From positions 186,001 to 250,000 of the forward strand of contig NZ_JACJSA010000006.1 of NCBI RefSeq assembly GCF_014697545.1: a DNA stretch of 64,000 nucleotides, written 5' to 3'. The notes below the pieces were generated by a model, which was not told where the DNA came from, ran no database searches, and was given only the letters and a program-made list of their open reading frames with translations. Below are positions 1 through 64,000 of the stretch, one piece after another. The stretch is from Oscillatoria sp. FACHB-1407 (GTDB taxonomy: Bacteria; Cyanobacteriota; Cyanobacteriia; Elainellales; Elainellaceae). A program made the translations under genes and the position numbers. Within the stretch, counting starts at the first letter, position 1; each line of letters begins with the position of its first letter.

Positions 1-1193
<1,193 letters not shown>

Positions 1194-1200
1194 TCGCGTC

Positions 1201-1398
1201 TAACACCCCTCTGCCCACCGACCATCGACCATTGACCATTGACCATTGACCCCTCCCCACTGATTCCTCCCGATTGACCACCAACCGTTGACCATTGACC
1301 ATTGACCATTGACCATTGACCATTGACCCCTCCCCACTGATTCCTCCCGATTGACCACCAACCGTTGACCATTGACTATTGACTATTGACCCCTCCCC
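1201..1398. repeat. Heptamer array CCATTGA with a 77-bp higher-order repeat
   Basis: Runs of the heptamer ACCATTG are interrupted twice by the same C-rich spacer (CCCTCCCCACTGATTCC and onwards). The spacer starts near 1251 and again near 1328, a spacing of 77 bp, which is eleven heptamers. The array therefore seems to have grown by duplicating a block of eleven units as well as by single units. It abuts the TPR gene. Confidence 0.9.
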
Positions 1399-1487
1399 AT
1401 CGACTACTCCCTACTCCCTTACTCCTCCACCCCCTACCCCCCCTTTCCTTGCAGTACACTAGAGCAGAGAAAATAGACGACGACTTT

Positions 1488-2732
1488 ATGGGATCACGTA
1501 ACGGTTGTTTTGGGATGGTGAAGTGGCGCAGGATGGCAGTGGCGATCGCACTGGTAGCGATGATCACCCCTCAAGTGGCGATCGCTCAGGAGCAGCAGGT
1601 AGAATCATTCCCGGCAAATCCACTGGAGGAGCCGATTGAGGATGACCCGCTCTATCCTCGCTTAGTCGTCGATCGCCCCCTCAGCCCTCAAGAACGCCGC
1701 ATCTTGATCACGGCTCTAGATGAGTTGCAACGACAGGCTGAGGCAAGAGCACGAGCAGGGGATCTGTCAGGGGCACTTGAGATCTGGAACCGGGAGTTGC
1801 GGTTGAGACGGGTCTTGGGGGTTGAAGAAGAAGTGCGGGCACTGAGCCGAGTTGGGGAAGTGGCGTGGCGCGAAAACCAAACCACTGAAGTGCGCGTCAT
1901 CACCCAACGCTTGCAACAGATTCAACAGGAAGTGCAGGCACAAAACCCGGTTGACTATTCCATGCTGTTGACGATCGCCCGAACCTACCAGAAGATGCGG
2001 GTGATTGAACCTGCGGTTGGGCTTTATAACGAAATCCTGGCTCAGGCGCGACAACGGCAAAACCGACGCCTGGAGCAGCGCACTTTAGTAGATTTGGGGC
2101 AGTTGCATCTCGCCTGGTTTGATTTCACCAGTGCGGCTGGGGTGTATACCGATCTGCTGCGACTGGCACGCGAAGATGGCAACCGCAATAATGAGATTAC
2201 TTACTTGCGGCAACTCGCCTACATTTATCAACAAAATAATCAACCTCAACAGGCGATCGCCTATCAGCAACAGTTGGTTGAGGTCTATGAGCGGCAACGG
2301 CAATACACCGAAATTCCCCCCATCAAGCTCGAAATGGGAGACGCCTACCTTGCCCTCGATCGCCCTGACCTGGCGGCTTCCAGCTATCAAGAGGCATTTG
2401 CCGTGGCGCGATCGGGTCAGCAATATGGATATGGCGCAGATGCTCTGCAACGCCTCGCAGATTTGTATCGCTCCCTCGATCGCCTGGAGGATGCTCTGGT
2501 GGTCTATCAACTGCTGCTGGATGTGCGGCAGCAGACCTATGACAACCTGGGCATGATGAATGTCTACGACCAGATGGCGCAACTCTATCAAGCCCGTGGT
2601 AACGCTCCACAAGCGATCGCTCTTTATCGACGCGGGCTGCAATTGGCACAGCAGATGAACTACATCGGCAAGGTCAACTACTTTAATACCCAGATTCAAA
2701 CTGCTAGCCAACCCCCGCAACCTGCTCCATAA
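1488..2732 (+). CDS. Secreted tetratricopeptide-repeat (TPR) protein
   Basis: A 414-residue protein starting at the ATG at 1488. An in-frame start at 1386 would add 34 proline-rich residues encoded by the repeat array, so I rejected it. The N-terminus has basic residues, a hydrophobic stretch (MAVAIALVAM) and a likely cleavage site after VAIA, so it is probably exported. From about residue 100 onwards it is helical and glutamine-rich, with TPR-like repeats such as ALEIWNRELRLRRVLG, AVGLYNEILAQAR, AIAYQQQLVEVYERQ and AIALYRRGLQLAQQ. TPR solenoids are protein-protein docking surfaces. Partner and role cannot be read from the sequence. No co-directional neighbour is close. Confidence 0.85.
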   Translation: MGSRNGCFGMVKWRRMAVAIALVAMITPQVAIAQEQQVESFPANPLEEPIEDDPLYPRLVVDRPLSPQERRILITALDELQRQAEARARAGDLSGALEIWNRELRLRRVLGVEEEVRALSRVGEVAWRENQTTEVRVITQRLQQIQQEVQAQNPVDYSMLLTIARTYQKMRVIEPAVGLYNEILAQARQRQNRRLEQRTLVDLGQLHLAWFDFTSAAGVYTDLLRLAREDGNRNNEITYLRQLAYIYQQNNQPQQAIAYQQQLVEVYERQRQYTEIPPIKLEMGDAYLALDRPDLAASSYQEAFAVARSGQQYGYGADALQRLADLYRSLDRLEDALVVYQLLLDVRQQTYDNLGMMNVYDQMAQLYQARGNAPQAIALYRRGLQLAQQMNYIGKVNYFNTQIQTASQPPQPAP

Positions 2733-2905
2733 AAAGGGAATGGGGAGTGGGGAGTGGGGGAATAGGAGAGGTAAAGGAGTAAGGGAGTGAAGAGTTAATT
2801 CTACTCTCGTTACCAGCCTCAGGCTGGTAATGCTTGATTGCAGCTCTGCCGCCTCCCATTGGACGAGGCAGAGCCTCATTTCCATTCCAAGTAAACCTTG
2901 AGAAG

Positions 2906-3009
2906 TATAGCTGTGGTCAGAGAGCTTACGGCAAAAGCAATGGCTCAAACCCCAATGCTGGGAAAGCTTTCTGACTCGCCTCTGCCCCATCGAATGTGGC
3001 TACGGCTAC
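2906..3009 (+). mobile_element. MITE-like element, family A, copy 1
   Basis: About 104 bp starting TATAGCTGTGGTCAGAG and ending ATGTGGCTACGGCTAC. The core contains GGCTCAAACC and TTTCTGACTCGCCTCTGCC. The same arrangement recurs at 21843-21950 (inverted) and 26505-26606. A short palindromic form is at 44475-44543 and a cut copy is at the right edge of the window. It encodes no transposase, so it would have to be mobilised in trans. Confidence 0.75.
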
Positions 3010-3031
3010 AACGGGATATAGCACTAAAGAC

Positions 3032-3062
3032 AGAAACCGGGCAGTTTACCTGTCCGGTTTCT
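3032..3062 (-). terminator. Probable terminator downstream of fbaA
   Basis: Arms AGAAACCGGGCAG and CTGTCCGGTTTCT pair over 13 positions with one wobble pair around a 5-base loop. The hairpin lies 57 bp beyond the fbaA stop. The following T-run is weak. Confidence 0.6.
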
Positions 3063-3118
3063 ACATTAAACTTAGGCTGAATCTCCCTTCTCCTTAAGAA
3101 GTCAGGAAATCAGGATAA

Positions 3119-4198
3119 TTAAACACCAACAGCTTTCTTGGTAACGGCTGTCAGTTCGCCCTTAGCATACTTCGCAGCATACTCATCCAGCGAGATCTGC
3201 TTGATCTTGCTCGCGTTGCCAGCTGTACCGAACTGCTGATAACGCTCAGCACACACTTTCTGCATGTACTTGATGGAAGGCTTCAAGAAGTGACGAGGGT
3301 CAAACTCTTTGGGGTTTGCAGCCAGAGCTTCACGAACCGCCGCTGTGATTGCCAAACGGTTGTCAGTGTCGATGTTGACTTTGCGAACACCGCTCTTGAT
3401 GCCCTTTTGAATTTCTTCAACAGGTACACCATAGGTTTCAGGGATCGCACCACCATACTGGTTGATCAACGCAATCAGATCTTCGGGAACGGAGGAAGAT
3501 CCATGCATAACCAGGTGAGTGTTGGGCAGACGACGGTGAATTTCTTCGATGCGGCTGATTGCCAAAATTTCACCAGTGGGCTTACGGGTAAACTTGTAAG
3601 CACCGTGGCTAGTCCCGATCGCCACTGCCAGGGCATCTACTTGAGTCGCTTCAACGAACTGAACCGCTTCATCGGGGTCAGTTAACAGTTGGTCATGGGA
3701 AAGAGTGCCCTCAAATCCGTGACCATCTTCCTTGTCACCTTTTCCAGTTTCCAGAGAACCCAAGCAACCTAGCTCACCTTCAACGCTCGCGCCGATCGCG
3801 TGAGCCACTTTCACAACTTCGCTGGTGACGCGCACGTTGTACTCAAAGCTTGCAGGAGTCTTAGCATCGGCTTCTAAAGAACCGTCCATCATGACGCTAG
3901 TGAAGCCATTCTTCAGAGCAGAATAGCAAGTTGCAGGCTCGTTACCGTGATCCTGGTGCATCACGATGGGGATGTGGGGATAGGTTTCGATCGCCGCCAG
4001 AATCAAGTGACGGAGGAAATTTTCGCCCGCATACTTACGAGCACCACGAGAAGCTTGCAGGATCACAGGGCTATCAGTCTCAGCAGCAGCCTGCATGATT
4101 GCCTGGATCTGCTCCATATTGTTGACGTTAAATGCAGGGATGCCGTATCCATTCTCGGCTGCGTGATCCAGCAGCAGTCGCATTGGCACTAGTGCCAT
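3119..4198 (-). CDS. fbaA: Fructose-bisphosphate aldolase, class II
   Basis: A zinc-dependent aldolase that interconverts fructose 1,6-bisphosphate with dihydroxyacetone phosphate and glyceraldehyde 3-phosphate. In cyanobacteria the class II enzyme also forms sedoheptulose bisphosphate in the Calvin cycle. The 359 residues match the longer cyanobacterial/plastid-type class II enzymes. Visible signatures are AFNVNN near residue 22, the metal-binding HQDHG with His81, Asp83 and His84, MDGS after it, GELG, the AIGTSHG segment, MHGSSSVP and KVNIDTDNR. The ATG at 4198 is preceded at good distance by a strong ribosome binding site (AGGAGG), which settles the start. It is a single-gene unit with its own terminator. 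Confidence 0.96.
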
Positions 4199-4383
4199 AG
4201 GGATTCCTCCTAATTGGTGTGATCAGCTAATTTCGGCTTGAGGCAGACAATTCTTAGGATAATCTTAAGATACTTTCTGCTCCGCAGTGAATTGTATCTA
4301 TCAATTTCAATCACTTAGTTATTGTTAAGTATAAATGCTCATGAGTACTTTGCCCACTCTATTTTTTATTTTTGCGGCAAAGC

Positions 4384-4599
4384 TTACTCAAACACAGGTG
4401 CCCATATCTCAGAGACAGGTAACTCCCATCCGGGTCATAACGCTGGTAGGGTTAAAACCTCGCCGTTTCGCAAGATTTGAGCATCTTCCACTCGCTCAAT
4501 ATTGGGGCGGTAAACTTCCATCGTTTGAGTTCTGGGATCAACCAGCACGCCAACCTGAGTCTTTAACTGAATAAACCCCTGAATCTTTTGCTGTGAGAG
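4384..4599 (-). pseudogene. Relic of a Uma2-family (DUF820) endonuclease-like protein
   Basis: Reading right to left, this frame gives LSQQKIQGFIQLKTQVGVLV, then DPRTQTMEVYRPN and GEVLTLPAL, a stop codon, and PGWELPVSEIW in the same frame. The order (GVLVDP, then VEVYRP, then a glycine-containing PG..LPVSEIW end) is that of the C-terminal third of Uma2 proteins. These belong to a PD-(D/E)XK-like family present in many copies in cyanobacteria. The N-terminal two thirds are absent and an internal stop interrupts the frame, so this is a decayed fragment. The rest of 4199-4660 shows only the upstream region of fbaA. Confidence 0.6.
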
Positions 4600-4660
4600 C
4601 CATCAGCCTTGATTAGAGTAAAGTGTCTCTATTGTGGCATGTGTACCGTTAGAAACGCGG

Positions 4661-4888
4661 TTAAAGCGACTCAAAGGTTGCAGTGAAGTCTTCTAATGTC
4701 AAGCAATCGGCAACAAAATCTTCCGCATCGCTAACATTCTCAATTTGATATTCCATAATCCGCCGCTCATCATCTTTCATCTTTTTAGATGAGATTGGTG
4801 TGCCTGAATATTTGTCTGCGATCGCGTTGAATGCCGTGGCATTTTTGCGCCAACCTTCAGCAGAACATTGAATGATGACCCGCCACAT
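4661..4888 (-). CDS. Small hypothetical protein, 75 aa
   Basis: A 75-residue frame reading leftwards from the ATG at 4888, with many charged residues in the middle (SSKKMKDDERR) and an acidic end (DAEDFVADCLTLEDF). I recognise no family. Its codon use looks like real coding sequence, it does not overlap another gene, and it lies between the Uma2 relic and the tRNA gene. No clear ribosome binding site is visible. It could be a small regulator or an antitoxin-like protein, but nothing in the sequence proves that. Confidence 0.45.
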   Translation of the reverse strand: MWRVIIQCSAEGWRKNATAFNAIADKYSGTPISSKKMKDDERRIMEYQIENVSDAEDFVADCLTLEDFTATFESL

Positions 4889-4931
4889 CTTGAACCTTGA
4901 TATGCATTAGAACGATAAAGTCTGGAATTTA

Positions 4932-5003
4932 TGGGTCGCCTGGGATTCGAACCCAGAACTAATCGGTTAAAAGCCGAGTACTCTACCGTTGAGTTAGCGA
5001 CCC
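4932..5003 (-). tRNA. trnK: tRNA-Lys (anticodon UUU)
   Basis: On the minus strand the acceptor arms are GGGTCGC and GCGACCC. The D-arm region is TAACTCAACGGTAGAGTA, the anticodon arm is CGGCT-TTT-AACCG, and the T arm is CTGGGTTCGAATCCCAG. The anticodon UUU reads lysine codons. CCA is not encoded, as is common in cyanobacteria. Confidence 0.96.
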
Positions 5004-5107
5004 TTGTTGTTGGAATGAAAGATGGCTCAAAAACGCGCCAATTACCAACGTATCACATCATACAATTCATCTGCACGAAAATCTCAAAATTTCTTAAAAA
5101 AGTTTTT

Positions 5108-5977
5108 CTACAGGACTGTGACGGATAACTTGACGATCGCCTCCAACGTTGCCCCCGGTTCCAGATGAGTTAAATGCTCTCCGGTGTTGAGGGCATTGCG
5201 AGGTGCCGTCCACGGTTCAAGGCAATAGAAGTCCTTACCCTTCACCGTCCAAAACACCACCGTTGAATAGACCGAATCGTATTCTACCGTAAGATGGAGC
5301 TTGCGGCTTAAATCTGTTGCGCTTGCCGACTGGCGAGTCACGTTGCGAAACGCAGCGTCAATCTCGTCCTGCTCAAAATCAAACTTGCCGGAGTAAGCAT
5401 CTACACTTTGAGAACGTTGATTGTAAAACTCAGTGCCAGGGATATCCAAAGTCAGTTGCGATTTATCTGTGACCTCAAAATAGGGGTGCAACCCCGTTGA
5501 AAAGGGCATCGGTTCACTGGAACGGTTGGTAAATCGTTGGTGGATCTCCAAGGAGTTGCCCTGGAGCTTATAGGTAAAATTCACTAAAAAGTCAAACGGA
5601 TAAACGGCACGAGTTTGCTCATTGCTGGTCAACTGCAACGAGAGATGAGCACTATCCTGTGTGCCCTGCTCAACCACTTCCCAGGGGAGATCGCGGGCGA
5701 ATCCGTGTTGTTTCAGGGTATAGGTCTGCCCGTTGTGCGTGTAGGTGTTGTCGGGCAAATTTCCACAGATGGGAAACAGAATGGGAATGCCCCCACGTAC
5801 CGTCAGTTCTGGGTTCGTAAATCGGGCTGCATCAAGGTACAAAATATCGTGTTCTTGGAGTTTCCAACGAGTTACAATGCCACCGCGCTCTGGCACAACC
5901 TCTACTTGAGCTTGGGCCGTTTCATCTGAGAGAACGTAGGTTTTGTATTGCTCTTGCTGAGTGGCGATCGCAAACAT
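5108..5977 (-). CDS. Aldose 1-epimerase family protein (galactose-mutarotase-like fold)
   Basis: A 289-residue protein of the mutarotase superfamily, which interconverts the anomers of free sugars or hexose 6-phosphates. The N-terminal segment VEVVPERGGIVTRW and the RGGIPILFPICGNLPDN line resemble the substrate-binding arginine region of this fold. Later come KQHGFARDLPWEVV with the conserved histidine, STGLHPYFEV with the second histidine, and CLEPWTAPRNALN with the glutamate that acts as base near the end. Its length is usual. The exact substrate cannot be told, since a hexose-6-phosphate epimerase and a general aldose epimerase look alike at this level. It is transcribed towards the tRNA gene, with no operon partner. 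Confidence 0.85.
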   Translation of the reverse strand: MFAIATQQEQYKTYVLSDETAQAQVEVVPERGGIVTRWKLQEHDILYLDAARFTNPELTVRGGIPILFPICGNLPDNTYTHNGQTYTLKQHGFARDLPWEVVEQGTQDSAHLSLQLTSNEQTRAVYPFDFLVNFTYKLQGNSLEIHQRFTNRSSEPMPFSTGLHPYFEVTDKSQLTLDIPGTEFYNQRSQSVDAYSGKFDFEQDEIDAAFRNVTRQSASATDLSRKLHLTVEYDSVYSTVVFWTVKGKDFYCLEPWTAPRNALNTGEHLTHLEPGATLEAIVKLSVTVL

Positions 5978-6108
5978 AAGACCTCAAGTAACTGATTTTG
6001 AATTACCGATTTTGGGATGAAATCCGATTTCCACAAGCGTTTGAGTTGGGTTTCGTTGGCACTCTACCCAACCTGCGGCTTACTAATGAGCTGTGATGAC
6101 GAACTGGT

Positions 6109-8196
6109 TTAGAACCCATCCCCCGGCAATGGTTCTACCTCAGCATCGGTCGGCTCGGCGAGTGGGTCAAGCTCATCAGGGAAGAGAATTTCTTCACTTT
6201 CTGGTTCGGGCAACACGTCGATTTCTGCCGTTTCTGGAATAGCATCGACAGGTTGAACGGCGTTATCGGGCGTGGTTGCTTCTTGCTTGAGCGGATCGGT
6301 GGGCTTGGGAATGGCTTGATTGTCGATGGGAGTCTGCTCTGAGCCATCCGGGTAGGTAATGAAGGAGTTAGCTGGAGCCGTAGTACCCTCGTCAGATGGT
6401 GCGGTAATCGGAGTCGTGCCTTCAACGGTAGATGGCTCTAATGAAGCTGGTTCACCTGAAGGGGGTTCCACAAAGGAAGACTCCGGCGAAGTTGGCTTCA
6501 CCGAGGGAGGTTGTGTGATGATGGGAGGTTGCGTGTTGACGGGCGGTTGGGTTGCAGGTTGAGCCGCTTCAGTCATCGGTTGAGCACTGGGTTGGGTGCT
6601 GGGTGGTTGAGCATCAAGCGTGACTGGAAAATCCATTGGTTGCTCAAACTGCGCCGACGCCTTACGAATCCGTTGCAAAATCTCCTCAGCTTTTTCGCCA
6701 CTGGCAATCTGAGGCTTGTCTTGGCTCACCTGCACAGGCAAAAACTCTAGACGCATCTGGTTTTGCCGCAGCGATACCTTTAGCATAGCCGTGTCGTAGT
6801 TGGGCTGCGAAGCGGGATTCTCGCTATTGGGGAAGATGAAATTTCCGAGGGAGTAGGCGATCGCCCGTCCTTTGTAAATTTCAGCCCCCTGGAGGACATC
6901 CGGATGATGCCCAACGACCAAGTCGGCTCCCTGGTCGATCGCCGTTCGTGCCAGGTTCATTTGCCAATCAGCGGGTTGCTCTGTCAACTCTTGATTCCAG
7001 TGGTAATTGACCACGACCCAATCTACCTGGTCACGGATAGCCTGGATGTCGGCACTGACCTGGTCACTCAACCCCGGATTGACCCCTGCTTTCCAGGTTC
7101 CTGCGGCGTGCTGGTCACTGTCTGAGTAGCCCAGATAGGCAATCCGTTGCCCCCGCACATCCATAATCTCAGGGCGACGAGCCTCCTGCTGATTGCGACC
7201 TGCACCTAGAGAGTGAATGCCAGCTTGTTCCAGTGTTTCGATCGCCTGGGTCAACTCGGAGTCATCTCTTTGAAGCAGGGCGTTATTAGCTAAATTAACG
7301 ACATCCACGCCATCCGCTTGTAATGCTTGGATTGCTGCTGACGGATCTGCTGCACCGACAGCAGGTGTTGTGGGTGGGGTATTTAAATAAGCCAGCGTCA
7401 CATCGGGTTGGGAGATTCGGTTGCGAGCCGCACTTTCTGTCGGGGAGGTTTCTCGGATCGCGCCCAACGCCTCTTCATTACTAAATGCCAGCGTCACAGT
7501 TGAGTTTAATTCATCTCCCTCTGCCTCAAACTGAGTGACGGGAACCTGTTCGAGGGCTGTTTCGACAACGGCAGGGCGAGTGATGCCTTCAGCCGTAACG
7601 GTTTCTGGCGATCGCAACGTGGAGTTAGCCACCTCAACTGCACAGCCCAGAATGAAGGCAGCAGCGGCAGATTTAACCAACAGGCGTAATCGGGGATTGG
7701 TGAGATGATCTTGAAGATTGAGTTGGCGGACTTGCTCGTGCAAAGTATGAGCGGTTTTTACCAGATCTAACTTAGGCAGAGTGGGGAGGAGGGGTTCCAC
7801 TCGGCGAACCGCGATCGCTTTGGGACGAGAACGTCGCTTTTTGCCCGGTGCAAGCAACCGGACACTTTGTTGCCAGAGCATGTGAGAGCCACCTGCATAG
7901 CAGGCAACAATTTGAGCACCCGCAATCAAATCAGACTTTAATTTACACAATCGATGACAAATGAAGCGCACCAATCGTTCGCGATCGGGCGCATGTTGAA
8001 ACTCCACGAGAATCAGCAGATATCCCGGTCGAGAGGCAGCGGCAACGCAAACATAAATGCCTTGAGGAACCAGATAGGCATTGATCCAATAGGCGATCGC
8101 CCGAAAGTGCCCCGCCCGTGCCATCTGCATTACAGATGGTTGATATAACTCCTCAATGGACGCTACAGAAGGCTTCGCAAGCTCTAAATTAACCAT
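6109..8196 (-). CDS. CapA-like membrane protein with degenerate metal-binding motifs
   Basis: A 695-residue protein in four parts. Residues 1-150 form a domain I do not recognise. A hydrophobic segment (about 170-190, AAAAFILGCAVEVA) probably anchors it. A CapA-type calcineurin-like domain (about 225-500) is recognisable from NLANNALLQ, GIHSLGAGRN, WVVVNYHWNQE, LVVGHHPDVLQG and YSLGNFIFP. A proline/threonine/glutamate-rich tail follows. CapA proteins act in poly-gamma-glutamate or capsule export. Several residues that normally bind metal are changed (GD near the domain start, NNH to NNA, HHPH to HHPD), so catalysis is doubtful. The ATG at 8196 has a good GAGGAG ribosome binding site. Confidence 0.8.
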   Translation of the reverse strand: MVNLELAKPSVASIEELYQPSVMQMARAGHFRAIAYWINAYLVPQGIYVCVAAASRPGYLLILVEFQHAPDRERLVRFICHRLCKLKSDLIAGAQIVACYAGGSHMLWQQSVRLLAPGKKRRSRPKAIAVRRVEPLLPTLPKLDLVKTAHTLHEQVRQLNLQDHLTNPRLRLLVKSAAAAFILGCAVEVANSTLRSPETVTAEGITRPAVVETALEQVPVTQFEAEGDELNSTVTLAFSNEEALGAIRETSPTESAARNRISQPDVTLAYLNTPPTTPAVGAADPSAAIQALQADGVDVVNLANNALLQRDDSELTQAIETLEQAGIHSLGAGRNQQEARRPEIMDVRGQRIAYLGYSDSDQHAAGTWKAGVNPGLSDQVSADIQAIRDQVDWVVVNYHWNQELTEQPADWQMNLARTAIDQGADLVVGHHPDVLQGAEIYKGRAIAYSLGNFIFPNSENPASQPNYDTAMLKVSLRQNQMRLEFLPVQVSQDKPQIASGEKAEEILQRIRKASAQFEQPMDFPVTLDAQPPSTQPSAQPMTEAAQPATQPPVNTQPPIITQPPSVKPTSPESSFVEPPSGEPASLEPSTVEGTTPITAPSDEGTTAPANSFITYPDGSEQTPIDNQAIPKPTDPLKQEATTPDNAVQPVDAIPETAEIDVLPEPESEEILFPDELDPLAEPTDAEVEPLPGDGF

Positions 8197-8457
8197 GTAG
8201 CCAACTCCTCAAGGTCATCATTTCACACCTTCCCACCACCAAGATTGCCAATGGAATCGTAACTTTTAATACGCCAATTGGTTTCCTTACCTCAAGGAAT
8301 ATCTGAAAACAAGGTATTGTCAGTGATTTAAATCACAAAAACAATCGATGAATATCACAATACCACACCGATCTCAATCAACCTAAAAGACGGAAGAATC
8401 ATTGATAGTTATAAGAGTAGAAAAGCATTAATAATTGGCAAGGATGCATCCTTTCCT

Positions 8458-8688
8458 ATGATCGACACACTTGTACAATCAGCTTTACAAACGGGCTGGC
8501 TCAGCGTTGAATCAGAGGGTCTGCTTCGTCAGGTGATCGCGATGCGAAGCTTTCACACAACTGATATGACCGCCATTGAGCGTTTGTATGACGCTGTACA
8601 TCAGGGCTTAGTGAAGCGAGAAGCCTGTGGCACCTCAGAAGTGTTGCCACTCCCTAAACTAGATTGTTCTACTTTGCAGCCCAAGTAA
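8458..8688 (+). CDS. Small conserved-looking hypothetical protein, 76 aa
   Basis: A 76-residue protein starting at the ATG at 8458. It is mostly helical (TLVQSALQTGWLSVESEG, then AIERLYDAVHQGLVKRE) with a short polar end. The style resembles the small helical proteins of unknown function found across cyanobacteria, but I cannot name a family. It is divergent from the CapA-like gene across a 261-bp intergenic region in which I see no clear motif. A good intrinsic terminator follows, which supports its being a real transcription unit. Confidence 0.65.
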   Translation: MIDTLVQSALQTGWLSVESEGLLRQVIAMRSFHTTDMTAIERLYDAVHQGLVKREACGTSEVLPLPKLDCSTLQPK

Positions 8689-8757
8689 AGCTAGTTCGTA
8701 TCATTCGTAACAGAAATTTGCTTTTCTAGTATTGAGCGGACTGCAAATAAGAGATCA

Positions 8758-8783
8758 AGGGGCGAATTTAATTCGCCCTTTTT
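8758..8783 (+). terminator. Intrinsic terminator after the 76-aa gene
   Basis: A GGGCGAATT/AATTCGCCC stem with a one-base loop, extended by an A:T/G:T base, is followed by TTTTT. It lies 70 bp beyond the stop codon. Confidence 0.85.
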
Positions 8784-8869
8784 GACGTTCTTGAGGATTT
8801 ATTTGAATGGGACGAAGGGGTCAGGTTTATCCTAGAAGGCAGGGTTGATTACACCCTGCTCCATTGCCT

Positions 8870-10156
8870 ATGACACCCGTGCCAAATTCTTCTGAGTCCA
8901 ATAGTTCTAATCAGTTTGAAGCGAATCCTATCCCTGATAATCAGAGCGATCGCTTAAATGGTCAGATCGCTGTTCCGCCTTCCAGTCAACCGTATGGTGA
9001 GGTGACTCGCCAGGAGAACAGTTCAACGATTATCTCTCAACCTCCAACCCCGTCAAATCCTGCCCCACCCTCTGCTGCATTTATTGTGCTGGTCGCCATT
9101 GGGGTCATGTTTGTAGGATTATTGACCAATAGCCTCTGGATCAGCATTGGAGGCACCATTGTTGCCACGCTAATCTCGCTGCGAATTTTGGCGCGGACCC
9201 TACAAATTGTCATCACTGAACTTGTCACAGAGCAACAATTGCTCATTGCCCTATTGGGACTGATCGTGGCAGCCATCTGTGTTCTGCGGTTTACCCCCAT
9301 TGGAGAGCGGTTGGGCAGTTGGTATAACGGCTTAAATTGGGATGCCGTGGGTGCGACGGGTGAAGTCGTGGGTGCGGTCGGTCAAATTTTGATCGCCGTT
9401 CTAGCCGTTTATATTGCGTGGCGACAATACGTTATTTCCAAAGATCTCACGATTCAGCAAAACCTGATTACCCAGCAGCAGACCATCGACTCCTACTTTC
9501 AGGGCATCTCTGAGTTAGTCCTGGATGCTGAAGGGTTGCTGGAGGATTGGCCTCAAGAGCGGGCGATCGCGGAAGGACGCACAGCGGCGATTCTCAGCAG
9601 CATTGATGCTCCCGGTAAAGCCAAGGTGATTCGGTTTTTGTCCCGTTCTCGATTGCTTACCCCTTTGAAGCGCGATCGCCTGCTTGGTCGTGCCATCCTG
9701 GATGGTTCAGGTGGCTATCAAGAAGATCGAGATTTTGGGGTACGGGTGATTGATCTGGGGGTGATGTTGGCTGAGTCAAATTTGGCAGGCACTGACCTGC
9801 GTTGGACTGACCTGAGTGACGCGAATTTGATTCGTGCCAATTTGAACGGATGCAGTTTGGTCAAAGCCAATCTAGCCCGTACGGTTCTAGTCGATGCTAA
9901 CCTGTCCGGGGCTGACATTATGGGAGCCACACTATTTTACGGTTCTGCGGACACCGCCACACCCCGCAGTCGGGCTGATATTCCCGATTACACGACGGGT
10001 GCCCACACTGGTGCGGTGGTCGAAAATGCAGATCTCACCAGCGTCCAACGGATCTCGAATGAGCAGCGATATTATTGCTGTGCTTGGGGAGGTTCAAAAA
10101 CGAGAGCCACTATTCCCGGTGGGTGTGAGGGAATTCCGAATCGTTTAGGACGATAG
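8870..10156 (+). CDS. Membrane protein with a C-terminal pentapeptide-repeat segment
   Basis: A 428-residue protein. I take the ATG at 8870; an in-frame TTG six bases earlier is possible. Residues 1-60 are polar and disordered. Hydrophobic segments follow (AAFIVLVAIGVMFVGLL, SLWISIGGTIVATLISL, LLIALLGLIVAAICVL, AVGQILIAVLAVYIAW). A soluble region then ends in a short right-handed repeat block of the A(N/D)LXX type: SNLAGTDLRWTDLSDANLIR, then further units NLNGCSLVKANLART, ANLSGADIMGA. Membrane proteins of this plan are frequent in cyanobacteria and of unknown function. The last 50 residues are less regular and contain two adjacent cysteines. Confidence 0.85.
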   Translation: MTPVPNSSESNSSNQFEANPIPDNQSDRLNGQIAVPPSSQPYGEVTRQENSSTIISQPPTPSNPAPPSAAFIVLVAIGVMFVGLLTNSLWISIGGTIVATLISLRILARTLQIVITELVTEQQLLIALLGLIVAAICVLRFTPIGERLGSWYNGLNWDAVGATGEVVGAVGQILIAVLAVYIAWRQYVISKDLTIQQNLITQQQTIDSYFQGISELVLDAEGLLEDWPQERAIAEGRTAAILSSIDAPGKAKVIRFLSRSRLLTPLKRDRLLGRAILDGSGGYQEDRDFGVRVIDLGVMLAESNLAGTDLRWTDLSDANLIRANLNGCSLVKANLARTVLVDANLSGADIMGATLFYGSADTATPRSRADIPDYTTGAHTGAVVENADLTSVQRISNEQRYYCCAWGGSKTRATIPGGCEGIPNRLGR

Positions 10157-10262
10157 GAAATAGGTAGAAGAAAGAAGAGAGAAGAGGGAAGAGAGAAAAA
10201 AGAAGAGAGAAGAGAGAAGGCAGAAAATAGAAGAGAGAAGATAGAAGAGAGAAGGCAAAAAA
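10153..10262. repeat. Purine-strand low-complexity tract (AGAAGAG-like units)
   Basis: About 110 bases are almost all A and G on the plus strand, built from degenerate AGAAGAG/GAGAAGA units with occasional GCA interruptions. It separates two convergent genes. A one-sided purine tract of this length could form non-B DNA. Confidence 0.8.
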
Positions 10263-10319
10263 GAAGGGTGAATGGTGAGAGCAAAGATTTGCTATTCCCC
10301 ATTCCCCACTCCCAACACC

Positions 10320-11525
10320 TTATCTTGTCCGGAAATTGCGCCGACGCATCAGAAACTCTGGCAGATCAATTTTGCTAAAGCGAGGCGATGGAAGGGCAGA
10401 GAGGGGTTCTGGTTCAGAGGTTTGATCGCTGCCGACCCACTGCAATAGGGCGAGTAACTCGATCAGGGCAGGGGTGACGGGGATATTGGTGTCGTTGTCA
10501 GTTAAGGAATTGGGGAGAGCTTGTTCGAGCAGGTCGCTCATGTGGGCCATCTGACGCTGGTGTGCCAGATAGCGATCCTTCCAGTGCTGAACAGCGGTTT
10601 CATATTCACTTGCCTGTCGAGCCTGCTGAAGGATTTGTTCCTGCATTTCATGCACGTCTCGTTCCAGGTCGGCTATACGGGTGCCCTGTCGATCGCGCTC
10701 TAGCTCAAGCTCCTGGGAGGTTTGCTGCCATTTTGCCTGGAGTTTGTGTTGCTTGGCGAGTTCGGTTTCCAGTTCTTCGACCTTAATTTGAGCGATCGCC
10801 AATTCTTTACGCAATGCGGCGATCGCTGTATCCCGTTCGGCTGCCAGAGTTTTAGTTTGGCGCAGGGTCAGCTCTAAAACCTGACGTTCTTCTAAAAAGT
10901 GGGCTGCTTGTTTTAATTCGGTTTCTAGCGCAACGATGTGTTGCGTGAGACGGTGAATCTGTTGTTGAGCAATGGCTAGTTGCTCTTGAGCCTCCGTGGG
11001 ATCGGCGGCAGTATTATCCAACGGTAAGGAGAGTTGGATGGGTGCCTCTGGAGTTGGTAACACTTTGGGGGGGCTTTCCCCCAGGGAGTCGCCCGATACA
11101 AGCTCCTGTAAGAGGGAGTACTGAGCTAAGCCAAGGATGGCTAACAAGACTTGATCTCGAACTTTTAGGCTTTGTTCAGAGCGTTGGAGTTGTTGCTTTA
11201 AACAGGCAATCGCCTGATGTTGCACAGAGGCAAATTCTTCGGTCTTGATCAGTTGAGCTTCTAAAAATGCTTGATTTTGAATTTGTCCTTTAAAGTCTGC
11301 CAAACATGCCAAAGCCTGATCTAGAGCGTGTTCTAGATCACGAATTCGGGTGGTTGAATCCTGCGTTGTAGCAGAAGTAGCGTCTAATGCTTCGACGGGG
11401 AAGGGATTTAGCTCCGCTGAGTCCTGGGCGATCGCCTGGTCAGGGGAGGCAATCTGAGCCATAGCATCCAAAGGAGGCTGTTCGTCGGTTGAACAGAGAG
11501 CATGAGGGATGTCGGGTTGTGGCAT
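10320..11525 (-). CDS. Long coiled-coil protein of unknown function
   Basis: A 401-residue protein that is almost entirely alpha-helical from about residue 50 to 340. It is rich in Gln, Glu and Leu with heptad spacing (for example LTQHIVALETELKQAAHFLE and IAQIKVEELETELAKQHKL). It has no membrane segment and no catalytic motif. The ends are proline-rich (N-terminus) and basic (PEFLMRRRNFRTR at the C-terminus). The ATG at 11525 is preceded by GGGGAGG at good spacing. Such proteins often act as scaffolds in cell shape, division or chromosome organisation, but nothing here picks one. It faces the pentapeptide-repeat gene tail to tail. Confidence 0.8.
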   Translation of the reverse strand: MPQPDIPHALCSTDEQPPLDAMAQIASPDQAIAQDSAELNPFPVEALDATSATTQDSTTRIRDLEHALDQALACLADFKGQIQNQAFLEAQLIKTEEFASVQHQAIACLKQQLQRSEQSLKVRDQVLLAILGLAQYSLLQELVSGDSLGESPPKVLPTPEAPIQLSLPLDNTAADPTEAQEQLAIAQQQIHRLTQHIVALETELKQAAHFLEERQVLELTLRQTKTLAAERDTAIAALRKELAIAQIKVEELETELAKQHKLQAKWQQTSQELELERDRQGTRIADLERDVHEMQEQILQQARQASEYETAVQHWKDRYLAHQRQMAHMSDLLEQALPNSLTDNDTNIPVTPALIELLALLQWVGSDQTSEPEPLSALPSPRFSKIDLPEFLMRRRNFRTR

Positions 11526-11726
11526 TCAAAACCTCCCCTGAAACAGGCTCTTTTGAACCGATGAATCAAGCAAATAAGCTTGAATCCAGTCTACAAGATC
11601 GATTTCCTCAATCGAAACTCGTCACCCAATTAATTCAGAATGCTGATCCCCTGATGCGGTCAATTGTTGTCGTTGCTATCGCTGAAAATAGTTCTCAGCC
11701 AACATCCTACTGGTTGCTTCGTGAAA

Positions 11727-11981
11727 CTAGGTCTGCACTTTGGGCGGAACTTCAGTACTGGCACTATTCAGCGACCACAGATACTCAACTGGTAATTTTG
11801 CCCGTTGGCAACTTTCCTCCAACTGCCTTTGTTGGCTTAACGCCTTACGCAGGGTGACGATTAGATCGTGGACTTGCTCGTGAATCGGCGACTGATGATT
11901 CACCGCATGCATTGTTTGTCGTTCTAAAAGTTGTAACAGTAACTCGTAATGAATGTGAGACGGGAGGGGAATTGGCTCCAT
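11727..11981 (-). CDS. Small cyanobacterial protein, DUF5340-like
   Basis: An 84-residue protein reading leftwards from the ATG at 11981, opening with MEPIPLPSHIHYELLLQLLE and continuing as one helix pair (HEQVHDLIVTLRKALSQQRQ). The opening matches my recollection of a short cyanobacterial family of unknown function, DUF5340; I could not check this by search. It lies between the coiled-coil gene and trpC on the same strand, about 200 bp upstream of the coiled-coil gene. An open frame on the opposite strand overlaps its end and is probably a shadow. Confidence 0.7.
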   Translation of the reverse strand: MEPIPLPSHIHYELLLQLLERQTMHAVNHQSPIHEQVHDLIVTLRKALSQQRQLEESCQRAKLPVEYLWSLNSASTEVPPKVQT

Positions 11982-12055
11982 CTGGTTTTTGAGTTGAATT
12001 AACGGTTAAGTAAGTTTGGATAATGGGTCAACTAACGGAACACGAAGGGGTTGGA

Positions 12056-12940
12056 TTATCCAGCAAAGAGCGTGGCGATCGCAGCAGCGGGATCGGGTTG
12101 TCGTACTAAGGATTCCCCGATTAATACCGCATTAGCTCCTGCCTGCTGAACCTGTTGTAAGTCGCTGAATTGGTGCAGCCCAGATTCGCTCACTATAACA
12201 ATGTCGCGCTCCTGGATCACAGCACTCCGCTCGGCTAACAAACTGCGAGTCGTCTCAAGATCGACTGCAAACGTTTCTAAGTTGCGGTTGTTGATCCCCA
12301 ACAGGGCGACTGTCTCAAGTGCCAGTACTCGATCCAGCTCTTCTAAAGTATGCACTTCGATTAAGGCTGTCATCCCCAAAGAGGTAGCAATCTTTAAAAA
12401 ATATTGCAGATCCTTATCCGAGAGAATAGCGGCAATGAGAAGCACCGCATCGGCTCCATTTGCCCGTGCCAGGTAGATTTGGTAGGGATAGATGACAAAA
12501 TCCTTACACAACAAAGGCACATCCACAGCCTGACGAATCTCGCGCAGGTAGACAAAACTGCCCTGAAAGAACCGTTGATCGGTCAAGACTGAAATACAAG
12601 CAGCACCAGCCGACTCATAAGCCTGGGCGATCGCCACGGGGTCAAAGTCAGCCCGAATCACCCCTTTGCTAGGGGATGCTTTCTTAACTTCGGCGATCAG
12701 AGCAGGTTTCCGGGTAGATTGCTTTAACGCCGCTACAAAATCGCGAGGTGGCGGCAGCGTTTTCACATTATGTTGCAGTTCTCGGAGCGGAGTCCGTTCG
12801 CGCATCTGCTCGACTTCTGTTTCTTTGTGCCAAACGATCTCTTCCAGAATGTGTTGTGGCTCAGCACCAGGCATTTTCACCTGATAGCGCAAATTTTCGA
12901 CTGCAACAGCCGGATTGGGTGGACGACGACGAATTTGCAT
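12056..12940 (-). CDS. trpC: Indole-3-glycerol phosphate synthase
   Basis: Closes the ring of 1-(2-carboxyphenylamino)-1-deoxyribulose 5-phosphate to indole-3-glycerol phosphate in tryptophan synthesis. The 294 residues contain the family signature [15 protein letters not shown] with the catalytic lysine, [23 protein letters not shown] with the second lysine, and [30 protein letters not shown] and [13 protein letters not shown] follow. It is a monofunctional TIM barrel with the roughly 40-residue N-terminal extension usual in cyanobacteria ([10 protein letters not shown] opening). It stands alone rather than in a trp operon, as is normal for cyanobacteria. A start at the internal methionine (12874) is less likely. 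Confidence 0.95.
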
Positions 12941-13006
12941 CAGTCTAAAGAAAAAGAATGAACAGTGGAGTAGATTGTGAAGTCTTGGTTATTGCTCAAT
13001 TGTGAT

Positions 13007-13083
13007 GGGTCAATGGTCAATGGTGAATCCGTCTCTGACTAGAACCATCTACCATTGACGATTGACCATTGACTACTGACACC
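13007..13083. repeat. Heptamer units in inverted arrangement between trpC and lpdA
   Basis: GGTCAATGGTCAATGG on the left faces ACCATTGACGATTGACCATTGAC on the right across about 30 bases. This can fold into a hairpin and may end lpdA transcription. The units belong to the same CCATTGA family as the arrays elsewhere in the window. Confidence 0.7.
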
Positions 13084-13085
13084 GA

Positions 13086-14519
13086 CTAATGTGTTGCCAA
13101 TGCCCGTTTGTATGCCTCATCCAGAACCTCTGAGAGGGTGGGATGGGTGTGAACCAGGAAGGCAAGTTCGTGAACGGAGCGGCGTTGGGCGATCGCATTG
13201 GCAGCTTCTTGAATCAAGTCAGACGCATGTAACCCGATAATGTGTGCGCCCAGCAATTCTCCGGTGTCCTGGCGATAAATCACTTTTGCCATACCGTCGG
13301 TTTCACCCTCGGCGATCGCCTTCGAGTTGCCCTTAAAGTAGGTGCGTGCGGTTGCCACCTGGAAGCCCTCTGCTTTGCCCAGTTCTTGAGCCGCAGGCTC
13401 CGTCATGCCGACAAAACTGACTTCGGGGTGTGTAAAGGCGGCAGCGGGAATGCTGCGGTAGTCTACTGTGCGCGATCGCCCACACATGGTTTCCACGGCG
13501 GCGATCCCCTGAGCGGAGGCAGCGTGGGCCAGCATCATCTTGCCAGTTGCATCCCCGATCGCCCAGAGATGAGGCACAGGCTGTCCATCTAAGAGGACTG
13601 CCATCTGGTCGTTGACGGTGATAAAGCCCCGGCGATCGGTTTCAATGCCGACGGTTTCCAAGCCCAAGTCTTGAGTCGCTGGAATCCGACCCGTTGCGAC
13701 CAGGCAAGCATCGACCTCTAATACATCGACCACTTCCTTTGTCTTGGCATCTGCCAACTCAATTACAACCGGCGATCCGGGGGTAACTTTCATCGCCAGC
13801 GTCCCTACTTTGGTTTCGATGTCACGCGGCGCGATCAACACCCGTTGAGCCAGTTTTGCGATGTCGGGGTCAAACCCTGGCATTAATTGATCGAGTGCCT
13901 CGATCAGGGTCACTTCAGACCCTAAAGCGGTGTAGATGTCGGCAAACTCTAAGCCGATATAACCACTCCCAATGATGGCAACCCAGGACGGTAGCCAATC
14001 CAGCTTTAAGCCATCATCGCTAGTGAAAACGGTCTTGCCATCCAGTTGAACCCCCGGTGGCACAAAGGGAACTGACCCCGGCGAGAGAATAATATCTTGA
14101 GCCGTGACAACCTTTTCACCTGAGGCTGTGGCGATCGCGACTTTGTGAGCCCCTGCCAGCTTGCCGCGTCCCTGAATGACGTCAACTCCTAGCCGCTTGA
14201 GGCTGTTGGACATGTCGCCGCGAATTTTGGAAACCAGGTTTTTGGCGTGGTCAGCGATCGCCTGCCGTTCAAAGCTTACCTGCTCGACCTGAATTCCCAA
14301 CGCTCTTAAGTGCTCAGCGTTACGCAACTCTCGTACCCGTCCTGAAGCAGCTAATAACGCCTTTGAGGGAATGCAGCCTCGATTGACGCAGGTTCCTCCC
14401 ATGTCTCCGGCTTCAATAATTGCGGTTTTAAGACCACAACTGACTGCATGTAGGGCTGCGCCGTGACCACCAACCCCTGCACCTACAATCACCAAATCGT
14501 AATCAAATCCGTGACTCAC
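13086..14519 (-). CDS. lpdA: Dihydrolipoyl dehydrogenase
   Basis: An FAD enzyme that reoxidises dihydrolipoyl groups for the pyruvate dehydrogenase and glycine cleavage complexes. The 477 residues show the FAD-binding [16 protein letters not shown] near the start and the redox disulfide [13 protein letters not shown] with Cys44 and Cys49. They also show the NAD-binding [19 protein letters not shown], the second FAD motif LWAIGDATG, and the C-terminal active-site histidine in [10 protein letters not shown]. Length and layout match cyanobacterial LpdA. The start codon is GTG (14517-14519), with GGGAG upstream. It is not next to other pyruvate dehydrogenase genes, which is usual in cyanobacteria. 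Confidence 0.95.
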
Positions 14520-15050
14520 TTCAGTCTCCCGTTCCGTTTTTTGCTATCGAAATGCTAAGCTCACCTGTTCAATTCTCATCTGGAGACGGTCAATTAGACA
14601 ACCTGATGCCAAAGTTCTGATATCAAAGTTTGTATCTGTAACCATCCCAACTGGGATGGGAACGGGGTTGAGGGGCTTCGTCGTGAGCGGTTGACCTGAG
14701 AAGCCAAAAGAAGCACGCTGGCGATCGCTTGAACAGTTTAGCAGTCAATCTGGGTACTTTGTGATTGTGAGATATCACTGCATCGAGAGCCATGCAGCAG
14801 CCAGCAACAGGCTGTAGCGAATGGGCAGTGGAGTAAATTTAAGGAGTTCTTTCTCTCGATTTGTGGTCGTTCCCTGTTGTCAAGATTGATTGGTTCAGTG
14901 CATAAAGTAAACAATCTCCTCCGAAAAATATTCAGAGCAATTGAGGTGTTGCACCTGATAGTCAATCTCTGTCCCACTCTTCCGCTTGAAGTTAGTCACC
15001 ATCACTGAGAAATATCCTATTGATCCTTCTTCCTTTTGGAGTCAAGCCTT
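14520..15050. other. Intergenic region, 531 bp
   Basis: Divergent spacer between lpdA and the 84-residue gene, so it should hold both promoters. A short palindrome ATCCCAACTGGGAT sits near 14643. An 80-codon frame on the minus strand (14738-14977) is cysteine-rich, unlike its neighbours, and is not credible as a gene. Nothing else stands out. Confidence 0.5.
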
Positions 15051-15305
15051 ATGAATCAAAGCCAGCAAGAGTTACGACGTGCCGCTGCTAAAGCATTCAT
15101 GGAGTCGCTTGACCAGCTTGGAATGAGTCTCTCTAGCCCTGAGGAGGAAGTGTCTGAAGCCAAGCCTGCACCCGCAAGTCATGCCAAAACCGCTCCGCAA
15201 AAACCTCCGGCTTCAGCATCGTTGACCGTAGAAGAGTTAGAAGATGCAGTTGCCGATATTGAGCAGTTTATTCAGGGCATTCAAAACCAGAATTCTGAAG
15301 CCTAA
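15051..15305 (+). CDS. Small acidic hypothetical protein, 84 aa
   Basis: Starts at the ATG at 15051, with GGAG about ten bases upstream; a TTG at 15036 is an alternative. It has an N-terminal helix (QQELRRAAAKAFMESLDQLG), a flexible alanine/proline/lysine linker, and a second helix (TVEELEDAVADIEQFIQG) with acidic faces. It resembles the many small cyanobacterial proteins with two short helices joined by a linker, but I know no function. It is 63 bp upstream of nagA on the same strand, so it may be co-transcribed with it. Confidence 0.7.
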   Translation: MNQSQQELRRAAAKAFMESLDQLGMSLSSPEEEVSEAKPAPASHAKTAPQKPPASASLTVEELEDAVADIEQFIQGIQNQNSEA

Positions 15306-15368
15306 ACGGACGGAACCAACCGAGAATAGGGACTAGAATCGAGGTTTCTGTTTGAGGTTGACTGAGGA

Positions 15369-16646
15369 ATGAGTGAAGCAACTCCAGTGGCAATGCGACG
15401 CCTTGCTCCCTTTGGGGCGATCGCCAATGCCCGCCTTCCGGGCTATGAAGGCTTACAGCAGATTGATTTAAACGGTCAACGACACATCGATCGCATTCTG
15501 CCAATGACGCAGAGTCAGGTTGAGCCATCCCCCTCGGTCGGACAAGTGTTGGATGTTGAGGGTGACTGGGTTTCGTTGGGTGGAGTCGATGTGCAGATCA
15601 ACGGTGCATTAGGGTTAGCCTTTCCGGATCTGAGTCCTGAGAATGCCGACAAGTTGCCGCAGATCTGCAATTTTCTCTGGGATCAAGGCGTAGATGGGTT
15701 TTTGCCAACGCTGGTAACGACCTCGGTGGACAACATTCAGCGATCGCTCTCTACTCTGGCAAATCTGCCCTCATCGACCTCAGCCCAGATTATTGGCGTT
15801 CATCTGGAGGGACCCTTCCTCAACCCAACTAAACGGGGGGCGCATCCCGAAGCCCATCTGCTGCCCCTGACGATTGAGCAGGTCAAACGGGTGTTGGGGG
15901 ATTATGCCTCGCTGGTCAAGGTGATGACGCTGGCTCCAGAGCTTGATCCTACAGGGACGGTGATCCCCTATTTGCGATCGCTGGGGATCACCGTCAGCCT
16001 GGGGCACTCGCAAGCCACAGCCACCCAAGCACAAGCTGCCTTTGAGCAGGGAGCCACGATGGTGACTCATGCCTTTAATGCCATGCCGGGGTTGCACCAC
16101 CGGGAACCGGGTTTGTTAGCCGCCGCGATCGCCCATCCAGATGTTTCCTGCGGTTTCATTGCGGACGGTCAACACGTTGTTCCGCTGATGCTGGATCTGA
16201 TGCTGCGAATGGGACGGGGCACCATTCCCCCAGCGTCTGCTACCCAGAGCTTTTTCCTGGTCAGCGATGCCCTCGCGCCACTAGGACTGCCCGATGGCAT
16301 TTACCCCTGGGATGAGCGGGAGATTCAAGTCACCAAGGGTACGGCTCGACTTCTAGATGGCACCCTCTCTGGCACGACCCTGCCACTATTAACCGGAGTG
16401 CAAAATCTGGTGAACTGGGACATTTGTGACCCTACTGAGGCGATCGCTCTGGCAACTGAGGCTCCTCGAAGGGCGATCGGCTTACCGGGGTTGGAGCCGG
16501 GGCAGGTGGCTAATTTTTTGCGGTGGGGATTTGACAAAGCGACAGGGGAATTGACCTGGCAACGAGTTAATGGAGGACGTCAGTGGTCAATGGTTAGTGG
16601 TCAATGGTCAATGGTCAGTGGTCAGTGGTCAGTGGTCAATGGTTAA
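15369..16646 (+). CDS. nagA: N-acetylglucosamine-6-phosphate deacetylase, with a repeat-encoded tail
   Basis: Removes acetate from N-acetylglucosamine 6-phosphate in amino-sugar and cell-wall recycling. The 425 residues form an amidohydrolase barrel: VDVQINGALG (metal site near the start), GVHLEGPFLNPTKRGAH with the metal-binding glutamate, TVSLGHSQAT, MVTHAFNAM, and LVSDALAPLGLPDG with the catalytic aspartate. All are standard NagA motifs. The last 22 residues read as QWSMVSG repeats because the frame enters the heptamer array before meeting a TAA, so this tail is not part of the family fold. The N-terminus is also somewhat longer than usual, and a start at a later methionine is possible. 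Confidence 0.92.
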   Translation: MSEATPVAMRRLAPFGAIANARLPGYEGLQQIDLNGQRHIDRILPMTQSQVEPSPSVGQVLDVEGDWVSLGGVDVQINGALGLAFPDLSPENADKLPQICNFLWDQGVDGFLPTLVTTSVDNIQRSLSTLANLPSSTSAQIIGVHLEGPFLNPTKRGAHPEAHLLPLTIEQVKRVLGDYASLVKVMTLAPELDPTGTVIPYLRSLGITVSLGHSQATATQAQAAFEQGATMVTHAFNAMPGLHHREPGLLAAAIAHPDVSCGFIADGQHVVPLMLDLMLRMGRGTIPPASATQSFFLVSDALAPLGLPDGIYPWDEREIQVTKGTARLLDGTLSGTTLPLLTGVQNLVNWDICDPTEAIALATEAPRRAIGLPGLEPGQVANFLRWGFDKATGELTWQRVNGGRQWSMVSGQWSMVSGQWSVVNG

Positions 16647-16749
16647 TGGTCAATAGTCAGTGGTCAATGGTTAGTGGTCAATAGTCAATGGTTAGTGGTC
16701 AATGGTCAATAGTCAATAGTCAATAGTCAATGGTCAATGGTCAATGGTC
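16579..16749. repeat. Heptamer array GGTCAAT / GGTCAGT / GGTTAGT / AGTCAAT
   Basis: About two dozen heptamers of the TGGTCAA family in one phase, covering the end of nagA and the start of the following spacer. Three heptamers make seven codons, so the part inside nagA encodes a heptapeptide repeat. A C-rich block of CTCCCTACTCCCCATTCC-like units follows (about 16785-16872). Confidence 0.9.
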
Positions 16750-16786
16750 AGGCTTCGGCAGGCTCAGCCAACTCGAAACTCCACCC
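16749..16786 (+). repeat. 38-bp dispersed repeat, left copy
   Basis: Begins CAGGCTTCGGCAGGCTCA and ends GAAACTCCACCC. The exact reverse complement is at 20413-20450. Both copies sit at the edge of C- or G-rich tracts and next to heptamer arrays. The pair brackets chlM, ho1 and accC. Confidence 0.9.
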
Positions 16787-16936
16787 TTCTACTCCCCACT
16801 CCCTTACTCCCCCACTCCCCTTCCCCTACTCCCCATTCCCTACTCCCTACTCCCCATTCCCTACTCCCTTCCCCCTGTCTGTCCCCTTTGTGCTTTAAGA
16901 TTTATCAGAGGAACGTTTTAAGAAAGATTTCAAACT

Positions 16937-17620
16937 ATGAACGGGGTAGATGACAAAACCGTCGTCCGCGAATATTTCAACGCCACGGGGTTCGATCGCT
17001 GGCGGCGGATTTATGGCGATGGTGAAGTTAATAAAGTGCAACTGGATATCCGGCAAGGTCATCAACGAACCGTTGATACTGTTTTGTCGTGGCTAAAGGA
17101 AGATGGCAACTGGGCTGGGCTAACCGTGTGTGATGCGGGCTGTGGCGTCGGTAGTCTCAGCATTCCGTTGGCACAAGCCGGGGCGATCGTCTACGCCAGC
17201 GATATTTCTGAAAAGATGGTAGGCGAGGCAAAAACGAGAGCATCTGAGGCGTTGGGACAAACGACAAACCCCACGTTCACCGTGCAAGATTTAGAAGGGT
17301 TGAGCGGTAGCTATCACACTGTAATTTGCCTGGACGTATTGATTCACTACCCTCAGGATAAAGCGGCACAGATGATCGCTCACCTCAGCAGTCTGGCAGA
17401 GTCGCGGTTGATTCTCAGCTTTGCGCCCAAAACTTTGGCATACACGGTGTTGAAGAAGATTGGTGACTTTTTTCCAGGTCCCAGCAAAGCCACTCGCGCT
17501 TACCTGCATCGAGAGTCAGATATCGTTAACATTTTGAAAGCTAATGGCTGGACGGTGCAGCGACAGGCGATGACCAAAACTCGGTTCTACTTTTCCCGGT
17601 TGTTGGAAGCGACTCGTTAA
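16937..17620 (+). CDS. chlM: Magnesium-protoporphyrin IX methyltransferase
   Basis: Transfers a methyl group from S-adenosylmethionine to the ring-C propionate of Mg-protoporphyrin IX, the step before cyclase in chlorophyll synthesis. The 227 residues show the family opening (DDKTVVREYFNATGFDRWRR), the SAM-binding motif CDAGCGVGSLSIPLAQ, YASDISEKMV, and CLDVLIHYPQDKA. They end with FYFSRLLEATR, as in other ChlM/BchM. Length is normal. The ATG at 16937 lacks an obvious ribosome binding site. It lies 275 bp upstream of ho1, so two tetrapyrrole genes are adjacent, but a terminator between them suggests separate transcripts. Confidence 0.93.
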   Translation: MNGVDDKTVVREYFNATGFDRWRRIYGDGEVNKVQLDIRQGHQRTVDTVLSWLKEDGNWAGLTVCDAGCGVGSLSIPLAQAGAIVYASDISEKMVGEAKTRASEALGQTTNPTFTVQDLEGLSGSYHTVICLDVLIHYPQDKAAQMIAHLSSLAESRLILSFAPKTLAYTVLKKIGDFFPGPSKATRAYLHRESDIVNILKANGWTVQRQAMTKTRFYFSRLLEATR

Positions 17621-17728
17621 TGATGGGGCGATCGCGTCTATTTGTAACTGCACATAAACTGTTACAAATCAACCTGTAGCAATGTATCAATCAGAGCTGT
17701 GATTTTGTAACGTAGTTGCGGCTTTTGG

Positions 17729-17749
17729 CGGGTTTAACCCGTCTTTTTT
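17729..17749 (+). terminator. Intrinsic terminator after chlM
   Basis: A short CGGGTT/AACCCG stem with a one-base loop is followed by TCTTTTTT. It lies about 110 bp beyond the chlM stop, before the ho1 start. Confidence 0.75.
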
Positions 17750-17895
17750 GTCACTTGTGTAAGAATTTTTAACAAAAACTCTCATCAAATCAGACTACTG
17801 TAACAATTTAGGTGGGTTTCTGGTCTTTAGTAAGCACCGATACTCCAGCAAAAAATTTTAGTGTCGAGACATTTTAGTAGTTAGGACTTAATAGC

Positions 17896-18615
17896 ATGAG
17901 CAGTAATTTGGCAACTAAGTTGCGGGAAGGCACCAAAAAAGCTCACACCATGGCTGAGAATGTTGGCTTCGTTAAATGCTTCTTGAAAGGTGTTGTAGAA
18001 AAAACGTCTTACCGTAAGTTGGTGTCCAACTTCTACTTCGTCTATTCTGCGATGGAAGAAGAGATGGAACGCCATCGTCAGCATCCTATTCTTTCCAAAA
18101 TTTATTATCCTGAACTGAACCGCAAAGCCAGTCTCGAACACGACCTCCACTACTATTTCGGTAACAACTGGAGAGAGCAAATTGCTCCCTCTCCTGCGGC
18201 TCAAGCCTACGTTCAACGCATCCGCGAGATCTCAAACACTGAGCCTGAGTTGTTGATTGCCCATTCCTACACCCGCTACCTGGGTGATTTGTCGGGTGGT
18301 CAAATCCTCAAGAACATTGCTCAACGGGCAATGAACCTCTCTGAAGGTGAAGGCATTGCGTTTTACGAGTTTGCTGATATCTCTGATGAGAAGGCATTCA
18401 AAGCCAACTATCGTCAAGCTCTGGATGAGATGCCAATTGATGACGCGACAGGCGATCGCATTGTGGATGAAGCCAATGCCGCTTTTGGTATGAATATGAA
18501 GCTGTTCCAGGAGTTGGAAGGCAATCTGGTCAAGGCGATCGGGCAAATGCTGTTTAACAGCTTGACTCGTCGTCGCACTCGTGGCAGCACTGAACTCGCT
18601 ACCGCTGAGAACTAG
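17896..18615 (+). CDS. ho1: Heme oxygenase (ferredoxin-dependent, biliverdin-forming)
   Basis: Opens heme to biliverdin IX-alpha, CO and iron, the entry step to phycobilins. The 239 residues are the usual length. The proximal heme-ligand histidine is in the opening KLREGTKKAHTMAENVGF, followed by FYFVYSAMEEEM. The distal helix YTRYLGDLSGGQILK and the late FPE-region equivalent EMPIDDATGDRIVDEANAAF are present. The C-terminus ends in a short arginine-rich tail (RRRTRGS). The AT-rich region upstream probably carries its promoter. Located next to chlM, so chlorophyll and bilin steps sit together. Confidence 0.95.
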   Translation: MSSNLATKLREGTKKAHTMAENVGFVKCFLKGVVEKTSYRKLVSNFYFVYSAMEEEMERHRQHPILSKIYYPELNRKASLEHDLHYYFGNNWREQIAPSPAAQAYVQRIREISNTEPELLIAHSYTRYLGDLSGGQILKNIAQRAMNLSEGEGIAFYEFADISDEKAFKANYRQALDEMPIDDATGDRIVDEANAAFGMNMKLFQELEGNLVKAIGQMLFNSLTRRRTRGSTELATAEN

Positions 18616-18620
18616 AAAAA

Positions 18621-18690
18621 TAAAGGCTAAAGGCAAAAGGCAGAACGCTAAAGGCTAAAGGCTAAAAAACAAGAAAGCTAAAGGGTAAAG
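18621..18690. repeat. Degenerate AGGCTAA-type tandem repeat after ho1
   Basis: Units near AAAGGCTA and AAAGGCA repeat from the ho1 stop, ending in AAGGGTAAAG. The rest of the 343-bp spacer to accC is a pyrimidine-rich stretch (about 18720-18800) that could be the degenerate reverse complement of the same units. No gene is visible in it. Confidence 0.7.
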
Positions 18691-18958
18691 ATCAAGTGGG
18701 CTTCAGGGTGTCCGATTGGTTTTTATTCTTTAGCTTTTGTTTTTTCTTATCCTTCATCTTTTATCCTTTATCCTTCTCTTTTCCTTCCTCCTTCCCCCTC
18801 CGTGATAGGATAAACTTCTGGTACGACATTCCGAATCGCCGCAATTGCCTGAACTTGCGCGTCCCTAACTTCTATTGCAGTCCGGCTGAGATTTAACGAC
18901 TCAGGGTGACTCGGAACAGGCTGTCTTACCTGCCCCTCACCCAGAAAAGACCTGGACG

Positions 18959-20323
18959 ATGCGTTTTGACAAGATTTTGATTGCTAATCGAGGTGAGATT
19001 GCGCTCCGCATTCTCCGCACATGCGAAGAGATGGGTATTGCTACGGTTGCGGTGCATTCGACGATCGATCGCCATGCCCTTCATGTTCAGTTGGCAGATG
19101 AGGCGGTGTGCATTGGAGAACCTCCCAGTAGCAAAAGCTATCTCAACATTCCCAATATTATTGCAGCGGCTCTAACCCGCAATGCGACTGCGATCCATCC
19201 GGGGTATGGGTTTCTGGCAGAGAATGCTCGATTTGCCGAGATCTGCGCCGACCACCAGATTGCCTTTATTGGTCCTTCTCCCGATGCGATGCGGGCGATG
19301 GGCGATAAGTCTACGGCTCGCGACACCATGAAGCGCATTGGGGTGCCAACCGTTCCGGGGAGCGAGGGGCTTTTGAGTGATGAGCGTGAGGCATTGGCGA
19401 TCGCCCAACAAATTGGCTATCCCGTGATGATCAAAGCCACAGCGGGTGGGGGTGGTCGGGGGATGCGTCTGGTGCGTGCCGAGGCAGACCTGGTGAAATC
19501 GTTTTTGGCGGCTCAAGGTGAGGCAGAAGCTGCCTTTGGTGACGCTGGTGTGTATCTCGAAAAATTTATTGAGCGTCCCCGTCACATCGAGTTTCAAATC
19601 CTGGCGGATACCTACGGCAATGTGATTCATTTGGGCGAACGCGACTGCTCCATTCAACGTCGCCACCAAAAACTCCTGGAAGAAGCACCCAGTCCAGCCC
19701 TCAGTTCCGAATTGCGGGAAAAGATGGGCGATGCAGCAGTGCGGGTTGCCAAGGCGATTAACTATGTCGGAGCAGGCACGATTGAGTTTCTGCTGGATCA
19801 GTCGGGTCACTTCTATTTCATGGAAATGAACACGCGGATTCAAGTCGAACATCCCGTTACTGAAATGATCACGGGGCTAGACTTAATCGCTGAACAGATT
19901 CGCATTGCTCAAGGAGAACCCTTGCGGTTGACACAGGAACAGGTAGAATTTCGTGGGCATACGATCGAGTGTCGGATCAACGCCGAAGATCCCGACTACA
20001 ACTTCCGCCCCAACCCCGGTCGCATCAGCGGCTACCTCCCTCCGGGTGGGCCTGGAGTCCGGATGGATTCGCACGTCTACACCGATTACGAAATTCCCCC
20101 TTATTACGATTCCCTCATCGGCAAATTGATCGTCTGGGGACCCGATCGCCCCTCTGCGATTCGTCGAATGCGCCGTGCCCTGCGCGAATGCGCCATTACA
20201 GGACTATCTACGACCATCGGCTTTCATCAAAAGATTCTGGAAACTAAGGAGTTTGCTGAAGGCAAGGTCTATACCAACTTTGTAGAACAGTTGATGCAAG
20301 CCCTGAATGAGGCAAAGTCCTGA
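18959..20323 (+). CDS. accC: Acetyl-CoA carboxylase, biotin carboxylase subunit
   Basis: Carboxylates the biotin on AccB with ATP and bicarbonate, the first half-reaction of fatty-acid synthesis. The 454 residues show the N-terminal [32 protein letters not shown], the glycine-rich ATP loop [12 protein letters not shown] and [13 protein letters not shown]. They also contain the catalytic signature [16 protein letters not shown] and [16 protein letters not shown]. Length is standard. It starts at the ATG at 18959 after a spacer without a clear ribosome binding site. accB is not adjacent, as in many cyanobacteria. Confidence 0.96.
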
Positions 20324-20600
20324 GGGAAAGAGTTGGGGAATTGGGAGTAGAGGGGTGATGGAGTTAGGGAGTAAGGGAGTTGGGGAGTAGGGAATGGGGA
20401 GTGCGAGTAGAGGGGTGGAGTTTCGAGTTGGCTGAGCCTGCCGAAGCCTGAGTTTTGAGTGAGTGATTCCTGATCATTGACCCCTGACTACTGACCCCTG
20501 ACCTCTGACCATTAACGCTCAACGATTAACCATTGACCATTGACCATTGACCATTGACCCTTGACTACTAACCCCCGACCCCTAACCATTGACCCTTAAC
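20324..20600. repeat. Composite repeat region: G-rich tract, 38-bp inverted copy, heptamers
   Basis: First a GGAGTAGGGAATGGGGAGT-like tract, then the right copy of the 38-bp repeat (20413-20450, inverted relative to 16749-16786), then CATTGACCATTGACC heptamers to about 20590. The order mirrors the region after nagA, so the two are inverted copies of one composite structure. Confidence 0.85.
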
Positions 20601-20685
20601 CCAACCTTGTTTCTCAATCTATAGAATTATCGGGTCAATTCCATTTAGCTGGCACAATGAAGAGTGATGTCATTGGTAATGGGCT

Positions 20686-21837
20686 GTGGTGACTCAAACG
20701 GTTGATTCGATTCTCGATCGCGCCTTAGCAGGGTTTGACTTGACCGAAGCGGAAGGGGTCGTTTTGTTGCAACAACAAGACGCTGAGGCGATCGCGTCGA
20801 TTCGTCGGGCTGCGGATCAACTACGCCAACAGCAAGTGGGCGAAACCGTGACTTATGTGGTCAACCGCAATGTCAACTTCACCAACATTTGCGAACAGCA
20901 CTGTAGCTTTTGTGCGTTTCGTCGCGACGAGGGAGAAACCGGAGCCTATTGGCTGGATGAATCTGCCATTCTAGAAAAAGTAACCGATGGGGTCAATCGG
21001 GGTGCGACCGAAATTTGTATGCAAGGGGGACTGAATCCCCAGGCAAAAATCGACGGCAAATCTCTGGCTTATTACGTCCGCTTGGTGAAGTTGATCAAAG
21101 AAGCCTTTCCGCAACTCCATCTCCATGCCTTCTCCCCACAAGAGGTGCAATTTATCGCACGAGAAGATGACCTGAGCATCGTGGATGTGATTGCAGACTT
21201 GCAGGATGCAGGTGTGGAGTCCATGCCGGGAACAGCAGCGGAAGTGCTGGATGACGAGGTGAGAAAGATACTCTGCCCTGAGAAGATCAATACGGCTGAA
21301 TGGCTGGAAATTATGGAAACGGCTCACCAGTTGGGGATGCCGACCACGAGCACGATGCTATCAGGGCATATTGAAACTCCCGAACAGCAGATGAAACATT
21401 TGGGCTTGTTGCGATCGCTCCAACAAAAAAATGCCAGACGGGGCGATCGCGGCTTTACAGAGTTCATTCTCTTGCCGTTTGTCGGGCAGGACGCGCCCAA
21501 ACCACTGCGGAAACGAGTCGGACGCGATCAACCTGTTCTATCCGATGCTCTTTTGCTGACCGCTGTAGCTCGCATCTTTTTGGGCAACTGGATCGACAAC
21601 CATCAGCCCAGTTGGGTCAAGTTGGGCTTAGAGGGGGCAACTGAAGCCTTGAACTGGGGTTGCAATGATATCGGTGGCACTTTGATGGAGGAACACATCA
21701 CCTCAATGGCGGGTGCCCAAGGCGGAACCTGCAAAACGGTAGAAGAGTTGCAAACGGCGATTCAATCGGTCGGTCGCCCCTATCGTCAACGTGACACGCT
21801 GTATCGAGCCATTCGTAAGCAATTAGTCATTGGATAA
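20686..21837 (+). CDS. cofH: 7,8-didemethyl-8-hydroxy-5-deazariboflavin (FO) synthase subunit 2
   Basis: A radical SAM enzyme that joins tyrosine to the flavin precursor to make FO, used in cyanobacteria as the antenna of photolyases. The 383 residues contain the cluster motif [12 protein letters not shown] (CxxxCxxC), [22 protein letters not shown], and [16 protein letters not shown]. Also seen are [14 protein letters not shown] and [14 protein letters not shown]. These are CofH features rather than CofG. The start is GTG at 20686. The partner subunit CofG is not in this window; the two are often apart in cyanobacteria. The spacing to the next element is only a few bases. Confidence 0.93.
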
Positions 21838-21842
21838 TCAGG

Positions 21843-21950
21843 TATAGCCGTAGCCACATTCGATGGGGCAGAGGCGAGTCAGAAAACTCCTCTAGAATCA
21901 GGGTTTGAGCCGTAACCTTTCTTTGTCCTAAGCTTTCTACCAGAGCTATA
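21843..21950 (-). mobile_element. MITE-like element, family A, copy 2 (full length, inverted)
   Basis: Starts TATAGCCGTAGCCACATTCG and ends CCAGAGCTATA, about 108 bp. Read on the minus strand it follows the 2906-3009 copy closely. It begins five bases after the cofH stop codon. Confidence 0.8.
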
Positions 21951-21977
21951 TTTGCATTCAGCAACGCTGATAATTCA

Positions 21978-22568
21978 TCAGTCCAGGAAACAATCCGCAA
22001 TCCAACCCACTTGATTAGCCCGTGTTCGGTTTTGGGCACCTGGCTCAGGGGAGGGTAATAGTTCTGCATGATTAATGACCTGATACCAGGTAACACCATC
22101 AATCTGGGTTGTCTCTCCTGTCAACGTAACCCACGCTCCTTGGGGAGCAATTCCCCGAATTGTCAAAGGGGTTAGGGCTGGTTCATCTCGAAAGTTGGCT
22201 CCATCATAATTCATGCCATTGCAGTCGTTAATTTGAGTTTGAGATCTGGGTATTGGACGAGATGTTTTCTCCTCTAGGGGCTGCAATGAGTTGTTAGGTT
22301 CTTCATTGGTTGGTAGTCCCCATACAGCAACGGATTGTTCTACAACTTCTAGACGTTCATCTTGAGACACATCTTCTGGATTTGGAGCAAGTGACGGATC
22401 TTCTACGGTTGAGCTTGAAGCCTCAAATGCTCTCTGAACAGCTATAAAGAGAACGATTGTGACCAAAGCGATCGCCACATTTTTCCCAAAACCGTTATCA
22501 GGAGAGGGTGGGCTAGGTGGCTTTTCTGGAACCCACCGTACTTCTAAGTGACCTTTACTATCTAGCAT
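21978..22568 (-). CDS. Membrane-anchored SH3-like domain protein
   Basis: A 196-residue protein starting at the ATG at 22568; an upstream TTG at 22601 is less likely. It has a short cytoplasmic N-terminus, one transmembrane segment (KNVAIALVTIVLFIAVQ, about 30-47), a long polar linker, and a C-terminal domain. That domain has the pattern LTIRGIAPQGAWVTLTGE then GVTWYQVI and QVGWIADCFLD, which is an SH3b-type beta barrel. Such domains bind peptides or cell-wall components outside the membrane. Two cysteines, in NDCNGMNYDGANFRDEP and near the C-terminus, could form a disulfide. Partner unknown. Confidence 0.75.
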   Translation of the reverse strand: MLDSKGHLEVRWVPEKPPSPPSPDNGFGKNVAIALVTIVLFIAVQRAFEASSSTVEDPSLAPNPEDVSQDERLEVVEQSVAVWGLPTNEEPNNSLQPLEEKTSRPIPRSQTQINDCNGMNYDGANFRDEPALTPLTIRGIAPQGAWVTLTGETTQIDGVTWYQVINHAELLPSPEPGAQNRTRANQVGWIADCFLD

Positions 22569-22617
22569 GATTAAGAGTGATAAATAGATGGTGTATAGCA
22601 ACCGAGGGGTTGTTTAG

Positions 22618-22672
22618 GACGGGGCACAGGGGTGGAGTTCCTGACTGGAAGCGCAGCCCCCAAACGCTCTTG
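22618..22672 (+). repeat. Dispersed repeat family D, diverged copy
   Basis: CAGGGGTGGAGTTCCTGACT followed by GGAAGCGCAGCCCCCAAACG matches the core of the better copies at 33567-33663 and 44062-44156, with several changes. Confidence 0.6.
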
Positions 22673-22776
22673 TATTAACTGTTTCGACAGTTGCTAGAGC
22701 GAGTACAAATTCAAATGCGTTCATATCCGAAAAGAGTTAATTCACATTTTCAAGATATGCAGGACTAGCGCAGTCA

Positions 22777-22846
22777 GATCCCCCAAACCCCCTTAGAAAG
22801 GGGGCTTCTGGAATTCCCCCCTTTTCAAGGGGGGCTAGGGGGGATC
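22777..22846. repeat. Palindromic GATCCCCC element
   Basis: A 70-bp inverted structure running GATCCCCCAAACCCCCTT to AGGGGGGATC, with a second internal GGGGG/CCCCC pairing. A related element is at 55562-55643. No coding capacity. Confidence 0.8.
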
Positions 22847-22938
22847 CAAGCTTTAGGCTTCAAGTGCGTAAGTCCTAATATGAAAAAGACAACTCAATTA
22901 GTGGTTTTAGTGTTCTGGAAATACGCCACTAGTACTCT

Positions 22939-23244
22939 CTAAAGACCTAACCAAAACATTGAAACTACATCCAAATCAATTGCTGCACAGGTAGGTTCAA
23001 CACACAGCGTTGTGTTATCACGACTGACGACGTAAACCTGTTCACCGCTATGAAGAACTGACCCACTGGGGCAATAGGCTGACCACAAGATTGATTGAAA
23101 GCGAACCCAACCTGTTTTTCCTGGTTCGATCGTTTCAACAACGATCGCCTCATTTTCAATGCAAGGTGTGTTAACTGTGGATGGGCTAGCGTGAGATGTA
23201 TCACGGTTGCTCAAACGGCTAAACCAATTCTTGAAGGGCAACAT
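22939..23244 (-). CDS. NfeD-like OB-fold protein, 101 aa
   Basis: Starts at the ATG at 23244, which has AGGAGT at good spacing; an upstream in-frame start at 23289 is rejected for that reason. After an N-terminal polar stretch comes a compact beta-rich domain: EAIVVETIEPGKTGWVRFQS, SGSVLHSGEQVYVVSRD, NTTLCVEP. Glycine, G-x-V and V-x-V-V-x-R-D-x-T-x-L-x-V spacing is that of the soluble C-terminal OB domain of NfeD proteins. The last 20 residues are hydrophobic (LDVVSMFWLGL). NfeD proteins work with membrane proteases and flotillins. It is divergent from the vMAP-type gene across the TTCAG repeat region. Confidence 0.7.
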   Translation of the reverse strand: MLPFKNWFSRLSNRDTSHASPSTVNTPCIENEAIVVETIEPGKTGWVRFQSILWSAYCPSGSVLHSGEQVYVVSRDNTTLCVEPTCAAIDLDVVSMFWLGL

Positions 23245-23321
23245 AGGATTGACTCCTGAGTGACGACAGAAACTCCATCCCTGGGGCATGTTTTCAGTCT
23301 ATTCAGGAGTTCACAGCCCTT

Positions 23322-23477
23322 CAATTCAGCGGACTTCAGAGTTTTTCAGGCTGATCCAAAAAGTCAATTCCGTAAAGTTCAGCAAATTTCAGTGGAGTTG
23401 CTGCTAACCCAGTGAGAATCCAGGTTCTCGAAAAAGTTCAGCAAAATATCAGTAGAGTTCAGCAAAGTTCAGCCTTA
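23322..23477. promoter_or_regulatory. Intergenic cluster of TTCAG repeats (possible operator)
   Basis: Between two divergent genes, AAGTTCAGCAAA occurs at 23375 and 23434, and AGTTCAGCAAAGTTCAGCC at 23456. Further TTCAG and TTTCAG words lie around 23322-23395. A small inverted repeat GAGAATCCAGGTTCTC lies near 23415. Repeated identical words in a 150-bp promoter region suggest a protein binding array, possibly autoregulation by the adjacent NTPase, which has a helical N-terminal domain. Binding itself is inferred. Confidence 0.5.
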
Positions 23478-23514
23478 AACTGATGGCTAGTGTGCATCTC
23501 TACCAAAATTTATC

Positions 23515-24870
23515 ATGGACGCTGAAGAAGCATTGAGGTTTGTCAATGAGTTGTTGTCTCAACAGGGTAAACGGCTCACCGACTTACAGAGATTTGTCTT
23601 TTTAGGCACCTGGGTTGGCAAAGATTATCAAACCATTCATCGGGAACATTCGGATCGCTGTTCGCTCGACCACCTCAAGCGGAATGTGGCGTATCAGTTG
23701 TGGAAATTGTTGTCAGAAGTGTTCGATGAAAAGGTTTCAAAAAGTACCTTACAAAATTGTGTTCATCGAGCACTACAAAAGTGGCAGCAACCAGAGGCAC
23801 CCCTTTATTCTTTGCCTCAACCTGAGCTACTGCCAACGGCACCCCTTTATTCCGTGCCTCAACCTGAGCCAAGACATTCGATTGAAGATTGGGGAGATGC
23901 TCCCTCCGCCACTTCCTTCTATGGCTATGCTCAACTGCTAAACTCGCTCAATCATGTTATTCGAGTTAATCTGTGTCGATTGATCTCCCTCTATGGCATC
24001 AGTGGCGTTGGCAAAACAACGATCGCCCTCCAGTTAGCTCTCCAGGTGCGAGAGCAGTATGAATTTGTGATCTGGCGATCGCTGCAACAAGCTCCGTTAC
24101 TTGCCGATCTGTTAGCCGAATTGACGTACCATCTTTCCCATCAGCAAGAGCGTAGCGTTGATCTGAGTCACTTCATGCGCTACATCACAGAGCACCGTTG
24201 TTTGGTCATTTTAGATGGGTTAGAAGCGGTGTTAAACCCTGGTGTGCATGATGGCTCTTACAGAGCAGGCTACGAAGCCTATGGTGCTCTGTTGCGCCAG
24301 GTGGGAGCCACGGCTCATGAAAGCTGTTTAATCATAACGACACAGGAAAATCCGAGAGAAATCGTAGAAGCAGAGGGCAATCATGGATACGTTCACTCTG
24401 AGGTCATCAAAGGCTTGAGTGTGAGTGGAACCAAGCAGTTACTGATGGACAAACGATGCTCAGGCAAAGACAATCAATGGCGGGAGATGACTTATCGGTA
24501 TTGGGCGCATCCTTTCATTTTGAGTGCGATCGCCACCGACATTCGAGAATTTTGTAAAGGAGATACAGCTTTATTTCTAGAGCAATTTAAGGATCCCTTA
24601 GCGTTGATCCCCGACAGTATGCGTTCTCGATTGGAGCAGCAATTGGAACGGCTATCTCCGGCAGAACACCAAATTGTCAGTTACCTGCTGACCTGTGAGG
24701 AGCCTGTATCCCTTTCGGAATTACAACAGGCGACAGGGCAACGGATGTCTGCTGGGGAATTGATGAATGTGTTGCGATCGCTCAAACGCCGAGCATTCAT
24801 TGATACGGATGAAAAGTGCTATTTCTTACAGAGATTGGTGATGCAATATTTACAGCAGTCAAACCCATAG
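23515..24870 (+). CDS. vMAP-type NTPase (NB-ARC-like) without C-terminal sensor repeats
   Basis: A 451-residue signalling ATPase. Residues 1-90 match the cyanobacterial vMAP N-terminal domain (MDAEEALRFVNELLSQQGKR, LTDLQRFVFLGTWVGKDYQ, QLWKLLSEVFDEKVSK). A linker has a duplicated APLYS-x-PQPE unit. The NTPase follows, with the introducing IEDWGDAPSATSFYGY, the P-loop YGISGVGKTTI (161-169), CLVILDGLEAV (Walker B), and LIITTQENPRE. It ends in a winged-helix-like region (LLTCEEPVSLSELQQATGQR). Family members often carry WD40 or TPR sensors afterwards; here the protein stops. NB-ARC/vMAP proteins are linked to biological conflict and regulated death. The neighbour downstream may be a partner. Confidence 0.82.
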   Translation: MDAEEALRFVNELLSQQGKRLTDLQRFVFLGTWVGKDYQTIHREHSDRCSLDHLKRNVAYQLWKLLSEVFDEKVSKSTLQNCVHRALQKWQQPEAPLYSLPQPELLPTAPLYSVPQPEPRHSIEDWGDAPSATSFYGYAQLLNSLNHVIRVNLCRLISLYGISGVGKTTIALQLALQVREQYEFVIWRSLQQAPLLADLLAELTYHLSHQQERSVDLSHFMRYITEHRCLVILDGLEAVLNPGVHDGSYRAGYEAYGALLRQVGATAHESCLIITTQENPREIVEAEGNHGYVHSEVIKGLSVSGTKQLLMDKRCSGKDNQWREMTYRYWAHPFILSAIATDIREFCKGDTALFLEQFKDPLALIPDSMRSRLEQQLERLSPAEHQIVSYLLTCEEPVSLSELQQATGQRMSAGELMNVLRSLKRRAFIDTDEKCYFLQRLVMQYLQQSNP

Positions 24871-25195
24871 ATCTCGGTTTATACTGACCCGATCCCAATA
24901 TTTTTTCTTGACTAAATTACCAATCTTGTAGTATCTACTTAGATAAAGACTTCTCGAATACTAACTATTACGTCTCAGAGGCTATAGCCACTATCAATGC
25001 TTCGTCATTTGAATCAGACGTTGCATTGTTGTTCTTAGGTTGCTGGAATTACTGTTTTCAAAGGTTAAACGCTGCTCTCGAAGGAATTGAGGTGATTCAC
25101 AAGTAATCACCCATCTTGTTCTACCCAAAATCGGTATTTCCCGATCGCTCGTTTTATCTTTGCGCTTCTCTGTCTGGGCGCGTCATCTACCTACC
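24871..25195. other. Intergenic region, 325 bp
   Basis: AT-rich spacer between two co-directional genes. No hairpin terminator, repeat or small gene is convincing; it probably contains the promoter of the downstream gene. Confidence 0.4.
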
Positions 25196-26491
25196 ATGTA
25201 TAACAGTCAAAGCGGTTTCGACGCTGATGCAAATTGCATATTTGAACATTTATTGGAGTTACGAGAAACATCCCATGGCAATGAACTGCTGAAGCGGTTT
25301 AAGGCATTATTTTTGGACGGGGATCACTACCCTGAACCGAGAATTCGAGAAGCCTTAAATCGCATTCTGAAGTCTCATCGGGCAGAACAGGGATTTGCCA
25401 ACGTCTTCAATCGTTCCTGCTACATTCTCATCAACTATTGGTGGTTAAAGCGGCATTGGCAGTTGACCTCCAAATTAATTCAATTGATTGATGAAGCCGC
25501 AACTCGACCTGCGACCTCGACTGCAACCGCTGTCCTGCGCAGGCAGTTACAACGGTTCACACAATCTGAAAAATATCAACAACTGCTTGACTGTGAGCGA
25601 GTGATCAATTTCATTCCTCCAGGCAGCACGCGGGAAGTGGAGTTGATTGGAGGATTGATCTCCCAATATCCCTATCTGTATCCCTATTACTTAAAACAGT
25701 GGGATAGCCAGGATTCGGGATACGATGCGCTCAGGCAGCTTCAATATAATCGTGAAAAGGAGTTTGAGACGACCTTGTTCAACTACCTGAAGAGTTGCCG
25801 TCAAGAGAGCCACAACTCCTCTCGTCGGTTGGTTGTTGTTCCTCAAAAGCCAACATCCCTGTCGCCTGAAGACTTGCAGTATGCAATTCGGATTTTTGCT
25901 GGGAAAGTTGAAGGATCTCGCTCCTACCAGGATACCGCTCAACAGTTTCTAACGACCTTCAATCAACTGCCTACTCACCGAATGGCAAAACAAAAGGTAG
26001 GAGATTATCTGATTCAGGCTATTCAACACACGCCGCAACCCAGCTATGGAGAGCATAACTTTAACCATTGGTTAAGCAAACAGCTCAATACCAGCCAGTT
26101 TGAGCGCGACAACTCCAAACCTAACCATGGTTTGCTGATGCACCTCTGCCGCGATCTAATCGATGCATTGATTGTTCCTCCGTCTGCTCAAAAAATTGAA
26201 AATCATTTCATGTTTGTGGATTTGATTACTAACTTAGGAGCCACATTTGCGACTGGGCTTCTGCTCAAGATCGTGTTGCTCTGTCGAGCGTTTCCAGAAA
26301 ATCTAAAAGCAATGCGAGAGCATGTTGCAAAACAATTTGCGGCTCTGTTTAAGCACTATGAAAAATCTGCAAAAGAAGATTTGAAATGGCTAATTGAGTG
26401 TCTGGATAACTGGCTCATTGCCTCTACCATTCACTTTGGACGTTGGGAGCAATCCGTCTGGTCGTCTTTGCTGTCAACAAACCGTCCGTAA
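25196..26491 (+). CDS. Hypothetical protein, 431 aa, helical
   Basis: I do not recognise the family. The ATG at 25196 is preferred over an upstream TTG at 25160. The protein is predicted soluble, alpha-helical and repetitive in style (LLELRETSHGNELLKRFK, LNRILKSHRAEQGFANVFNR, WWLKRHWQLTSKLIQLIDEA), without membrane segment, P-loop or visible catalytic motif. It is rich in Gln, Arg and Tyr. It lies 325 bp downstream of the vMAP-type NTPase on the same strand, so the two could be linked, but a helical scaffold conserved in cyanobacteria for another reason is equally possible. Length is well over random and codon use is coherent, so the gene is real. Confidence 0.75.
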   Translation: MYNSQSGFDADANCIFEHLLELRETSHGNELLKRFKALFLDGDHYPEPRIREALNRILKSHRAEQGFANVFNRSCYILINYWWLKRHWQLTSKLIQLIDEAATRPATSTATAVLRRQLQRFTQSEKYQQLLDCERVINFIPPGSTREVELIGGLISQYPYLYPYYLKQWDSQDSGYDALRQLQYNREKEFETTLFNYLKSCRQESHNSSRRLVVVPQKPTSLSPEDLQYAIRIFAGKVEGSRSYQDTAQQFLTTFNQLPTHRMAKQKVGDYLIQAIQHTPQPSYGEHNFNHWLSKQLNTSQFERDNSKPNHGLLMHLCRDLIDALIVPPSAQKIENHFMFVDLITNLGATFATGLLLKIVLLCRAFPENLKAMREHVAKQFAALFKHYEKSAKEDLKWLIECLDNWLIASTIHFGRWEQSVWSSLLSTNRP

Positions 26492-26504
26492 ATTGCTCGC
26501 AAAT

Positions 26505-26606
26505 TATAGCCTTGGTCAGAAAGAAGGCAAAGGCAATGGCTCAAACCTTGATGCTGGGGAAGCTTTCTGACTCGTCTCCGCCCCATCAAATGTGGCTACG
26601 GCTGTA
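26505..26606 (+). mobile_element. MITE-like element, family A, copy 3
   Basis: TATAGCCTTGGTCAGAAAG to TGTGGCTACGGCTGTA, about 102 bp. It has the same core (GGCTCAAACC, TTTCTGACTCG) as the copy at 2906-3009, in the same orientation, about 13 bases after the stop of the 431-aa gene. Confidence 0.75.
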
Positions 26607-26687
26607 GATCTTGATCAACGTTGGGTGAATGCTTAGCACTCACCCAATTCTTTCATGGTTGCTACAGATTAGACTGTTGAGTTGTCA

Positions 26688-27185
26688 TCACTGGCGAATG
26701 CTGGCATTGGTTGCAGGATTGAGAGGAGCATAACCAAAGGTTGCATTTGCCATGCGACACCAAATGACAACAGAGTCAAAATTTTCAATGGCAATGCTGT
26801 CTGGAATGGGATAGCGTTGAGCACCGCTATACTCCCGTAGACCTCCTAGATTGATAACACTTCCTAAGTTGGTGTAGGACTGTGGGGGACGGTTGGTTGA
26901 GTCTAACAAAACGTGCAAATCAGGACCCATATTGCTGGTGCTAAAGGCTGCATCCAGTTCTAAATAACGGTGCCCATTTTCAGTCACGATGCGGGCTGTG
27001 CCAGTGGTGGGTGCTTCACCAGCGACAAAAGTACCTGTTGCGATCGCAACAGATTGGCTTTGTGCGATGACTTGGGGGGTCAATGTTTCAGCATTACCTC
27101 TGCTTTGAAATGCAGGAACGCCAACAACTGGGACTGCAAAAAGGAGCGCAGAAGTGACGCTGAATGCCAAACGGTTGAGTTTCAT
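26688..27185 (-). CDS. Secreted DM13-domain protein
   Basis: A 165-residue protein with a signal peptide (MKLNRLAFSVTSALLFAVPV, cleavage before about residue 30). A DM13 domain follows: GTFVAGEAPTTGTARIVTEN, HRYLELDAAFSTSNMGPDLH, VLLDSTNRPP, GGLREYSGAQRYPIP and FDSVVIWCRMANATFGYA. DM13 domains are thought to take part in extracytoplasmic redox or adhesion; the conserved cysteine of the family is present in IWCR. The ATG has AAGGAAG seven bases upstream. It is a single-gene unit. Confidence 0.85.
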   Translation of the reverse strand: MKLNRLAFSVTSALLFAVPVVGVPAFQSRGNAETLTPQVIAQSQSVAIATGTFVAGEAPTTGTARIVTENGHRYLELDAAFSTSNMGPDLHVLLDSTNRPPQSYTNLGSVINLGGLREYSGAQRYPIPDSIAIENFDSVVIWCRMANATFGYAPLNPATNASIRQ

Positions 27186-27583
27186 AATTCAACTTCCTTA
27201 TAAGAGCGGGAGGCTTCAAACCATGACCCTATATTGACCTGGCTTATTTTGCTGAAAATGATTTTTATCTAAGAAATTGCAAGACAAAACTGAAATTCAG
27301 CTGAGAGTTGATGAAGGAATTCTCAGTCCTTATATAGAACCAGCAACGATTGACCATTGACCAATGACGATTGACCATTGACCCTATCTCAGGCTTCTTC
27401 ATGGATTAAATAGGATAGCTATATATAATGTCAGTTCGGGTTAAGACTCTGGCGAATGAATTCGCGGCTACCGAAAATCAAGGGTTAGACGAACCGAACA
27501 AAGACTGAATATTCGAAATGGGTTGTAGGATTAGCCCCGAATTGATGTGAGGGTGGGTTATGGGAGAAGGCACACGATTTCGG
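27186..27583. other. Intergenic region with repeats, 398 bp
   Basis: A short CCATTGA heptamer stretch lies at about 27348-27385. A possible short element follows at about 27430-27502, with partly inverted ends (GTTCGGGTTAAGAC and AGACGAACCGAAC) and CGAATGAATTCGCGG in the middle. Similar words occur near 55500. No gene is visible. Confidence 0.5.
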
Positions 27584-29065
27584 TTATTTCACAGGAAGCG
27601 TAATTGTAAAGGTGCTGCCCTGACCCAGTTTAGAGGCAACGGTCACCTGCCCTCCCATACCTTCGACGAGCGACTTAACGATGGCTAATCCTAGCCCCAC
27701 TCCTCCAGTCGAGCGGGCGCGTGCCTCATCAACGCGATAAAACCGTTCAAAAATCCGTGCCTGTTGTTGTAGAGGAATGCCACAACCGCGATCTAACACT
27801 TGAATCGTAGCCTGTTTCTCAGTTTGAGCGAGTTTGACGATGATTAATTCATCGGAGTCAGAATACTTCACCGCATTGTCAATCAGATTGACCAGAACTT
27901 GCGTCAGGCGATCGCGATCGGTTTTGACGTAAATAGGCGATTGTTCTGCTTCGATATGAATGGCGCGATCGCTAAATTTCTCGCCCATCCCCACAATCTC
28001 TTTAATCAGATCATTCAGCACAATCGTCTCTAATCGCAACGGTAGATAGCCACCATCGGCGCGTGCTAACTCCAGCAAGTCTTGTAGCAGTCGAACGGTG
28101 CGATCGGTTTCCGCTGCCGCAATTTCCAATGCTTCTTTTTGAGAGCTACTTAAACTACCGCTACGTCGCAATAAGCTTTGTAGATAACCCGATATAACCG
28201 CTAATGGCGTGCGGAGTTCATGGGAAACATTGCTAACAAACTGACGGTGCTCCTCCCAGGATCGAGCCAGACGAGAGAGCATTTTGTCTAGCATTTGCGC
28301 CAGTTCTTGAACTTCGTAGGGCGCAGACTTTAGATCGAGGTGTGCTTGACTCAACTCGTTAATCGAAATCGTCTCGGCAAACTGGCTCATTCTTCGCAGT
28401 GGCTGGAGCGATCGCCGAATGTAAATCGCAATGACAATTGTCAATAGCAAAATTGCAACGATGGTGGCAAAGCTGACCTGCCGAATCGCAGTAATCAGCA
28501 TTTTTTGTTTTTCGGTGATGTCTTGAGCCAGATAAAACCGCCCAATTGAGCCATTTTCGATCGCCAGAGGACTGCTATGCAGCAAAAGATAGCGCATTGG
28601 CAGGGTGCCCTCATCACTGATGCGATAGACTTGCGGCTCAATGGGCATCTCTGAGAGCGACATCAGCATGTCTTGAAAGGACTGGGGAGCTTGATTCAGC
28701 GATTGCGATCGGGCGATAATTTCGCCATCCGGATGGGTCACCCAGATCATCAAGCTAGATGAGTTGTGGATGACCTCAGTCTCCGCTTGTGAAATGGCTC
28801 GTTGTACAGCCTCTTCAAGGGGCAGCATTTCATGATACAAAGCCACGTCTTGGGGGAAGCGATCGGTAATGTACTTCACGTTCTGGATATGCGTGGCGAC
28901 CAGCAGTTGTTGCATCGTCCAACTGATCCAAATGGCGACACCACCTAACCCCACTGCCAGAGCGACTGTAATTCCTGCTGTTAGGCGAAGCTGCAACGAC
29001 GAAGGCATCAACCAGTGCCGCCTGCTTTGATTCACCACTTGAATTGCTTGATCAACAAACTTCAT
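27584..29065 (-). CDS. Membrane sensor histidine kinase (orphan)
   Basis: A 493-residue two-component kinase. It has a first membrane segment (LRLTAGITVALAVGLGGVAIW), a roughly 145-residue periplasmic sensor loop and a second membrane segment (FATIVAILLLTIVIAIYI). A HAMP linker (RRSLQPLRRMSQFAETI), the HisKA box FVSNVSHELRTPLAVISGYL with the phospho-accepting His, and an ATPase domain with LVNLIDNAVKYS, DRGCGIP, FERFYRVDEAR and GGVGLGLAIVKSL follow. All catalytic boxes are intact. No response regulator gene is next to it. The nearest receiver domain on this window is the one fused to the BchE-type enzyme about 2.3 kb away. ATG at 29065 is preferred to an upstream TTG. Confidence 0.93.
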   Translation of the reverse strand: MKFVDQAIQVVNQSRRHWLMPSSLQLRLTAGITVALAVGLGGVAIWISWTMQQLLVATHIQNVKYITDRFPQDVALYHEMLPLEEAVQRAISQAETEVIHNSSSLMIWVTHPDGEIIARSQSLNQAPQSFQDMLMSLSEMPIEPQVYRISDEGTLPMRYLLLHSSPLAIENGSIGRFYLAQDITEKQKMLITAIRQVSFATIVAILLLTIVIAIYIRRSLQPLRRMSQFAETISINELSQAHLDLKSAPYEVQELAQMLDKMLSRLARSWEEHRQFVSNVSHELRTPLAVISGYLQSLLRRSGSLSSSQKEALEIAAAETDRTVRLLQDLLELARADGGYLPLRLETIVLNDLIKEIVGMGEKFSDRAIHIEAEQSPIYVKTDRDRLTQVLVNLIDNAVKYSDSDELIIVKLAQTEKQATIQVLDRGCGIPLQQQARIFERFYRVDEARARSTGGVGLGLAIVKSLVEGMGGQVTVASKLGQGSTFTITLPVK

Positions 29066-29237
29066 TCCCAACCACGGCTTGCCTTAACCGTCATGACGGC
29101 TGCCATTCTCTTTACTCTAAAGTAAATGTTTTAAAGAAATATGATTTTTTCCTGAGCATACTTCACTGAATGAAAGCAACGGCAGGGGAGCGTGTAATAC
29201 GGCTACCCGTGCTCACTGCCCTGGTGTTGTTATGCTT

Positions 29238-30125
29238 TCATGAAAAAGGATTGGCTTCCGTTACAACTTCTGGTAGAAGAATGAATTCGGTTTCGTCTGG
29301 AACGGTGGCAAAGCGGCACTCCCGCCAGTCCCGTTTGGCTTGCTCAATTCGTTCTGGGCGACTGGAAACAAAATTCCACCATTTATAGCGGGTGCCGAGG
29401 GGTTCTCCCCCGATGACGATGCAACGAGCAGCAACGCTAGCAGAAACAGTCACGATCGCCCCCGGTGTGAGAATTGCCAACCGATAGGGAGGTAGTGGTT
29501 TGTGATTAATTTCGACTCCTTCTGTAACGCTGTAGATGGCGCGATCGCTGTAGTCAGCGGGAATGGTGCAGTGAGACTGCGGCGTGAGGACAATATCCAG
29601 ATACAAAATCGGTGAAAACACTTTTACCGGAGATGTGTAACCTGCCGCTTGACCAGCAATCAGCGTCACGGTTGCTCCAGTTTCCTGCCAGGTCGGCAAG
29701 GTATCCGCAGGATAGTGATGAAACCAGGGGTCAGTTTCTTCCTGGTCTTGGGGGAGGGCAACCCAGGTCTGGATACCGTGAATCGTAGCTTCGTTGGCAC
29801 GATCACGATCGGGCGATCGCTCAGAGTGGACAATCCCCGTTCCTGCGGTCATCCAGTTGACTGCCCCCGGTTGAATTTCCTGCACCGTTCCCAAACTGTC
29901 ACGATGCATCAATGCACCCTCAAACAAATAGGTGACAGTTGCCAGATTGATGTGGGGGTGTGGTCGGACATCAATGCCTTTGCCCACCGGGAGGAGAGAT
30001 GGACCCAAATGGTCAAAAAAGATGAAAGGACCAACCATTTGACGATTGGGGTAGGGCAAGCTGCGGCGGGCAATAAACCCGCCTAAGTCCTTAACGTCGG
30101 GTTCGATGAGTTGTTCAAAGGGCAT
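29238..30125 (-). CDS. Pirin family protein
   Basis: A bicupin protein; some bacterial pirins oxidise quercetin, others bind metabolic enzymes. The 295 residues show the pirin core RPHPHINLATVTYLFEGAL with three metal-binding histidines, AVNWMTAGTGIVHSE with the fourth ligand region, and GIQTWVALP. The C-terminal cupin contains IAIYSV-like strands (RAIYSVTEGVEI). Start taken at the ATG at 30125; an upstream frame extension is rejected because the conserved N-terminus begins at this methionine. It lies 172 bp downstream of the histidine kinase start, on the same strand. Confidence 0.9.
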   Translation of the reverse strand: MPFEQLIEPDVKDLGGFIARRSLPYPNRQMVGPFIFFDHLGPSLLPVGKGIDVRPHPHINLATVTYLFEGALMHRDSLGTVQEIQPGAVNWMTAGTGIVHSERSPDRDRANEATIHGIQTWVALPQDQEETDPWFHHYPADTLPTWQETGATVTLIAGQAAGYTSPVKVFSPILYLDIVLTPQSHCTIPADYSDRAIYSVTEGVEINHKPLPPYRLAILTPGAIVTVSASVAARCIVIGGEPLGTRYKWWNFVSSRPERIEQAKRDWRECRFATVPDETEFILLPEVVTEANPFS

Positions 30126-30459
30126 GATGGGACTGGGGAGAAAAATGGTTGATAACACATTCTAGTGGAATGGCAAACTTAAAAATGCCCAATTCTTGCG
30201 TTGATGATCACCCCTACTCAACTTATAGGTTTGATAGTGATCTAGAACTGCTTTGTTGATCACATAACTATATTTTCAGTTGATCAGGTCACCCTGTTGC
30301 CTCTCTGTTTCATCATTTATTGTTGTTTTTTGTCTATTGTTGTTTTTGTTTTTTGCAGTGGTTTACCTCTAGAGGGTTTACGCCTAAATTTTATCTATAC
30401 TCGTTTGAGTGGTTCTCAAACTACATCCATATCACTACCCTCTTTTGGAAGTTATACCA
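30126..30459. other. Divergent intergenic region pirin / azoR, 334 bp
   Basis: T-rich plus strand around 30290-30370. It should hold promoters in both directions. I see no convincing operator. Frames running into azoR from here are extensions of the real gene. Confidence 0.4.
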
Positions 30460-31077
30460 ATGGTTCACCTTCTCCATATCGACAGCAGCCCACGCGGTGA
30501 GCGTTCCGTTTCTCGCATGCTTACGAAAGAGTTTGTTACCAAGTTTCAGGCTGCTTATCCGGATACGTCTGTGACTTACCGTGATTTAGGACATTATTCT
30601 GTGCCGTTTGTTAGCGAAGACTGGATTGCGGCGGCCTTTTCTGCCCCCACGGATCACACCCCTGAGATGGCAGCGGCAATTCGGATCTCGAATGAACTCG
30701 TGGATGAGTTTTTGGCGGCTGATTTTTATGTGATCGGTGTACCAATGTACAATTTCGCAATTCCAGCCGTGTTCAAAGCCTATCTCGATCAAATTATCCG
30801 TGCTGGGCGCACATTTGCGGTGGATGAGAGTGGCAATTATCAAGGGTTGGTTCAGGGTAAAAAGATGGTCATCATCACCGCACGCGGTGGCACTTATCCC
30901 GAAGGCACGCCTTACTATAGCTATGACATGCAAGAACCCTATCTGCGTCTGGCATTTGGCTTTATCGGCATTACCGATATCCAAGTCATTCATGCAGACA
31001 ACTTAATGGCAAAAGGGGATGTGCGAGATCAGGCGATCGCCACTGCCAAGTCGGCTCTAGCAGAAGCCGTGAAATAA
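30460..31077 (+). CDS. azoR: FMN-dependent NADH:quinone oxidoreductase (azoreductase)
   Basis: Two-electron reduction of quinones and azo compounds with NADH. The 205 residues show the FMN-phosphate loop HLLHIDSSPRGERSVSR near the start, VIGVPMYNFAIPAVFKAYLD, GRTFAVDESGNYQGLVQGKK, and the family end VIITARGGTYPEGT. The ATG at 30460 is the natural start, with GGAAG upstream; 17 extra residues from an earlier in-frame ATG are not conserved. It has its own promoter region divergent from the pirin gene, a partner in redox-stress function in some bacteria, and an intrinsic terminator. Confidence 0.92.
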   Translation: MVHLLHIDSSPRGERSVSRMLTKEFVTKFQAAYPDTSVTYRDLGHYSVPFVSEDWIAAAFSAPTDHTPEMAAAIRISNELVDEFLAADFYVIGVPMYNFAIPAVFKAYLDQIIRAGRTFAVDESGNYQGLVQGKKMVIITARGGTYPEGTPYYSYDMQEPYLRLAFGFIGITDIQVIHADNLMAKGDVRDQAIATAKSALAEAVK

Positions 31078-31101
31078 GAAGTTCTCCTCCAGGTTCTCTA
31101 G

Positions 31102-31133
31102 CTGAGGGATGTGTTACATCCCTCAGTTTTTTT
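31102..31133 (+). terminator. Intrinsic terminator of azoR
   Basis: A perfect 11-bp stem CTGAGGGATGT/ACATCCCTCAG with a three-base loop, followed by seven T. It starts 24 bp beyond the stop. Confidence 0.95.
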
Positions 31134-31361
31134 ATGGATGGCGATCGCTATAGAAATGAGGGTGTTGCTGATCCGACATATGAATCTTGTAGGAGATTGG
31201 CATTACGTACCAAACCCTCGGTCTGTTGGAATGGCAGGAGGGAGAAAGTAAATAAAAAGCAAAATTCATCTTATAATTACTCAAACGCTATATAGTTATT
31301 AATGTTTTTCAGGCGATCGCTCATTGAACCTGAACTCGCTGGAGAGGAGGAAGACAACACA

Positions 31362-33398
31362 ATGCGTATCCTGATGATTCAACCCAACTACCATTCGGGT
31401 GGCGCGGAAATTGCCGGAAACTGGCCCCCCAGTTGGGTGCCCTATGTCGGTGGTGCATTAAAAACAGTGGGCTTTCAATCGGTTCGCTTTATCGATGCCA
31501 TGAGCAACCATATCGATGACGTGGAGTTGGCAGCCCAAATTAAAGCCTACCAACCGGATGTGGTGCTGGTGACAGCGATTACGCCGATGATCTACAAATC
31601 GCAGGCAACCCTGAGGCTGGTTAAAACAATTTGCCCCCATGCCAAAGCAATCATGGGAGGAATTCATCCCACCTATATGTATCGCGAAGTGCTGCGGGAA
31701 GCTCCCTGGGTGGATTACATTATCCGAGGAGAAGGTGAAGAAATCACCGTGAACCTGCTGCAAGCGATCGCCAATGGCACTGATGAGCGCGATCGCCACA
31801 GCATTTTAGGGATTGCGTTTCTCGATGATGGAAAAATCGTTGCTACCCCGGCTCACCCACCGATTAAAGACTTAAATACCCTAACCCCAGATTGGAGTTT
31901 GTTGGAATGGGATAAATACATTTACACTCCGCTGAATACCAGAGTTGCGGTTCCCAATTACTCACGGGGTTGTCCCTTCCGCTGCCGCTTTTGTTCTCAA
32001 TGGAAGTTTTGGCGTAAGTATCGATCGCGTTCTCCCAAACACTTTGTTGATGAAATCGAGTACTTAGTTAAAGAACATCATGTTGGATTTTTTATTCTGG
32101 CTGATGAAGAACCAACTATTAATAAATCTCGCTTTGTTGCACTTTGCCATGAGTTAATTGAGCGTAATTTAAATGTGCATTGGGGCATTAATACACGAGT
32201 TACTGACATTCTGCGCGATGAAAAGGAGTTACCGTTGTATCGCAAAGCTGGACTCGTTCACGTCTCTTTAGGAACAGAAGCGGCTGCACAACTCAATTTG
32301 AACTTATTTCGTAAGGAAACAACGATCGCCGATAACAAAAAAGCTGTGCAATTACTGCGCGATAATGGCATTCTGGCAGAGGTTCAGTTCATCATGGGGC
32401 TACCCAGTGAAACCTCAGAAACGATTGAGGAAACCTATCGCATGGCGCGGGACTGGAAAGCCGACATGACCAACTGGAACATGTACACGCCCTGGCCGTT
32501 TGCTGAATTGTTTCAAGACTTACAAGATAGAGTTGAAATCCGTGATTATTCTCACTACAACTTTGTCACACCGATTATCAAGCCAGACAACATGACGCGA
32601 GAGGAAGTCTTAAAGGGAGTCCTTCGCAACTATGCGCGTTTCTACTCCTGGAAGTTTCTGGAATATTGGTTTGAAAAAGACCCTTTCAAACGTCGCTATT
32701 TGCTGGGCTGTCTCTGGGCATTTGTTAAAACCACAATTAATAAACGGTTCTACAATTTGAATCGGGTCAAGCAAAAAGGATTGCACACCGAAATTGAATT
32801 TGGTTTCGATGAATCGAGAATTCTCACGGCTGACCAGATGGCGCAGCTAAAACGAGAAAGTTCTGCGGATGTTGATTTCGTCGGTACAGTTTCTGCTTGC
32901 GGTGCCCCCAGTGACCTATCGGTGGGTGACGGCTACGTGAAGGAACACAATCCCCATGATGTGATTCAGGTAGCGGTGATTGAAGCGGATGAGCAAACCC
33001 GAATTCAGTTGCGGGTGGATCTGCGATCGCAACCGGATATTGAGGTCGCCAGTGAAGCCACCAATGCGGAGACAGGATTGGTCTTGCTGGAGTCGATCGA
33101 TGTGGATGTGGCGGTTGTCGATGCCACGTTGCCTGACATGGATCTGACCAAATTCATTCGCACTGCCCGCAAGGTTCAGTCCAACTCCTATGTGATTCCC
33201 TCGAAGATCTTGATATTGGTGACGGCTGATCAGCGATCGCTGATCGCTGATGCGCTAGCGGTGGGGGTCGATGGCTACTGCTTAAAAAACACCTCAGTGC
33301 AACAGTTGGCAGAAGCAGTACGGTTAACCCATCGACAGGGGAAATATCACGATCCGGCGATCGCTCTTTCATTAGAATCCGTTGTTCCAAGGGGTTGA
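31362..33398 (+). CDS. bchE: BchE-type anaerobic Mg-protoporphyrin ester cyclase fused to a receiver domain
   Basis: A 678-residue fusion. Residues 1-150 form the B12-binding domain (ILMIQPNYHSGGAEIAGNWP, AIMGGIHPTYM, DYIIRGEGEE). The radical SAM domain has GCPFRCRFCSQWKFW with Cys204, Cys208 and Cys211, and FILADEEPTINKS. The BchE C-terminal segment (MYTPWPFAELFQDL, YNFVTPIIKPDNMTREE, RRYLLGCLWAF) runs to about 520. BchE makes the isocyclic ring of chlorophyll without O2. From about 542 a response-regulator receiver follows with its acidic pair (IEADEQ), phospho-acceptor Asp587 (VVDATLPDMDL), Thr (ILVTAD) and Lys (YCLKNTS). The ATG at 31362 has a strong GGAGAGGAGGAAG site, which rejects a start 60 bases earlier. 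Confidence 0.9.
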   Translation: MRILMIQPNYHSGGAEIAGNWPPSWVPYVGGALKTVGFQSVRFIDAMSNHIDDVELAAQIKAYQPDVVLVTAITPMIYKSQATLRLVKTICPHAKAIMGGIHPTYMYREVLREAPWVDYIIRGEGEEITVNLLQAIANGTDERDRHSILGIAFLDDGKIVATPAHPPIKDLNTLTPDWSLLEWDKYIYTPLNTRVAVPNYSRGCPFRCRFCSQWKFWRKYRSRSPKHFVDEIEYLVKEHHVGFFILADEEPTINKSRFVALCHELIERNLNVHWGINTRVTDILRDEKELPLYRKAGLVHVSLGTEAAAQLNLNLFRKETTIADNKKAVQLLRDNGILAEVQFIMGLPSETSETIEETYRMARDWKADMTNWNMYTPWPFAELFQDLQDRVEIRDYSHYNFVTPIIKPDNMTREEVLKGVLRNYARFYSWKFLEYWFEKDPFKRRYLLGCLWAFVKTTINKRFYNLNRVKQKGLHTEIEFGFDESRILTADQMAQLKRESSADVDFVGTVSACGAPSDLSVGDGYVKEHNPHDVIQVAVIEADEQTRIQLRVDLRSQPDIEVASEATNAETGLVLLESIDVDVAVVDATLPDMDLTKFIRTARKVQSNSYVIPSKILILVTADQRSLIADALAVGVDGYCLKNTSVQQLAEAVRLTHRQGKYHDPAIALSLESVVPRG

Positions 33399-33428
33399 GC
33401 CTGAATTAAGTAGATAGCCCTAATTGAA

Positions 33429-33535
33429 CGTAGGATGTGTTAGGCGTAGCCGTAACGCATTAAGCCCTTTGCTGGCATGGGTTACGCAATGCGAAGCAGT
33501 TCCCCCTGGCGGAGTAATCGCTAACCCATCCTACG
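33429..33535. mobile_element. MITE-like inverted repeat (GTAGGATG family)
   Basis: CGTAGGATGTGTTAG at the left and CTAACCCATCCTACG at the right are inverted with few mismatches, across 107 bp. It contains no gene. It is followed about 30 bp later by another dispersed repeat. Confidence 0.7.
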
Positions 33536-33566
33536 AAAAACTCTGGTTATTGACGACCATCTACTT

Positions 33567-33663
33567 AGTACAACTCGTCGTAAATAAGGGTGGGAATTTA
33601 GGGTGCAGGGGTGGAACCCCTGGCTGGGGGCGCAGCCCCCACACCCCCCTGGTTTTATTTCCA
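33567..33663 (+). repeat. Dispersed repeat family D, copy 1
   Basis: A 97-bp sequence including GGGTGGGAATTTAGGGTGCA, GGGTGGAACCCCTGGCTGG and CCCCCTGGTTTTATTTCC. It is almost the same as 44062-44156. It contains a GGGGCG/CGCCCC type stem-loop. Confidence 0.85.
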
Positions 33664-33796
33664 GGGTTTAGCAGACTAATCTCTCTCCTGCAATGGATTT
33701 GACGGCAAAACCCGCCCCTACCCAATATCGAACTTATTTAATTCCCATTCCTTAATACCAATTCTTGTATTCAACCCCTTTCATCTTCAAGACATC

Positions 33797-34897
33797 ATGC
33801 AAGCATTACCTACGCTTAAAATCGGTCAACATATTGCTCGTTATCCCATCATTCAAGGTGGAATGGGGGTTCGGATTTCAGGTGCGCGGCTAGCCGCGGC
33901 AGTTGCCAACGCCGGTGGCATCGGTGTGATATCCGCTGCGGCGTTAGGGCTAAACTCGCCTTATTTCGACATTAGCGAACGTAATGTTCGCAAGCGCAGA
34001 GAGCAGTTTTTTGAAGCCAATCGTCTCGCTTTAATCGATGAGATTCAACTTGCCCGGAGGCTCAGTCCCGATGGGATTTTGGGAATTAATGCCATGGTTG
34101 CCGCTCAGGATTACGAACTGCTAGTGCGAACGGCGGCTGAACAGGGAATCAATTTGATCATTTCAGGCGCAGGGTTGCCGTTGCAGTTGCCAGAACTGAC
34201 GGCTGACTACCCAGCAGTGGCGTTAGTGCCGATTGTATCCAGTACCCGTGCGGCTCGGATTATTTGCCGTAAGTGGGAACGGCAGTACGGACGCTTGCCG
34301 GATGCCTTCGTTGTCGAAAATCCCAATTCGGCAGGTGGACATCTAGGCGCAAAACTAGAGGAGTTGGGGACTGAGGCGGCGGCCCTAGAGGTCGTGATTC
34401 CAGATATGGTGGCGTATGTGCGACAGGAATTACAGCAACCCCTTCCAGTAATTGCCGCTGGCGGAATCTGGGATCGCTCGGATATCGATCGCGCTCTGGC
34501 ATTGGGGGCGAGCGGAGTACAATTGGGAACTCGTTTCATCATGACGCATGAGTGTGATGCAGACATTCGCTATAAGGAGTTTCATTTGCACGCGAAGCCT
34601 GAGGATGTGGTGATCGTTCCCAGCCCAGTCGGAATGCCGGGACGAGCCTTGCGGAATGCGTTTGCAGAAAAGGCGATCGCCAATTCTCCTGATCTCGAAA
34701 GACGTTGCCTCGCCAGTTGCCTTCATGCCTGCAAATGCCGCGATAATCAGCAAAATTTTTGCATTGTGCAAGCCCTGGATAAGGCAGCACGCGGAGACAT
34801 TGAAGGAGGGCTGATCTTTTCGGGAAGCAATGCGGGACGTGCAGACCGCATCGTCTCCGTTGGGGAACTCATGACGGAACTCGTCACCCCAATTTAA
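33797..34897 (+). CDS. Nitronate monooxygenase family flavoprotein (FabK-like)
   Basis: A 366-residue TIM-barrel FMN protein. The opening ARYPIIQGGMGVRISG, AVANAGGIGVISAAALG, GILGINAMVA, NLIISGAGLPLQLPE, FVVENPNSAGGHLG with the candidate catalytic histidine, PVIAAGGIWDRSDID and ALGASGVQLGTRFIMTHE are typical of the 2-nitropropane dioxygenase/NMO family, which oxidises nitronates. A distinct C-terminal cysteine-rich patch (CLASCLHACKCRDNQQNFCI, five cysteines) could bind metal or an iron-sulfur cluster. Related FabK enoyl reductases share the barrel, so the substrate is not settled. It is monocistronic by spacing. Confidence 0.88.
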   Translation: MQALPTLKIGQHIARYPIIQGGMGVRISGARLAAAVANAGGIGVISAAALGLNSPYFDISERNVRKRREQFFEANRLALIDEIQLARRLSPDGILGINAMVAAQDYELLVRTAAEQGINLIISGAGLPLQLPELTADYPAVALVPIVSSTRAARIICRKWERQYGRLPDAFVVENPNSAGGHLGAKLEELGTEAAALEVVIPDMVAYVRQELQQPLPVIAAGGIWDRSDIDRALALGASGVQLGTRFIMTHECDADIRYKEFHLHAKPEDVVIVPSPVGMPGRALRNAFAEKAIANSPDLERRCLASCLHACKCRDNQQNFCIVQALDKAARGDIEGGLIFSGSNAGRADRIVSVGELMTELVTPI

Positions 34898-35123
34898 GGA
34901 GATGGAGTCGTCAAGGGGGGCAAATGCCTGACGGGTCACCCTCATGACCTGATGTAGATTAGTTTGCCAAACCCGCCCGTACAGGTTGCGAATTTGCTAT
35001 AGCGATCGCCAAAACCGTTAGGACATTGAATTTGTGTCCTGCCGAGAGAGACGTGATGAATCGCGTCTGTCCTGTTGAGTGCCGGTCTTAACTGAGGTGA
35101 CTACGGCTATAAATCCACGAGCC

Positions 35124-35738
35124 TTAATGGATGATGCGAAAGGTGAGGTTGATGCGAGGAGTTGCACACCGTTTGGTTTTGGGAATGTGGTGCTGCCAGT
35201 AATGTTGCGTCGTTCCTTGCATCAACAAAAAACTACCAGAAGTTAGCCCCAGTTGGTGTTTCAGCTCTTTGTTGAATTTGTGACGCAACGAAAATCGGCG
35301 AGTTGCCCCAAAACTGAGAGAGCCGATGACCGGGTTTTGCCCCAATTCCGGTTCGTCGTCGCTATGCCAACCCACGCTGTCATTGCCATCGCGGTAGAGG
35401 TTAAGCAACACGCTGTTAAAGGTCACACCGGAGATAGCATCCACTCTCGCTTTAAGAGCCAGTAACCCCTCGGTCCAGGGAGTTGGGGTCATGGTGATGC
35501 CAGAGTAGGTGTAGGATTTGCCCGGATCACCATACCAGGCGGTGAGTCGAGGTAAGGATAGTACCCGCCCAAATATCGTCATCTGATCTTGTTGCCATGC
35601 GATCGCTTCGGTTAATTCAGCCATCCAGCGATCGCTCTCTTCGGCGTTAAAAAGAGCCGGATAAAATACCAGATCGGCATCGCGTAAAGGAATGGCGATC
35701 TTGAGCATTTCTTTAATACGGGAGAGGCTCTCAGTCAT
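35124..35738 (-). CDS. alkB: AlkB-like alpha-ketoglutarate-dependent dioxygenase
   Basis: An Fe(II)/2-oxoglutarate oxygenase of the AlkB (2OG-FeII_Oxy_2) family, which directly reverses alkylation of nucleic acid bases. The 204 residues include RLTAWYGDPGKSYTYSG, NSVLLNLYRDGNDSVGWHSD with the iron-binding H-x-D, SLSFGATRRFSLRHK, GSFLLMQGTTQHYWQH with the second histidine, and the arginine pair near the end (RINLTFR). Start at the ATG at 35738. The gene is short, close to the small bacterial AlkB-like group. It reads towards the nitronate monooxygenase gene, tail to tail. Confidence 0.9.
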   Translation of the reverse strand: MTESLSRIKEMLKIAIPLRDADLVFYPALFNAEESDRWMAELTEAIAWQQDQMTIFGRVLSLPRLTAWYGDPGKSYTYSGITMTPTPWTEGLLALKARVDAISGVTFNSVLLNLYRDGNDSVGWHSDDEPELGQNPVIGSLSFGATRRFSLRHKFNKELKHQLGLTSGSFLLMQGTTQHYWQHHIPKTKRCATPRINLTFRIIH

Positions 35739-35755
35739 TATCAAAGTTAGGCTTC

Positions 35756-35848
35756 TATAGCAATCCTATTTGATTTGTGAAAAAAGCTGTTTGTGAAAGT
35801 GCCCGCCCTTTGGGCGGGCACTTTCACAAACGATTTAGGATCGCTATA
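35756..35848. mobile_element. Hairpin MITE-like element upstream of alkB, 93 bp
   Basis: The centre is a perfect 20-bp stem GTTTGTGAAAGTGCCCGCCC with its complement around a three-base loop. The outer ends TATAGCAATCCTA and TAGGATCGCTATA also pair with few mismatches. It could fold in one long cruciform. No coding capacity. It could double as a terminator or insulator. Confidence 0.75.
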
Positions 35849-36043
35849 TGGTTGTTTTTGATACATTTGATGTCGATGGTGAATCGACTAAGTATTACTT
35901 TGCTGTCTTAAATTAAGGTAATCTTTAAACAAGTTTTTTAAAGCAAGGTTTTGACCTTTTCTTAAAGAATGCTCGTTATAGTGAGATCAGCGATCGCACT
36001 ATAAGCCGTACAGGCATAAATTTCTTGAATAAAAATTTTTAAT

Positions 36044-36484
36044 ATGAATACTCAAGTGTCTACCCAAAGAACCTGGTTTTCTCTGAGCTTACTGGGCGGA
36101 GAGTACGTATTATTAGGATGGTATTTAGCAGCACATCACGTCTTTTGGTTAATTGCGACTCTGATTGTATTATTAACAACTGCGGTCATTTGGAAGAAAA
36201 ATCCCATTCTAGAGTTTCTAGTTTGGTTTACTAATCAACAAGTTATTTTTGTCATTGGCATCAGCCTTCTATTTAGTTTGATCGTTGCATTAGCTTTGAT
36301 CAAGCCAATCATTCTGACTCTGACGTTGTTGCCACTGTTTACCTTGCTCTATGCTCTCTTTGAGATGCGAACAGCAAATTTCAATCAGTTTAATGTGTTT
36401 TTGTGGATTGTCATGGTGACTACGTTGGGGTTGGGGATAGGCGAAGCGATCGACTTGTTTATCACGCCAAGCATGCGGTATTAA
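36044..36484 (+). CDS. Hypothetical membrane protein, 146 aa
   Basis: Four to five hydrophobic segments cover most of its length (WFSLSLLGGEYVLLGWYLAA, FWLIATLIVLLTTAVIW, VIFVIGISLLFSLIVALALI, ILTLTLLPLFTLLYALF, FNVFLWIVMVTTLGLGIGEA). It has no conserved charged motif and no family I recognise. It ends only six bases from the stop of the convergent flavin reductase gene. The hydrophobic pattern and coherent composition suggest a real inner or thylakoid membrane protein. Confidence 0.7.
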   Translation: MNTQVSTQRTWFSLSLLGGEYVLLGWYLAAHHVFWLIATLIVLLTTAVIWKKNPILEFLVWFTNQQVIFVIGISLLFSLIVALALIKPIILTLTLLPLFTLLYALFEMRTANFNQFNVFLWIVMVTTLGLGIGEAIDLFITPSMRY

Positions 36485-36489
36485 TCTGG

Positions 36490-38040
36490 CTAACTGAGTC
36501 TGGTCAAGAGTTTCAACAGCGATCGCGTCCGAGGCGTGAGTAAAGTGCGGCGATAGGCATCGGCTGCTTTCTTGATACCTTCCGCTTGCGTTGGATAGGG
36601 ATGAATAACCCCTGAAAGGGCGTTGAGTCCCTGTTTTGTGGCGATCGCCAGGGTAACTTCGCTAATCATCTCTCCGGCATGACGTGCCACGATAGTTGCT
36701 CCCAGGATTCGGTCAGACCCTCGTTGATGCAGGATTTTGACAAACCCCTCCGTTTCACCATCGGCGAGAGCGCGATCGACCGATGAAAGGGGGATTTTGA
36801 TGGTGTCGGCAGCTATGCCTTGAGAACGAGCTTCATGCTCATACAAACCAACGTGGGCGATTTCTGGGTCGGTGTACGTCACCCAGGGCATCACCAGACT
36901 GCTCAATTTGCTCCGTCCCAAGCCAAAAGGCGAAAACAGCGCGTTTTTGATGACAATGCGGGCTGCGGCATCGGCGGCATGGGTGAACTTCCAGTTCATG
37001 CAAATATCGCCAGCTGCGTAAATGCGGGGATTGCTGGTCTGGAGATAGTCGTTGACGATGACCCCTTTTTTCGCATCGTACTGAACGCCTACGGTTTCCA
37101 GATTGAGTCCTTCGACGTTGGGCGATCGCCCAGCCCCCACCAAAATTTCATCCACCGTGACAGTTTTGACAGCCCCCTGTTGCCGATAGTGCAACACCTT
37201 GCCTGCGTCGGTCTTCTCAACTTTCTCGACGATGCAATCGAGTAATAAATTAATCTTCTCTTGTAGAAATTGCTGCTGGACAATATCAGCGGCTTCGTCA
37301 TCTTCGCGATCGAGAATGTGTCCGTTCTGATGAAACAGCGTCACTTCACTGCCCAATCGCTGAAATGCCTGAGCCAGTTCACAACCGATGGGACCACCGC
37401 CAATGACGGCAAACCGCTGTGGGGGTTGCGTCAGGGAAAAAACCGTTTCGTTCGTTAAAAAACCAGCCTCCGCCAACCCAGGAATGGGAGGTTGGGTTGC
37501 CCGCGCACCTGTGGCAATCACGGCTTTCTTAAACCGCAACTGACTCCCGTTCACCGCGATCGCCTCTGAACTCACAAACGCAGCCCGACCTAAAAACACA
37601 TCGATTCCCAAGTTGCGAAACCGCTCTACCGAGTCGTGGGGGCTAATTTCAGCGCGGATTCGTCGCATCCGCTGCATTACTGCTGCAAAATCAATGGCAA
37701 GTCCATCGGGGGGGTGAATGCCAAAGGGGGCAGCATTTCGGATCTCAGCCACCACTCGCGATGAACGAATCACACACTTTGAGGGGACACAACCGATGTT
37801 GAGGCAATCACCACCCATGAGGCTTTTTTCGACCAGAGCCACTTTAAGCCCTAACCCCAATCCGGCGGCTCCTGCCGCAACCACCAATCCCGCTGTGCCC
37901 GCTCCAATCACCACCAGGTCATATTGACTGGCTGGAGTGGGGTTGACCCAATCGGGCGGATGCACCTGAGCCATCAGAGCTTGATTATATTCGTCGAGGG
38001 GTTGCAGCGCAGGTTCCTGGTGAATGGTAGATGTCATCAT
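36490..38040 (-). CDS. Mercuric reductase-like FAD disulfide reductase
   Basis: A flavoprotein of about 517 residues with an FAD-binding motif (DLVVIGAGTAGLVVAAGAAG), an extra glycine-rich stretch (GLGLGLKVALVEKS), the redox disulfide GGDCLNIGCVPSK (Cys78 and Cys83 counted from the ATG at 38037), the NAD-binding AVIGGGPIGCELAQAF and IYAAGDICM. The end is VIHPYPTQAEGIKKAAD with the conserved histidine-glutamate-like region. It resembles cyanobacterial MerA-like proteins but lacks the N-terminal metal-binding domain and the C-terminal vicinal cysteines of true mercuric reductases. It may therefore act on another disulfide or quinone. Two adjacent ATG codons (38040 and 38037) are both possible. 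Confidence 0.85.
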   Translation of the reverse strand: MMTSTIHQEPALQPLDEYNQALMAQVHPPDWVNPTPASQYDLVVIGAGTAGLVVAAGAAGLGLGLKVALVEKSLMGGDCLNIGCVPSKCVIRSSRVVAEIRNAAPFGIHPPDGLAIDFAAVMQRMRRIRAEISPHDSVERFRNLGIDVFLGRAAFVSSEAIAVNGSQLRFKKAVIATGARATQPPIPGLAEAGFLTNETVFSLTQPPQRFAVIGGGPIGCELAQAFQRLGSEVTLFHQNGHILDREDDEAADIVQQQFLQEKINLLLDCIVEKVEKTDAGKVLHYRQQGAVKTVTVDEILVGAGRSPNVEGLNLETVGVQYDAKKGVIVNDYLQTSNPRIYAAGDICMNWKFTHAADAAARIVIKNALFSPFGLGRSKLSSLVMPWVTYTDPEIAHVGLYEHEARSQGIAADTIKIPLSSVDRALADGETEGFVKILHQRGSDRILGATIVARHAGEMISEVTLAIATKQGLNALSGVIHPYPTQAEGIKKAADAYRRTLLTPRTRSLLKLLTRLS

Positions 38041-38124
38041 GCTGATTTTAGAGTTTGGGTTGATAGCCGAAGCCAACTGATTTACGGCAGTGTAGAGGTG
38101 TCAATCCCTGCCATGGGAAATCTT

Positions 38125-41100
38125 TTATCTGGAGATGGTATCGAGTGGAAATATGACCTTAAACAAGGTGCGATCGCCCCTTTCAATCTCAAATCTGCCA
38201 CTCAGTTGATCTGTTAAAACTTGCACGAGAGTTAGTCCGATTGACACATCTCTCTTGATATTAAAGTCTGTGGGCAGGGTATTGCCTTCATTCCCGACGG
38301 TGAGTTGCACTTTAGTGTTGGCAATTCGCTGTAAGCTGACATACAAATTAGTAGTATTAACGTCACTACAGCCGTACTTCATCACGTTTGTCACCAACTC
38401 ATTGAGAATCAAACCACAAGGCACTGCCTGATCCAGGCTAATGTTAATGCTCGAATCAATATTGATATGGTTAATCACTCTCCGCTCTGAGGAGCGATAG
38501 GTATTGAACAAATGTCTTATTAACTCTTCGGCGTAGGCGGCAAAATTCATCGCAGCAAATTGTTCCAGGCGGTAGAGAGCTTCGTGGACTAACGCCATTG
38601 ACAGGACTCGATCCTGGCTAATCTTCAACGCCATTTTTAGATGTAGATCTTGAGAGCGATTAGCCTGTAGATCGAGCAAGCTAGAAATGACTTGTAAATT
38701 ATTTTTGACCCGATGATGAATCTCGGTTAACAAGATCTCTTTCTCACGCAGCGATCGCTGTAACTGTTTTTCAAATTGTTTGCGATCGCTAATATCGGTG
38801 ACTAGAGCGTAATAGCCTTGAACTTCTGTTGTGATGTGATCGATGCGAGGAACTAACATTGCATTGACATAGCGATTGCCACTGGGATAAGGAAACTCAA
38901 TCTCATATTCAACGGTTTTCCCTGTAAAAACTTGATCAATATAGGGTTGGGCTAAAGTATAAGCTGCCTCACCAATGACTTCTGCAATCTGTTTGCCCAG
39001 TATCTCTTCGGGAGAAAGACAAAACCACTCGTTGTAAGTTTGATTGACAAAGCGATATCGCCGATCGGTGTCAATGTAGGCAATACAGGCAGGCAGAGAG
39101 TTTGTGATTAGGCGTAACTCTTCCTGGCTCTGACGCAAAGCGATCTCAGCGTATTTGCGATCGGTGATATCAATATTAACGACGGTCACAACCCAACAAT
39201 CGTTTTTGTCATCCCGACGGGAGGTGAATGATCCAGTAACCCACCGTAAGGAGCCATCCTTGTGATAAGACCGAAATTCAATCAAAAAGGTAGATTCATT
39301 AAAAATTTCCTGGTATTTGGGTAGGATGACCTTTTCTATATCGTCTGGATGGATACGAGACAACCACAGGTGATTGTCTGCCATGAATTCTTGTGATGTA
39401 TAGCCGTAAATGCCTTCACACCCATCTGACCAATATTCATACTCCCAGTCTCGATTCGCGAACACTCTAAAACTTGAGATAGCGGCGATCGCACTGTTGA
39501 GAATGTCATTGAGCTTTGTTTCTGAGGCTTGCAGTGCCAGTTCTAATCTCTTGCGCTCGGTAATGTCACGGGTTACACCAGCAAAACGGTAAACTTTTCC
39601 CTGCTTATCATGAATCGGAAATGTGCGATCCCAGATCCAACGAATTGAGCCATCCGCACGGACGAGGCGATATTCATCATCAAAAAGAGTTTGCCCTACT
39701 AATTCTTGTTGATATTTCGCCTGGATATAAGCAGAGTCGTCGGGATGAATAGATTCTAACCAGGAACCAGGATCGTCATATAGCGATTGGCACGATCGCC
39801 CATAGACCGTTTCATACGCTGAGTTGATATAGATCAGTGCTCCGGTTTGAGCATCTTTAAGGAAGAAGACATCTGAAATATTTTCGATAATCTGGCGGAA
39901 GAGTTCTTCACTCAGGCGCAATGCATCCTCGGCTTGTTTGCGATCGGTGATATCGATAAAATATCCCACCATTTCAATGGGCTTTCCATTAGCATCTCTG
40001 ACTAAGTTCAAACCATTTCGCATCCAACGGTAAGTGCCGTCCTGATGAAGAAAACGGTATTCATGGGTGTGAAATCCGTGTTCAAATAAAGGATCTAACC
40101 CTGCAAGGATTGTAGAGGTGTCATCTGGGTGAACATGGCTCATCCAAAATTCGGAGTTTTGCACAAACTCTTGTGCCTTGTACCCCAAAATAGATTGGAT
40201 GTTGTCACTCATGAAGGTGGCTCCGTAGTCATCTTCAACTTTACAGGTGAAGATTGCAGCAGGAGTTTTTGCTATCAGAAACTGTAGTCTCTCTCGCAGC
40301 TTCAGGTTTTCGAGTTCAGTCGCTTTGCGAGCCGTAATATCCTGGACTTGAGTCACAAAATACAGGGGTTGTTGCTGCAAGTCTCGTACCACTGACATGC
40401 TGATCAACCCCCATACAATATGACCTTGTTTATGTAAGAACCGCTTTTCCAAACGGTAGTAAGGAATTTCACCAGTGACTAGTTTGTTGATGGTCTGCTG
40501 AGGGGCGATCGCTAAATCATCAGGATGCGTGACATCACGATAGGTTAATTGCAGCAGTTCAACATCGGTGTATCCCAGAATCTGACAAAGGGTCTGGTTA
40601 ACTCGCAGATACTTGCCTTCAGGGGAGCGAATGCTGATGCCAAATGCACTTGTTTCAAAGGCTTGTCGAAAAATTTGTTCGCTTTGTCTGAGGGCTTCTT
40701 CAGCTCGTTTGCGATGACTAATATCCTCTGCCAATCCGATAAAGCGGAGCGGGGTTCCGGCTTCATCGCGAATGAGCGTAATTTGGGCAGAAATCCAGCG
40801 AATGTCACCATCCGGTCGAATAATCCGGTACTCTCGTTGCACGGAGTTGCCCTCACATTGGTGGGCTACAGATGCCAGCACTTGAGGCCGATCATCAGGA
40901 TGAACTGTGTCTAACCAGAATTTCTGGTTTTGATACAGTGTGTCGCAACTGTACCCCCAAATCCGTTCATAAGCGGGACTGATGTAGATATACTCGCCCG
41001 TTGCCGCCGAATGCACAAAGAAGGCTTGACTCACGGTTTGAGCAATCTCACGAAAGCGTTCTTCACTTTGCTGTAATGCAACTTCAGCTTGCTTCAGATG

Positions 41101-43980
41101 GCTGACATCCATATCAACTCCGACCATCCGTTCTGGGTTGCCCTGTTCGTCTCGCAACACTTGTCCTCGTGCCAAAATCCAAACGATGGAGCCATCCTTA
41201 TGGAGCATTCGATGTTCGTAAGCGTATTCAGAAGTTTTGCCATCCAGGTGATCTTGAACCGATACCATGACAGCATCGCGATCGTCGGGATGAACGAACG
41301 TCGCCCAATACTCAATGTCATTGGGAATCTCGTCATCGGTGTAGCCTAATAATCCCTTAATCGTGGGATCAAGATAGAAATCATTTGTGCGTAAATTCCA
41401 TTCCCACACGCCGACTTTGGCAGCACGAGTCGCAAGGCTATAGCTTTCCTCTGCTTTCTGTAATGCCTGTTCAGCGAATTTGCGATCGCTAATGTCTGTT
41501 TCAATAATGGTGACAACCGTACATTCAGCCCTTTCATCCCAACGAATGGCTTGAGTTGCAGCAATCCACCGCAGACTACCATCTCTGTGTTGAAACCGAT
41601 ATTCTGTAGCCTGATTGGGTTCAAGTGCTTTCAAATTAGTGGTGGATGTAATCACGCGACCGCGATCTTCAGGGATGACTCGTGACAACCAGAATCCTGG
41701 ATTGGCTTCTAGCTCTTGTCCTGTGTAGCCAAACACCTGCTCATATCCACAAGAGCGATAATCAGTTATCCAGGTTTGATCAGCAAGTTGACGCATACTG
41801 GTAATGGCAGCAGGCGCACTATTGAGAATATCATTGAGCTTGGTTTCAGAAACTTGCAGGGCAAACTCCAGAGCTTTGCGATCGCTAATGTCAGTGGCAA
41901 CACAAGTGACAAACCAACAATCCGCTGCATCGTCGCGCCTTGAAGTTGCCGTTTCGGAGATCCATCGCCAAGAGCCATCCTTTTGCCGAAAGCGAAACTC
42001 GATAGTGACTGATTTCTCGGCAAGCATCTGCTCCAGAGCAGGCAAATGGACATTCCTGGCATCCTCTGGATGCACACAGGAGAGCCATATATTGCCATGC
42101 ATTAACTCCTCAACCGAATAGCCAAAAATTGCCTCACTGCCAGGTGAATAAAATTCATACTGCCAATGCATATCAGCAAATAAGCGAAACTGGGTAATGG
42201 CAGCACCCGCACTATTGAGAACATTGCTGAGTTTCGTTTCTGATTGTTGTAAGGCAATTTCAGCCGTTTTGCGATCGTGAATATCAATATCGACAATTGT
42301 GACTAACCAGGTATGGGTTGTGTCATCCCGCCTGATTTTGATGTGATTAGAAATCCAACGTAGGCTACCGTCTTTGCGATAGAACCGATAAGCCACAGTA
42401 TCAGTAATTTCTTGAGTGATCTGCTCAGGGGGTAAAACTCGGCATAAATCTTCTGGAAAAACACGCGATCGCCACAGGTTCTTATCCGCAAAAAATTCAT
42501 CCTTTGTGTAACCAAACACGGCTTCGCAGCCTGACGACATATATTCATAGTCGTAGTCACCTGTTTCATACACTCGCAAGCTACAAATGGCTGCGATCGC
42601 ACTGTTCAAAATATCTTGTAATTTGGCTTCCGAAGCTTGTAAAGCCAGTTCAAGTTGTTTACGTTCAGTGATGTCACGCACAACGCCTGCAAAACGGTAA
42701 ATATTACCCTGATCGTCATGGATGGGAAAGGTGCGATCCCACACCCAACAAATAGACCCATCCGGGCGAATCCGGCGGTATTCGTCGTTGAAGAAGGTAG
42801 TGCCCTGTTTTGCCTGTTGATATTTAGCCAGAACAAACGCCTGATCATCTGGATGAATTGTCTCTAACCAAATATCGTTGTTCTGGTATGCGGCCCGACG
42901 CGATCGCCCTGAAAACGTCTCGTAGGCAGAGTTAATGTAGATTACTTCGCGCGTCTTAAAGTCTTTTAAGAAGAAGATATCGGGAATATTTTCAATAATC
43001 TGGCGCAGTTGTTCCTCACTTAATTGCAGGGCCAACTCCAATTGTTTGCGATCGCTAATGTCAACGGCTGTTCCTAAAATTTTCGTCGGTTGTCCGGCTT
43101 CATCCCGCTCAAACACCACATCGCGCGATCGCAACCACCGCCAGGAACCATCTTTGTGTCGCATCCGATAGTCGATCTCTAAATACTGTCCATCGGGAAT
43201 GTTGCTCCAACCCTGCATCGATTGTTGAACCCGTGGAAGGTCGTCGGGATGCACACAGTCCCGAAAAACAAGGCTGCCCCATGCTTGGATTTCTGCTGGG
43301 ATGTAGCCCAACATGGTTGTAATCTGGCGGTTTATATAGAGATTTCGCTGTTCAACCAGATCAAAGATGTAGAGCAACTGTGGTGAGCCATCCATCACCC
43401 GTTCAATAAAGTCACGATTGTGTTGCAATTCAGTTTCAGTTTGTTTGCGATCGCTCACATCTAACGCGATCGCTGTTACAAACCAACTATCTGTCTCATC
43501 GTCTGGTTGAGAGATCAACGTGTCACAAATCCAGCGCAAGCTCCCGTCTTTATGATGAAACCGATATTCCATCTGAAAAGACTCTCCTGCAAAGATTCGA
43601 GCGATCGCCGGAGCAATGACCCTATCTACGTCTTCTGCAAATACTCGCGATTTCCAAAGATTTGGGTCTAATTCAAACTCTTGTGACGTGTAGCCAAATA
43701 TTGTTTCTGCTCCAACAGAGCGATATTCATAGTCCCACTCTCGATCTCGATAAACACGAAAACTTGTAATAGCAGCTCCAGCATTATTGCGAATACTGCT
43801 TAGTCTGGTTTCGGCAACCCGATGACGCGCCTGACTATCAGCGAGAGCCGCTTTTAACTCCTGAACCTGTCGTTGTAGATCAGCATTCTGAGCTTGAAGG
43901 GTAGCAATCTGTTCGACGGTATTGTTTGAGCTAGAAGCCATTATGGAATTGTTAGGATCAGGAAATGGTACGGATGACAT
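38125..43980 (-). CDS. Giant multi-PAS sensor histidine kinase (13 PAS domains, HisKA_2)
   Basis: A 1951-residue soluble kinase. After a coiled start, I count 13 PAS/PAC units of about 130 residues, each ending in a DISDRK or DITERK line with a linking helix such as QLELALQ-SE. The tail is a HisKA_2 box with LTEIHHRVKNNLQVISSLLD (phospho-accepting His) and an ATPase domain (LILNELVTNVMKYG, and SIGLTLVQVLTDQL with the G-box). PAS domains 3-4 and 11-12 are close internal copies. There is no membrane segment. PAS domains could bind heme, flavin or bilin, but no cofactor residue is certain. No receiver gene is adjacent. The start is less certain, since the first 14 residues may be skipped. Confidence 0.92.
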   Translation of the reverse strand: MSSVPFPDPNNSIMASSSNNTVEQIATLQAQNADLQRQVQELKAALADSQARHRVAETRLSSIRNNAGAAITSFRVYRDREWDYEYRSVGAETIFGYTSQEFELDPNLWKSRVFAEDVDRVIAPAIARIFAGESFQMEYRFHHKDGSLRWICDTLISQPDDETDSWFVTAIALDVSDRKQTETELQHNRDFIERVMDGSPQLLYIFDLVEQRNLYINRQITTMLGYIPAEIQAWGSLVFRDCVHPDDLPRVQQSMQGWSNIPDGQYLEIDYRMRHKDGSWRWLRSRDVVFERDEAGQPTKILGTAVDISDRKQLELALQLSEEQLRQIIENIPDIFFLKDFKTREVIYINSAYETFSGRSRRAAYQNNDIWLETIHPDDQAFVLAKYQQAKQGTTFFNDEYRRIRPDGSICWVWDRTFPIHDDQGNIYRFAGVVRDITERKQLELALQASEAKLQDILNSAIAAICSLRVYETGDYDYEYMSSGCEAVFGYTKDEFFADKNLWRSRVFPEDLCRVLPPEQITQEITDTVAYRFYRKDGSLRWISNHIKIRRDDTTHTWLVTIVDIDIHDRKTAEIALQQSETKLSNVLNSAGAAITQFRLFADMHWQYEFYSPGSEAIFGYSVEELMHGNIWLSCVHPEDARNVHLPALEQMLAEKSVTIEFRFRQKDGSWRWISETATSRRDDAADCWFVTCVATDISDRKALEFALQVSETKLNDILNSAPAAITSMRQLADQTWITDYRSCGYEQVFGYTGQELEANPGFWLSRVIPEDRGRVITSTTNLKALEPNQATEYRFQHRDGSLRWIAATQAIRWDERAECTVVTIIETDISDRKFAEQALQKAEESYSLATRAAKVGVWEWNLRTNDFYLDPTIKGLLGYTDDEIPNDIEYWATFVHPDDRDAVMVSVQDHLDGKTSEYAYEHRMLHKDGSIVWILARGQVLRDEQGNPERMVGVDMDVSHLKQAEVALQQSEERFREIAQTVSQAFFVHSAATGEYIYISPAYERIWGYSCDTLYQNQKFWLDTVHPDDRPQVLASVAHQCEGNSVQREYRIIRPDGDIRWISAQITLIRDEAGTPLRFIGLAEDISHRKRAEEALRQSEQIFRQAFETSAFGISIRSPEGKYLRVNQTLCQILGYTDVELLQLTYRDVTHPDDLAIAPQQTINKLVTGEIPYYRLEKRFLHKQGHIVWGLISMSVVRDLQQQPLYFVTQVQDITARKATELENLKLRERLQFLIAKTPAAIFTCKVEDDYGATFMSDNIQSILGYKAQEFVQNSEFWMSHVHPDDTSTILAGLDPLFEHGFHTHEYRFLHQDGTYRWMRNGLNLVRDANGKPIEMVGYFIDITDRKQAEDALRLSEELFRQIIENISDVFFLKDAQTGALIYINSAYETVYGRSCQSLYDDPGSWLESIHPDDSAYIQAKYQQELVGQTLFDDEYRLVRADGSIRWIWDRTFPIHDKQGKVYRFAGVTRDITERKRLELALQASETKLNDILNSAIAAISSFRVFANRDWEYEYWSDGCEGIYGYTSQEFMADNHLWLSRIHPDDIEKVILPKYQEIFNESTFLIEFRSYHKDGSLRWVTGSFTSRRDDKNDCWVVTVVNIDITDRKYAEIALRQSQEELRLITNSLPACIAYIDTDRRYRFVNQTYNEWFCLSPEEILGKQIAEVIGEAAYTLAQPYIDQVFTGKTVEYEIEFPYPSGNRYVNAMLVPRIDHITTEVQGYYALVTDISDRKQFEKQLQRSLREKEILLTEIHHRVKNNLQVISSLLDLQANRSQDLHLKMALKISQDRVLSMALVHEALYRLEQFAAMNFAAYAEELIRHLFNTYRSSERRVINHINIDSSINISLDQAVPCGLILNELVTNVMKYGCSDVNTTNLYVSLQRIANTKVQLTVGNEGNTLPTDFNIKRDVSIGLTLVQVLTDQLSGRFEIERGDRTLFKVIFPLDTISR

Positions 43981-44061
43981 GATTTAGTAAGAATAACTAA
44001 GAAACATCGAAGCAATGATGTTCTTTAAAGTTGTGTAGCGTGGGTATTGCCACCTCACCTA

Positions 44062-44156
44062 AGTACAAATCGTCGTCAATCAGGGTGGGAATTTGGGGTG
44101 CAGGGGTGAAACCCCTGGCTGGGGGCACAGCCCCACACTCCCCTGGTTTTATTTCC
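44062..44156 (+). repeat. Dispersed repeat family D, copy 2
   Basis: Nearly the same as 33567-33663 over 95 bp, including CAGGGGTGAAACCCCTGGCT and CCCCTGGTTTTATTTCC. The rest of the 621-bp spacer 43981-44601 holds the MITE copy at 44475 and no gene. Confidence 0.85.
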
Positions 44157-44474
44157 AAACCCTATCTGTGCATAGCAGTACTAGGAATGATGAATTAAAT
44201 AAAATGCAGTTTTTGTGTATGGGTTTAGCATTACCAAACCTATACAGCAAGGAATTCACCCATGTTATTTAATTCGCATTCCTGAGTTTCAGAAACCATG
44301 TTTGAGGTTTTCAGATAGGCTCTTAATACGCTAAAAACTTATTTACCTGACTACTCAATCTACCCTGAGATAGATACATCCATGACTGATGCTCATCAGC
44401 ATTGTAACCTGATCAATTTAATTCGTTGAGGAGGATGTCTGGAAAGCTTTGAGATCTCTTTAGGACTGGGGATT

Positions 44475-44543
44475 TATAGCCGTAGCCACACTCGATGGGG
44501 TTCCTGACTCGCCTCTGTCCTATCGAATGTGGCTACGGCTATA
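44475..44543. mobile_element. MITE-like element, family A, short palindromic form
   Basis: A 69-bp sequence whose ends TATAGCCGTAGCCACACTCG and CGAATGTGGCTACGGCTATA are inverted copies with one mismatch. The internal core of the full-length copies is missing. It overlaps by two bases the terminator of ndhK. Confidence 0.85.
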
Positions 44544-44582
44544 CAAAACAGCACTGGTACTCAGTATCAGTGCTGTTTTGTA
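44542..44582 (-). terminator. Intrinsic terminator downstream of ndhK
   Basis: A perfect 15-bp stem TACAAAACAGCACTG with CAGTGCTGTTTTGTA across an 11-base loop, 20 bp beyond the ndhK stop. The T-run lies inside the stem. Confidence 0.8.
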
Positions 44583-44601
44583 TAACAAGTTGTGGCTTGA
44601 T

Positions 44602-45402
44602 TTACGCTCCTAAATCGGAGGTGCCAATGCCTCGTTCGGCGTTTAAGGGCAATCGCTCTCGATCTCTAACCTTGTCTGACTCATTCGCAGGTTCAGTTGC
44701 CAAAGCTGGAGGAACAGGCATTCCGATCGCCTCTGTAATCTGTTGTGGAGGTTGTTGGCGATCGGGAGCACGCAAGTAGTCACCCGTGTAAATGGGTGAA
44801 ATCGGCTTTAACTGGTGAGGACGGGTGTAATAGCGGTGTGTTTGCCCCACGATGCCTCGCTCTTGCAGGGCTTCGGCTGAGATCTTCTTGCGCAATTTGA
44901 TGATGGCATCCATAATCGCTTCTGGGCGAGGCGGACAACCTGGAATATAAACATCGATCGGCAGGATCTTATCGGCTCCCCGCACCGCAGTGGGAGAGTC
45001 AGCACTAAACATCCCCCCTGTGATCATGCACGCTCCCATAGCAATTACGTATTTGGGGTCTGCCATTTGCTCATACAGACGCAGGGTTGCAGGTGCCATT
45101 TTCATATTTAACGTGCCTGCCAAAATAATCAGATCGGCTTGACGGGGAGATGCCCGTGGAATCAGTCCATAGCGATCGAAATCAAAGCGAGAACCGATCA
45201 GAGCCGCAAATTCAATAAAGCAGCAGGCAGTGCCATACAACAGAGGCCATAGGCTAGACAACCGGGCCCAGTTGTAGAGATCTTCAACCGTCGTCAAAAT
45301 GACATTCTCTGAAAGCTGTTGCGTGATTTGAGGAGGGGATAGCGGATTTTGCAGAGAATCGCGAAACTCTTCAAATTTTCCTGATGGGAGTGAACTGGTC
45401 AT
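44602..45402 (-). CDS. ndhK: NAD(P)H-quinone oxidoreductase subunit K (NDH-1)
   Basis: Carries the iron-sulfur cluster N2 that passes electrons to plastoquinone in the thylakoid NDH-1 complex. The 266 residues from the ATG at 45402 show the two adjacent cysteines in [10 protein letters not shown], the third in [11 protein letters not shown], and the fourth in [32 protein letters not shown] and [10 protein letters not shown] are also present. The long C-terminus ([13 protein letters not shown]) is normal for cyanobacteria. In most cyanobacteria ndhK sits in an ndhC-ndhK-ndhJ operon. Here neither partner is next to it; psaB lies upstream instead. Confidence 0.95.
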
Positions 45403-45659
45403 AGCAATAAATTCAGAGATGAAGGGCTGACTTTCAATGGGAAGGGAATGGTTGATTGTGTAGGGGCGATCGCCCCTCAATGAAACTCCTAATCAGGATG
45501 ATGACTTTAGACGGGTCTGATAGGATGACGAGGCGATCGAGCCATTGCGTCCCTATCTGTATTCAAAAACAACTTCATCGATCTAGCGTCTACCTTTGAG
45601 CTAGTCTTGCTCCATTGTGTAAAAACAGTGTGGTAAGCAATTGTCGAGAGAGTTGAGAC

Positions 45660-45721
45660 AAGGTGAGACAAGGGGGTATGGGGGCTGTGCTGCCAGCTAG
45701 GGGTTCCCTCCCGCACTCCGC
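45660..45721 (-). repeat. Dispersed repeat family D, inverted copy
   Basis: On the minus strand GGAACCCCTAGCTGG and CAGCACAGCCCCCATACCC match the core of the copies at 33567 and 44062. It lies in the psaB-ndhK spacer. Confidence 0.65.
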
Positions 45722-45751
45722 CCTAACCAACCCTCGGCTATATAAACACCG

Positions 45752-45785
45752 GAATCGTTGTGAAGCCTCAGCCCCACAACGATTC
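45752..45785 (-). terminator. Probable terminator of psaB
   Basis: An 11-bp stem GAATCGTTGTG / CACAACGATTC with a 12-base loop, 28 bp beyond the psaB stop. The T-run is weak. Confidence 0.6.
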
Positions 45786-45812
45786 ATTCATACAGAAGCG
45801 TTAGGAGTCAGG

Positions 45813-48041
45813 TCACGGGAATCGACTCGCCGTCGATGACAGCAAGAACGCCGCGTAGGTGAGGATATAGCCAACGGTGAAGTGCGCGAGCCCCACTAAC
45901 CATCCCTGAACAATCGACAGAGCCACAGGCTTATCCTTCCAGCGCACCAGGTTTGCCAGTGGAGTCCGCTCGTGTGCCCATACCAGCGTTTCAATGAGTT
46001 CTTGCCAGTAACCTCTCCAGGCAATCAGGAACATAAACCCAGTTGCCCAAACGAGGTGTCCAAACAGGAACATCCAATCCCAAACAGCCTGATTATTCAT
46101 CCCAAAGGGATTGTAACCATTGATGACTGGAGCCGAATACAACCACAGATAGTCGCGCAACCAACCCATGATGTAGGTCGAAGACTCGTTGAATTGAGCG
46201 ACGTTGCCCTGCCAGATGCCGAGGTGTTTCCAATGGAAGTAGAAGGTCACCCAGCCCAGCGTATTCAACATCCAGAAGGTTGCCAGATAGAAGGATTGCT
46301 CCCAAGCAGCTGTTTGACAAGTGCCACCTCGACCGGGACCATCGCAAGGGAAGGTGAAGCCAAAGTCCTTTTTATCTGGAAAAAGCTTCGATCCGCGTGC
46401 GTCCAGTGCCCCTTTCACACAGATCAGAGTGGTGACGTGCAGACCCAGGGCGATCGCATGGTGAATGAGGAAATCACCCGGACCAATAGTCAAAAATAGG
46501 GAATTTGCCCCACTATTAATGGCATCTAACCAACCTGGAAGCCAGACGTTGCCGTGGTTAGGCCAGGCGGTTGTGGCAATGCTGTCAGGATTGGACAACA
46601 ACGTGTCGAAGCCGTACAACACTTTGCCATGAGCCGCTTGAATAAATTGAGCAAAAACGGGTTCAACTAAGATCTGCTTTTCAGGTGTGCCAAAAGCAAC
46701 CACGACATCATTGTGGACATAAAGCCCCAGGGTGTGGAATCCCAGGAACAACGACACCCAGCTTAAGTGCGAAATAATCGCTTCTTTATGATTAAGCACC
46801 CGCTCTAACACGTTGCCTTTATTCTGAGCGGGGTCATAATCCCGTATCCAGAAAATGGCACCGTGAGCAAATGCCCCAATCATTAAGAAACCTGCAATGT
46901 ACTGGTGATGGGTGTAAAGTGCAGCCTGTGTGGTGAAGTCCTTTGCCATGAAAGCATAAGGCGGCATGGAATACATGTGCTGCGCCACCAGAGATAAGGC
47001 AACTCCCAGAGCCGCTAAGTGAATGCCGAGTTGAAAGTGCAGAGAGTTGTTGTAGGTGTCATATAAGCCGTGGTGGGGTAAATTGAACTGCCCTTCAACT
47101 CGCTGACCAAAGAAGTTTTTGGCATCCAACATTTCTTTGATGCTGTGACCGATGCCAAAGTTGGTGCGATACATGTGACCTGCAACGATGAAGATAACGG
47201 CGATCGCCAAATGGTGATGCGCCATATCCGTCAACCACAGCGACTGAGTCTGGGGATGAAAGCCTCCCAAAAACGTGAGAATTGCAGTTCCGGCTCCATC
47301 GGCGGTGTTAAACACGTGGTCAAGGGTATCCGGATTCTCCGCGTAAGCTCCCCAGTTTCCGGTGAAGAAGGGTCTGAGTCCCTCTGGGTGGGGCGGTGTG
47401 AATAGAAAATTGTTCCAGCCTACATGCTGTCCTCGCGATTCGGGAATCGCAACGTGAATCAGGTGTCCTGCCCAGGCTAAAGAGCTAACACCAAACAGAC
47501 CTGCTAAATGGTGGTTTAACCGAGACTCGGCATTTTTAAACCAGGACAGAGAAGGACGAAACCTGGGCTGAAGATGCAACCACCCCGCAAACAGGAAGAT
47601 GGATGCTAACACCAGGAGAAACAGCGCACCCGTATACAATTCGCCGTTGGTTCGCATCCCAATGGTGTACCACCAGTGATAAACCCCTGAGTAGGCGATG
47701 TTGACCGGGTAGGAGGCTCCACCTTGTGTGAAAGCCTCAACCGCAGGTTTGCCAAAATGAGGGTCCCAAATGGCGTGGGCGATCGGGCGAATATGCAGTG
47801 GGTCTTGGCTCCAGGTTTCAAAATTACCCTGCCAAGCGACATGAAACAATAAACTAGAAGTCCATAGAAAAATAATTGCAACGTGACCAAAGTGAGAGGC
47901 AAAAATCTTTTGGTAAAGGTTTTCCTCAGTCATCCCGTCGTGACTTTCAAAGTCATGGGCAGTGGCGATGCCATACCAAATTCGACGGGTTGTTGGATCT
48001 TGAGCAATGTCTTGACTAAATTTCGGAAATTTTGTTGCCAT
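45813..48041 (-). CDS. psaB: Photosystem I core protein PsaB (solitary, divergent copy)
   Basis: One of the two large photosystem I reaction-centre subunits. The 742 residues follow PsaB from [11 protein letters not shown] to the end, with many histidines in transmembrane helices for chlorophyll binding. The Fx cluster loop [12 protein letters not shown] with both cysteine ligands, the P700 histidine region [15 protein letters not shown], and the quinone-site line [17 protein letters not shown] are present. psaA is normally directly upstream; here it is absent. Several segments differ from the usual form, for example [21 protein letters not shown], and [18 protein letters not shown] (one residue longer than the usual loop). 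A second, solitary psaB is known in some filamentous cyanobacteria, so this may be such a paralogue. Confidence 0.93.
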
Positions 48042-48501
48042 ATTGTCTGGCTACCTCATTCGTTTAGTGAAGCCAATGCGCCTAAAGCTGAACTACAGTT
48101 AAGCTGCTCAACGATAAACGGTTTAAGCTCGACCCTTAAAAATACAGAATTTGGATAGCCAACAATGGGAGTGCTCAATCGAGGCACTCCTGGCTAACAC
48201 CAACTGAATCAAAGCGTGCATAGAATTGAGTCCTGAAGGACAAAAAGCTTACACTTTTTGCTCTATGTCGCTTTATAAAGAATTGGTATTAGTTGGCTTA
48301 AAATTTGGACTACCAACACTCTGTAATTACATGCCGATTAATTCATAACCTTATCGGTTGCTCTCTTTCCTCATCTCTAACTAAAGGCAGAGGTTGGTAA
48401 ATTTGAACGTGAAGACTTTCGTGTTTTAACGCACACCGATGGTCTTTAGAGATAGATACATTGAACTCAATTCCAGCACTTCAGAAGATGAACATCACTC
48501 G
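48042..48501. other. Intergenic region upstream of psaB, 460 bp
   Basis: Separates psaB from the co-directional TIR gene. psaB probably has its own promoter here. A GAGGTAG word lies about 12 bases before the psaB start. I see no other element. Confidence 0.4.
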
Positions 48502-51500
48502 TTAGCCAATCATTTTGTCTGAAGCGACTCCCAGAGATTTATTGTCGGTAGATTTGGGCTTCTGTCGAGAGAGTAAAAACACGGCTGTGACCATCAGGAG
48601 CACTAACAGAACGATCGCGATCGTTGTAATCCGGTTGTATGAGTCAAATTCCTCTGTTAATACTGACTCTGGCATCACTACGACCAGATTCCAGTCGAGA
48701 TTACGAATAGGATTAATGGCAACCCGATATTTCACCTCTGACTCTGAGTCTTCATGTTTAAAGATTTGTTGTGCCTTGATGTGTTCTAACGAAACTTGAT
48801 TCTTCCGAAAAACTTGACTGGCATATTGAGCAAGGGGGTTTTCAACCTCATCCAGTGTCACTAGATCGGGGATATCCCGTTCTGTTGAGGTAAAACCAAG
48901 ATCCCGAGGATCGCTCGATGCAATCAACTCACCTTTGGGAGTGATGATAAATAGTGCCCCAGGTTGCCCTTGTTGCAACCGTTCTAGCAAAACTGACAAT
49001 TGCCTGAGTTCGATCGCAATGCTAATCACTCCCAATAACTGATTTTGCTTCTGTACAGTCACAGAGGAGTCAATCCCAGGCGTTTGGGTCGAGGCGAACA
49101 TGTAGACATCCGTCCAGGTTTGATAACCCGGATTGCCGACAGCAGATCGATACCAGGGACGCTGAGGAGAGTAGTAGTTTTCGGGTGTGGAGAGCGTCTC
49201 TACGAACTCAAAGGTGTCGTCAACTCGACGATAGGATTCTACCGTGCGCGTTGCTCGTTGCGCTTGAGGATCGTAATCTCGGTTAATGATATTAATGTTG
49301 CCTTCCTGGGTGTGTTGTAGACCGAAATAATCCCCATTGGCAAAGCCAAATTGAATCCAGTTCAAATTGGGATGCGCTTTTGCCAGCGTCATGTAAAAGA
49401 TTTCCAGTTCTTCCTTATTGTTGAGATCAACCAGATCATCGGTAAATGCTTTTTGGATGATCTGTTGGGTTGATCCCACCTGGCTAAACAGCGTGCCAAT
49501 TTCACGGGAGATAGCGGGAACCGTGCTTTTGAGCCACAATTCTACTGCGCTATCGACCATTTTTTGGGCGACCAATCGTGCTCCGACCCATACCGTCGCG
49601 CCAACCACCACCGTTGCCCCCAGGACCACCCACCCTACCCGCACTATTTGTTGTGCTCGTGCTCCTGCCTGTGCCAGACGCTGATTGGCAGCTTCAACTT
49701 CGCGGCTTTTTCTGATGTAGTTTTGGTGGAGTTCCGTTGGTTCTGGTTGCTTGGTGTTGCTTTTGTCCAACCACTGCTCTGCCTCTGACAGATCGTCCCC
49801 CCGCAATAACAGGCTATCACTGCGTCCTTTGTTATCCCACTCGATCGCCCTGACCAAAAGCCAGGTGTGAGCTTTGAGGTGAGCCGCATCGGTGTCTAAC
49901 ACGCGCAGCAGGTCTTTGAAGTTAGACGAAAAATCACCATCTCGTCCGTTAAAGTCGAGCCACTGAACTTTGGCTAATTCAGGATGCAGATTGGCTGGGT
50001 TAATGGGGCGATGGAGGACTGTCACAAAGCGTTTATTGAGTTTGGCAGCGTATTCAACCTCATCAGCACAGTAGGGCGAGTTGATGGAACTGGGTGACAG
50101 AATGAAGAGGAAATGGTTTGCTGTTTCGATGCCGCGATAAATCTCCTGTTGAAAGTCAGTGCCTGAGGCGATGCTTTCCTGGTCAAACCAGGTGTTTTTG
50201 CCCTGCATTTGCAATGCCTCATTCAGTTGACGGGCAAACCCGGAATCGGCACGCGAGTAAGAGATAAAGACATCAACTGCGATGCCGGGGGGTTGTCGCT
50301 GGCTCTCAGCAATGAACTTTTCCTGGAGTGGGGTGCTGGGCGATCGCGGATGGTGTTTTGCCAGCTTAAGCCACGCCTCGGCATGGCGCAGGTTATAGCC
50401 CCGTAACAAAAAGGTGGGGTTGTAGTTGTGTCGCTCCCATTTGAATGCTTTGGTCAACAAGACCTTGTGGTCTTCGTGATAAGCGACATCCTGTCGTAGT
50501 GCCCGTAGCAGTTGGTTTTCGTCGTGTTGATAGTCGGTTTCTAACAGGTTGTCGGTGAGATCGATGTATTGCAGGTTGCGGAGTGTAGGGGGTAGCTGCT
50601 GGGGGTCGATCGCCTCCACTAAAATTGGCACAATTCGCTTGTTGAGTGACAAGGCGTAGTCAATTTCGAGTTGGCAGTAATAGGATGTGAGGGAACGCGG
50701 AGAGAGCAAATATACAATATTATTGGCTTCTTCAATTCCTCGTTTGATGGCGTTTTCAAAATCAACTCCGGTCTGAATATCGGTAGTGTTGATCCAGACG
50801 GTGAATGCCTCCCGCAGCAAACTGGAGCGAATCTTTTTGGCAATGTCGCGATCTTCTGTGGCATAGGACAAGAACACCTGAGTCATCAGGTTCTCACCGT
50901 TTTTGATGCTCTCAGTGATGAATTCGCAATGCAACTCAGTGGGAGTGCAGGGAGGTTGGGAGTCGGTGAAACGAGTTTTCAGCCAGGTTTCGGCGTGTTG
51001 ACGGTCTTCACCCACTAACAAGTATTGCGATCGCCGCTGATTTTCTTCCCACTCCAGTGCTTTCGCCAGGAATTGCGTGTGCTGATGCACATAGTCGTGG
51101 TGGCGATCGAAGATGGTCAGTAACCCCTTTAAAGATTCCTGAAAGTCATCTTGATTTTCCCGGAAGTAGACCCAGTTGATCTTCGAGATTTCGGGATGCA
51201 TATTGATGAAGCTGGAGTGTAACCCTTTGGCTTGATAGGTTTCCCAATCTGCATCGGTGCCTGTGGGGTTACGTTGTTGCCAGGTTTCACGGCTGATCTC
51301 GGCAACATGCATGAGAGGAATAATGCGCTTATTCCGTTTCAATGCGAGTTCGATTTCCAGGCGACAGTAGGGCGAATTGACGGAATGGGGCGAGATGATG
51401 AAGAGAAAGTTGTCAGCCCGATTGATGCCGTCGTCGATTTGTTTTTGATAGTCCACTCCTAATGGAATGTCATCAAAGTCAAACCAGACGGTTAGCCCTT

Positions 51501-51588
51501 GCTCTACTAAGTGATGGTGAAGCTGGGCAGCAAAAGCTTTGCTGTCTGCTCGACCATAGGAAATAAATGCATCCTGGAATCCTTGCAT
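48502..51588 (-). CDS. Transmembrane receptor with three TIR domains and an extracytoplasmic Cache sensor
   Basis: A 1028-residue protein. TIR1 (about 5-160) has FISYGRADS and YCRLEIE with Glu78. TIR2 (about 235-365) has FLSYATEDRD and YCQLEID with Glu308. TIR3 (about 438-565) has FISYSRADS and YCADEVE with Glu510. After each comes a helical block of the kind KALEWE...LL-G-D-x-x-AE-WL. A membrane segment (VGWVVLGATVVVGATVWVGA, 651-672) leads into a periplasmic double-Cache domain (IQFGFANGDYFGLQ, YYSPQRPWYRSAVGNPGY, WTDVY). A second membrane segment (IAIVLLVLLMVTAVFLLS) and a short tail follow. TIR domains in bacteria often degrade NAD+, and the glutamates are in the catalytic position. The architecture suggests ligand-gated NADase or nucleotide signalling, which is inferred. 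Confidence 0.88.
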   Translation of the reverse strand: MQGFQDAFISYGRADSKAFAAQLHHHLVEQGLTVWFDFDDIPLGVDYQKQIDDGINRADNFLFIISPHSVNSPYCRLEIELALKRNKRIIPLMHVAEISRETWQQRNPTGTDADWETYQAKGLHSSFINMHPEISKINWVYFRENQDDFQESLKGLLTIFDRHHDYVHQHTQFLAKALEWEENQRRSQYLLVGEDRQHAETWLKTRFTDSQPPCTPTELHCEFITESIKNGENLMTQVFLSYATEDRDIAKKIRSSLLREAFTVWINTTDIQTGVDFENAIKRGIEEANNIVYLLSPRSLTSYYCQLEIDYALSLNKRIVPILVEAIDPQQLPPTLRNLQYIDLTDNLLETDYQHDENQLLRALRQDVAYHEDHKVLLTKAFKWERHNYNPTFLLRGYNLRHAEAWLKLAKHHPRSPSTPLQEKFIAESQRQPPGIAVDVFISYSRADSGFARQLNEALQMQGKNTWFDQESIASGTDFQQEIYRGIETANHFLFILSPSSINSPYCADEVEYAAKLNKRFVTVLHRPINPANLHPELAKVQWLDFNGRDGDFSSNFKDLLRVLDTDAAHLKAHTWLLVRAIEWDNKGRSDSLLLRGDDLSEAEQWLDKSNTKQPEPTELHQNYIRKSREVEAANQRLAQAGARAQQIVRVGWVVLGATVVVGATVWVGARLVAQKMVDSAVELWLKSTVPAISREIGTLFSQVGSTQQIIQKAFTDDLVDLNNKEELEIFYMTLAKAHPNLNWIQFGFANGDYFGLQHTQEGNINIINRDYDPQAQRATRTVESYRRVDDTFEFVETLSTPENYYSPQRPWYRSAVGNPGYQTWTDVYMFASTQTPGIDSSVTVQKQNQLLGVISIAIELRQLSVLLERLQQGQPGALFIITPKGELIASSDPRDLGFTSTERDIPDLVTLDEVENPLAQYASQVFRKNQVSLEHIKAQQIFKHEDSESEVKYRVAINPIRNLDWNLVVVMPESVLTEEFDSYNRITTIAIVLLVLLMVTAVFLLSRQKPKSTDNKSLGVASDKMIG

Positions 51589-52413
51589 AGAAAATCACCC
51601 CAAGATAGACACTCTTAATCGCACGATAACCTCTCCTGAGGGAAATGTCATTTGTGCGCTCTGATAAATAAGTATTGCTGAAGTGTCTATGTAATTTACA
51701 ATACAACTACTTTATAGAATTCCCAGATTTACGGACAAAATAATCGTGCCTCCGTAATTTAACTGAGGCATAACTAACTTGCTTAAGATCCCCCTAGTCC
51801 ATATTCAGGGAAACTTTTTCGCAAGCTTCACTCAACCCTCATCCCCCAACCTCTTTTCGGCATTGCTGAATGCAGATATGATTCTCGAAAACCAGCCATC
51901 GCTGTACGGGCGTTTCGCGAAACGCCCCTCCGAAATTTATATGTTGGATCAGCAACACCCTCTTTTCTTCACTTGAGAGAAGGGAAGTCAGAGTGGCTTG
52001 AAATCCCTCTTCCAAAATGGGGCTACGGTGTACACACATCTTTGCTTTGTCCATAAGATAGCCGCGAATTCATTTGCCGGGTTCAGTCGCGCAATCACTA
52101 GATGCACCCATCAAGACCCCTAACAAAGGCTCAAAGTCCCCCGAAGTTAGGGAATTTAGGGGTCTGGGACGGTTACGGTTTCAATTTCCCTAGGAAGACC
52201 ATTTCAATCCAAAAAAAAGTGGCATTTTTGCATAAAGCCTTCTCGAACTTGCGAGAAATAATCACAGTTCATTCAGCCCCCTGACACCATTCATCTTGAA
52301 GCAGCTACCAACCCAAATCGAGGATCTCTATCCAGATATCCAGGGTTTTGATGTGGCTTGATTGACCTGGCTTTCTCCATTGCACTTGTTTCATTTTGTG
52401 AAGGCAGGCAACT
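51589..52413. other. Intergenic region between TIR receptor and calpain genes, 825 bp
   Basis: Promoters of two divergent genes and several repeats. There is a perfect 20-bp palindrome at 51908, a TCATCCCCCAACCTCTTTTC repeat near 51840, and at 52020 the word GGCTACGGTGTACACA, which is one end of the element at 55906-56066. Short frames in this stretch overlap these repeats and do not look like genes. Confidence 0.55.
51908..51927. repeat. Perfect 20-bp palindrome, copy 1
   Basis: GGGCGTTTCGCGAAACGCCC is its own reverse complement. The same palindrome with flanking CCTC/CCTA occurs at 62354-62373. It may be a cruciform-forming dispersed repeat. Confidence 0.9.
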
Positions 52414-54546
52414 ATGCAATCTAAATTTCGAGTTCTAGAGCGTTCTAATACCTTACGTGCTAATTCTCTTCAATCCCATCGTTCTTCTCAATCAGCCTTA
52501 CCTCTCGATCTGTCCTCTGATCTCGGCACCTCACAACGCCATGCAAGAGGGTTTCGAGCCAGTGCGGCAAACCAGTTTTCATCTAGCAAGTCAAATCCTC
52601 GCGATCGCTCTGAAAGAGGCTTTTTAGAGACTTCAACGATAGTTGCTAACAACGTTAGCCATACATTACCAATATCTGATTTGGTTGTTTCAGATTTAGT
52701 TTTTAATGACCTGGTGTTTTTACCGTTAGCGGATAACTCGATGAGTGAAGCTAACAATTTAGGAACCCTTGGTAGTTCAGTCCGCTCTAATGGGTTTGTT
52801 GGTGGCACTGACTCACAAGACTATTTTCGGTTTAGTAATACAACCGCAGGACGGTTTAATTTATCACTCACAGGTATGTCTGCGGATGCAGATGTGCAAC
52901 TCTTAAATAGCAGTGGGGCGATCGTTGCGTCTTCATCGAGGGGTAGTACAGGAGATGAATCGATTAACCTTGCCTCGCTAAGTATTGGCGATTACTACGT
53001 TCGGGTTTATCAATTCAATGGCGACACCAACTACACGTTGAGGATGTCGAACACATTCCCCAGTAACCTATTGCCTGCTGAGACGAGTCTGGGCACGCTC
53101 AACGGTACGCGCGTTTTCAGTAATTCTGTAGGCAGTAGTGATACAGCTGATGTGTATCAGTTTAATCTGGCAGGGACAGCCAATCGCTTTAACATCACAC
53201 TGAGTGGCTTATCCAGTGATGCCGATGTCCGCCTAATTTGGGATGGCAACAGTAACGGCAGAATTGACACAGATGAAGTGTTGGGTCGATCTACGGCTGG
53301 TAGCCAAGCTTCTGAGTGGATTGGCACGCCCCTCAATGCTGGCAACTACTTCGTTCAGGTGTATCAGTTTAGCGGTGAGGCAAACTACAACCTCAGCGTT
53401 TCAACCGGAGACTGGTACAACGAACACCTCAGTGATGCGGGGGTGATTGGTCAGGCGCGTGCTCTCTATTGGACAGATGGTTCCCTCAGCCGCAATGACA
53501 TGATCTCCATGTTCCGTGAGGTGCAAGACCAGAGCAGTATTGATTCCACAGAATTGCAAGATCTGCGAAAGGTTGTGAATCCTTCGACGGGCTTCTCAAT
53601 GCCTGATTATGTGCGAAATTTGTCCAACAAAGTTGTAAATGGTGATCCGGCAAACCCTCGTTCTGGTATCGGCAACCTGTCTGCGGGGAGCAGTAGCAAC
53701 CAGATGGAGCGGTTGATTGGTAAGTGGTTCTTAGGGAGCGATCGCCCCACAGCCATTTCCTACAATCGCACCATAACCCACGGCTACCGTTATCTACAAG
53801 GCTCCCTCTTCCAAAACGGCATTAGCTTTGAAGATGTCGATCAAAACGATATTGGCGACTGCTATTTCATGGCAGCACTAGGCGCAGCGGCATTTCGATC
53901 GCCCAGTACGATTCAAAATATGTTTATCGATAATGGTGACGGCACCTTTACCGTGCGTTTCTATCGAGATGGTGTAGCGGATTACCTCACCGTCGATCGA
54001 TTTGTTCCCACAGATAGTTCGGGGAATGCGGTGTTTGCCGGATGGGGGGGTGGCGTCAACACCGAAGCTAACAATGAGTTGTGGGTTGCCCTCGCCGAAA
54101 AAGCCTATGCTCAACTCAATGAATCGGGCTGGATTGGTCAAGACAATACCAACTCCTACAACGGTTTAACGCTCTCAACAACGGCGGTATCCACGAATAG
54201 CGGCGGTATCAACGGCGGTTGGGCAGGCAATGGATTGCGCCATATCACCGGACGCAATACCGAAAATCGAGATGTTTCCTGGCGCGATTGGTGGAGTCTG
54301 TTTATCACCACCTCAAACGATCTCGATCGCATCATCAGTACCTTTAACGCAGGGCGCATGGTGACGCTGAGTACAAAAGACTCAGGCGTGGAATCGGGTG
54401 TTGTCGCGAATCACGTCTACACGATGGTGGGATATAACGCATCGACGCAGCGGTTCCGGCTCTATAACCCCTGGGGTAACACGGTTGAGCTAACTCGCAA
54501 CCAGATCGTCAATAACTTTGAGGATTGGGACTACACCACCACCTGA
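52414..54546 (+). CDS. Calpain-like cysteine protease with two PPC domains
   Basis: A 710-residue protein of the C2 (calpain) peptidase family. Residues 1-110 are polar and disordered. Two pre-peptidase C-terminal (PPC) domains follow at about 117-210 and 220-335 (GTDSQDYFRFS, GDYYVRVYQFNGDTNYTLR; DVYQFNLAG, GNYFVQVYQFSGEANYNLS). A linker precedes the catalytic domain (about 470-705). The active site is Cys483 in GDCYFMAALG, His667 in ANHVYTMVGY and Asn685 in LYNPWG. Calpains make limited cuts in proteins and in other systems act downstream of sensors. PPC domains usually mark exported proteases, but no signal peptide is visible, so its location is open. It is flanked by TIR genes on both sides. 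Confidence 0.88.
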   Translation: MQSKFRVLERSNTLRANSLQSHRSSQSALPLDLSSDLGTSQRHARGFRASAANQFSSSKSNPRDRSERGFLETSTIVANNVSHTLPISDLVVSDLVFNDLVFLPLADNSMSEANNLGTLGSSVRSNGFVGGTDSQDYFRFSNTTAGRFNLSLTGMSADADVQLLNSSGAIVASSSRGSTGDESINLASLSIGDYYVRVYQFNGDTNYTLRMSNTFPSNLLPAETSLGTLNGTRVFSNSVGSSDTADVYQFNLAGTANRFNITLSGLSSDADVRLIWDGNSNGRIDTDEVLGRSTAGSQASEWIGTPLNAGNYFVQVYQFSGEANYNLSVSTGDWYNEHLSDAGVIGQARALYWTDGSLSRNDMISMFREVQDQSSIDSTELQDLRKVVNPSTGFSMPDYVRNLSNKVVNGDPANPRSGIGNLSAGSSSNQMERLIGKWFLGSDRPTAISYNRTITHGYRYLQGSLFQNGISFEDVDQNDIGDCYFMAALGAAAFRSPSTIQNMFIDNGDGTFTVRFYRDGVADYLTVDRFVPTDSSGNAVFAGWGGGVNTEANNELWVALAEKAYAQLNESGWIGQDNTNSYNGLTLSTTAVSTNSGGINGGWAGNGLRHITGRNTENRDVSWRDWWSLFITTSNDLDRIISTFNAGRMVTLSTKDSGVESGVVANHVYTMVGYNASTQRFRLYNPWGNTVELTRNQIVNNFEDWDYTTT

Positions 54547-54662
54547 TAGAACGGGCGAAGCATTGATGCCAGGATTAATGGATTCAAATCTAAATTTGAG
54601 ACATTAATGCTTTGCCCCTCCAGCGATCGCCCCAGTTGCACTGACAACCCGACGAGGCACCG

Positions 54663-55073
54663 ATGACGTACTTAATGAATGGTATGCACTCAATCAATGG
54701 TATTACGATCGCATCTGTTACTCTGACAGCCCGTGAAGAACGATCAACCCCGCGTGGGCAGGTTCCTTCTGGCGATCGCGATATTGGTTTTGCCGATGTG
54801 TTTCTGCAATTGCACAATGCTCGCAGAACGCATGTGGAGGTCGTGATTCAATCCGTTGAAATTTGTCACGCCTGTTTCAATGTGCGGCAGATGGTGAGCC
54901 AGTCCCCGCAAACTATTTGCTTGCATCCAATGGAGAATGCCAGCGTCGATCTCCACCTGACTAACAAAACGGGGTATAGCAGAGGGAGCCGGGTTCGAGC
55001 GGTGATCCGCTATCAGGTTGAGGGGCAGGTAGGAGTGGTTGAATCGGAACCTGTGGCGATCGAGCGATGGTAG
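54663..55073 (+). CDS. Hypothetical protein, 136 aa
   Basis: A 136-residue frame after the calpain gene (117 bp gap) on the same strand. It is beta-rich (INGITIASVTLTAREERS, HVEVVIQSVEICHACFNV, ASVDLHLTNKTGYS, VRAVIRYQVEGQVGVVES) with a pattern like an immunoglobulin or fibronectin-like sandwich. It has a C-x-x-C in ICHACF, and a further cysteine later. I do not recognise a family. It could be an inhibitor or partner of the protease, but this is guesswork from position. No signal peptide is visible. Confidence 0.55.
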   Translation: MTYLMNGMHSINGITIASVTLTAREERSTPRGQVPSGDRDIGFADVFLQLHNARRTHVEVVIQSVEICHACFNVRQMVSQSPQTICLHPMENASVDLHLTNKTGYSRGSRVRAVIRYQVEGQVGVVESEPVAIERW

Positions 55074-55218
55074 GAGGGTATGGGGATGATCGCTCATGAT
55101 CGTTGAAAGTTAGCCTGTGATACTTTAGACCATCAGCGATGATATCTATCATTCCCCATCCGGGAAATAGGTTGGTTAACCCAATTATTGCAACCATTGC
55201 AATCAACGTTAGACACGT

Positions 55219-55470
55219 TTGAACGAGAGTTACTCTGATTCAAACGATTGCAGCAATTGTTTATATCTTTCTAGCTTTTGCTTAAACGAAACTTATACTT
55301 GCTTGAACGAGAGTTACTCTGATTCAAACGATTGCAGCAATTGTTTATATCTTTCTAGCTTTTGCTTAAACGAAACTTATACTTGTTTGAACGAGAGTTA
55401 CTTTCGTTTGAACGATTGCAGCTAATGCTTATATCTTTCTAGCTTTTGCTTAAACGGAGCTTATATATCA
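55219..55470. repeat. 84-bp tandem repeat, three copies
   Basis: Units start at 55219, 55303 and 55387 with TTGAACGAGAGTTAC. Copies 1 and 2 differ at about one base, while copy 3 is more diverged. The unit has no stop in one frame (84 is a multiple of 3), giving a 28-residue repeat, but the composition is not convincing as a gene. Its role is not known. Confidence 0.92.
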
Positions 55471-55561
55471 AGAAGCCGAAGCAACAACGGTTCAACGTCA
55501 GTTCGGTTTAAGAGCTAATTTATGAAGTCAATCTTAAGCTCTAAAACATCTGCTATTGCTT

Positions 55562-55643
55562 GATCCCCCCAACCCCCCTTAACAAGGGGGGAACCCAAGC
55601 AGGAGTCTGAAGTCCCCCTTTTGAAGGGGGATTTAGGGGGATC
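55562..55643. repeat. Palindromic GATCCCCC element, second copy
   Basis: GATCCCCCCAACCCCCCTTA opens and GATTTAGGGGGATC closes an 82-bp structure related to 22777-22846. It also contains inner GGGGG/CCCCC blocks. Confidence 0.75.
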
Positions 55644-55838
55644 GAAACAATCGACGCGGACTACGAAAGATGAAGGGTTTGATGAACCGACGCAGGTTGG
55701 TTTTGCTTCGATAGCGGCGGTTTTAACCGCCAAAATCCTTATCCCAAATTCACGTTAATGTTAGGGCCTAACTGTATTGACTCACCGGGTTATCCCAAAG
55801 ACTACCAAGCTCACACAAGAATACTCTGGACAGTTTTT

Positions 55839-55943
55839 ATGAAAAATCTGAAAACCTGCATTGTGCCGTTAGCATTGACCCTCACCCTAAATTCCCTCCC
55901 AATTGGGGCTACGGTGCATACAAAAGTTCTCTCAGCCCCCTAA
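55839..55943 (+). pseudogene. Truncated secreted-protein gene (signal peptide only)
   Basis: From the ATG at 55839 the frame gives MKNLKTCIVPLALTLTLNSL, a good signal peptide, then enters the repeat at 55906 and stops about a dozen residues later. The native part is therefore only about 22 residues. It is probably the start of a secreted protein whose rest was lost or displaced by the repeat element. Confidence 0.4.
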
Positions 55944-56066
55944 ATCCCCCATTCTGGGGGACTTTGAGCCATATGAGGCGGATCGGAAGTCCCCCAATTT
56001 TGGGGGGTTGGGGGGCAAATGCAGGATTTTGAGGTTGAGACAAGAGATATGTATACACCGTAGCCC
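55906..56066. mobile_element. MITE-like element, 161 bp, with GGGCTACGGTGYATAC ends
   Basis: Left end GGGCTACGGTGCATAC and right end GTATACACCGTAGCCC are inverted with one mismatch. Inside are two C/G-rich blocks (CCCCCTAAATCCCCC, GGGGGGTTGGGGGGC). A solitary end of the same kind is at 52020-52035. It interrupts the gene at 55839. Confidence 0.75.
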
Positions 56067-56252
56067 AAAAAGGGAGAAGGGGTTGGGGGATGAGGGCAAG
56101 CCCTCTCAAAACAGTCCGAACTATTGATACAAGAATCCGTTGTGTTTCCAAGTCAATTCGGCATGAGTTTGAACCCTGAAGATTGCCTGGATAAAATAGT
56201 CGCAACCAGAAAATATTGATATTCTGAACTCACGGAATATTATCTGCTTGCT

Positions 56253-57812
56253 ATGAGTCAACAGACTAAGCCCGTCGAAGTTTTTATCTCCTACTCGCAC
56301 CGAGATGAAAAGTTGCGAGAAAGACTGGACTCCCATCTGTCGCTGTTGCGACGGCAGGAAGTAATTCAAGCGTGGCACGATCGCAAGATTACGGCAGGCT
56401 CCGAGTGGGCAGGGGCGATCGACGATAAGTTGAACTCGGCGGATATTATTCTGTTGTTGATCAGTGACCAGTTTCTTGCATCGGACTATTGCTACGGCAT
56501 CGAGATGCAACGGGCAATGGAGCGGCACGAAGCCAAAGAGGCGTGTGTCATTCCGATTATTCTCAAGCCTGTGGACTGGAGTAGTGCGCCCTTTGCCAAA
56601 TTGCAGGCATTTCCCAAGGATGCCAAGCCTGTTACTAAGTGGAACAATCGGGATGAGGCGTTTCTCAACATCGCCAAGGGGATTCGGGAAGCCGCAGAGA
56701 CAATTGCTGCCCGGCCGCAAAAGCCATCCCCTGAACCAGAGCCAGTTCCATCCCCAGATCTCTCGGAAGCCATCACCGTTATCCCGCCCGATCGCCTCGA
56801 CCTGCCGGAGGGTTCCGTTGGCTTAAACTCCCCTCTGTACGTGGAACGTCCGCCGATTGAGGCAAACTGTTATGGCGAGATTGTCAAACCGGGGGCACTG
56901 ATTCGCATCAAAGCTCCCCGACAGTGGGGCAAGACTTCCTTGATGCAGCGGATTTTGCAGCGATCGCGCGAGCATGGACACCGCACCGTCTGCCTCAACC
57001 TGCAACTGGTGGATGGCGACTCCCTCACCAGCATCGATCGCCTGTTGCAGTGGCTCTGTGCCAGTGTCGCCAATGAGCTAAATCTGGATGACCGTCTCTC
57101 GGACGTGTGGAAGCCGATGCTGGGCAGCAAGAGCAACTGCACCAACTATTTCCAACGCTACCTGTTGCCGACGATTCAGCAACCGCTGACCCTGGGACTG
57201 GATGAGGTGGATCAGGTGTTTCAACATCTGGATGTGGCGCAGGACTTTTTTGGCTTGCTGCGGGCGTGGCACGAGATGAGCAAAAACGACCCCACCTGGC
57301 AGCGGTTAGGACTGGTGATTGCCCACTCCAGGGAGGTCTACATTCCCTTGAATGTGGAGCACTCGCCGTTTAATGTGGGGTTGCCGACGGAGTTGCCGGA
57401 GTTCACCTCCCAACAGGTGATCCATCTGGTGCAGCGGCACGGCTTGAGATGGTCAGAGCCGCAGATCGCCCAACTGCTTGAGATGGTGTCGGGGCATCCC
57501 TATCTGGTGCGAAAGGCATTGTATGAGATGGCACGAGGCATGACGCTGGAACGCTTTTTGCAAACGGCTCCCACCGAAGCAGGACTGTACGGGGATCACC
57601 TGCGGCGACACCTGGAGAACCTGCACAGCGACCCGCAACTGGCAACGGCCATGAAGCAGGTGGTGAGCACACCGGGAGCCGTCGGACTGGAGCCAAAGCT
57701 GGGCTTTCGGCTGCACAGTATGGGCTTAGTGCGCTTGCAGGATGATGAAGTGATTGCCCTGTGTCACCTCTATCGCCTGTACTTCGCGAAACGGTTGGGG
57801 GGACGGGCATGA
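56253..57812 (+). CDS. TIR-AAA ATPase fusion
   Basis: A 519-residue protein. The N-terminal TIR domain (about 7-140) has [12 protein letters not shown] and [16 protein letters not shown] with Glu84 in the catalytic position. A proline/glutamate linker (about 157-180) follows, then a P-loop ATPase of the AAA-like type ([16 protein letters not shown], 220-234; Walker B-like [12 protein letters not shown], 312-323; a sensor-like [13 protein letters not shown]). The winged helical end is [23 protein letters not shown] domains in bacteria use NAD+ as substrate and the ATPase is expected to switch it on. The stop overlaps the next gene's start by four bases (ATGA), so the two are translationally coupled. 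Confidence 0.88.
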
Positions 57813-60673
57813 ACAACCACTCGACCCCATACGAATATCGGGTTGGGGGCAGTCTGCCCGTGGATGCCCCCAGCTATGTCGAACGGCAGGCAGACCAGGA
57901 CTTGTACACCGCCCTGCAAGCAGGGGAATTTTGCTATGTGCTGAACTCGCGCCAGATGGGCAAGTCGAGCTTGCGGGTGCGAACGATGCGACGGTTGCAG
58001 CAGGAGGGCTTTGCCTGCGCCGACATCGATATTACGGGAATTGGTACGAAGAACATCACCGACGAGCAGTGGTATGGCGGGTTGATCGACACACTGATCC
58101 ACAAGCTGCACCTGACCCACATCGACCTGGTGGAGTGGTGGGAGCAGGAACGGTTGCTCTCCCCGGTGCAGAAATTTGGCAAGTTTATTGATGCCGTCCT
58201 CCTCAGCGACATTGCCCAACCGATCGCCCTCTTTATTGACGAGATCGACAGTATCTTTAAGCTCGACTTTAAGGACGATTTCTTTGCCCTGATCCGTTCC
58301 TTCTATAATCGGCGGGTGGATGATCCCCGCTATCAACGGCTATCGTTTGTCCTCTTAGGGGTTGCCACTCCCTCGGATCTGATTGCCGACAAGAGCCGCA
58401 CCCAGTTCAACATTGGCAGAGCGATCGCCCTCAACGGTTTCCAACCCCACGAAGTCGCACCCCTGGCACCTGGACTGGCGGCAAAAACCACCCATCCCCA
58501 AGCCGTATTAGCCGCGATTTTAGAATGGACGGGGGGACAACCCTTCCTCACCCAAAAACTCTGTCAACTGGTGCTGACCTTACCGGACAGCATTCCCCCC
58601 GATGAGGAAGCCGCTGTTGTGGCTCAACTCGTGCGCGATCGCCTCATCACCAACTGGGAATCGCAGGACGAACCTGTGCATTTGCGAACCATTCGCGATC
58701 GCCTGCGTGCCAGCGAGCAACGCACCGGACAACTGCTCGGACTCTATCAGCAGATTTTGCAACAGGGCGAAATTACCGCTGATGGCAGCGAAGAACAGAT
58801 GGAACTGCGCCTCTCCGGTCTGGTGGTCGAACAGCACCAAAGACTCAAGCTCTATAACCCCATCTATGCAGCGGTGTTTGATGCTGCTTGGGTGGAAGAG
58901 GCGCTGGCAAAACTGCGCCCCTATGCCGAAGCCATTAGCATCTGGCTTGCCTCAGACCGCACCGACGAGTCACGCCTGTTGCGCGGTCAGGCATTGCAGG
59001 AAGCCGTGGAGTGGTCGCAGGGCAAAAACCTGAGCCAGGACGACAACGACTTCTTGAGAGCCAGCCAAGAACTCGCCACCCGCGACATGGAAGCGGCACT
59101 CGCCCAGGAAACCGAAGCCAAGCAGATCTTAGAAGCCGCTACCCGCAAAGCCAATCGCCGCAATCGCATTAGTTTAGAGATTTTGGCAATCTCACTCCTG
59201 GTTGCAGCGGGAGCTGCACTCTGGTCATTTCGAGAACTGGACATTGTAGAAAATCGCGCCACCCAACTTTCTGCTGAAGCCGATGCCACCGAAGCCCGAC
59301 TCACAACTGCCCTACAGAACGAAGCCGAGGCAGTCGCAGAACTGAGGCGAGTCACCGCAGAGCGAGAAACCGCTGAACAAGAAACAGAAAAAGCTCAAGA
59401 CCAACTAGAGCGAATCACCGCACGGGCAGAACGCGAACGCGCCACCGCTCAACAACAACTGCAAGCCACCACCCGCCAACTCAACGCCACCAAAACCGAT
59501 CTGACAAACGCCAACCGACAACGACAGACCATCGAAGCCCAAGCCCGACAAGCCGAAGATCGCTTAGCCACCACCACCGCCCGTGCCGACGAAGCCACCG
59601 AGCGTCTGGAGGAAGCCTCCGCTCGTGCGGAAGAAGCCGAACGCCGCACCGGAGAAGCGGTCGCTGCCATGAGTCAGGGCAGAGAAATCTTTGACACCAT
59701 CATCCCCCGGTTAGAAGGTGCTGGAACCTCACTATTTTCCACTGACGACATCAGCACCATCAACGAAGCCTATCAACGCTTTTTAGATGCTGCCGGAGGC
59801 GTAATTGGCGAACAATCCGTTGAAACCCAAAGCCTTTATGGATTAGGTGTTGCTCTCTTAGTACGAGGACGTTACCCCGAAGCATTGGAGACGTATGAAC
59901 AGGCTCTCAAAGGGTTTCAAGCTCAGGGAAATCGCCAGTCAGAAGGCACTACCCTCAATGACATTGGAACGGTTTATGCTTATCAGGGGCAATACGCGAA
60001 AGCACTGGAGTATTACCAACAAGCTCTTGCCATTCGGCGGGAGGTGGGCGATCGCTCTGGTGAAGGAGTTAGTTTGGGTAGTATCGCTTTTGTTTATCAA
60101 AATCAAGGACAGTATTTGCAGGCACTCAACTATTACCAACAAGCTCTTGCCATTGCTCGTGAAGTGGGCGATCGCCGGGGTGAAGGAGTCACCCTCAACA
60201 ACATTGGAGAAATCTATCGCAATCAAGGGCAATACCCGCAGGCACTCGACTATTATCAACAATCTCTTGCTATCACTCAAGAAGTCGGCGATCGCCGTGG
60301 TGAAGGAGTCACCCTCAGCAACATCGGCGGAATTTATTGGGAGCAGAGGCAGTATTCACAGGCTTTAGACTATTACCAACAAGCTCTTGCCATTGCTCGT
60401 GAAGTGGGCGATCGCCTTGGCGAAGGAGTCACCCTCAACAACATTGGCAGTGTTTACGCTAATCAACAACAATATGAGCAGGCATTAAGTTATCTGGAAC
60501 AGGCACTTGCTATCCGTCGTGAGGTAGGCGATCGACAGGGTGAGGGGTTTACGCTGGGTTGGTTAAATACGGTTTATCGGGGATTGGGTCAACCCGATCG
60601 AGCGCAGGAGTTTCAAGCGCAGTGTGTGGCGATTCGAGAAGAGATTGGGGCACCGATCGGGTGTGGTGAGTAA
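57809..60673 (+). CDS. AAA-like ATPase with a membrane segment, coiled coil and TPR repeats
   Basis: A 954-residue protein starting at the ATG at 57809, inside the last codons of the TIR-AAA gene. A start at 57761 would lie within that gene and is rejected. Residues 1-340 form an AAA-like ATPase (P-loop [13 protein letters not shown] at about 46-58; [10 protein letters not shown] Walker B). Then a helical block, one membrane segment (about 454-478, [15 protein letters not shown]), a long coiled coil (about 485-635, Gln/Ala/Glu-rich), and TPR repeats to the end (A[17 protein letters not shown]). The TPR units are almost identical. It probably senses a signal at the membrane and works with the upstream TIR-AAA protein. 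Confidence 0.88.
59925..60545 (+). repeat. 120-bp tandem repeat encoding TPR units
   Basis: Inside the AAA-TPR gene the word GTGGGCGATCGC (or one base off) recurs at 60044, 60164, 60284, 60404 and 60524, exactly every 120 bp. Each unit is 40 codons, one TPR pair. High base identity between units points to recent expansion. Confidence 0.9.
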
Positions 60674-60679
60674 GGGTTT

Positions 60680-60712
60680 AGATCTGCGACTTCTTGAAGA
60701 AGTCGCAGATCT
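60680..60712. terminator. Near-perfect palindrome after the AAA-TPR gene
   Basis: AGATCTGCGACTTCTT and its exact complement flank a single G, 7 bp beyond the stop. It lacks a T-run, so it may be a REP-like palindrome rather than a classical terminator. It sits just ahead of a RAYT remnant. Confidence 0.7.
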
Positions 60713-60875
60713 GGAGGCAAGGGGCGATCGCTCCGTAGATACCCAACCATCGTCATGGCATTTCGGTCATAACCGACCACCCAATCCGGGTGTGGCATTC
60801 GGACAGAGGCGATCGCACAGACCCAAAAACAATTTGCCAAATGCCGCACCCCAACCACCCCGATTAACCAAAGGA

Positions 60876-61077
60876 TCAGTAGGGGCGATCGTTCTCAATT
60901 TCAAATCGATTACAACGCGACGAATCAATCAACTACGTAAAATGAGCGGCGTTCCCCTATGGCAACGCGACTATTACGATCGCATCATCCGTGACGAAGA
61001 AGCCTTACTATTCATTCGGCAATACATTCAAAACAATCCCCTCGCATGGAGCAAGACCCATTACATCCCGACAACTC
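60876..61077 (+). pseudogene. Remnant of a REP-associated (Y1, IS200-like) transposase
   Basis: The frame gives GAIVLNFKSITTRRINQLRK, then GVPLWQRDYYDRIIRDEEAL and FIRQYIQNNPLAWS. That is the C-terminal part of RAYT (TnpA_REP) proteins, recognisable from FK-x-x-x-T-R-x-I-N, LWQR-x-Y-Y-x-x-I-I-R and the I-x-Q-Y-I-x-x-N-P-x-x-W end. The N-terminal HUH catalytic part is absent, and what precedes this piece in frame does not resemble a transposase. It is a 5'-truncated relic. Confidence 0.75.
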
Positions 61078-61248
61078 ATCGGATGGGTAACAGAATTGAG
61101 GTTCTCGCCTTCCATATTGCGCGACGCTGACGACGATGCTCTACCTCCATCGTGAATAATCACCTTATCGGCGATAGCCGAAACAGGAAGCCCAGAGTAG
61201 CATTGATGGCATCTATTGAGTTCGCACAGGAATTTGACACAAATCATC

Positions 61249-62250
61249 ATGCAACACCTTCGCCAATGGATTGTAGGGCTGGTCATCGCTCTAGTCACAC
61301 TGCTTGGAATTGTGAGCGTACAACCCAAAATCTCTGCCCAAACCCCATCCGAGTTAACCCTGGATGTCGCAGGAGTGCAGGTAGAAGAAATTGCCAATGG
61401 GGTCTACAGTTTCATCTCCAGCACGGATTTTCCCCCTGCCGATCCAGAAAGGGTCGCGATTTGTAATGCCACCGTTGTGATTGGATCAGAGGGTGTTCTG
61501 GTGTTAGATCCATTCCAGAACGAAGCTCTTGCCAACCTTCTCTTTTCCACAGTAGCAACCCTCACCGACCAACCCATTCGATACGTTGTCAATACCCACT
61601 ACCACTTTGACCACTCCGGTGGAAACGCCGCCGTCAAAGCTCAAGGATTTCCAATCCTGGGACGGGGGTTGATTCGGGAGTTTATGCTCACCCGCAACCG
61701 AGAAATGGATCCGAATGTCACTCCTCCAGACGTCGTGGTGAATGGTAAGCAGGAAATTTGGCTGGGCGATCGCCAGGTGCAGTTGATGGAGTTTGATGGT
61801 CATTCCGGTGGCACGGATATGGTGGCGTACATTCCCGATGCCGATGTGCTGGTAGCAGGAGACTTGCTCTTTTCTCAGCGAATTCCCTATCTGGGAGATG
61901 GCAATATTCGGCTGTGGCAAGAAAACCTGGATAAGCTGATCAGCAGCTATGGAACGGCGAAAGCTGTGCCGGGACATGGACCCATGGGCGATCGCACCAC
62001 TCTCGTGACCCAGAAGACCTATCTCGCTGACCTGGAAGCTCTGGCTGTGGGGTGGCGAGAAGCAGGGTTGTCTCAGGAGGAAGCCATTGCTCAAACCACG
62101 GTTCCTGCTGCTTATGCAGATTATCTGTTTCAGGGGCTATTTCCTAACAATTTAGAGGTTGCTTATCAGCAGATTGTTTTGGGACAGGATGATGCAGCGT
62201 CGATTCAACAATACTTCGCGGCTCAACCGCCGCAATTGAAAGCTCTCTAA
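61249..62250 (+). CDS. Exported metallo-beta-lactamase-fold hydrolase
   Basis: A 333-residue MBL-fold protein. The start at the ATG at 61249 gives a good signal peptide (RQWIVGLVIALVTLLGIVSV, cleavage near ISAQ); an earlier TTG at 61216 would add residues before it. The metal site is VNTHYHFDHSGGNAAV (H-x-H-x-D-H). Further ligands are in DGHSGGTDMVAYIPDADVL with AGDLLF, and VPGHGPMGDR. The fold is that of lactonases and SoxH-like hydrolases acting outside the cytoplasm; I cannot name the substrate. The region upstream carries the RAYT remnant. Confidence 0.85.
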   Translation: MQHLRQWIVGLVIALVTLLGIVSVQPKISAQTPSELTLDVAGVQVEEIANGVYSFISSTDFPPADPERVAICNATVVIGSEGVLVLDPFQNEALANLLFSTVATLTDQPIRYVVNTHYHFDHSGGNAAVKAQGFPILGRGLIREFMLTRNREMDPNVTPPDVVVNGKQEIWLGDRQVQLMEFDGHSGGTDMVAYIPDADVLVAGDLLFSQRIPYLGDGNIRLWQENLDKLISSYGTAKAVPGHGPMGDRTTLVTQKTYLADLEALAVGWREAGLSQEEAIAQTTVPAAYADYLFQGLFPNNLEVAYQQIVLGQDDAASIQQYFAAQPPQLKAL

Positions 62251-62353
62251 CCAACTTGCTAACACTGATAGGACTGACAATGTCCTGCGTGGACTAGACG
62301 AACGAAGAAAATGATACCAATTTGAATTGGCTTCGCTGCACAGGATTCCGTAA

Positions 62354-62373
62354 GGGCGTTTCGCGAAACGCCC
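62354..62373. repeat. Perfect 20-bp palindrome, copy 2
   Basis: GGGCGTTTCGCGAAACGCCC, same as 51908-51927, here followed by CTACCCC. It lies in the spacer between the MBL hydrolase and the transporter genes. Confidence 0.9.
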
Positions 62374-62421
62374 CTACCCCGTGATCTGCCACAATCAAAC
62401 ATTAAATCGGTATGAGATGCT

Positions 62422-63075
62422 ATGGGCTGGATTACACAAGCTGTCATTACCGGAACAACTGCCTTTATTGCTACCAATATTGATGACATCGTTATCCTGA
62501 TGTTGTTTTTTGCTCAGGTCAACACCACATTTCGCCCCCGACACATCATTATTGGTCAATACCTCGGATTTGCGGTTTTAATTCTGGCGAGTTTGCCGGG
62601 TTTCTTTGGAGGGTTGTTGATTCCGCGAGAATGGATTGGATTATTAGGCTTTTTGCCGATCGCCATTGGATTAAAGCAGTGGTTCAGTCCAGATGACGAT
62701 GATGCAGTAAAAACCGTATCCGACGAGCTAATGCATCCCACCGAAAAGTCATCCCTCTCCTTCAATTTGGCAAAGGTGCTGGCTCCTCAAAGCTATAGTG
62801 TGGCAGCAGTTACTATTGCCAATGGTGGAGACAATATTGGTATATACATTCCACTTTTTGCCAACTCTAACTTAACAGTGTTAGGTATAACACTGATTGT
62901 TTTTTTTGTGTTAATTGCTGTGTGGTGTGCTGTTGCCTATCGACTCGCCCACTTCCCAGCGATCGCTCATGTGTTAACTCGACATGGTCATGCGATCGTA
63001 CCATTTGTGTTAATCGGCTTGGGTATTTTCATTCTGGTGGAAAGTAAAACCTATCGACTTCTGAATTGGAGTTAA
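62422..63075 (+). CDS. CadD-like cadmium-resistance membrane transporter
   Basis: A 217-residue membrane protein. It opens with AVITGTTAFIATNIDDIVIL, and the N-I-D-D in a first helix with the NGGDNIGIY repeat in the second half is the CadD signature. Five to six membrane segments are visible (YLGFAVLILASLPGFFGGLL, WIGLLGFLPIAIGL, LGITLIVFFVLIAVWCAVAY, IVPFVLIGLGIFILVE). A loop with a cluster of aspartates (SPDDDDAVKTVSDE) separates the halves. CadD proteins confer resistance to cadmium in Gram-positive bacteria; in cyanobacteria the role is not tested for this copy. No regulator such as CadC is adjacent. Confidence 0.83.
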   Translation: MGWITQAVITGTTAFIATNIDDIVILMLFFAQVNTTFRPRHIIIGQYLGFAVLILASLPGFFGGLLIPREWIGLLGFLPIAIGLKQWFSPDDDDAVKTVSDELMHPTEKSSLSFNLAKVLAPQSYSVAAVTIANGGDNIGIYIPLFANSNLTVLGITLIVFFVLIAVWCAVAYRLAHFPAIAHVLTRHGHAIVPFVLIGLGIFILVESKTYRLLNWS

Positions 63076-63118
63076 TTTCTGCATCCCACTCTGTCAGGTT
63101 CTACTCTGTCAGGTCACA

Positions 63119-63886
63119 CTATGCCATTAAAAAATAGAACATAACAACAAACATCAACACCACACTCACTTGCACAGCGGAGTCAACTTTTGTTAGCTCC
63201 TTCTTTTTACGCTGGGATCTCAGGCTAGAGCGAGTTGTAGCAGGTTGCGCGACGGGCAGACGATACCCCTCATCGAGCGTAATTTGTATCGTATCTACTG
63301 AAAGTTTCTCCAAAACTGGTTCTGGAGTACTTTCTGTAGAGTTGTGCGAGTCACGGTTTGTCTTATCTGATTCCGGAGGGGGTTCAACGGTCAACGATGG
63401 AGTTAACGAAGGCGGAACTAAAACAGGTTCCGGAATGGCTGTGGGCAGAGGAGAGGCAGGAGGTGCGATCGCGTCTACTTTCACAGCAACTGGTTCAGGC
63501 GTTTTTGGCTCAACCTGTTGGGTAACCACTGGGGCGGATACCGGAGTGGTGACGGTTTCAACGGAGGGTTGGGGGGATGGCTCTAGCAAAAACTCAGCAA
63601 TCCAATCCGGGAAGTCTTCATCAACTTGCCACGCATACAACCGAACTCCAACAACAGACGCAGGGCGAAGGCGCAAAATGCCACGTCGGGTAAAGGCGAT
63701 CGTGGCGTGTTGATTGAGTAGGCGAGGTGCTCGAAACATTAACTGAAGACACCCATCCTGTAAAATCGCCTTGACCCGAATTTTTTCCGAGATCAGCGCG
63801 TCATTCATCAGAACGGCGATCGCCGCTGCATCGCCTTGCTTCGCCCGTTCCATCAAAGCCTGTAAAACAGTCATGAGAGAAGCCAT
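63119..63886 (-). CDS. Hypothetical protein with a C-terminal membrane anchor, 255 aa
   Basis: Starts at 63886 or at the next ATG at 63874. The N-terminal 115 residues form a compact domain (MERAKQGDAAAIAVLMNDAL, KIRVKAILQDGCLQLMFRAP, RLRPASVVGVRLYAWQVDED, PDWIAEFLLE). A long Pro/Thr/Val/Glu linker of about 110 residues follows, then a basic stretch (RSSLRSQRKKKELTK) and a single hydrophobic segment at the very end (VQVSVVLMFVVMFYFLMA), typical of tail-anchored proteins. The N-terminal domain resembles a type common in cyanobacteria, but I have no name for it. Topology would place the domain in the cytoplasm. Confidence 0.75.
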   Translation of the reverse strand: MASLMTVLQALMERAKQGDAAAIAVLMNDALISEKIRVKAILQDGCLQLMFRAPRLLNQHATIAFTRRGILRLRPASVVGVRLYAWQVDEDFPDWIAEFLLEPSPQPSVETVTTPVSAPVVTQQVEPKTPEPVAVKVDAIAPPASPLPTAIPEPVLVPPSLTPSLTVEPPPESDKTNRDSHNSTESTPEPVLEKLSVDTIQITLDEGYRLPVAQPATTRSSLRSQRKKKELTKVDSAVQVSVVLMFVVMFYFLMA

Positions 63887-63989
63887 CCACCATTACAAAA
63901 CAATTCCCGATGGATATCCGGCAATTGCTTTGTCATATTATAGTACTTTTGTACGATAGACGTTGTCAAAATTTGGCATTCTCCACAGG

Positions 63990-64000
63990 TATAGCCGTAG
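63990..64000. mobile_element. MITE-like element, family A, cut off at the window edge
   Basis: TATAGCCGTAG at the last bases matches the end of the other copies. The rest lies beyond the window. Confidence 0.5.

What the first reader, a model, noticed from the sequence alone, without database searches (positions are those of the whole stretch)
48502..51588. Toll-like architecture: three TIR domains, membrane segment and an extracytoplasmic Cache sensor
Seen: three TIR domains with a Glu in the YC-x-x-E position (Glu78, Glu308, Glu510), a membrane segment, a large loop with Cache features and a second membrane segment. Known: TIR domains in bacteria act as NADases or make nucleotide signals, and Cache domains bind small ligands outside the cell. 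Inferred: an outside ligand controls intracellular NAD+ cleavage, a rare receptor layout for bacterial TIR proteins.
Basis: partly seen in the sequence, partly recalled or inferred. Interest (0 to 1): 0.82.

Follow-up and report, generated by a model that had tools for sequence, protein, structure and literature searches.

The report
Triple-TIR membrane receptor with Cache sensor
A cyanobacterial protein carries three TIR (immune-type, probably NAD-cutting) domains joined through the membrane to an outside Cache sensor, one of several sensors that have been plugged onto the same triple-TIR unit, which points to a bacterial counterpart of Toll-type receptors.

Summary
The gene is the MINUS-strand ORF 48502-51588 (1028 aa): three TIR domains, each with the catalytic-type Glu (78, 308, 510), a helical linker, TM1, a double Cache domain, TM2 and a short tail. 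The three TIRs form a conserved unit (54-89% identity among ten proteins) whose C-terminal part is exchangeable. Of 66 distinct relatives collected, 37 carry WD40, 21 CHASE2, 2 dCache (this one and a truncated one), 6 none/unknown. This genome alone has all three kinds. 63 of 66 have a hydrophobic segment 66-122 residues after the last TIR, with positive-inside charge in 53 of 63. So the receptor layout is the rule in this family; only the dCache version is rare, and the two dCache proteins are separate grafts. Cache polarity is reversed: 15 of 15 other scored own-genome Cache ORFs have it N-terminal. TIR1's Glu never varies, TIR3's is often lost, suggesting TIR1 is the core enzyme. The Cache lacks the Asp that marks amino-acid and amine sensors. 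Most likely an outside small molecule gates TIR NAD+ cleavage; activity, ligand and output are inferred. [quoted passage not shown]

The parts
48502..51588 (-). whole gene, 1028 aa, triple TIR - linker - TM - dCache - TM
51085..51579 (-). TIR1 (aa 4-168), with its own ~30-residue insertion
   Evidence: catalytic-type Glu78 at 51355-51357
51199..51300 (-). TIR1-specific insertion (aa 97-130, EISRETWQQRNP..NM), strongly conserved among relatives
   Evidence: alignments and invariant columns
50473..50889 (-). TIR2 (aa 234-372)
   Evidence: Glu308 at 50665-50667
49879..50283 (-). TIR3 (aa 436-570)
   Evidence: Glu510 at 50059-50061
49648..49878 (-). helical linker (aa 571-647), of the kind that also follows TIR1 and TIR2
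   Evidence: sequence; helices in the model
49591..49647 (-). TM1 (aa 648-666)
   Evidence: hydropathy 1.97
48634..49563 (-). dCache-type extracytoplasmic sensor (aa 676-985)
48574..48630 (-). TM2 (aa 987-1005), followed by a 23-residue basic tail without HAMP
   Evidence: hydropathy 2.92, charges before +1/-4, after +4/-1

Best explanation
A transmembrane receptor-enzyme. Shown by sequence: a triple-TIR unit, a helical linker, a membrane segment and a double Cache sensor beyond the membrane, closed by a second membrane segment. Inferred: a small molecule binding the Cache changes the dimer; the change travels up the long N-terminal Cache helix and TM1 (not down TM2 through a HAMP, as in ordinary Cache receptors) and re-packs the TIR array. 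TIR1, whose catalytic-type Glu never varies in the family, then cleaves NAD+, with TIR2 and TIR3 completing or holding the composite active sites. The result is NAD+ depletion or an ADP-ribose-type signal that stops or kills the cell. The same triple-TIR unit has been fitted with WD40, CHASE2 and, at least twice separately, dCache sensors.
For: Domains. Cassette conservation and sensor swap. Topology: (63 of 66 with TM; N-side more positive in 53 of 63; query's TM2 charges clear, its TM1 charges only +2 versus +1 net). Glu conservation. TIR3 matches NADase TIRs by sequence (Cat1 E 4e-8, AbTIR 5e-6, SARM1 2e-5), and the full-length model matches SARM1-type chains first. Same-genome Cache relatives at 41% (L101, dCache-HAMP) and 37% (L102, dCache-HAMP-histidine kinase) identity. 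Reversed polarity: Cache match starts at residue 21-170 in 15 of 15 other own-genome ORFs scored, at about 658 here (the query's ORF is cut 145 residues short in that locus, so 513+145).
Against: No activity or ligand data exist. The structure models are poor in the Cache (mean pLDDT 54 alone; 59 for the whole protein). dCache_1 is below Pfam's gathering score. A TIR fold does not prove NADase activity; many TIRs are scaffolds. The Cache binding site lacks two of the five known pocket residues, so it might be degenerate. The charge bias at the query's own TM1 is weak.
Confidence: 0.55

Rival explanations
1. The TIRs make a specific nucleotide signal (cyclic ADP-ribose type) for a separate effector, as in Thoeris, rather than depleting NAD+.
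For: The closest named NCBIfam model is Thoeris type III ThcB4 (114.4 bits, cut-off 220). TIR1 has a conserved insertion that could shape a product.
Against: No STALD (PF18185) match in the genome, but nothing rang in the control genomes either, so this is not evidence of absence. No effector gene beside it: neighbours are a PsaB-like gene and a calpain-like peptidase.
Confidence: 0.25
2. The TIR array is mainly a scaffold that recruits other TIR proteins of the cell; catalysis is secondary.
For: 48 TIR matches in this genome; TIR2 and TIR3 lose the Glu in some relatives.
Against: TIR1's Glu is never replaced where it can be read (63 of 65, the other two unreadable), which a pure scaffold would not need.
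Confidence: 0.15
3. The Cache is a dead graft used only for dimerisation or membrane anchoring.
For: Only 2 dCache versions found; D146 and D173 of the PctA pocket are Phe831 and Ala858 here (alignment).
Against: Y805, R810, W812, Y813 and Y829 are kept, and the nearest same-genome relatives, in ordinary receptor layouts, have the same pocket type.
Confidence: 0.15

Closest known systems
Metazoan Toll and Toll-like receptors
   Same: sensor outside, membrane helix, TIR inside; mollusc Tolls with tandem TIRs are reported (PMC4929906, start of abstract in a search listing)
   Different: reversed order, two membrane segments, no LRR match, Cache ectodomain, three TIRs with catalytic-type Glu
dCache_1 receptors (chemoreceptors such as PctA, sensor kinases, cyclases, phosphatases)
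   Same: double Cache between two membrane segments; R-x-W-Y pocket motif
   Different: output lies N-terminal of TM1, no HAMP, output is TIR; D146 and D173 of PctA not kept
Bacterial TIR NADases and Thoeris TIR proteins
   Same: TIR_2 fold and YCxxE Glu
   Different: three TIRs in one chain, membrane-bound, no partner effector gene seen beside it; below the NCBIfam cut-off for ThcB4
Cyanobacterial triple-TIR WD40 and CHASE2 proteins (this work: e.g. L028, L029, L030 in the same genome)
   Same: same triple-TIR unit, linker and TM1
   Different: sensor module differs

Membership tests
Toll-like receptor | TIR domain | tested here: met
Toll-like receptor | LRR ectodomain | tested here: not met
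   no LRR family at E up to 0.1; ectodomain is Cache
Toll-like receptor | single membrane span with TIR C-terminal | tested here: not met
   two segments, TIRs N-terminal
dCache_1 (PF02743) | score at or above Pfam's gathering score | tested here: not met
   38.4 against 45
dCache_1 (PF02743) | profile kinship to solved double-Cache domains, and close relatives over the cut-off | tested here: met
   (E 2.4e-19 to PctA); L101, L103, L104 over the cut-off, L102 not
dCache_1AA / dCache_1AM ligand subfamilies | Asp equivalent to PctA D173 | tested here: not met
   Ala858 in the alignment; role of D173 from passages of PMC10104139 and PMC7584622
TIR NADase | TIR fold with catalytic-type Glu | tested here: met
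TIR NADase | NAD+ cleavage | not testable with these tools
   needs an assay
Thoeris (ThsB/ThcB4) | curated ThcB4 score | tested here: not met
   114.4 against 220
Thoeris (ThsB/ThcB4) | adjacent effector gene | tested here: not met
   flanking genes

The most novel reading that the evidence does not exclude
A family of bacterial Toll-type receptors: a constant cytoplasmic triple-TIR NADase, always tethered through the membrane, onto which evolution swaps outside sensors (dCache, CHASE2 and even WD40 propellers that would then sit in the periplasm), so that chemical or protein cues outside the cell directly gate NAD+ destruction. Signal passes through TM1 against the usual Cache polarity, and TIR1 is the obligatory enzyme.
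Probability: 0.4. Interest if true: 0.8.

Novelty: new variant of a known kind. Interest (0 to 1): 0.62.

Why it matters
Known bacterial TIR systems (recalled: Thoeris, CBASS, SPARTA) are triggered from inside the cell. A TIR enzyme behind an outside small-molecule sensor would let external chemistry trigger NAD+ loss, and would be a bacterial parallel, reached by domain shuffling, to Toll-type receptors. It is directly testable: the Cache can be screened for ligands on its own and the single-gene receptor can be expressed in E. coli. The swap of WD40, CHASE2 and dCache on one unit also says that the membrane tether, not the sensor type, is the constant part.

Tried and rejected
So the Cache was folded alone (pLDDT 54) and the whole protein with six cassette relatives (pLDDT 59). 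The Cache fold therefore rests on profiles and only weakly on Foldseek of the poor model (the first 19 hits, those at E<=0.001, are extracytoplasmic sensor domains or chemoreceptors, nearly all Cache, but TM-scores are only 0.19-0.31 by query).

An operon partner was looked for and not found: the gene on the same strand downstream looks like psaB, and the one upstream, divergent, is a calpain-like peptidase. No Rfam match in 44000-56000.

The single-TIR proteins with TM - ~180 aa loop - TM (L034:3954-5321 in this genome, L088, L100, L183, L185, L189) looked like a second TIR-Cache family; profile comparison with the Cache alignment gave probability 7.9% and no PDB sensor match, so this is not claimed.

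STALD search was uninformative.

Counts to read with care: the 66 relatives were picked from listings, with extra fetching of ORFs of about 1050-1130 aa, so the CHASE2 share is not a population frequency. WD40 was called by sequence patterns for most, by Pfam for 9 of 37. CHASE2 was called by a model built here from five proteins; Pfam confirmed the three of those 21 that it was given (L024, L030; L071). One search scored only the two best candidates per genome, so single-TIR dCache fusions could be missed there. Of 82 multi-TIR frames, 16 copies or near copies were dropped before counting. In one search two of the 15 Cache matches (L062, L063) are weak and partial.

Full report
CHECK. The coordinates hold a single 1028-codon frame on the minus strand. 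Pfam gives three TIR_2 domains and a Cache region that scores just under the dCache_1 gathering score and just over that of MCP-like_PDC_1. Glu78, 308 and 510 are all in YC-x-x-E. There are exactly two hydrophobic segments, 648-666 and 987-1005. The Cache region is 41% identical to L101, a dCache-HAMP protein of the same genome, and 37% to L102, a dCache-HAMP-histidine kinase; a profile of 21 sequences hits PctA and other solved double-Cache sensors (E 2.4e-19). Folded without relatives it is a poor model (pLDDT 54), yet its 19 Foldseek hits at E<=0.001 are extracytoplasmic sensor domains or chemoreceptors, nearly all Cache.

THE GENOME. The window lies in an 8.1 Mb genome with 48 TIR_2 matches and 20 dCache_1 matches; one open frame has both. 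Three other triple-TIR proteins are present: L028 and L029 with WD40 and L030 with CHASE2.

THE FAMILY. Ten triple-TIR proteins share the first ~640 residues at 54-89% identity. Searching 60 relatives, 388 class genomes and the genome-contig collection and fetching chosen hits gave 66 distinct multi-TIR proteins: WD40 37, CHASE2 21, dCache 2, none or unknown 6. In one search, 75 listed matches span at least 500 of 1079 positions (my count of the listing); only two run into the Cache: this one and G038:C860 (L094, cut by the contig end). In the order search, where up to 36 candidates per genome were scored, only this one of 36 genomes does. A tree of 66 cassettes over 645 columns needs two changes for dCache, and starred branches force two; the two proteins are 51% identical over the TIR part but 23% over the Cache. 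So dCache was grafted at least twice.

TOPOLOGY. 63 of 66 have a hydrophobic segment 66-122 residues after the last TIR (the misses are L025 and two frames cut by contig ends); the 15 residues before it are more positive than those after in 53 of 63, equal in 6. For CHASE2 it is 21 of 21, for the WD40 proteins as labelled it is 22 of 31. In the query itself TM1 is nearly neutral in this test (net +2 before, +1 after) but TM2 is clear (+1/-4 before, +4/-1 after). This places TIRs inside and sensors outside; for the WD40 proteins it would put the propeller outside, which is less certain.

POLARITY. In 15 of 15 other own-genome Cache ORFs scored, the Cache match starts at residue 21-170, ahead of the output (two of the 15 are weak partial matches); here it starts at about 658 and nothing but a 23-residue tail follows TM2. 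Signal must pass through TM1 (inference).

CATALYSIS. Over the 65 three-TIR proteins the Glu is kept in TIR1 63 of 65 (two have no residue to read), in TIR2 60 of 65, in TIR3 53 of 65 with 11 replaced and one absent; nine of the 11 are CHASE2 proteins (the five-TIR protein L071 is not in these counts). L094 itself has lost TIR2's Glu (K). TIR1 also has a conserved insertion (aa 97-130). By sequence TIR3 resembles NADase TIRs (Cat1, AbTIR, SARM1). Inference: TIR1 is the obligatory enzyme, TIR2 and TIR3 help build or hold active sites.

LIGAND. Against PctA (alignment) the Cache keeps the residues equivalent to Y121, R126, W128, Y129 and Y144 (Y805, R810, W812, Y813, Y829) but has F831 for D146 and A858 for D173 (PctA numbers counted by me from the alignment, anchored on the residues the papers name). 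D173 contacts ligands in both amino-acid and amine receptors (PMC10104139, passages), and the five-residue set R126, W128, Y144, D146, D173 marks the AI-2-type pocket (PMC7584622, passages). So an amino acid, amine or AI-2 is not predicted; the ligand is open. L094's Cache does have an Asp at the D173 place by eye.

LITERATURE. Searches for TIR with Cache, dCache, CHASE2, WD40 and multiple TIRs found no description of this layout (open-licence PMC only). In PMC8195603 (passages) the variable C-terminal domains, CHASE2 included, belong to a caspase protein, not a TIR one. The TIR survey PMC7075850 (passages) says bacterial groups have diverse architectures; 'cache' and 'wd40' do not occur in it. 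PMC7517822 and PMC7159879 were seen as passages only.

VERDICT. Architecture: near certain. Receptor topology: likely. Small-molecule-gated NAD+ cleavage: the best guess, untested. A rare dCache variant of a recurrent membrane-bound triple-TIR family for which my searches found no description.

Noticed in passing
window 56253-57812 and 57761-60673, + strand: A second TIR protein close by: TIR-AAA_35 (519 aa), overlapped by an AAA_35-TPR gene (970 aa); looks like a two-gene STAND-type system.
   Followed up: partly
L071 283-4845 (G043): A five-TIR protein with CHASE2 (1520 aa); TIR4 lacks the Glu.
   Followed up: partly
L034 3954-5321 (own genome), L088, L100, L183, L185, L189: Single TIR - linker - TM - ~180 aa loop - TM proteins; the loop is conserved but matches nothing known.
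   Followed up: partly
L037 6599-8185 and 8488-10164 (own genome): Two neighbouring TIR proteins with seven predicted hydrophobic segments after the TIR.
   Followed up: no
window 38125-43980, - strand: 1951-aa protein with 12 PAS_3 stretches and HisKA_2.
   Followed up: no
window 45813-48041, - strand: PsaB-like protein (read from the sequence, no family search) with no psaA-like frame seen beside it.
   Followed up: no
L026 and L175: Two triple-TIR genes next to each other on one contig, suggesting tandem duplication.
   Followed up: no

Follow-up and report, generated by a model that had tools for sequence, protein, structure and literature searches.

Recurrent, co-evolving pairs of AAA_35 genes in cyanobacteria suggest a two-gene STAND system with separate effector and sensor subunits

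The window analyzed here is a 64,000-nucleotide stretch of the Oscillatoria sp. FACHB-1407 genome (GCF_014697545.1, NZ_JACJSA010000006.1:186001-250000), and positions are counted from its first letter. It contains two overlapping genes, A and B, each of which encodes an AAA_35 domain fused to other functional domains. Our analysis confirms that the pair is real, and its features are as follows.

56253..57812, + strand: gene A, TIR-AAA_35 protein of 519 aa, predicted effector (executor) subunit (ORF; Pfam TIR_2 and AAA_35)
56280..56606, + strand: TIR domain of A, residues 10-118 (PF13676, TIR_2, E 1.1e-15; PADLOC ThsB-type TIR profile, 212 bits; Cat1 is the nearest solved TIR)
56502..56504, + strand: codon of Glu84, predicted catalytic glutamate of the A TIR (invariant in the six closest TIR-AAA_35 proteins; aligns to Cat1 E74 with a one-residue offset)
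56802..57788, + strand: A-type AAA_35 domain, predicted STAND with winged helix, residues 184-512 (PF14516, 457 bits, E 3e-137; AF model; structure matches)
56913..56942, + strand: Walker A of A (translation; Lys in 53/53 paired A)
57192..57212, + strand: Walker B of A, LGLDEVD, intact in this gene A (translation; among 53 paired A, Asp in 34 and Glu in 33)
57809..57812, + strand: ATGA in which the stop of A overlaps the start of B, coupling the two genes (sequence)
57809..60673, + strand: gene B, AAA_35-TM-coiled-coil-TPR protein of 954 aa, predicted sensor subunit (ORF; Pfam)
57848..58879, + strand: B-type AAA_35 domain, predicted STAND, residues 14-357 (PF14516, 119 bits, E 3e-34; AF model; structure matches)
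57944..57973, + strand: Walker A of B (in paired B, Walker A Lys 53/53, Walker B Glu 53/53, Walker B Asp 52/53)
59168..59224, + strand: predicted transmembrane helix of B, residues 454-472 (KD-19 mean 2.07)
59240..59728, + strand: coiled-coil region of B, approximately residues 478-640, end approximate (long model helix to residue 546; weak SMC-like profile matches)
59834..60628, + strand: TPR array of B, approximately residues 676-940 (TPR_12, E 3.9e-63; other TPR models)

A preliminary description of the locus, made from the sequence alone, had claimed that the stop of A and the start of B overlap in ATGA, that both proteins carry the same type of P-loop ATPase, that the TIR of A has a glutamate at its active position, and that B has a membrane anchor and repeats. 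These claims are borne out. The ATG of gene B lies at 57809, within the overlap, and its stop ends at 60673; both P-loops are present in the translations (PRQWGKTSL in A, SRQMGKSSL in B), and the two ATPases can be described more precisely as members of two paralogous AAA_35 subfamilies with a predicted STAND fold. B has a single clear hydrophobic segment, followed by a long predicted helix, and 38 of the 51 paired B proteins have a hydrophobic segment behind the STAND domain. The genes around the pair are mostly housekeeping genes, with the exception of a triple-TIR protein.

The AAA_35 domains of both A and B pass the curated cut-off of PF14516 (27 bits over the domain), and the only NTPase models in Pfam that match at E<=1 are AAA_35, AAA_22 and AAA_14. 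Sequence searches returned no solved relative. The structural comparison below (VIA-align 2) is one of AlphaFold (AF) models, with pLDDT about 90 over most of the A domain and mostly 80-96 over the B domain. The A domain aligns with 2qen (Z 21.1, rmsd 4.0, 309 residues), with the TIR-NLRs RPP1 (Z 17.1, rmsd 4.3, 286 residues) and WRR4A (Z 16.8, rmsd 4.2, 282 residues), and with CED-4 (Z 16.6, rmsd 4.7, 290 residues); 2fna is also among its matches, for which, with 2qen, RPP1 and WRR4A, Z spans 16.8-21.1. The B domain aligns with 2fna (Z 18.9, rmsd 4.8, 316 residues), RPP1 (Z 16.1) and CED-4 (Z 15.1). The best matches of both domains (best Z 15-21) include archaeal STAND-like ATPases, RPP1, CED-4 and Avs proteins, with Avs3, Avs4 and Avs5 found among the Foldseek matches. 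Over approximately 280-315 aligned residues, the predicted models show the structural features that define STAND proteins, namely an ORC/Cdc6-STAND-type P-loop core followed by C-terminal helical and winged-helix domains. Because the AF models match 2qen, 2fna, RPP1, WRR4A, CED-4 and Avs, AAA_35 is predicted to belong to the winged-helix NTPases of the STAND type.

The Oscillatoria sp. FACHB-1407 genome contains 25 matches to PF14516. Profiles for A and B, built from the AAA_35 domains of this genome and applied to 202 AAA_35 ORFs at 119 loci, split all 202 ORFs by 69 bits or more (medians 400-500), and A and B are thus two cleanly separable paralogous subfamilies of PF14516. Adjacency of the two, which the preliminary description had proposed to check, is far from rare: across 40 cyanobacterial genomes, B lies directly downstream on the same strand of 45 of the 113 A genes, where about 0.1 would be expected by chance, and in 21 of these 45 the two genes overlap or lie no more than 30 nt apart. 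B lies upstream of A in three further cases and on the opposite strand in nine, which brings the adjacent total to 57 of 113. In Oscillatoria sp. FACHB-1407 itself, B follows 9 of the 12 A genes and a tenth pair is divergent, giving ten pairs in all. For 37 of the 113 A genes, or about a third, there is no B within flanks of roughly 7 kb, which suggests that some A proteins act alone or with a distant B.

The proximity of the two genes could in principle reflect co-regulation or duplication only, with A and B each forming an independent STAND homo-oligomer. The two are paralogues, so that tandem duplication could account for their proximity, and some A and B genes stand alone. Tandem duplication as the origin of the pairs is rejected, however, since profiles tell A and B apart, and margins of at least 69 bits between the two subfamilies indicate that the pairs are not recent duplicates. 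Independent oligomers are also hard to reconcile with the gene order, which is A then B in 45 of the 48 same-strand neighboring pairs, and with partner-specific co-evolution. In a mirror-tree analysis, the distance matrices of A and B from 53 adjacent pairs are correlated at r=0.744. When partners are shuffled only within genomes, so that the species tree is preserved, r averages 0.42 and never exceeds 0.68 (5000 trials, p=0.0002); r is 0.655 in the 41 non-redundant pairs. Of the evidence that each A works with its own B, this co-evolution is the strongest, and we consider independent homo-oligomers improbable.

The regions fused to the AAA_35 domains are diverse, in A at the effector position and in B at the sensor position. 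Among 50 N-termini of paired A proteins searched against Pfam, TIR (9), CHAT (9) and HTH (at least 9) domains are the most frequent, and EAD4, a trypsin-like peptidase and a guanylate cyclase occur once each; neither GT4 nor HEPN is among the families matched in these N-termini. A proteins that lack an N-terminal extension have a GGDEF or TIR domain at the C-terminus. A kinase occupies the A N-terminus in one unpaired A of the survey and, judged by motif, at several further loci with B downstream. The related A proteins of the FISYRS type, which are TIR-like, are divergent. The B C-termini, in turn, contain TPR, WD40, GAF, FHA or PAS domains and, once, an amidase.

In a tree of 111 A domains, the effector labels, which were assigned by motif rules, need 34 changes, as compared to a minimum of 9 and to 64 when shuffled. 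The clade that holds the Oscillatoria gene A is supported and also contains six CHAT proteins, a further TIR protein and one protein whose TIR is C-terminal; effectors have therefore been exchanged on a single STAND lineage. By the same motif-rule labels, A proteins with a recognized effector are paired more often (24 of 34) than those whose N-terminus is HTH-only or unclassified (25 of 68; Fisher p=0.0016). The two subfamilies also differ in their nucleotide-binding motifs. In the 53 paired B proteins the Walker A lysine and Walker B glutamate are invariant, and the Walker B aspartate is missing only once. The 53 paired A proteins all retain the Walker A lysine, whereas the Walker B aspartate or glutamate is lost in over a third. 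This asymmetry suggests that B is an obligate nucleotide switch and that A looks like a follower.

The TIR domain of the Oscillatoria gene A is likely to cleave NAD+, since it matches the active site of Cat1, its nearest solved relative (E 3e-10 with a family profile), and the matching residues are invariant in its closest relatives. The active-site residues of Cat1 are S7, D33, S68 and E74 (PMC12162218). In our alignment, S13, D43, S77 and E84 of gene A align with these four, the catalytic glutamate being offset by one residue, and all four are invariant in the six closest TIR-AAA_35 proteins. Of 21 wider TIR homologues, 17 also have this glutamate, and those that have lost it are three second copies of tandem TIRs and one other. 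The AF model of A is mostly confident over the AAA_35 domain and unreliable over the TIR half; the comparison with Cat1 is one of aligned residues. The one-residue offset, together with the divergence of related A proteins of the FISYRS type, would fit a TIR that serves as a structural oligomerization or adaptor domain rather than as an NADase. Against this stand the four invariant residues, which align with the active site of Cat1, and the fact that the same genome has closely related TIRs in other architectures; we see only a small chance that the domain is structural or an adaptor rather than an NADase.

Strong A-type domains are concentrated in the class of Cyanobacteria to which Oscillatoria sp. 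FACHB-1407 itself belongs, and the distribution of AAA_35 is patchy: one genome has no match, and others of the same genus have 11 and 14. Outside Cyanobacteria, we find two strong A genes, one on an Abditibacteriota plasmid and one in a genome of Chloroflexota (the Ktedonosporobacter phylum), and B directly follows both. Matches to AAA_35 over the cut-off, most of them weak, occur in 8 of 201 genomes of the Ktedonosporobacter phylum, 4 of 200 of the Methylobacterium phylum and 1 of 198 of the Bacteroidetes-MAG phylum. No phage-borne copy was found among the phage records searched. Several pairs are carried on plasmids. A plasmid of Nostoc TCL26-01 has two pairs with a NACHT neighbor, and one of Nostoc HK-01 has two pairs near restriction genes in the annotated stretch, with three A-B runs in the record. 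A plasmid of Nostoc ATCC 53789 encodes Trypco1, a trypsin-TIR-AAA_35 protein and an AAA_35-WD40-amidase protein, with Tn3 and ParDE genes nearby.

The preliminary description had suggested a defense or death module placed near known defense genes, and this suggestion holds in part. On chromosomes, no recognizable defense island surrounds the pairs: only 2 of the 98 neighbors of 24 effector-bearing pairs have a PADLOC match, both to one model group (PD-T4-6/mads/MkoA-type), which includes one model described as a kinase. Some plasmid pairs do adjoin restriction, NACHT or Trypco1 genes, and the effector repertoire, including EAD4, and plasmid carriage fit conflict systems. The effector list of the A family is that of the conflict systems described by Kaur et al. 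2020 and 2021. A role in phage defense may be proposed, its main rival being a role in signaling or cell fate.

According to that rival, the pair is a general two-component STAND signaling module of multicellular cyanobacteria, acting in stress, cell fate or transcription, in which the TIR makes a nucleotide signal and which is not primarily anti-phage. The abundance of A proteins with HTH only suggests signaling or transcription, and some members of the family may plausibly act on transcription. Other A proteins have a C-terminal GGDEF, the GAF, FHA and PAS-type inputs of B are typical of endogenous signaling, ten pairs occur in one genome, and chromosomal pairs have no defense-island context. 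However, the set of TIR, CHAT, trypsin and EAD4 effectors fits described conflict systems, Trypco1 adjoins a plasmid pair, and a general signaling role, which we consider unlikely overall, also has against it that pairs are carried on plasmids and that their presence is patchy, even within one genus.

The best reading of the locus, and in our judgment a probable one, is a two-gene STAND system resembling a paired NLR, in which B, anchored in the membrane, would be the sensor and A the executor within a mixed oligomer. We favor it because the pairs are recurrent and co-evolving, the effectors of A and the sensors of B are swapped, B has a predicted membrane anchor, and both proteins are predicted STANDs. 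This division of labor had already been suggested in the preliminary description; the positions of effector and sensor and the predicted fold agree with it, and the membrane topology, the hetero-oligomer, the trigger, the NADase activity and a protective role are parts that we infer. In this system, B would be the membrane-anchored sensor and active nucleotide switch, and at rest both proteins would be held in the ADP-bound form. Binding of a trigger by the TPR array of B, or loss of an inhibitor, would lead B to exchange nucleotide and to nucleate a mixed A-B oligomer via the paralogous STAND domains. The oligomer would gather the TIR domains of A, so that a composite NADase site is completed with Glu84, and the resulting NAD+ depletion or cyclic ADP-ribose signal may arrest or kill the cell or filament segment.

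Taken together, our sequence comparisons point to a widespread, modular and co-evolving two-gene STAND system that we have not found described as such in the open-access literature. The one relevant paper on AAA_35 in that literature treats it as an accessory domain of sigma factors. If the reading is correct, it would provide annotation and a testable mechanism for a large family now named only 'AAA-like domain-containing protein'. Moreover, the ten pairs of Oscillatoria sp. FACHB-1407, which have different outputs, form a natural set for tests of cognate specificity and domain swapping.

Several known systems share individual features with the A/B pairs. The MoxR-vWA ternary (VMAP, iSTAND) systems (Kaur et al. 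2020, PMC7159879) have TIR, trypsin, EAD4 and Trypco1 in common with them, but consist of three components rather than two STAND proteins. Their identity with the present system is rejected, as neither MoxR nor vWA occurs among the locus neighbors scanned or the annotated genes next to the plasmid pairs. Thoeris ThsB and Cat1 share with gene A a TIR with matching NADase residues. Unlike in Thoeris or Cat1, activation would presumably be by the STAND domain in cis. The gene A protein has no CARF domain, and a Thoeris identity, raised by the ThsB-type match, is rejected because no ThsA match was found among the neighboring proteins scanned at the locus.

The antiphage STAND proteins Avs and bNACHT resemble the pairs in their predicted STAND fold and in their effector-STAND-sensor logic. 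Described bacterial STAND immune proteins, Avs and bNACHT among them, mostly hold effector, NTPase switch and sensor on one chain, whereas here these are divided between two paralogous STAND proteins. The closest described concept, and the only description of paired bacterial STAND proteins that we found in the open-access literature (subscription journals may have one), is nSTAND2, a two-gene operon with a STAND module in each gene that is predicted to form a hetero-multimer (Kaur et al. 2021, eLife 70394, PMC8195603). It is reported to have an inactive partner and, as its most common effectors, GT4 or HEPN, and its sequence family lies near CR-ATPase/DAP3/RNA12. As in nSTAND2, two adjacent genes each encode a constant STAND core, and the partner with the variable effectors tends to lose NTPase motifs, as A does in more than a third of the present pairs. 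Erosion of these motifs in one partner is, however, not the rule: all 53 pairs retain the Walker A lysine in A as well as in B, and Walker A and B are intact in both Oscillatoria proteins. The effectors are mainly TIR, CHAT, HTH and GGDEF, the shared domain is PF14516, and B adds to it a transmembrane segment, a coiled coil and sensor repeats. Because motifs and effectors differ, we compare the pair with nSTAND2 by description and do not file it there.

Outside bacteria, a close parallel is with receptors such as RRS1-RPS4, a plant paired NLR. CHS3-CSA1 is another example (PMC11298796). Like plant paired NLRs and NAIP/NLRC4, the A/B pairs are linked paralogous STAND proteins with a putative sensor and executor, a TIR output and a predicted oligomer, and both models match RPP1 and WRR4A, which are TIR-NLRs, over the NTPase part. 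They differ from plant pairs in having AAA_35 instead of NB-ARC, in the overlapping operon order of A then B, and in a TPR or WD40 sensor with a transmembrane anchor instead of LRRs. A broader proposal, which we advance only tentatively and hold somewhat less probable than the reading of the locus itself, is that such pairs are widespread bacterial counterparts of paired NLRs, with a membrane-anchored sensor STAND and a separate executor STAND in an obligate hetero-oligomer and with effector and sensor domains exchangeable independently of each other, and that a large cyanobacterial genome may thereby hold about ten combinatorial intracellular immune or death receptors. If so, linked and co-evolving STAND paralogues with effector and sensor split between them would represent the paired-receptor solution of plants in bacteria.

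The TIR domain of gene A (residues 10-118) belongs to a subfamily with five further TIR domains in the same genome (loci L069-L073). Four of these TIRs share 54-62% identity with it, and the fifth matches at 43% identity in an alignment that runs past the TIR. The proteins that carry them differ in architecture, TIR-NTPase-TPR being among the arrangements, and the occurrence of a single TIR subfamily on differing architectures points to TIR shuffling inside one genome.

The following features flank the gene A-gene B pair:

48505-51588, minus strand: triple-TIR protein (1028 aa) that combines three copies of TIR_2 with a dCache_1 sensor domain
52414-54546: calpain-family protease (Peptidase_C2) with two pre-peptidase C-terminal domains
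55219-55465: tandem repeat, 84-bp unit, 2.9 copies, 93% match
60686-60706: perfect palindrome GCGACTTCTTGAAGAAGTCGC, shortly 3' of the gene B stop

The triple-TIR gene is on the strand opposite to the pair, some 5 kb upstream of it, and the tandem repeat sits in the 1.2-kb stretch 5' of the pair. The palindrome pattern occurs at five sites in the genome.

A-B pairs are also present on Nostoc plasmids. On the plasmid of Nostoc sp. TCL26-01 (locus L281), two A-type proteins have an N-terminal stretch of the form NSQFGGGLINAxxVNAGxIGGDxYNIHFG that a NACHT protein has at its N-terminus too; it is perhaps a shared adaptor. The plasmid of Nostoc sp. ATCC 53789 (locus L283) encodes the following:

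11058-15386: B protein with WD40 repeats followed by a C-terminal N-acetylmuramoyl-L-alanine amidase domain

Such an amidase tail is unusual for a sensor.
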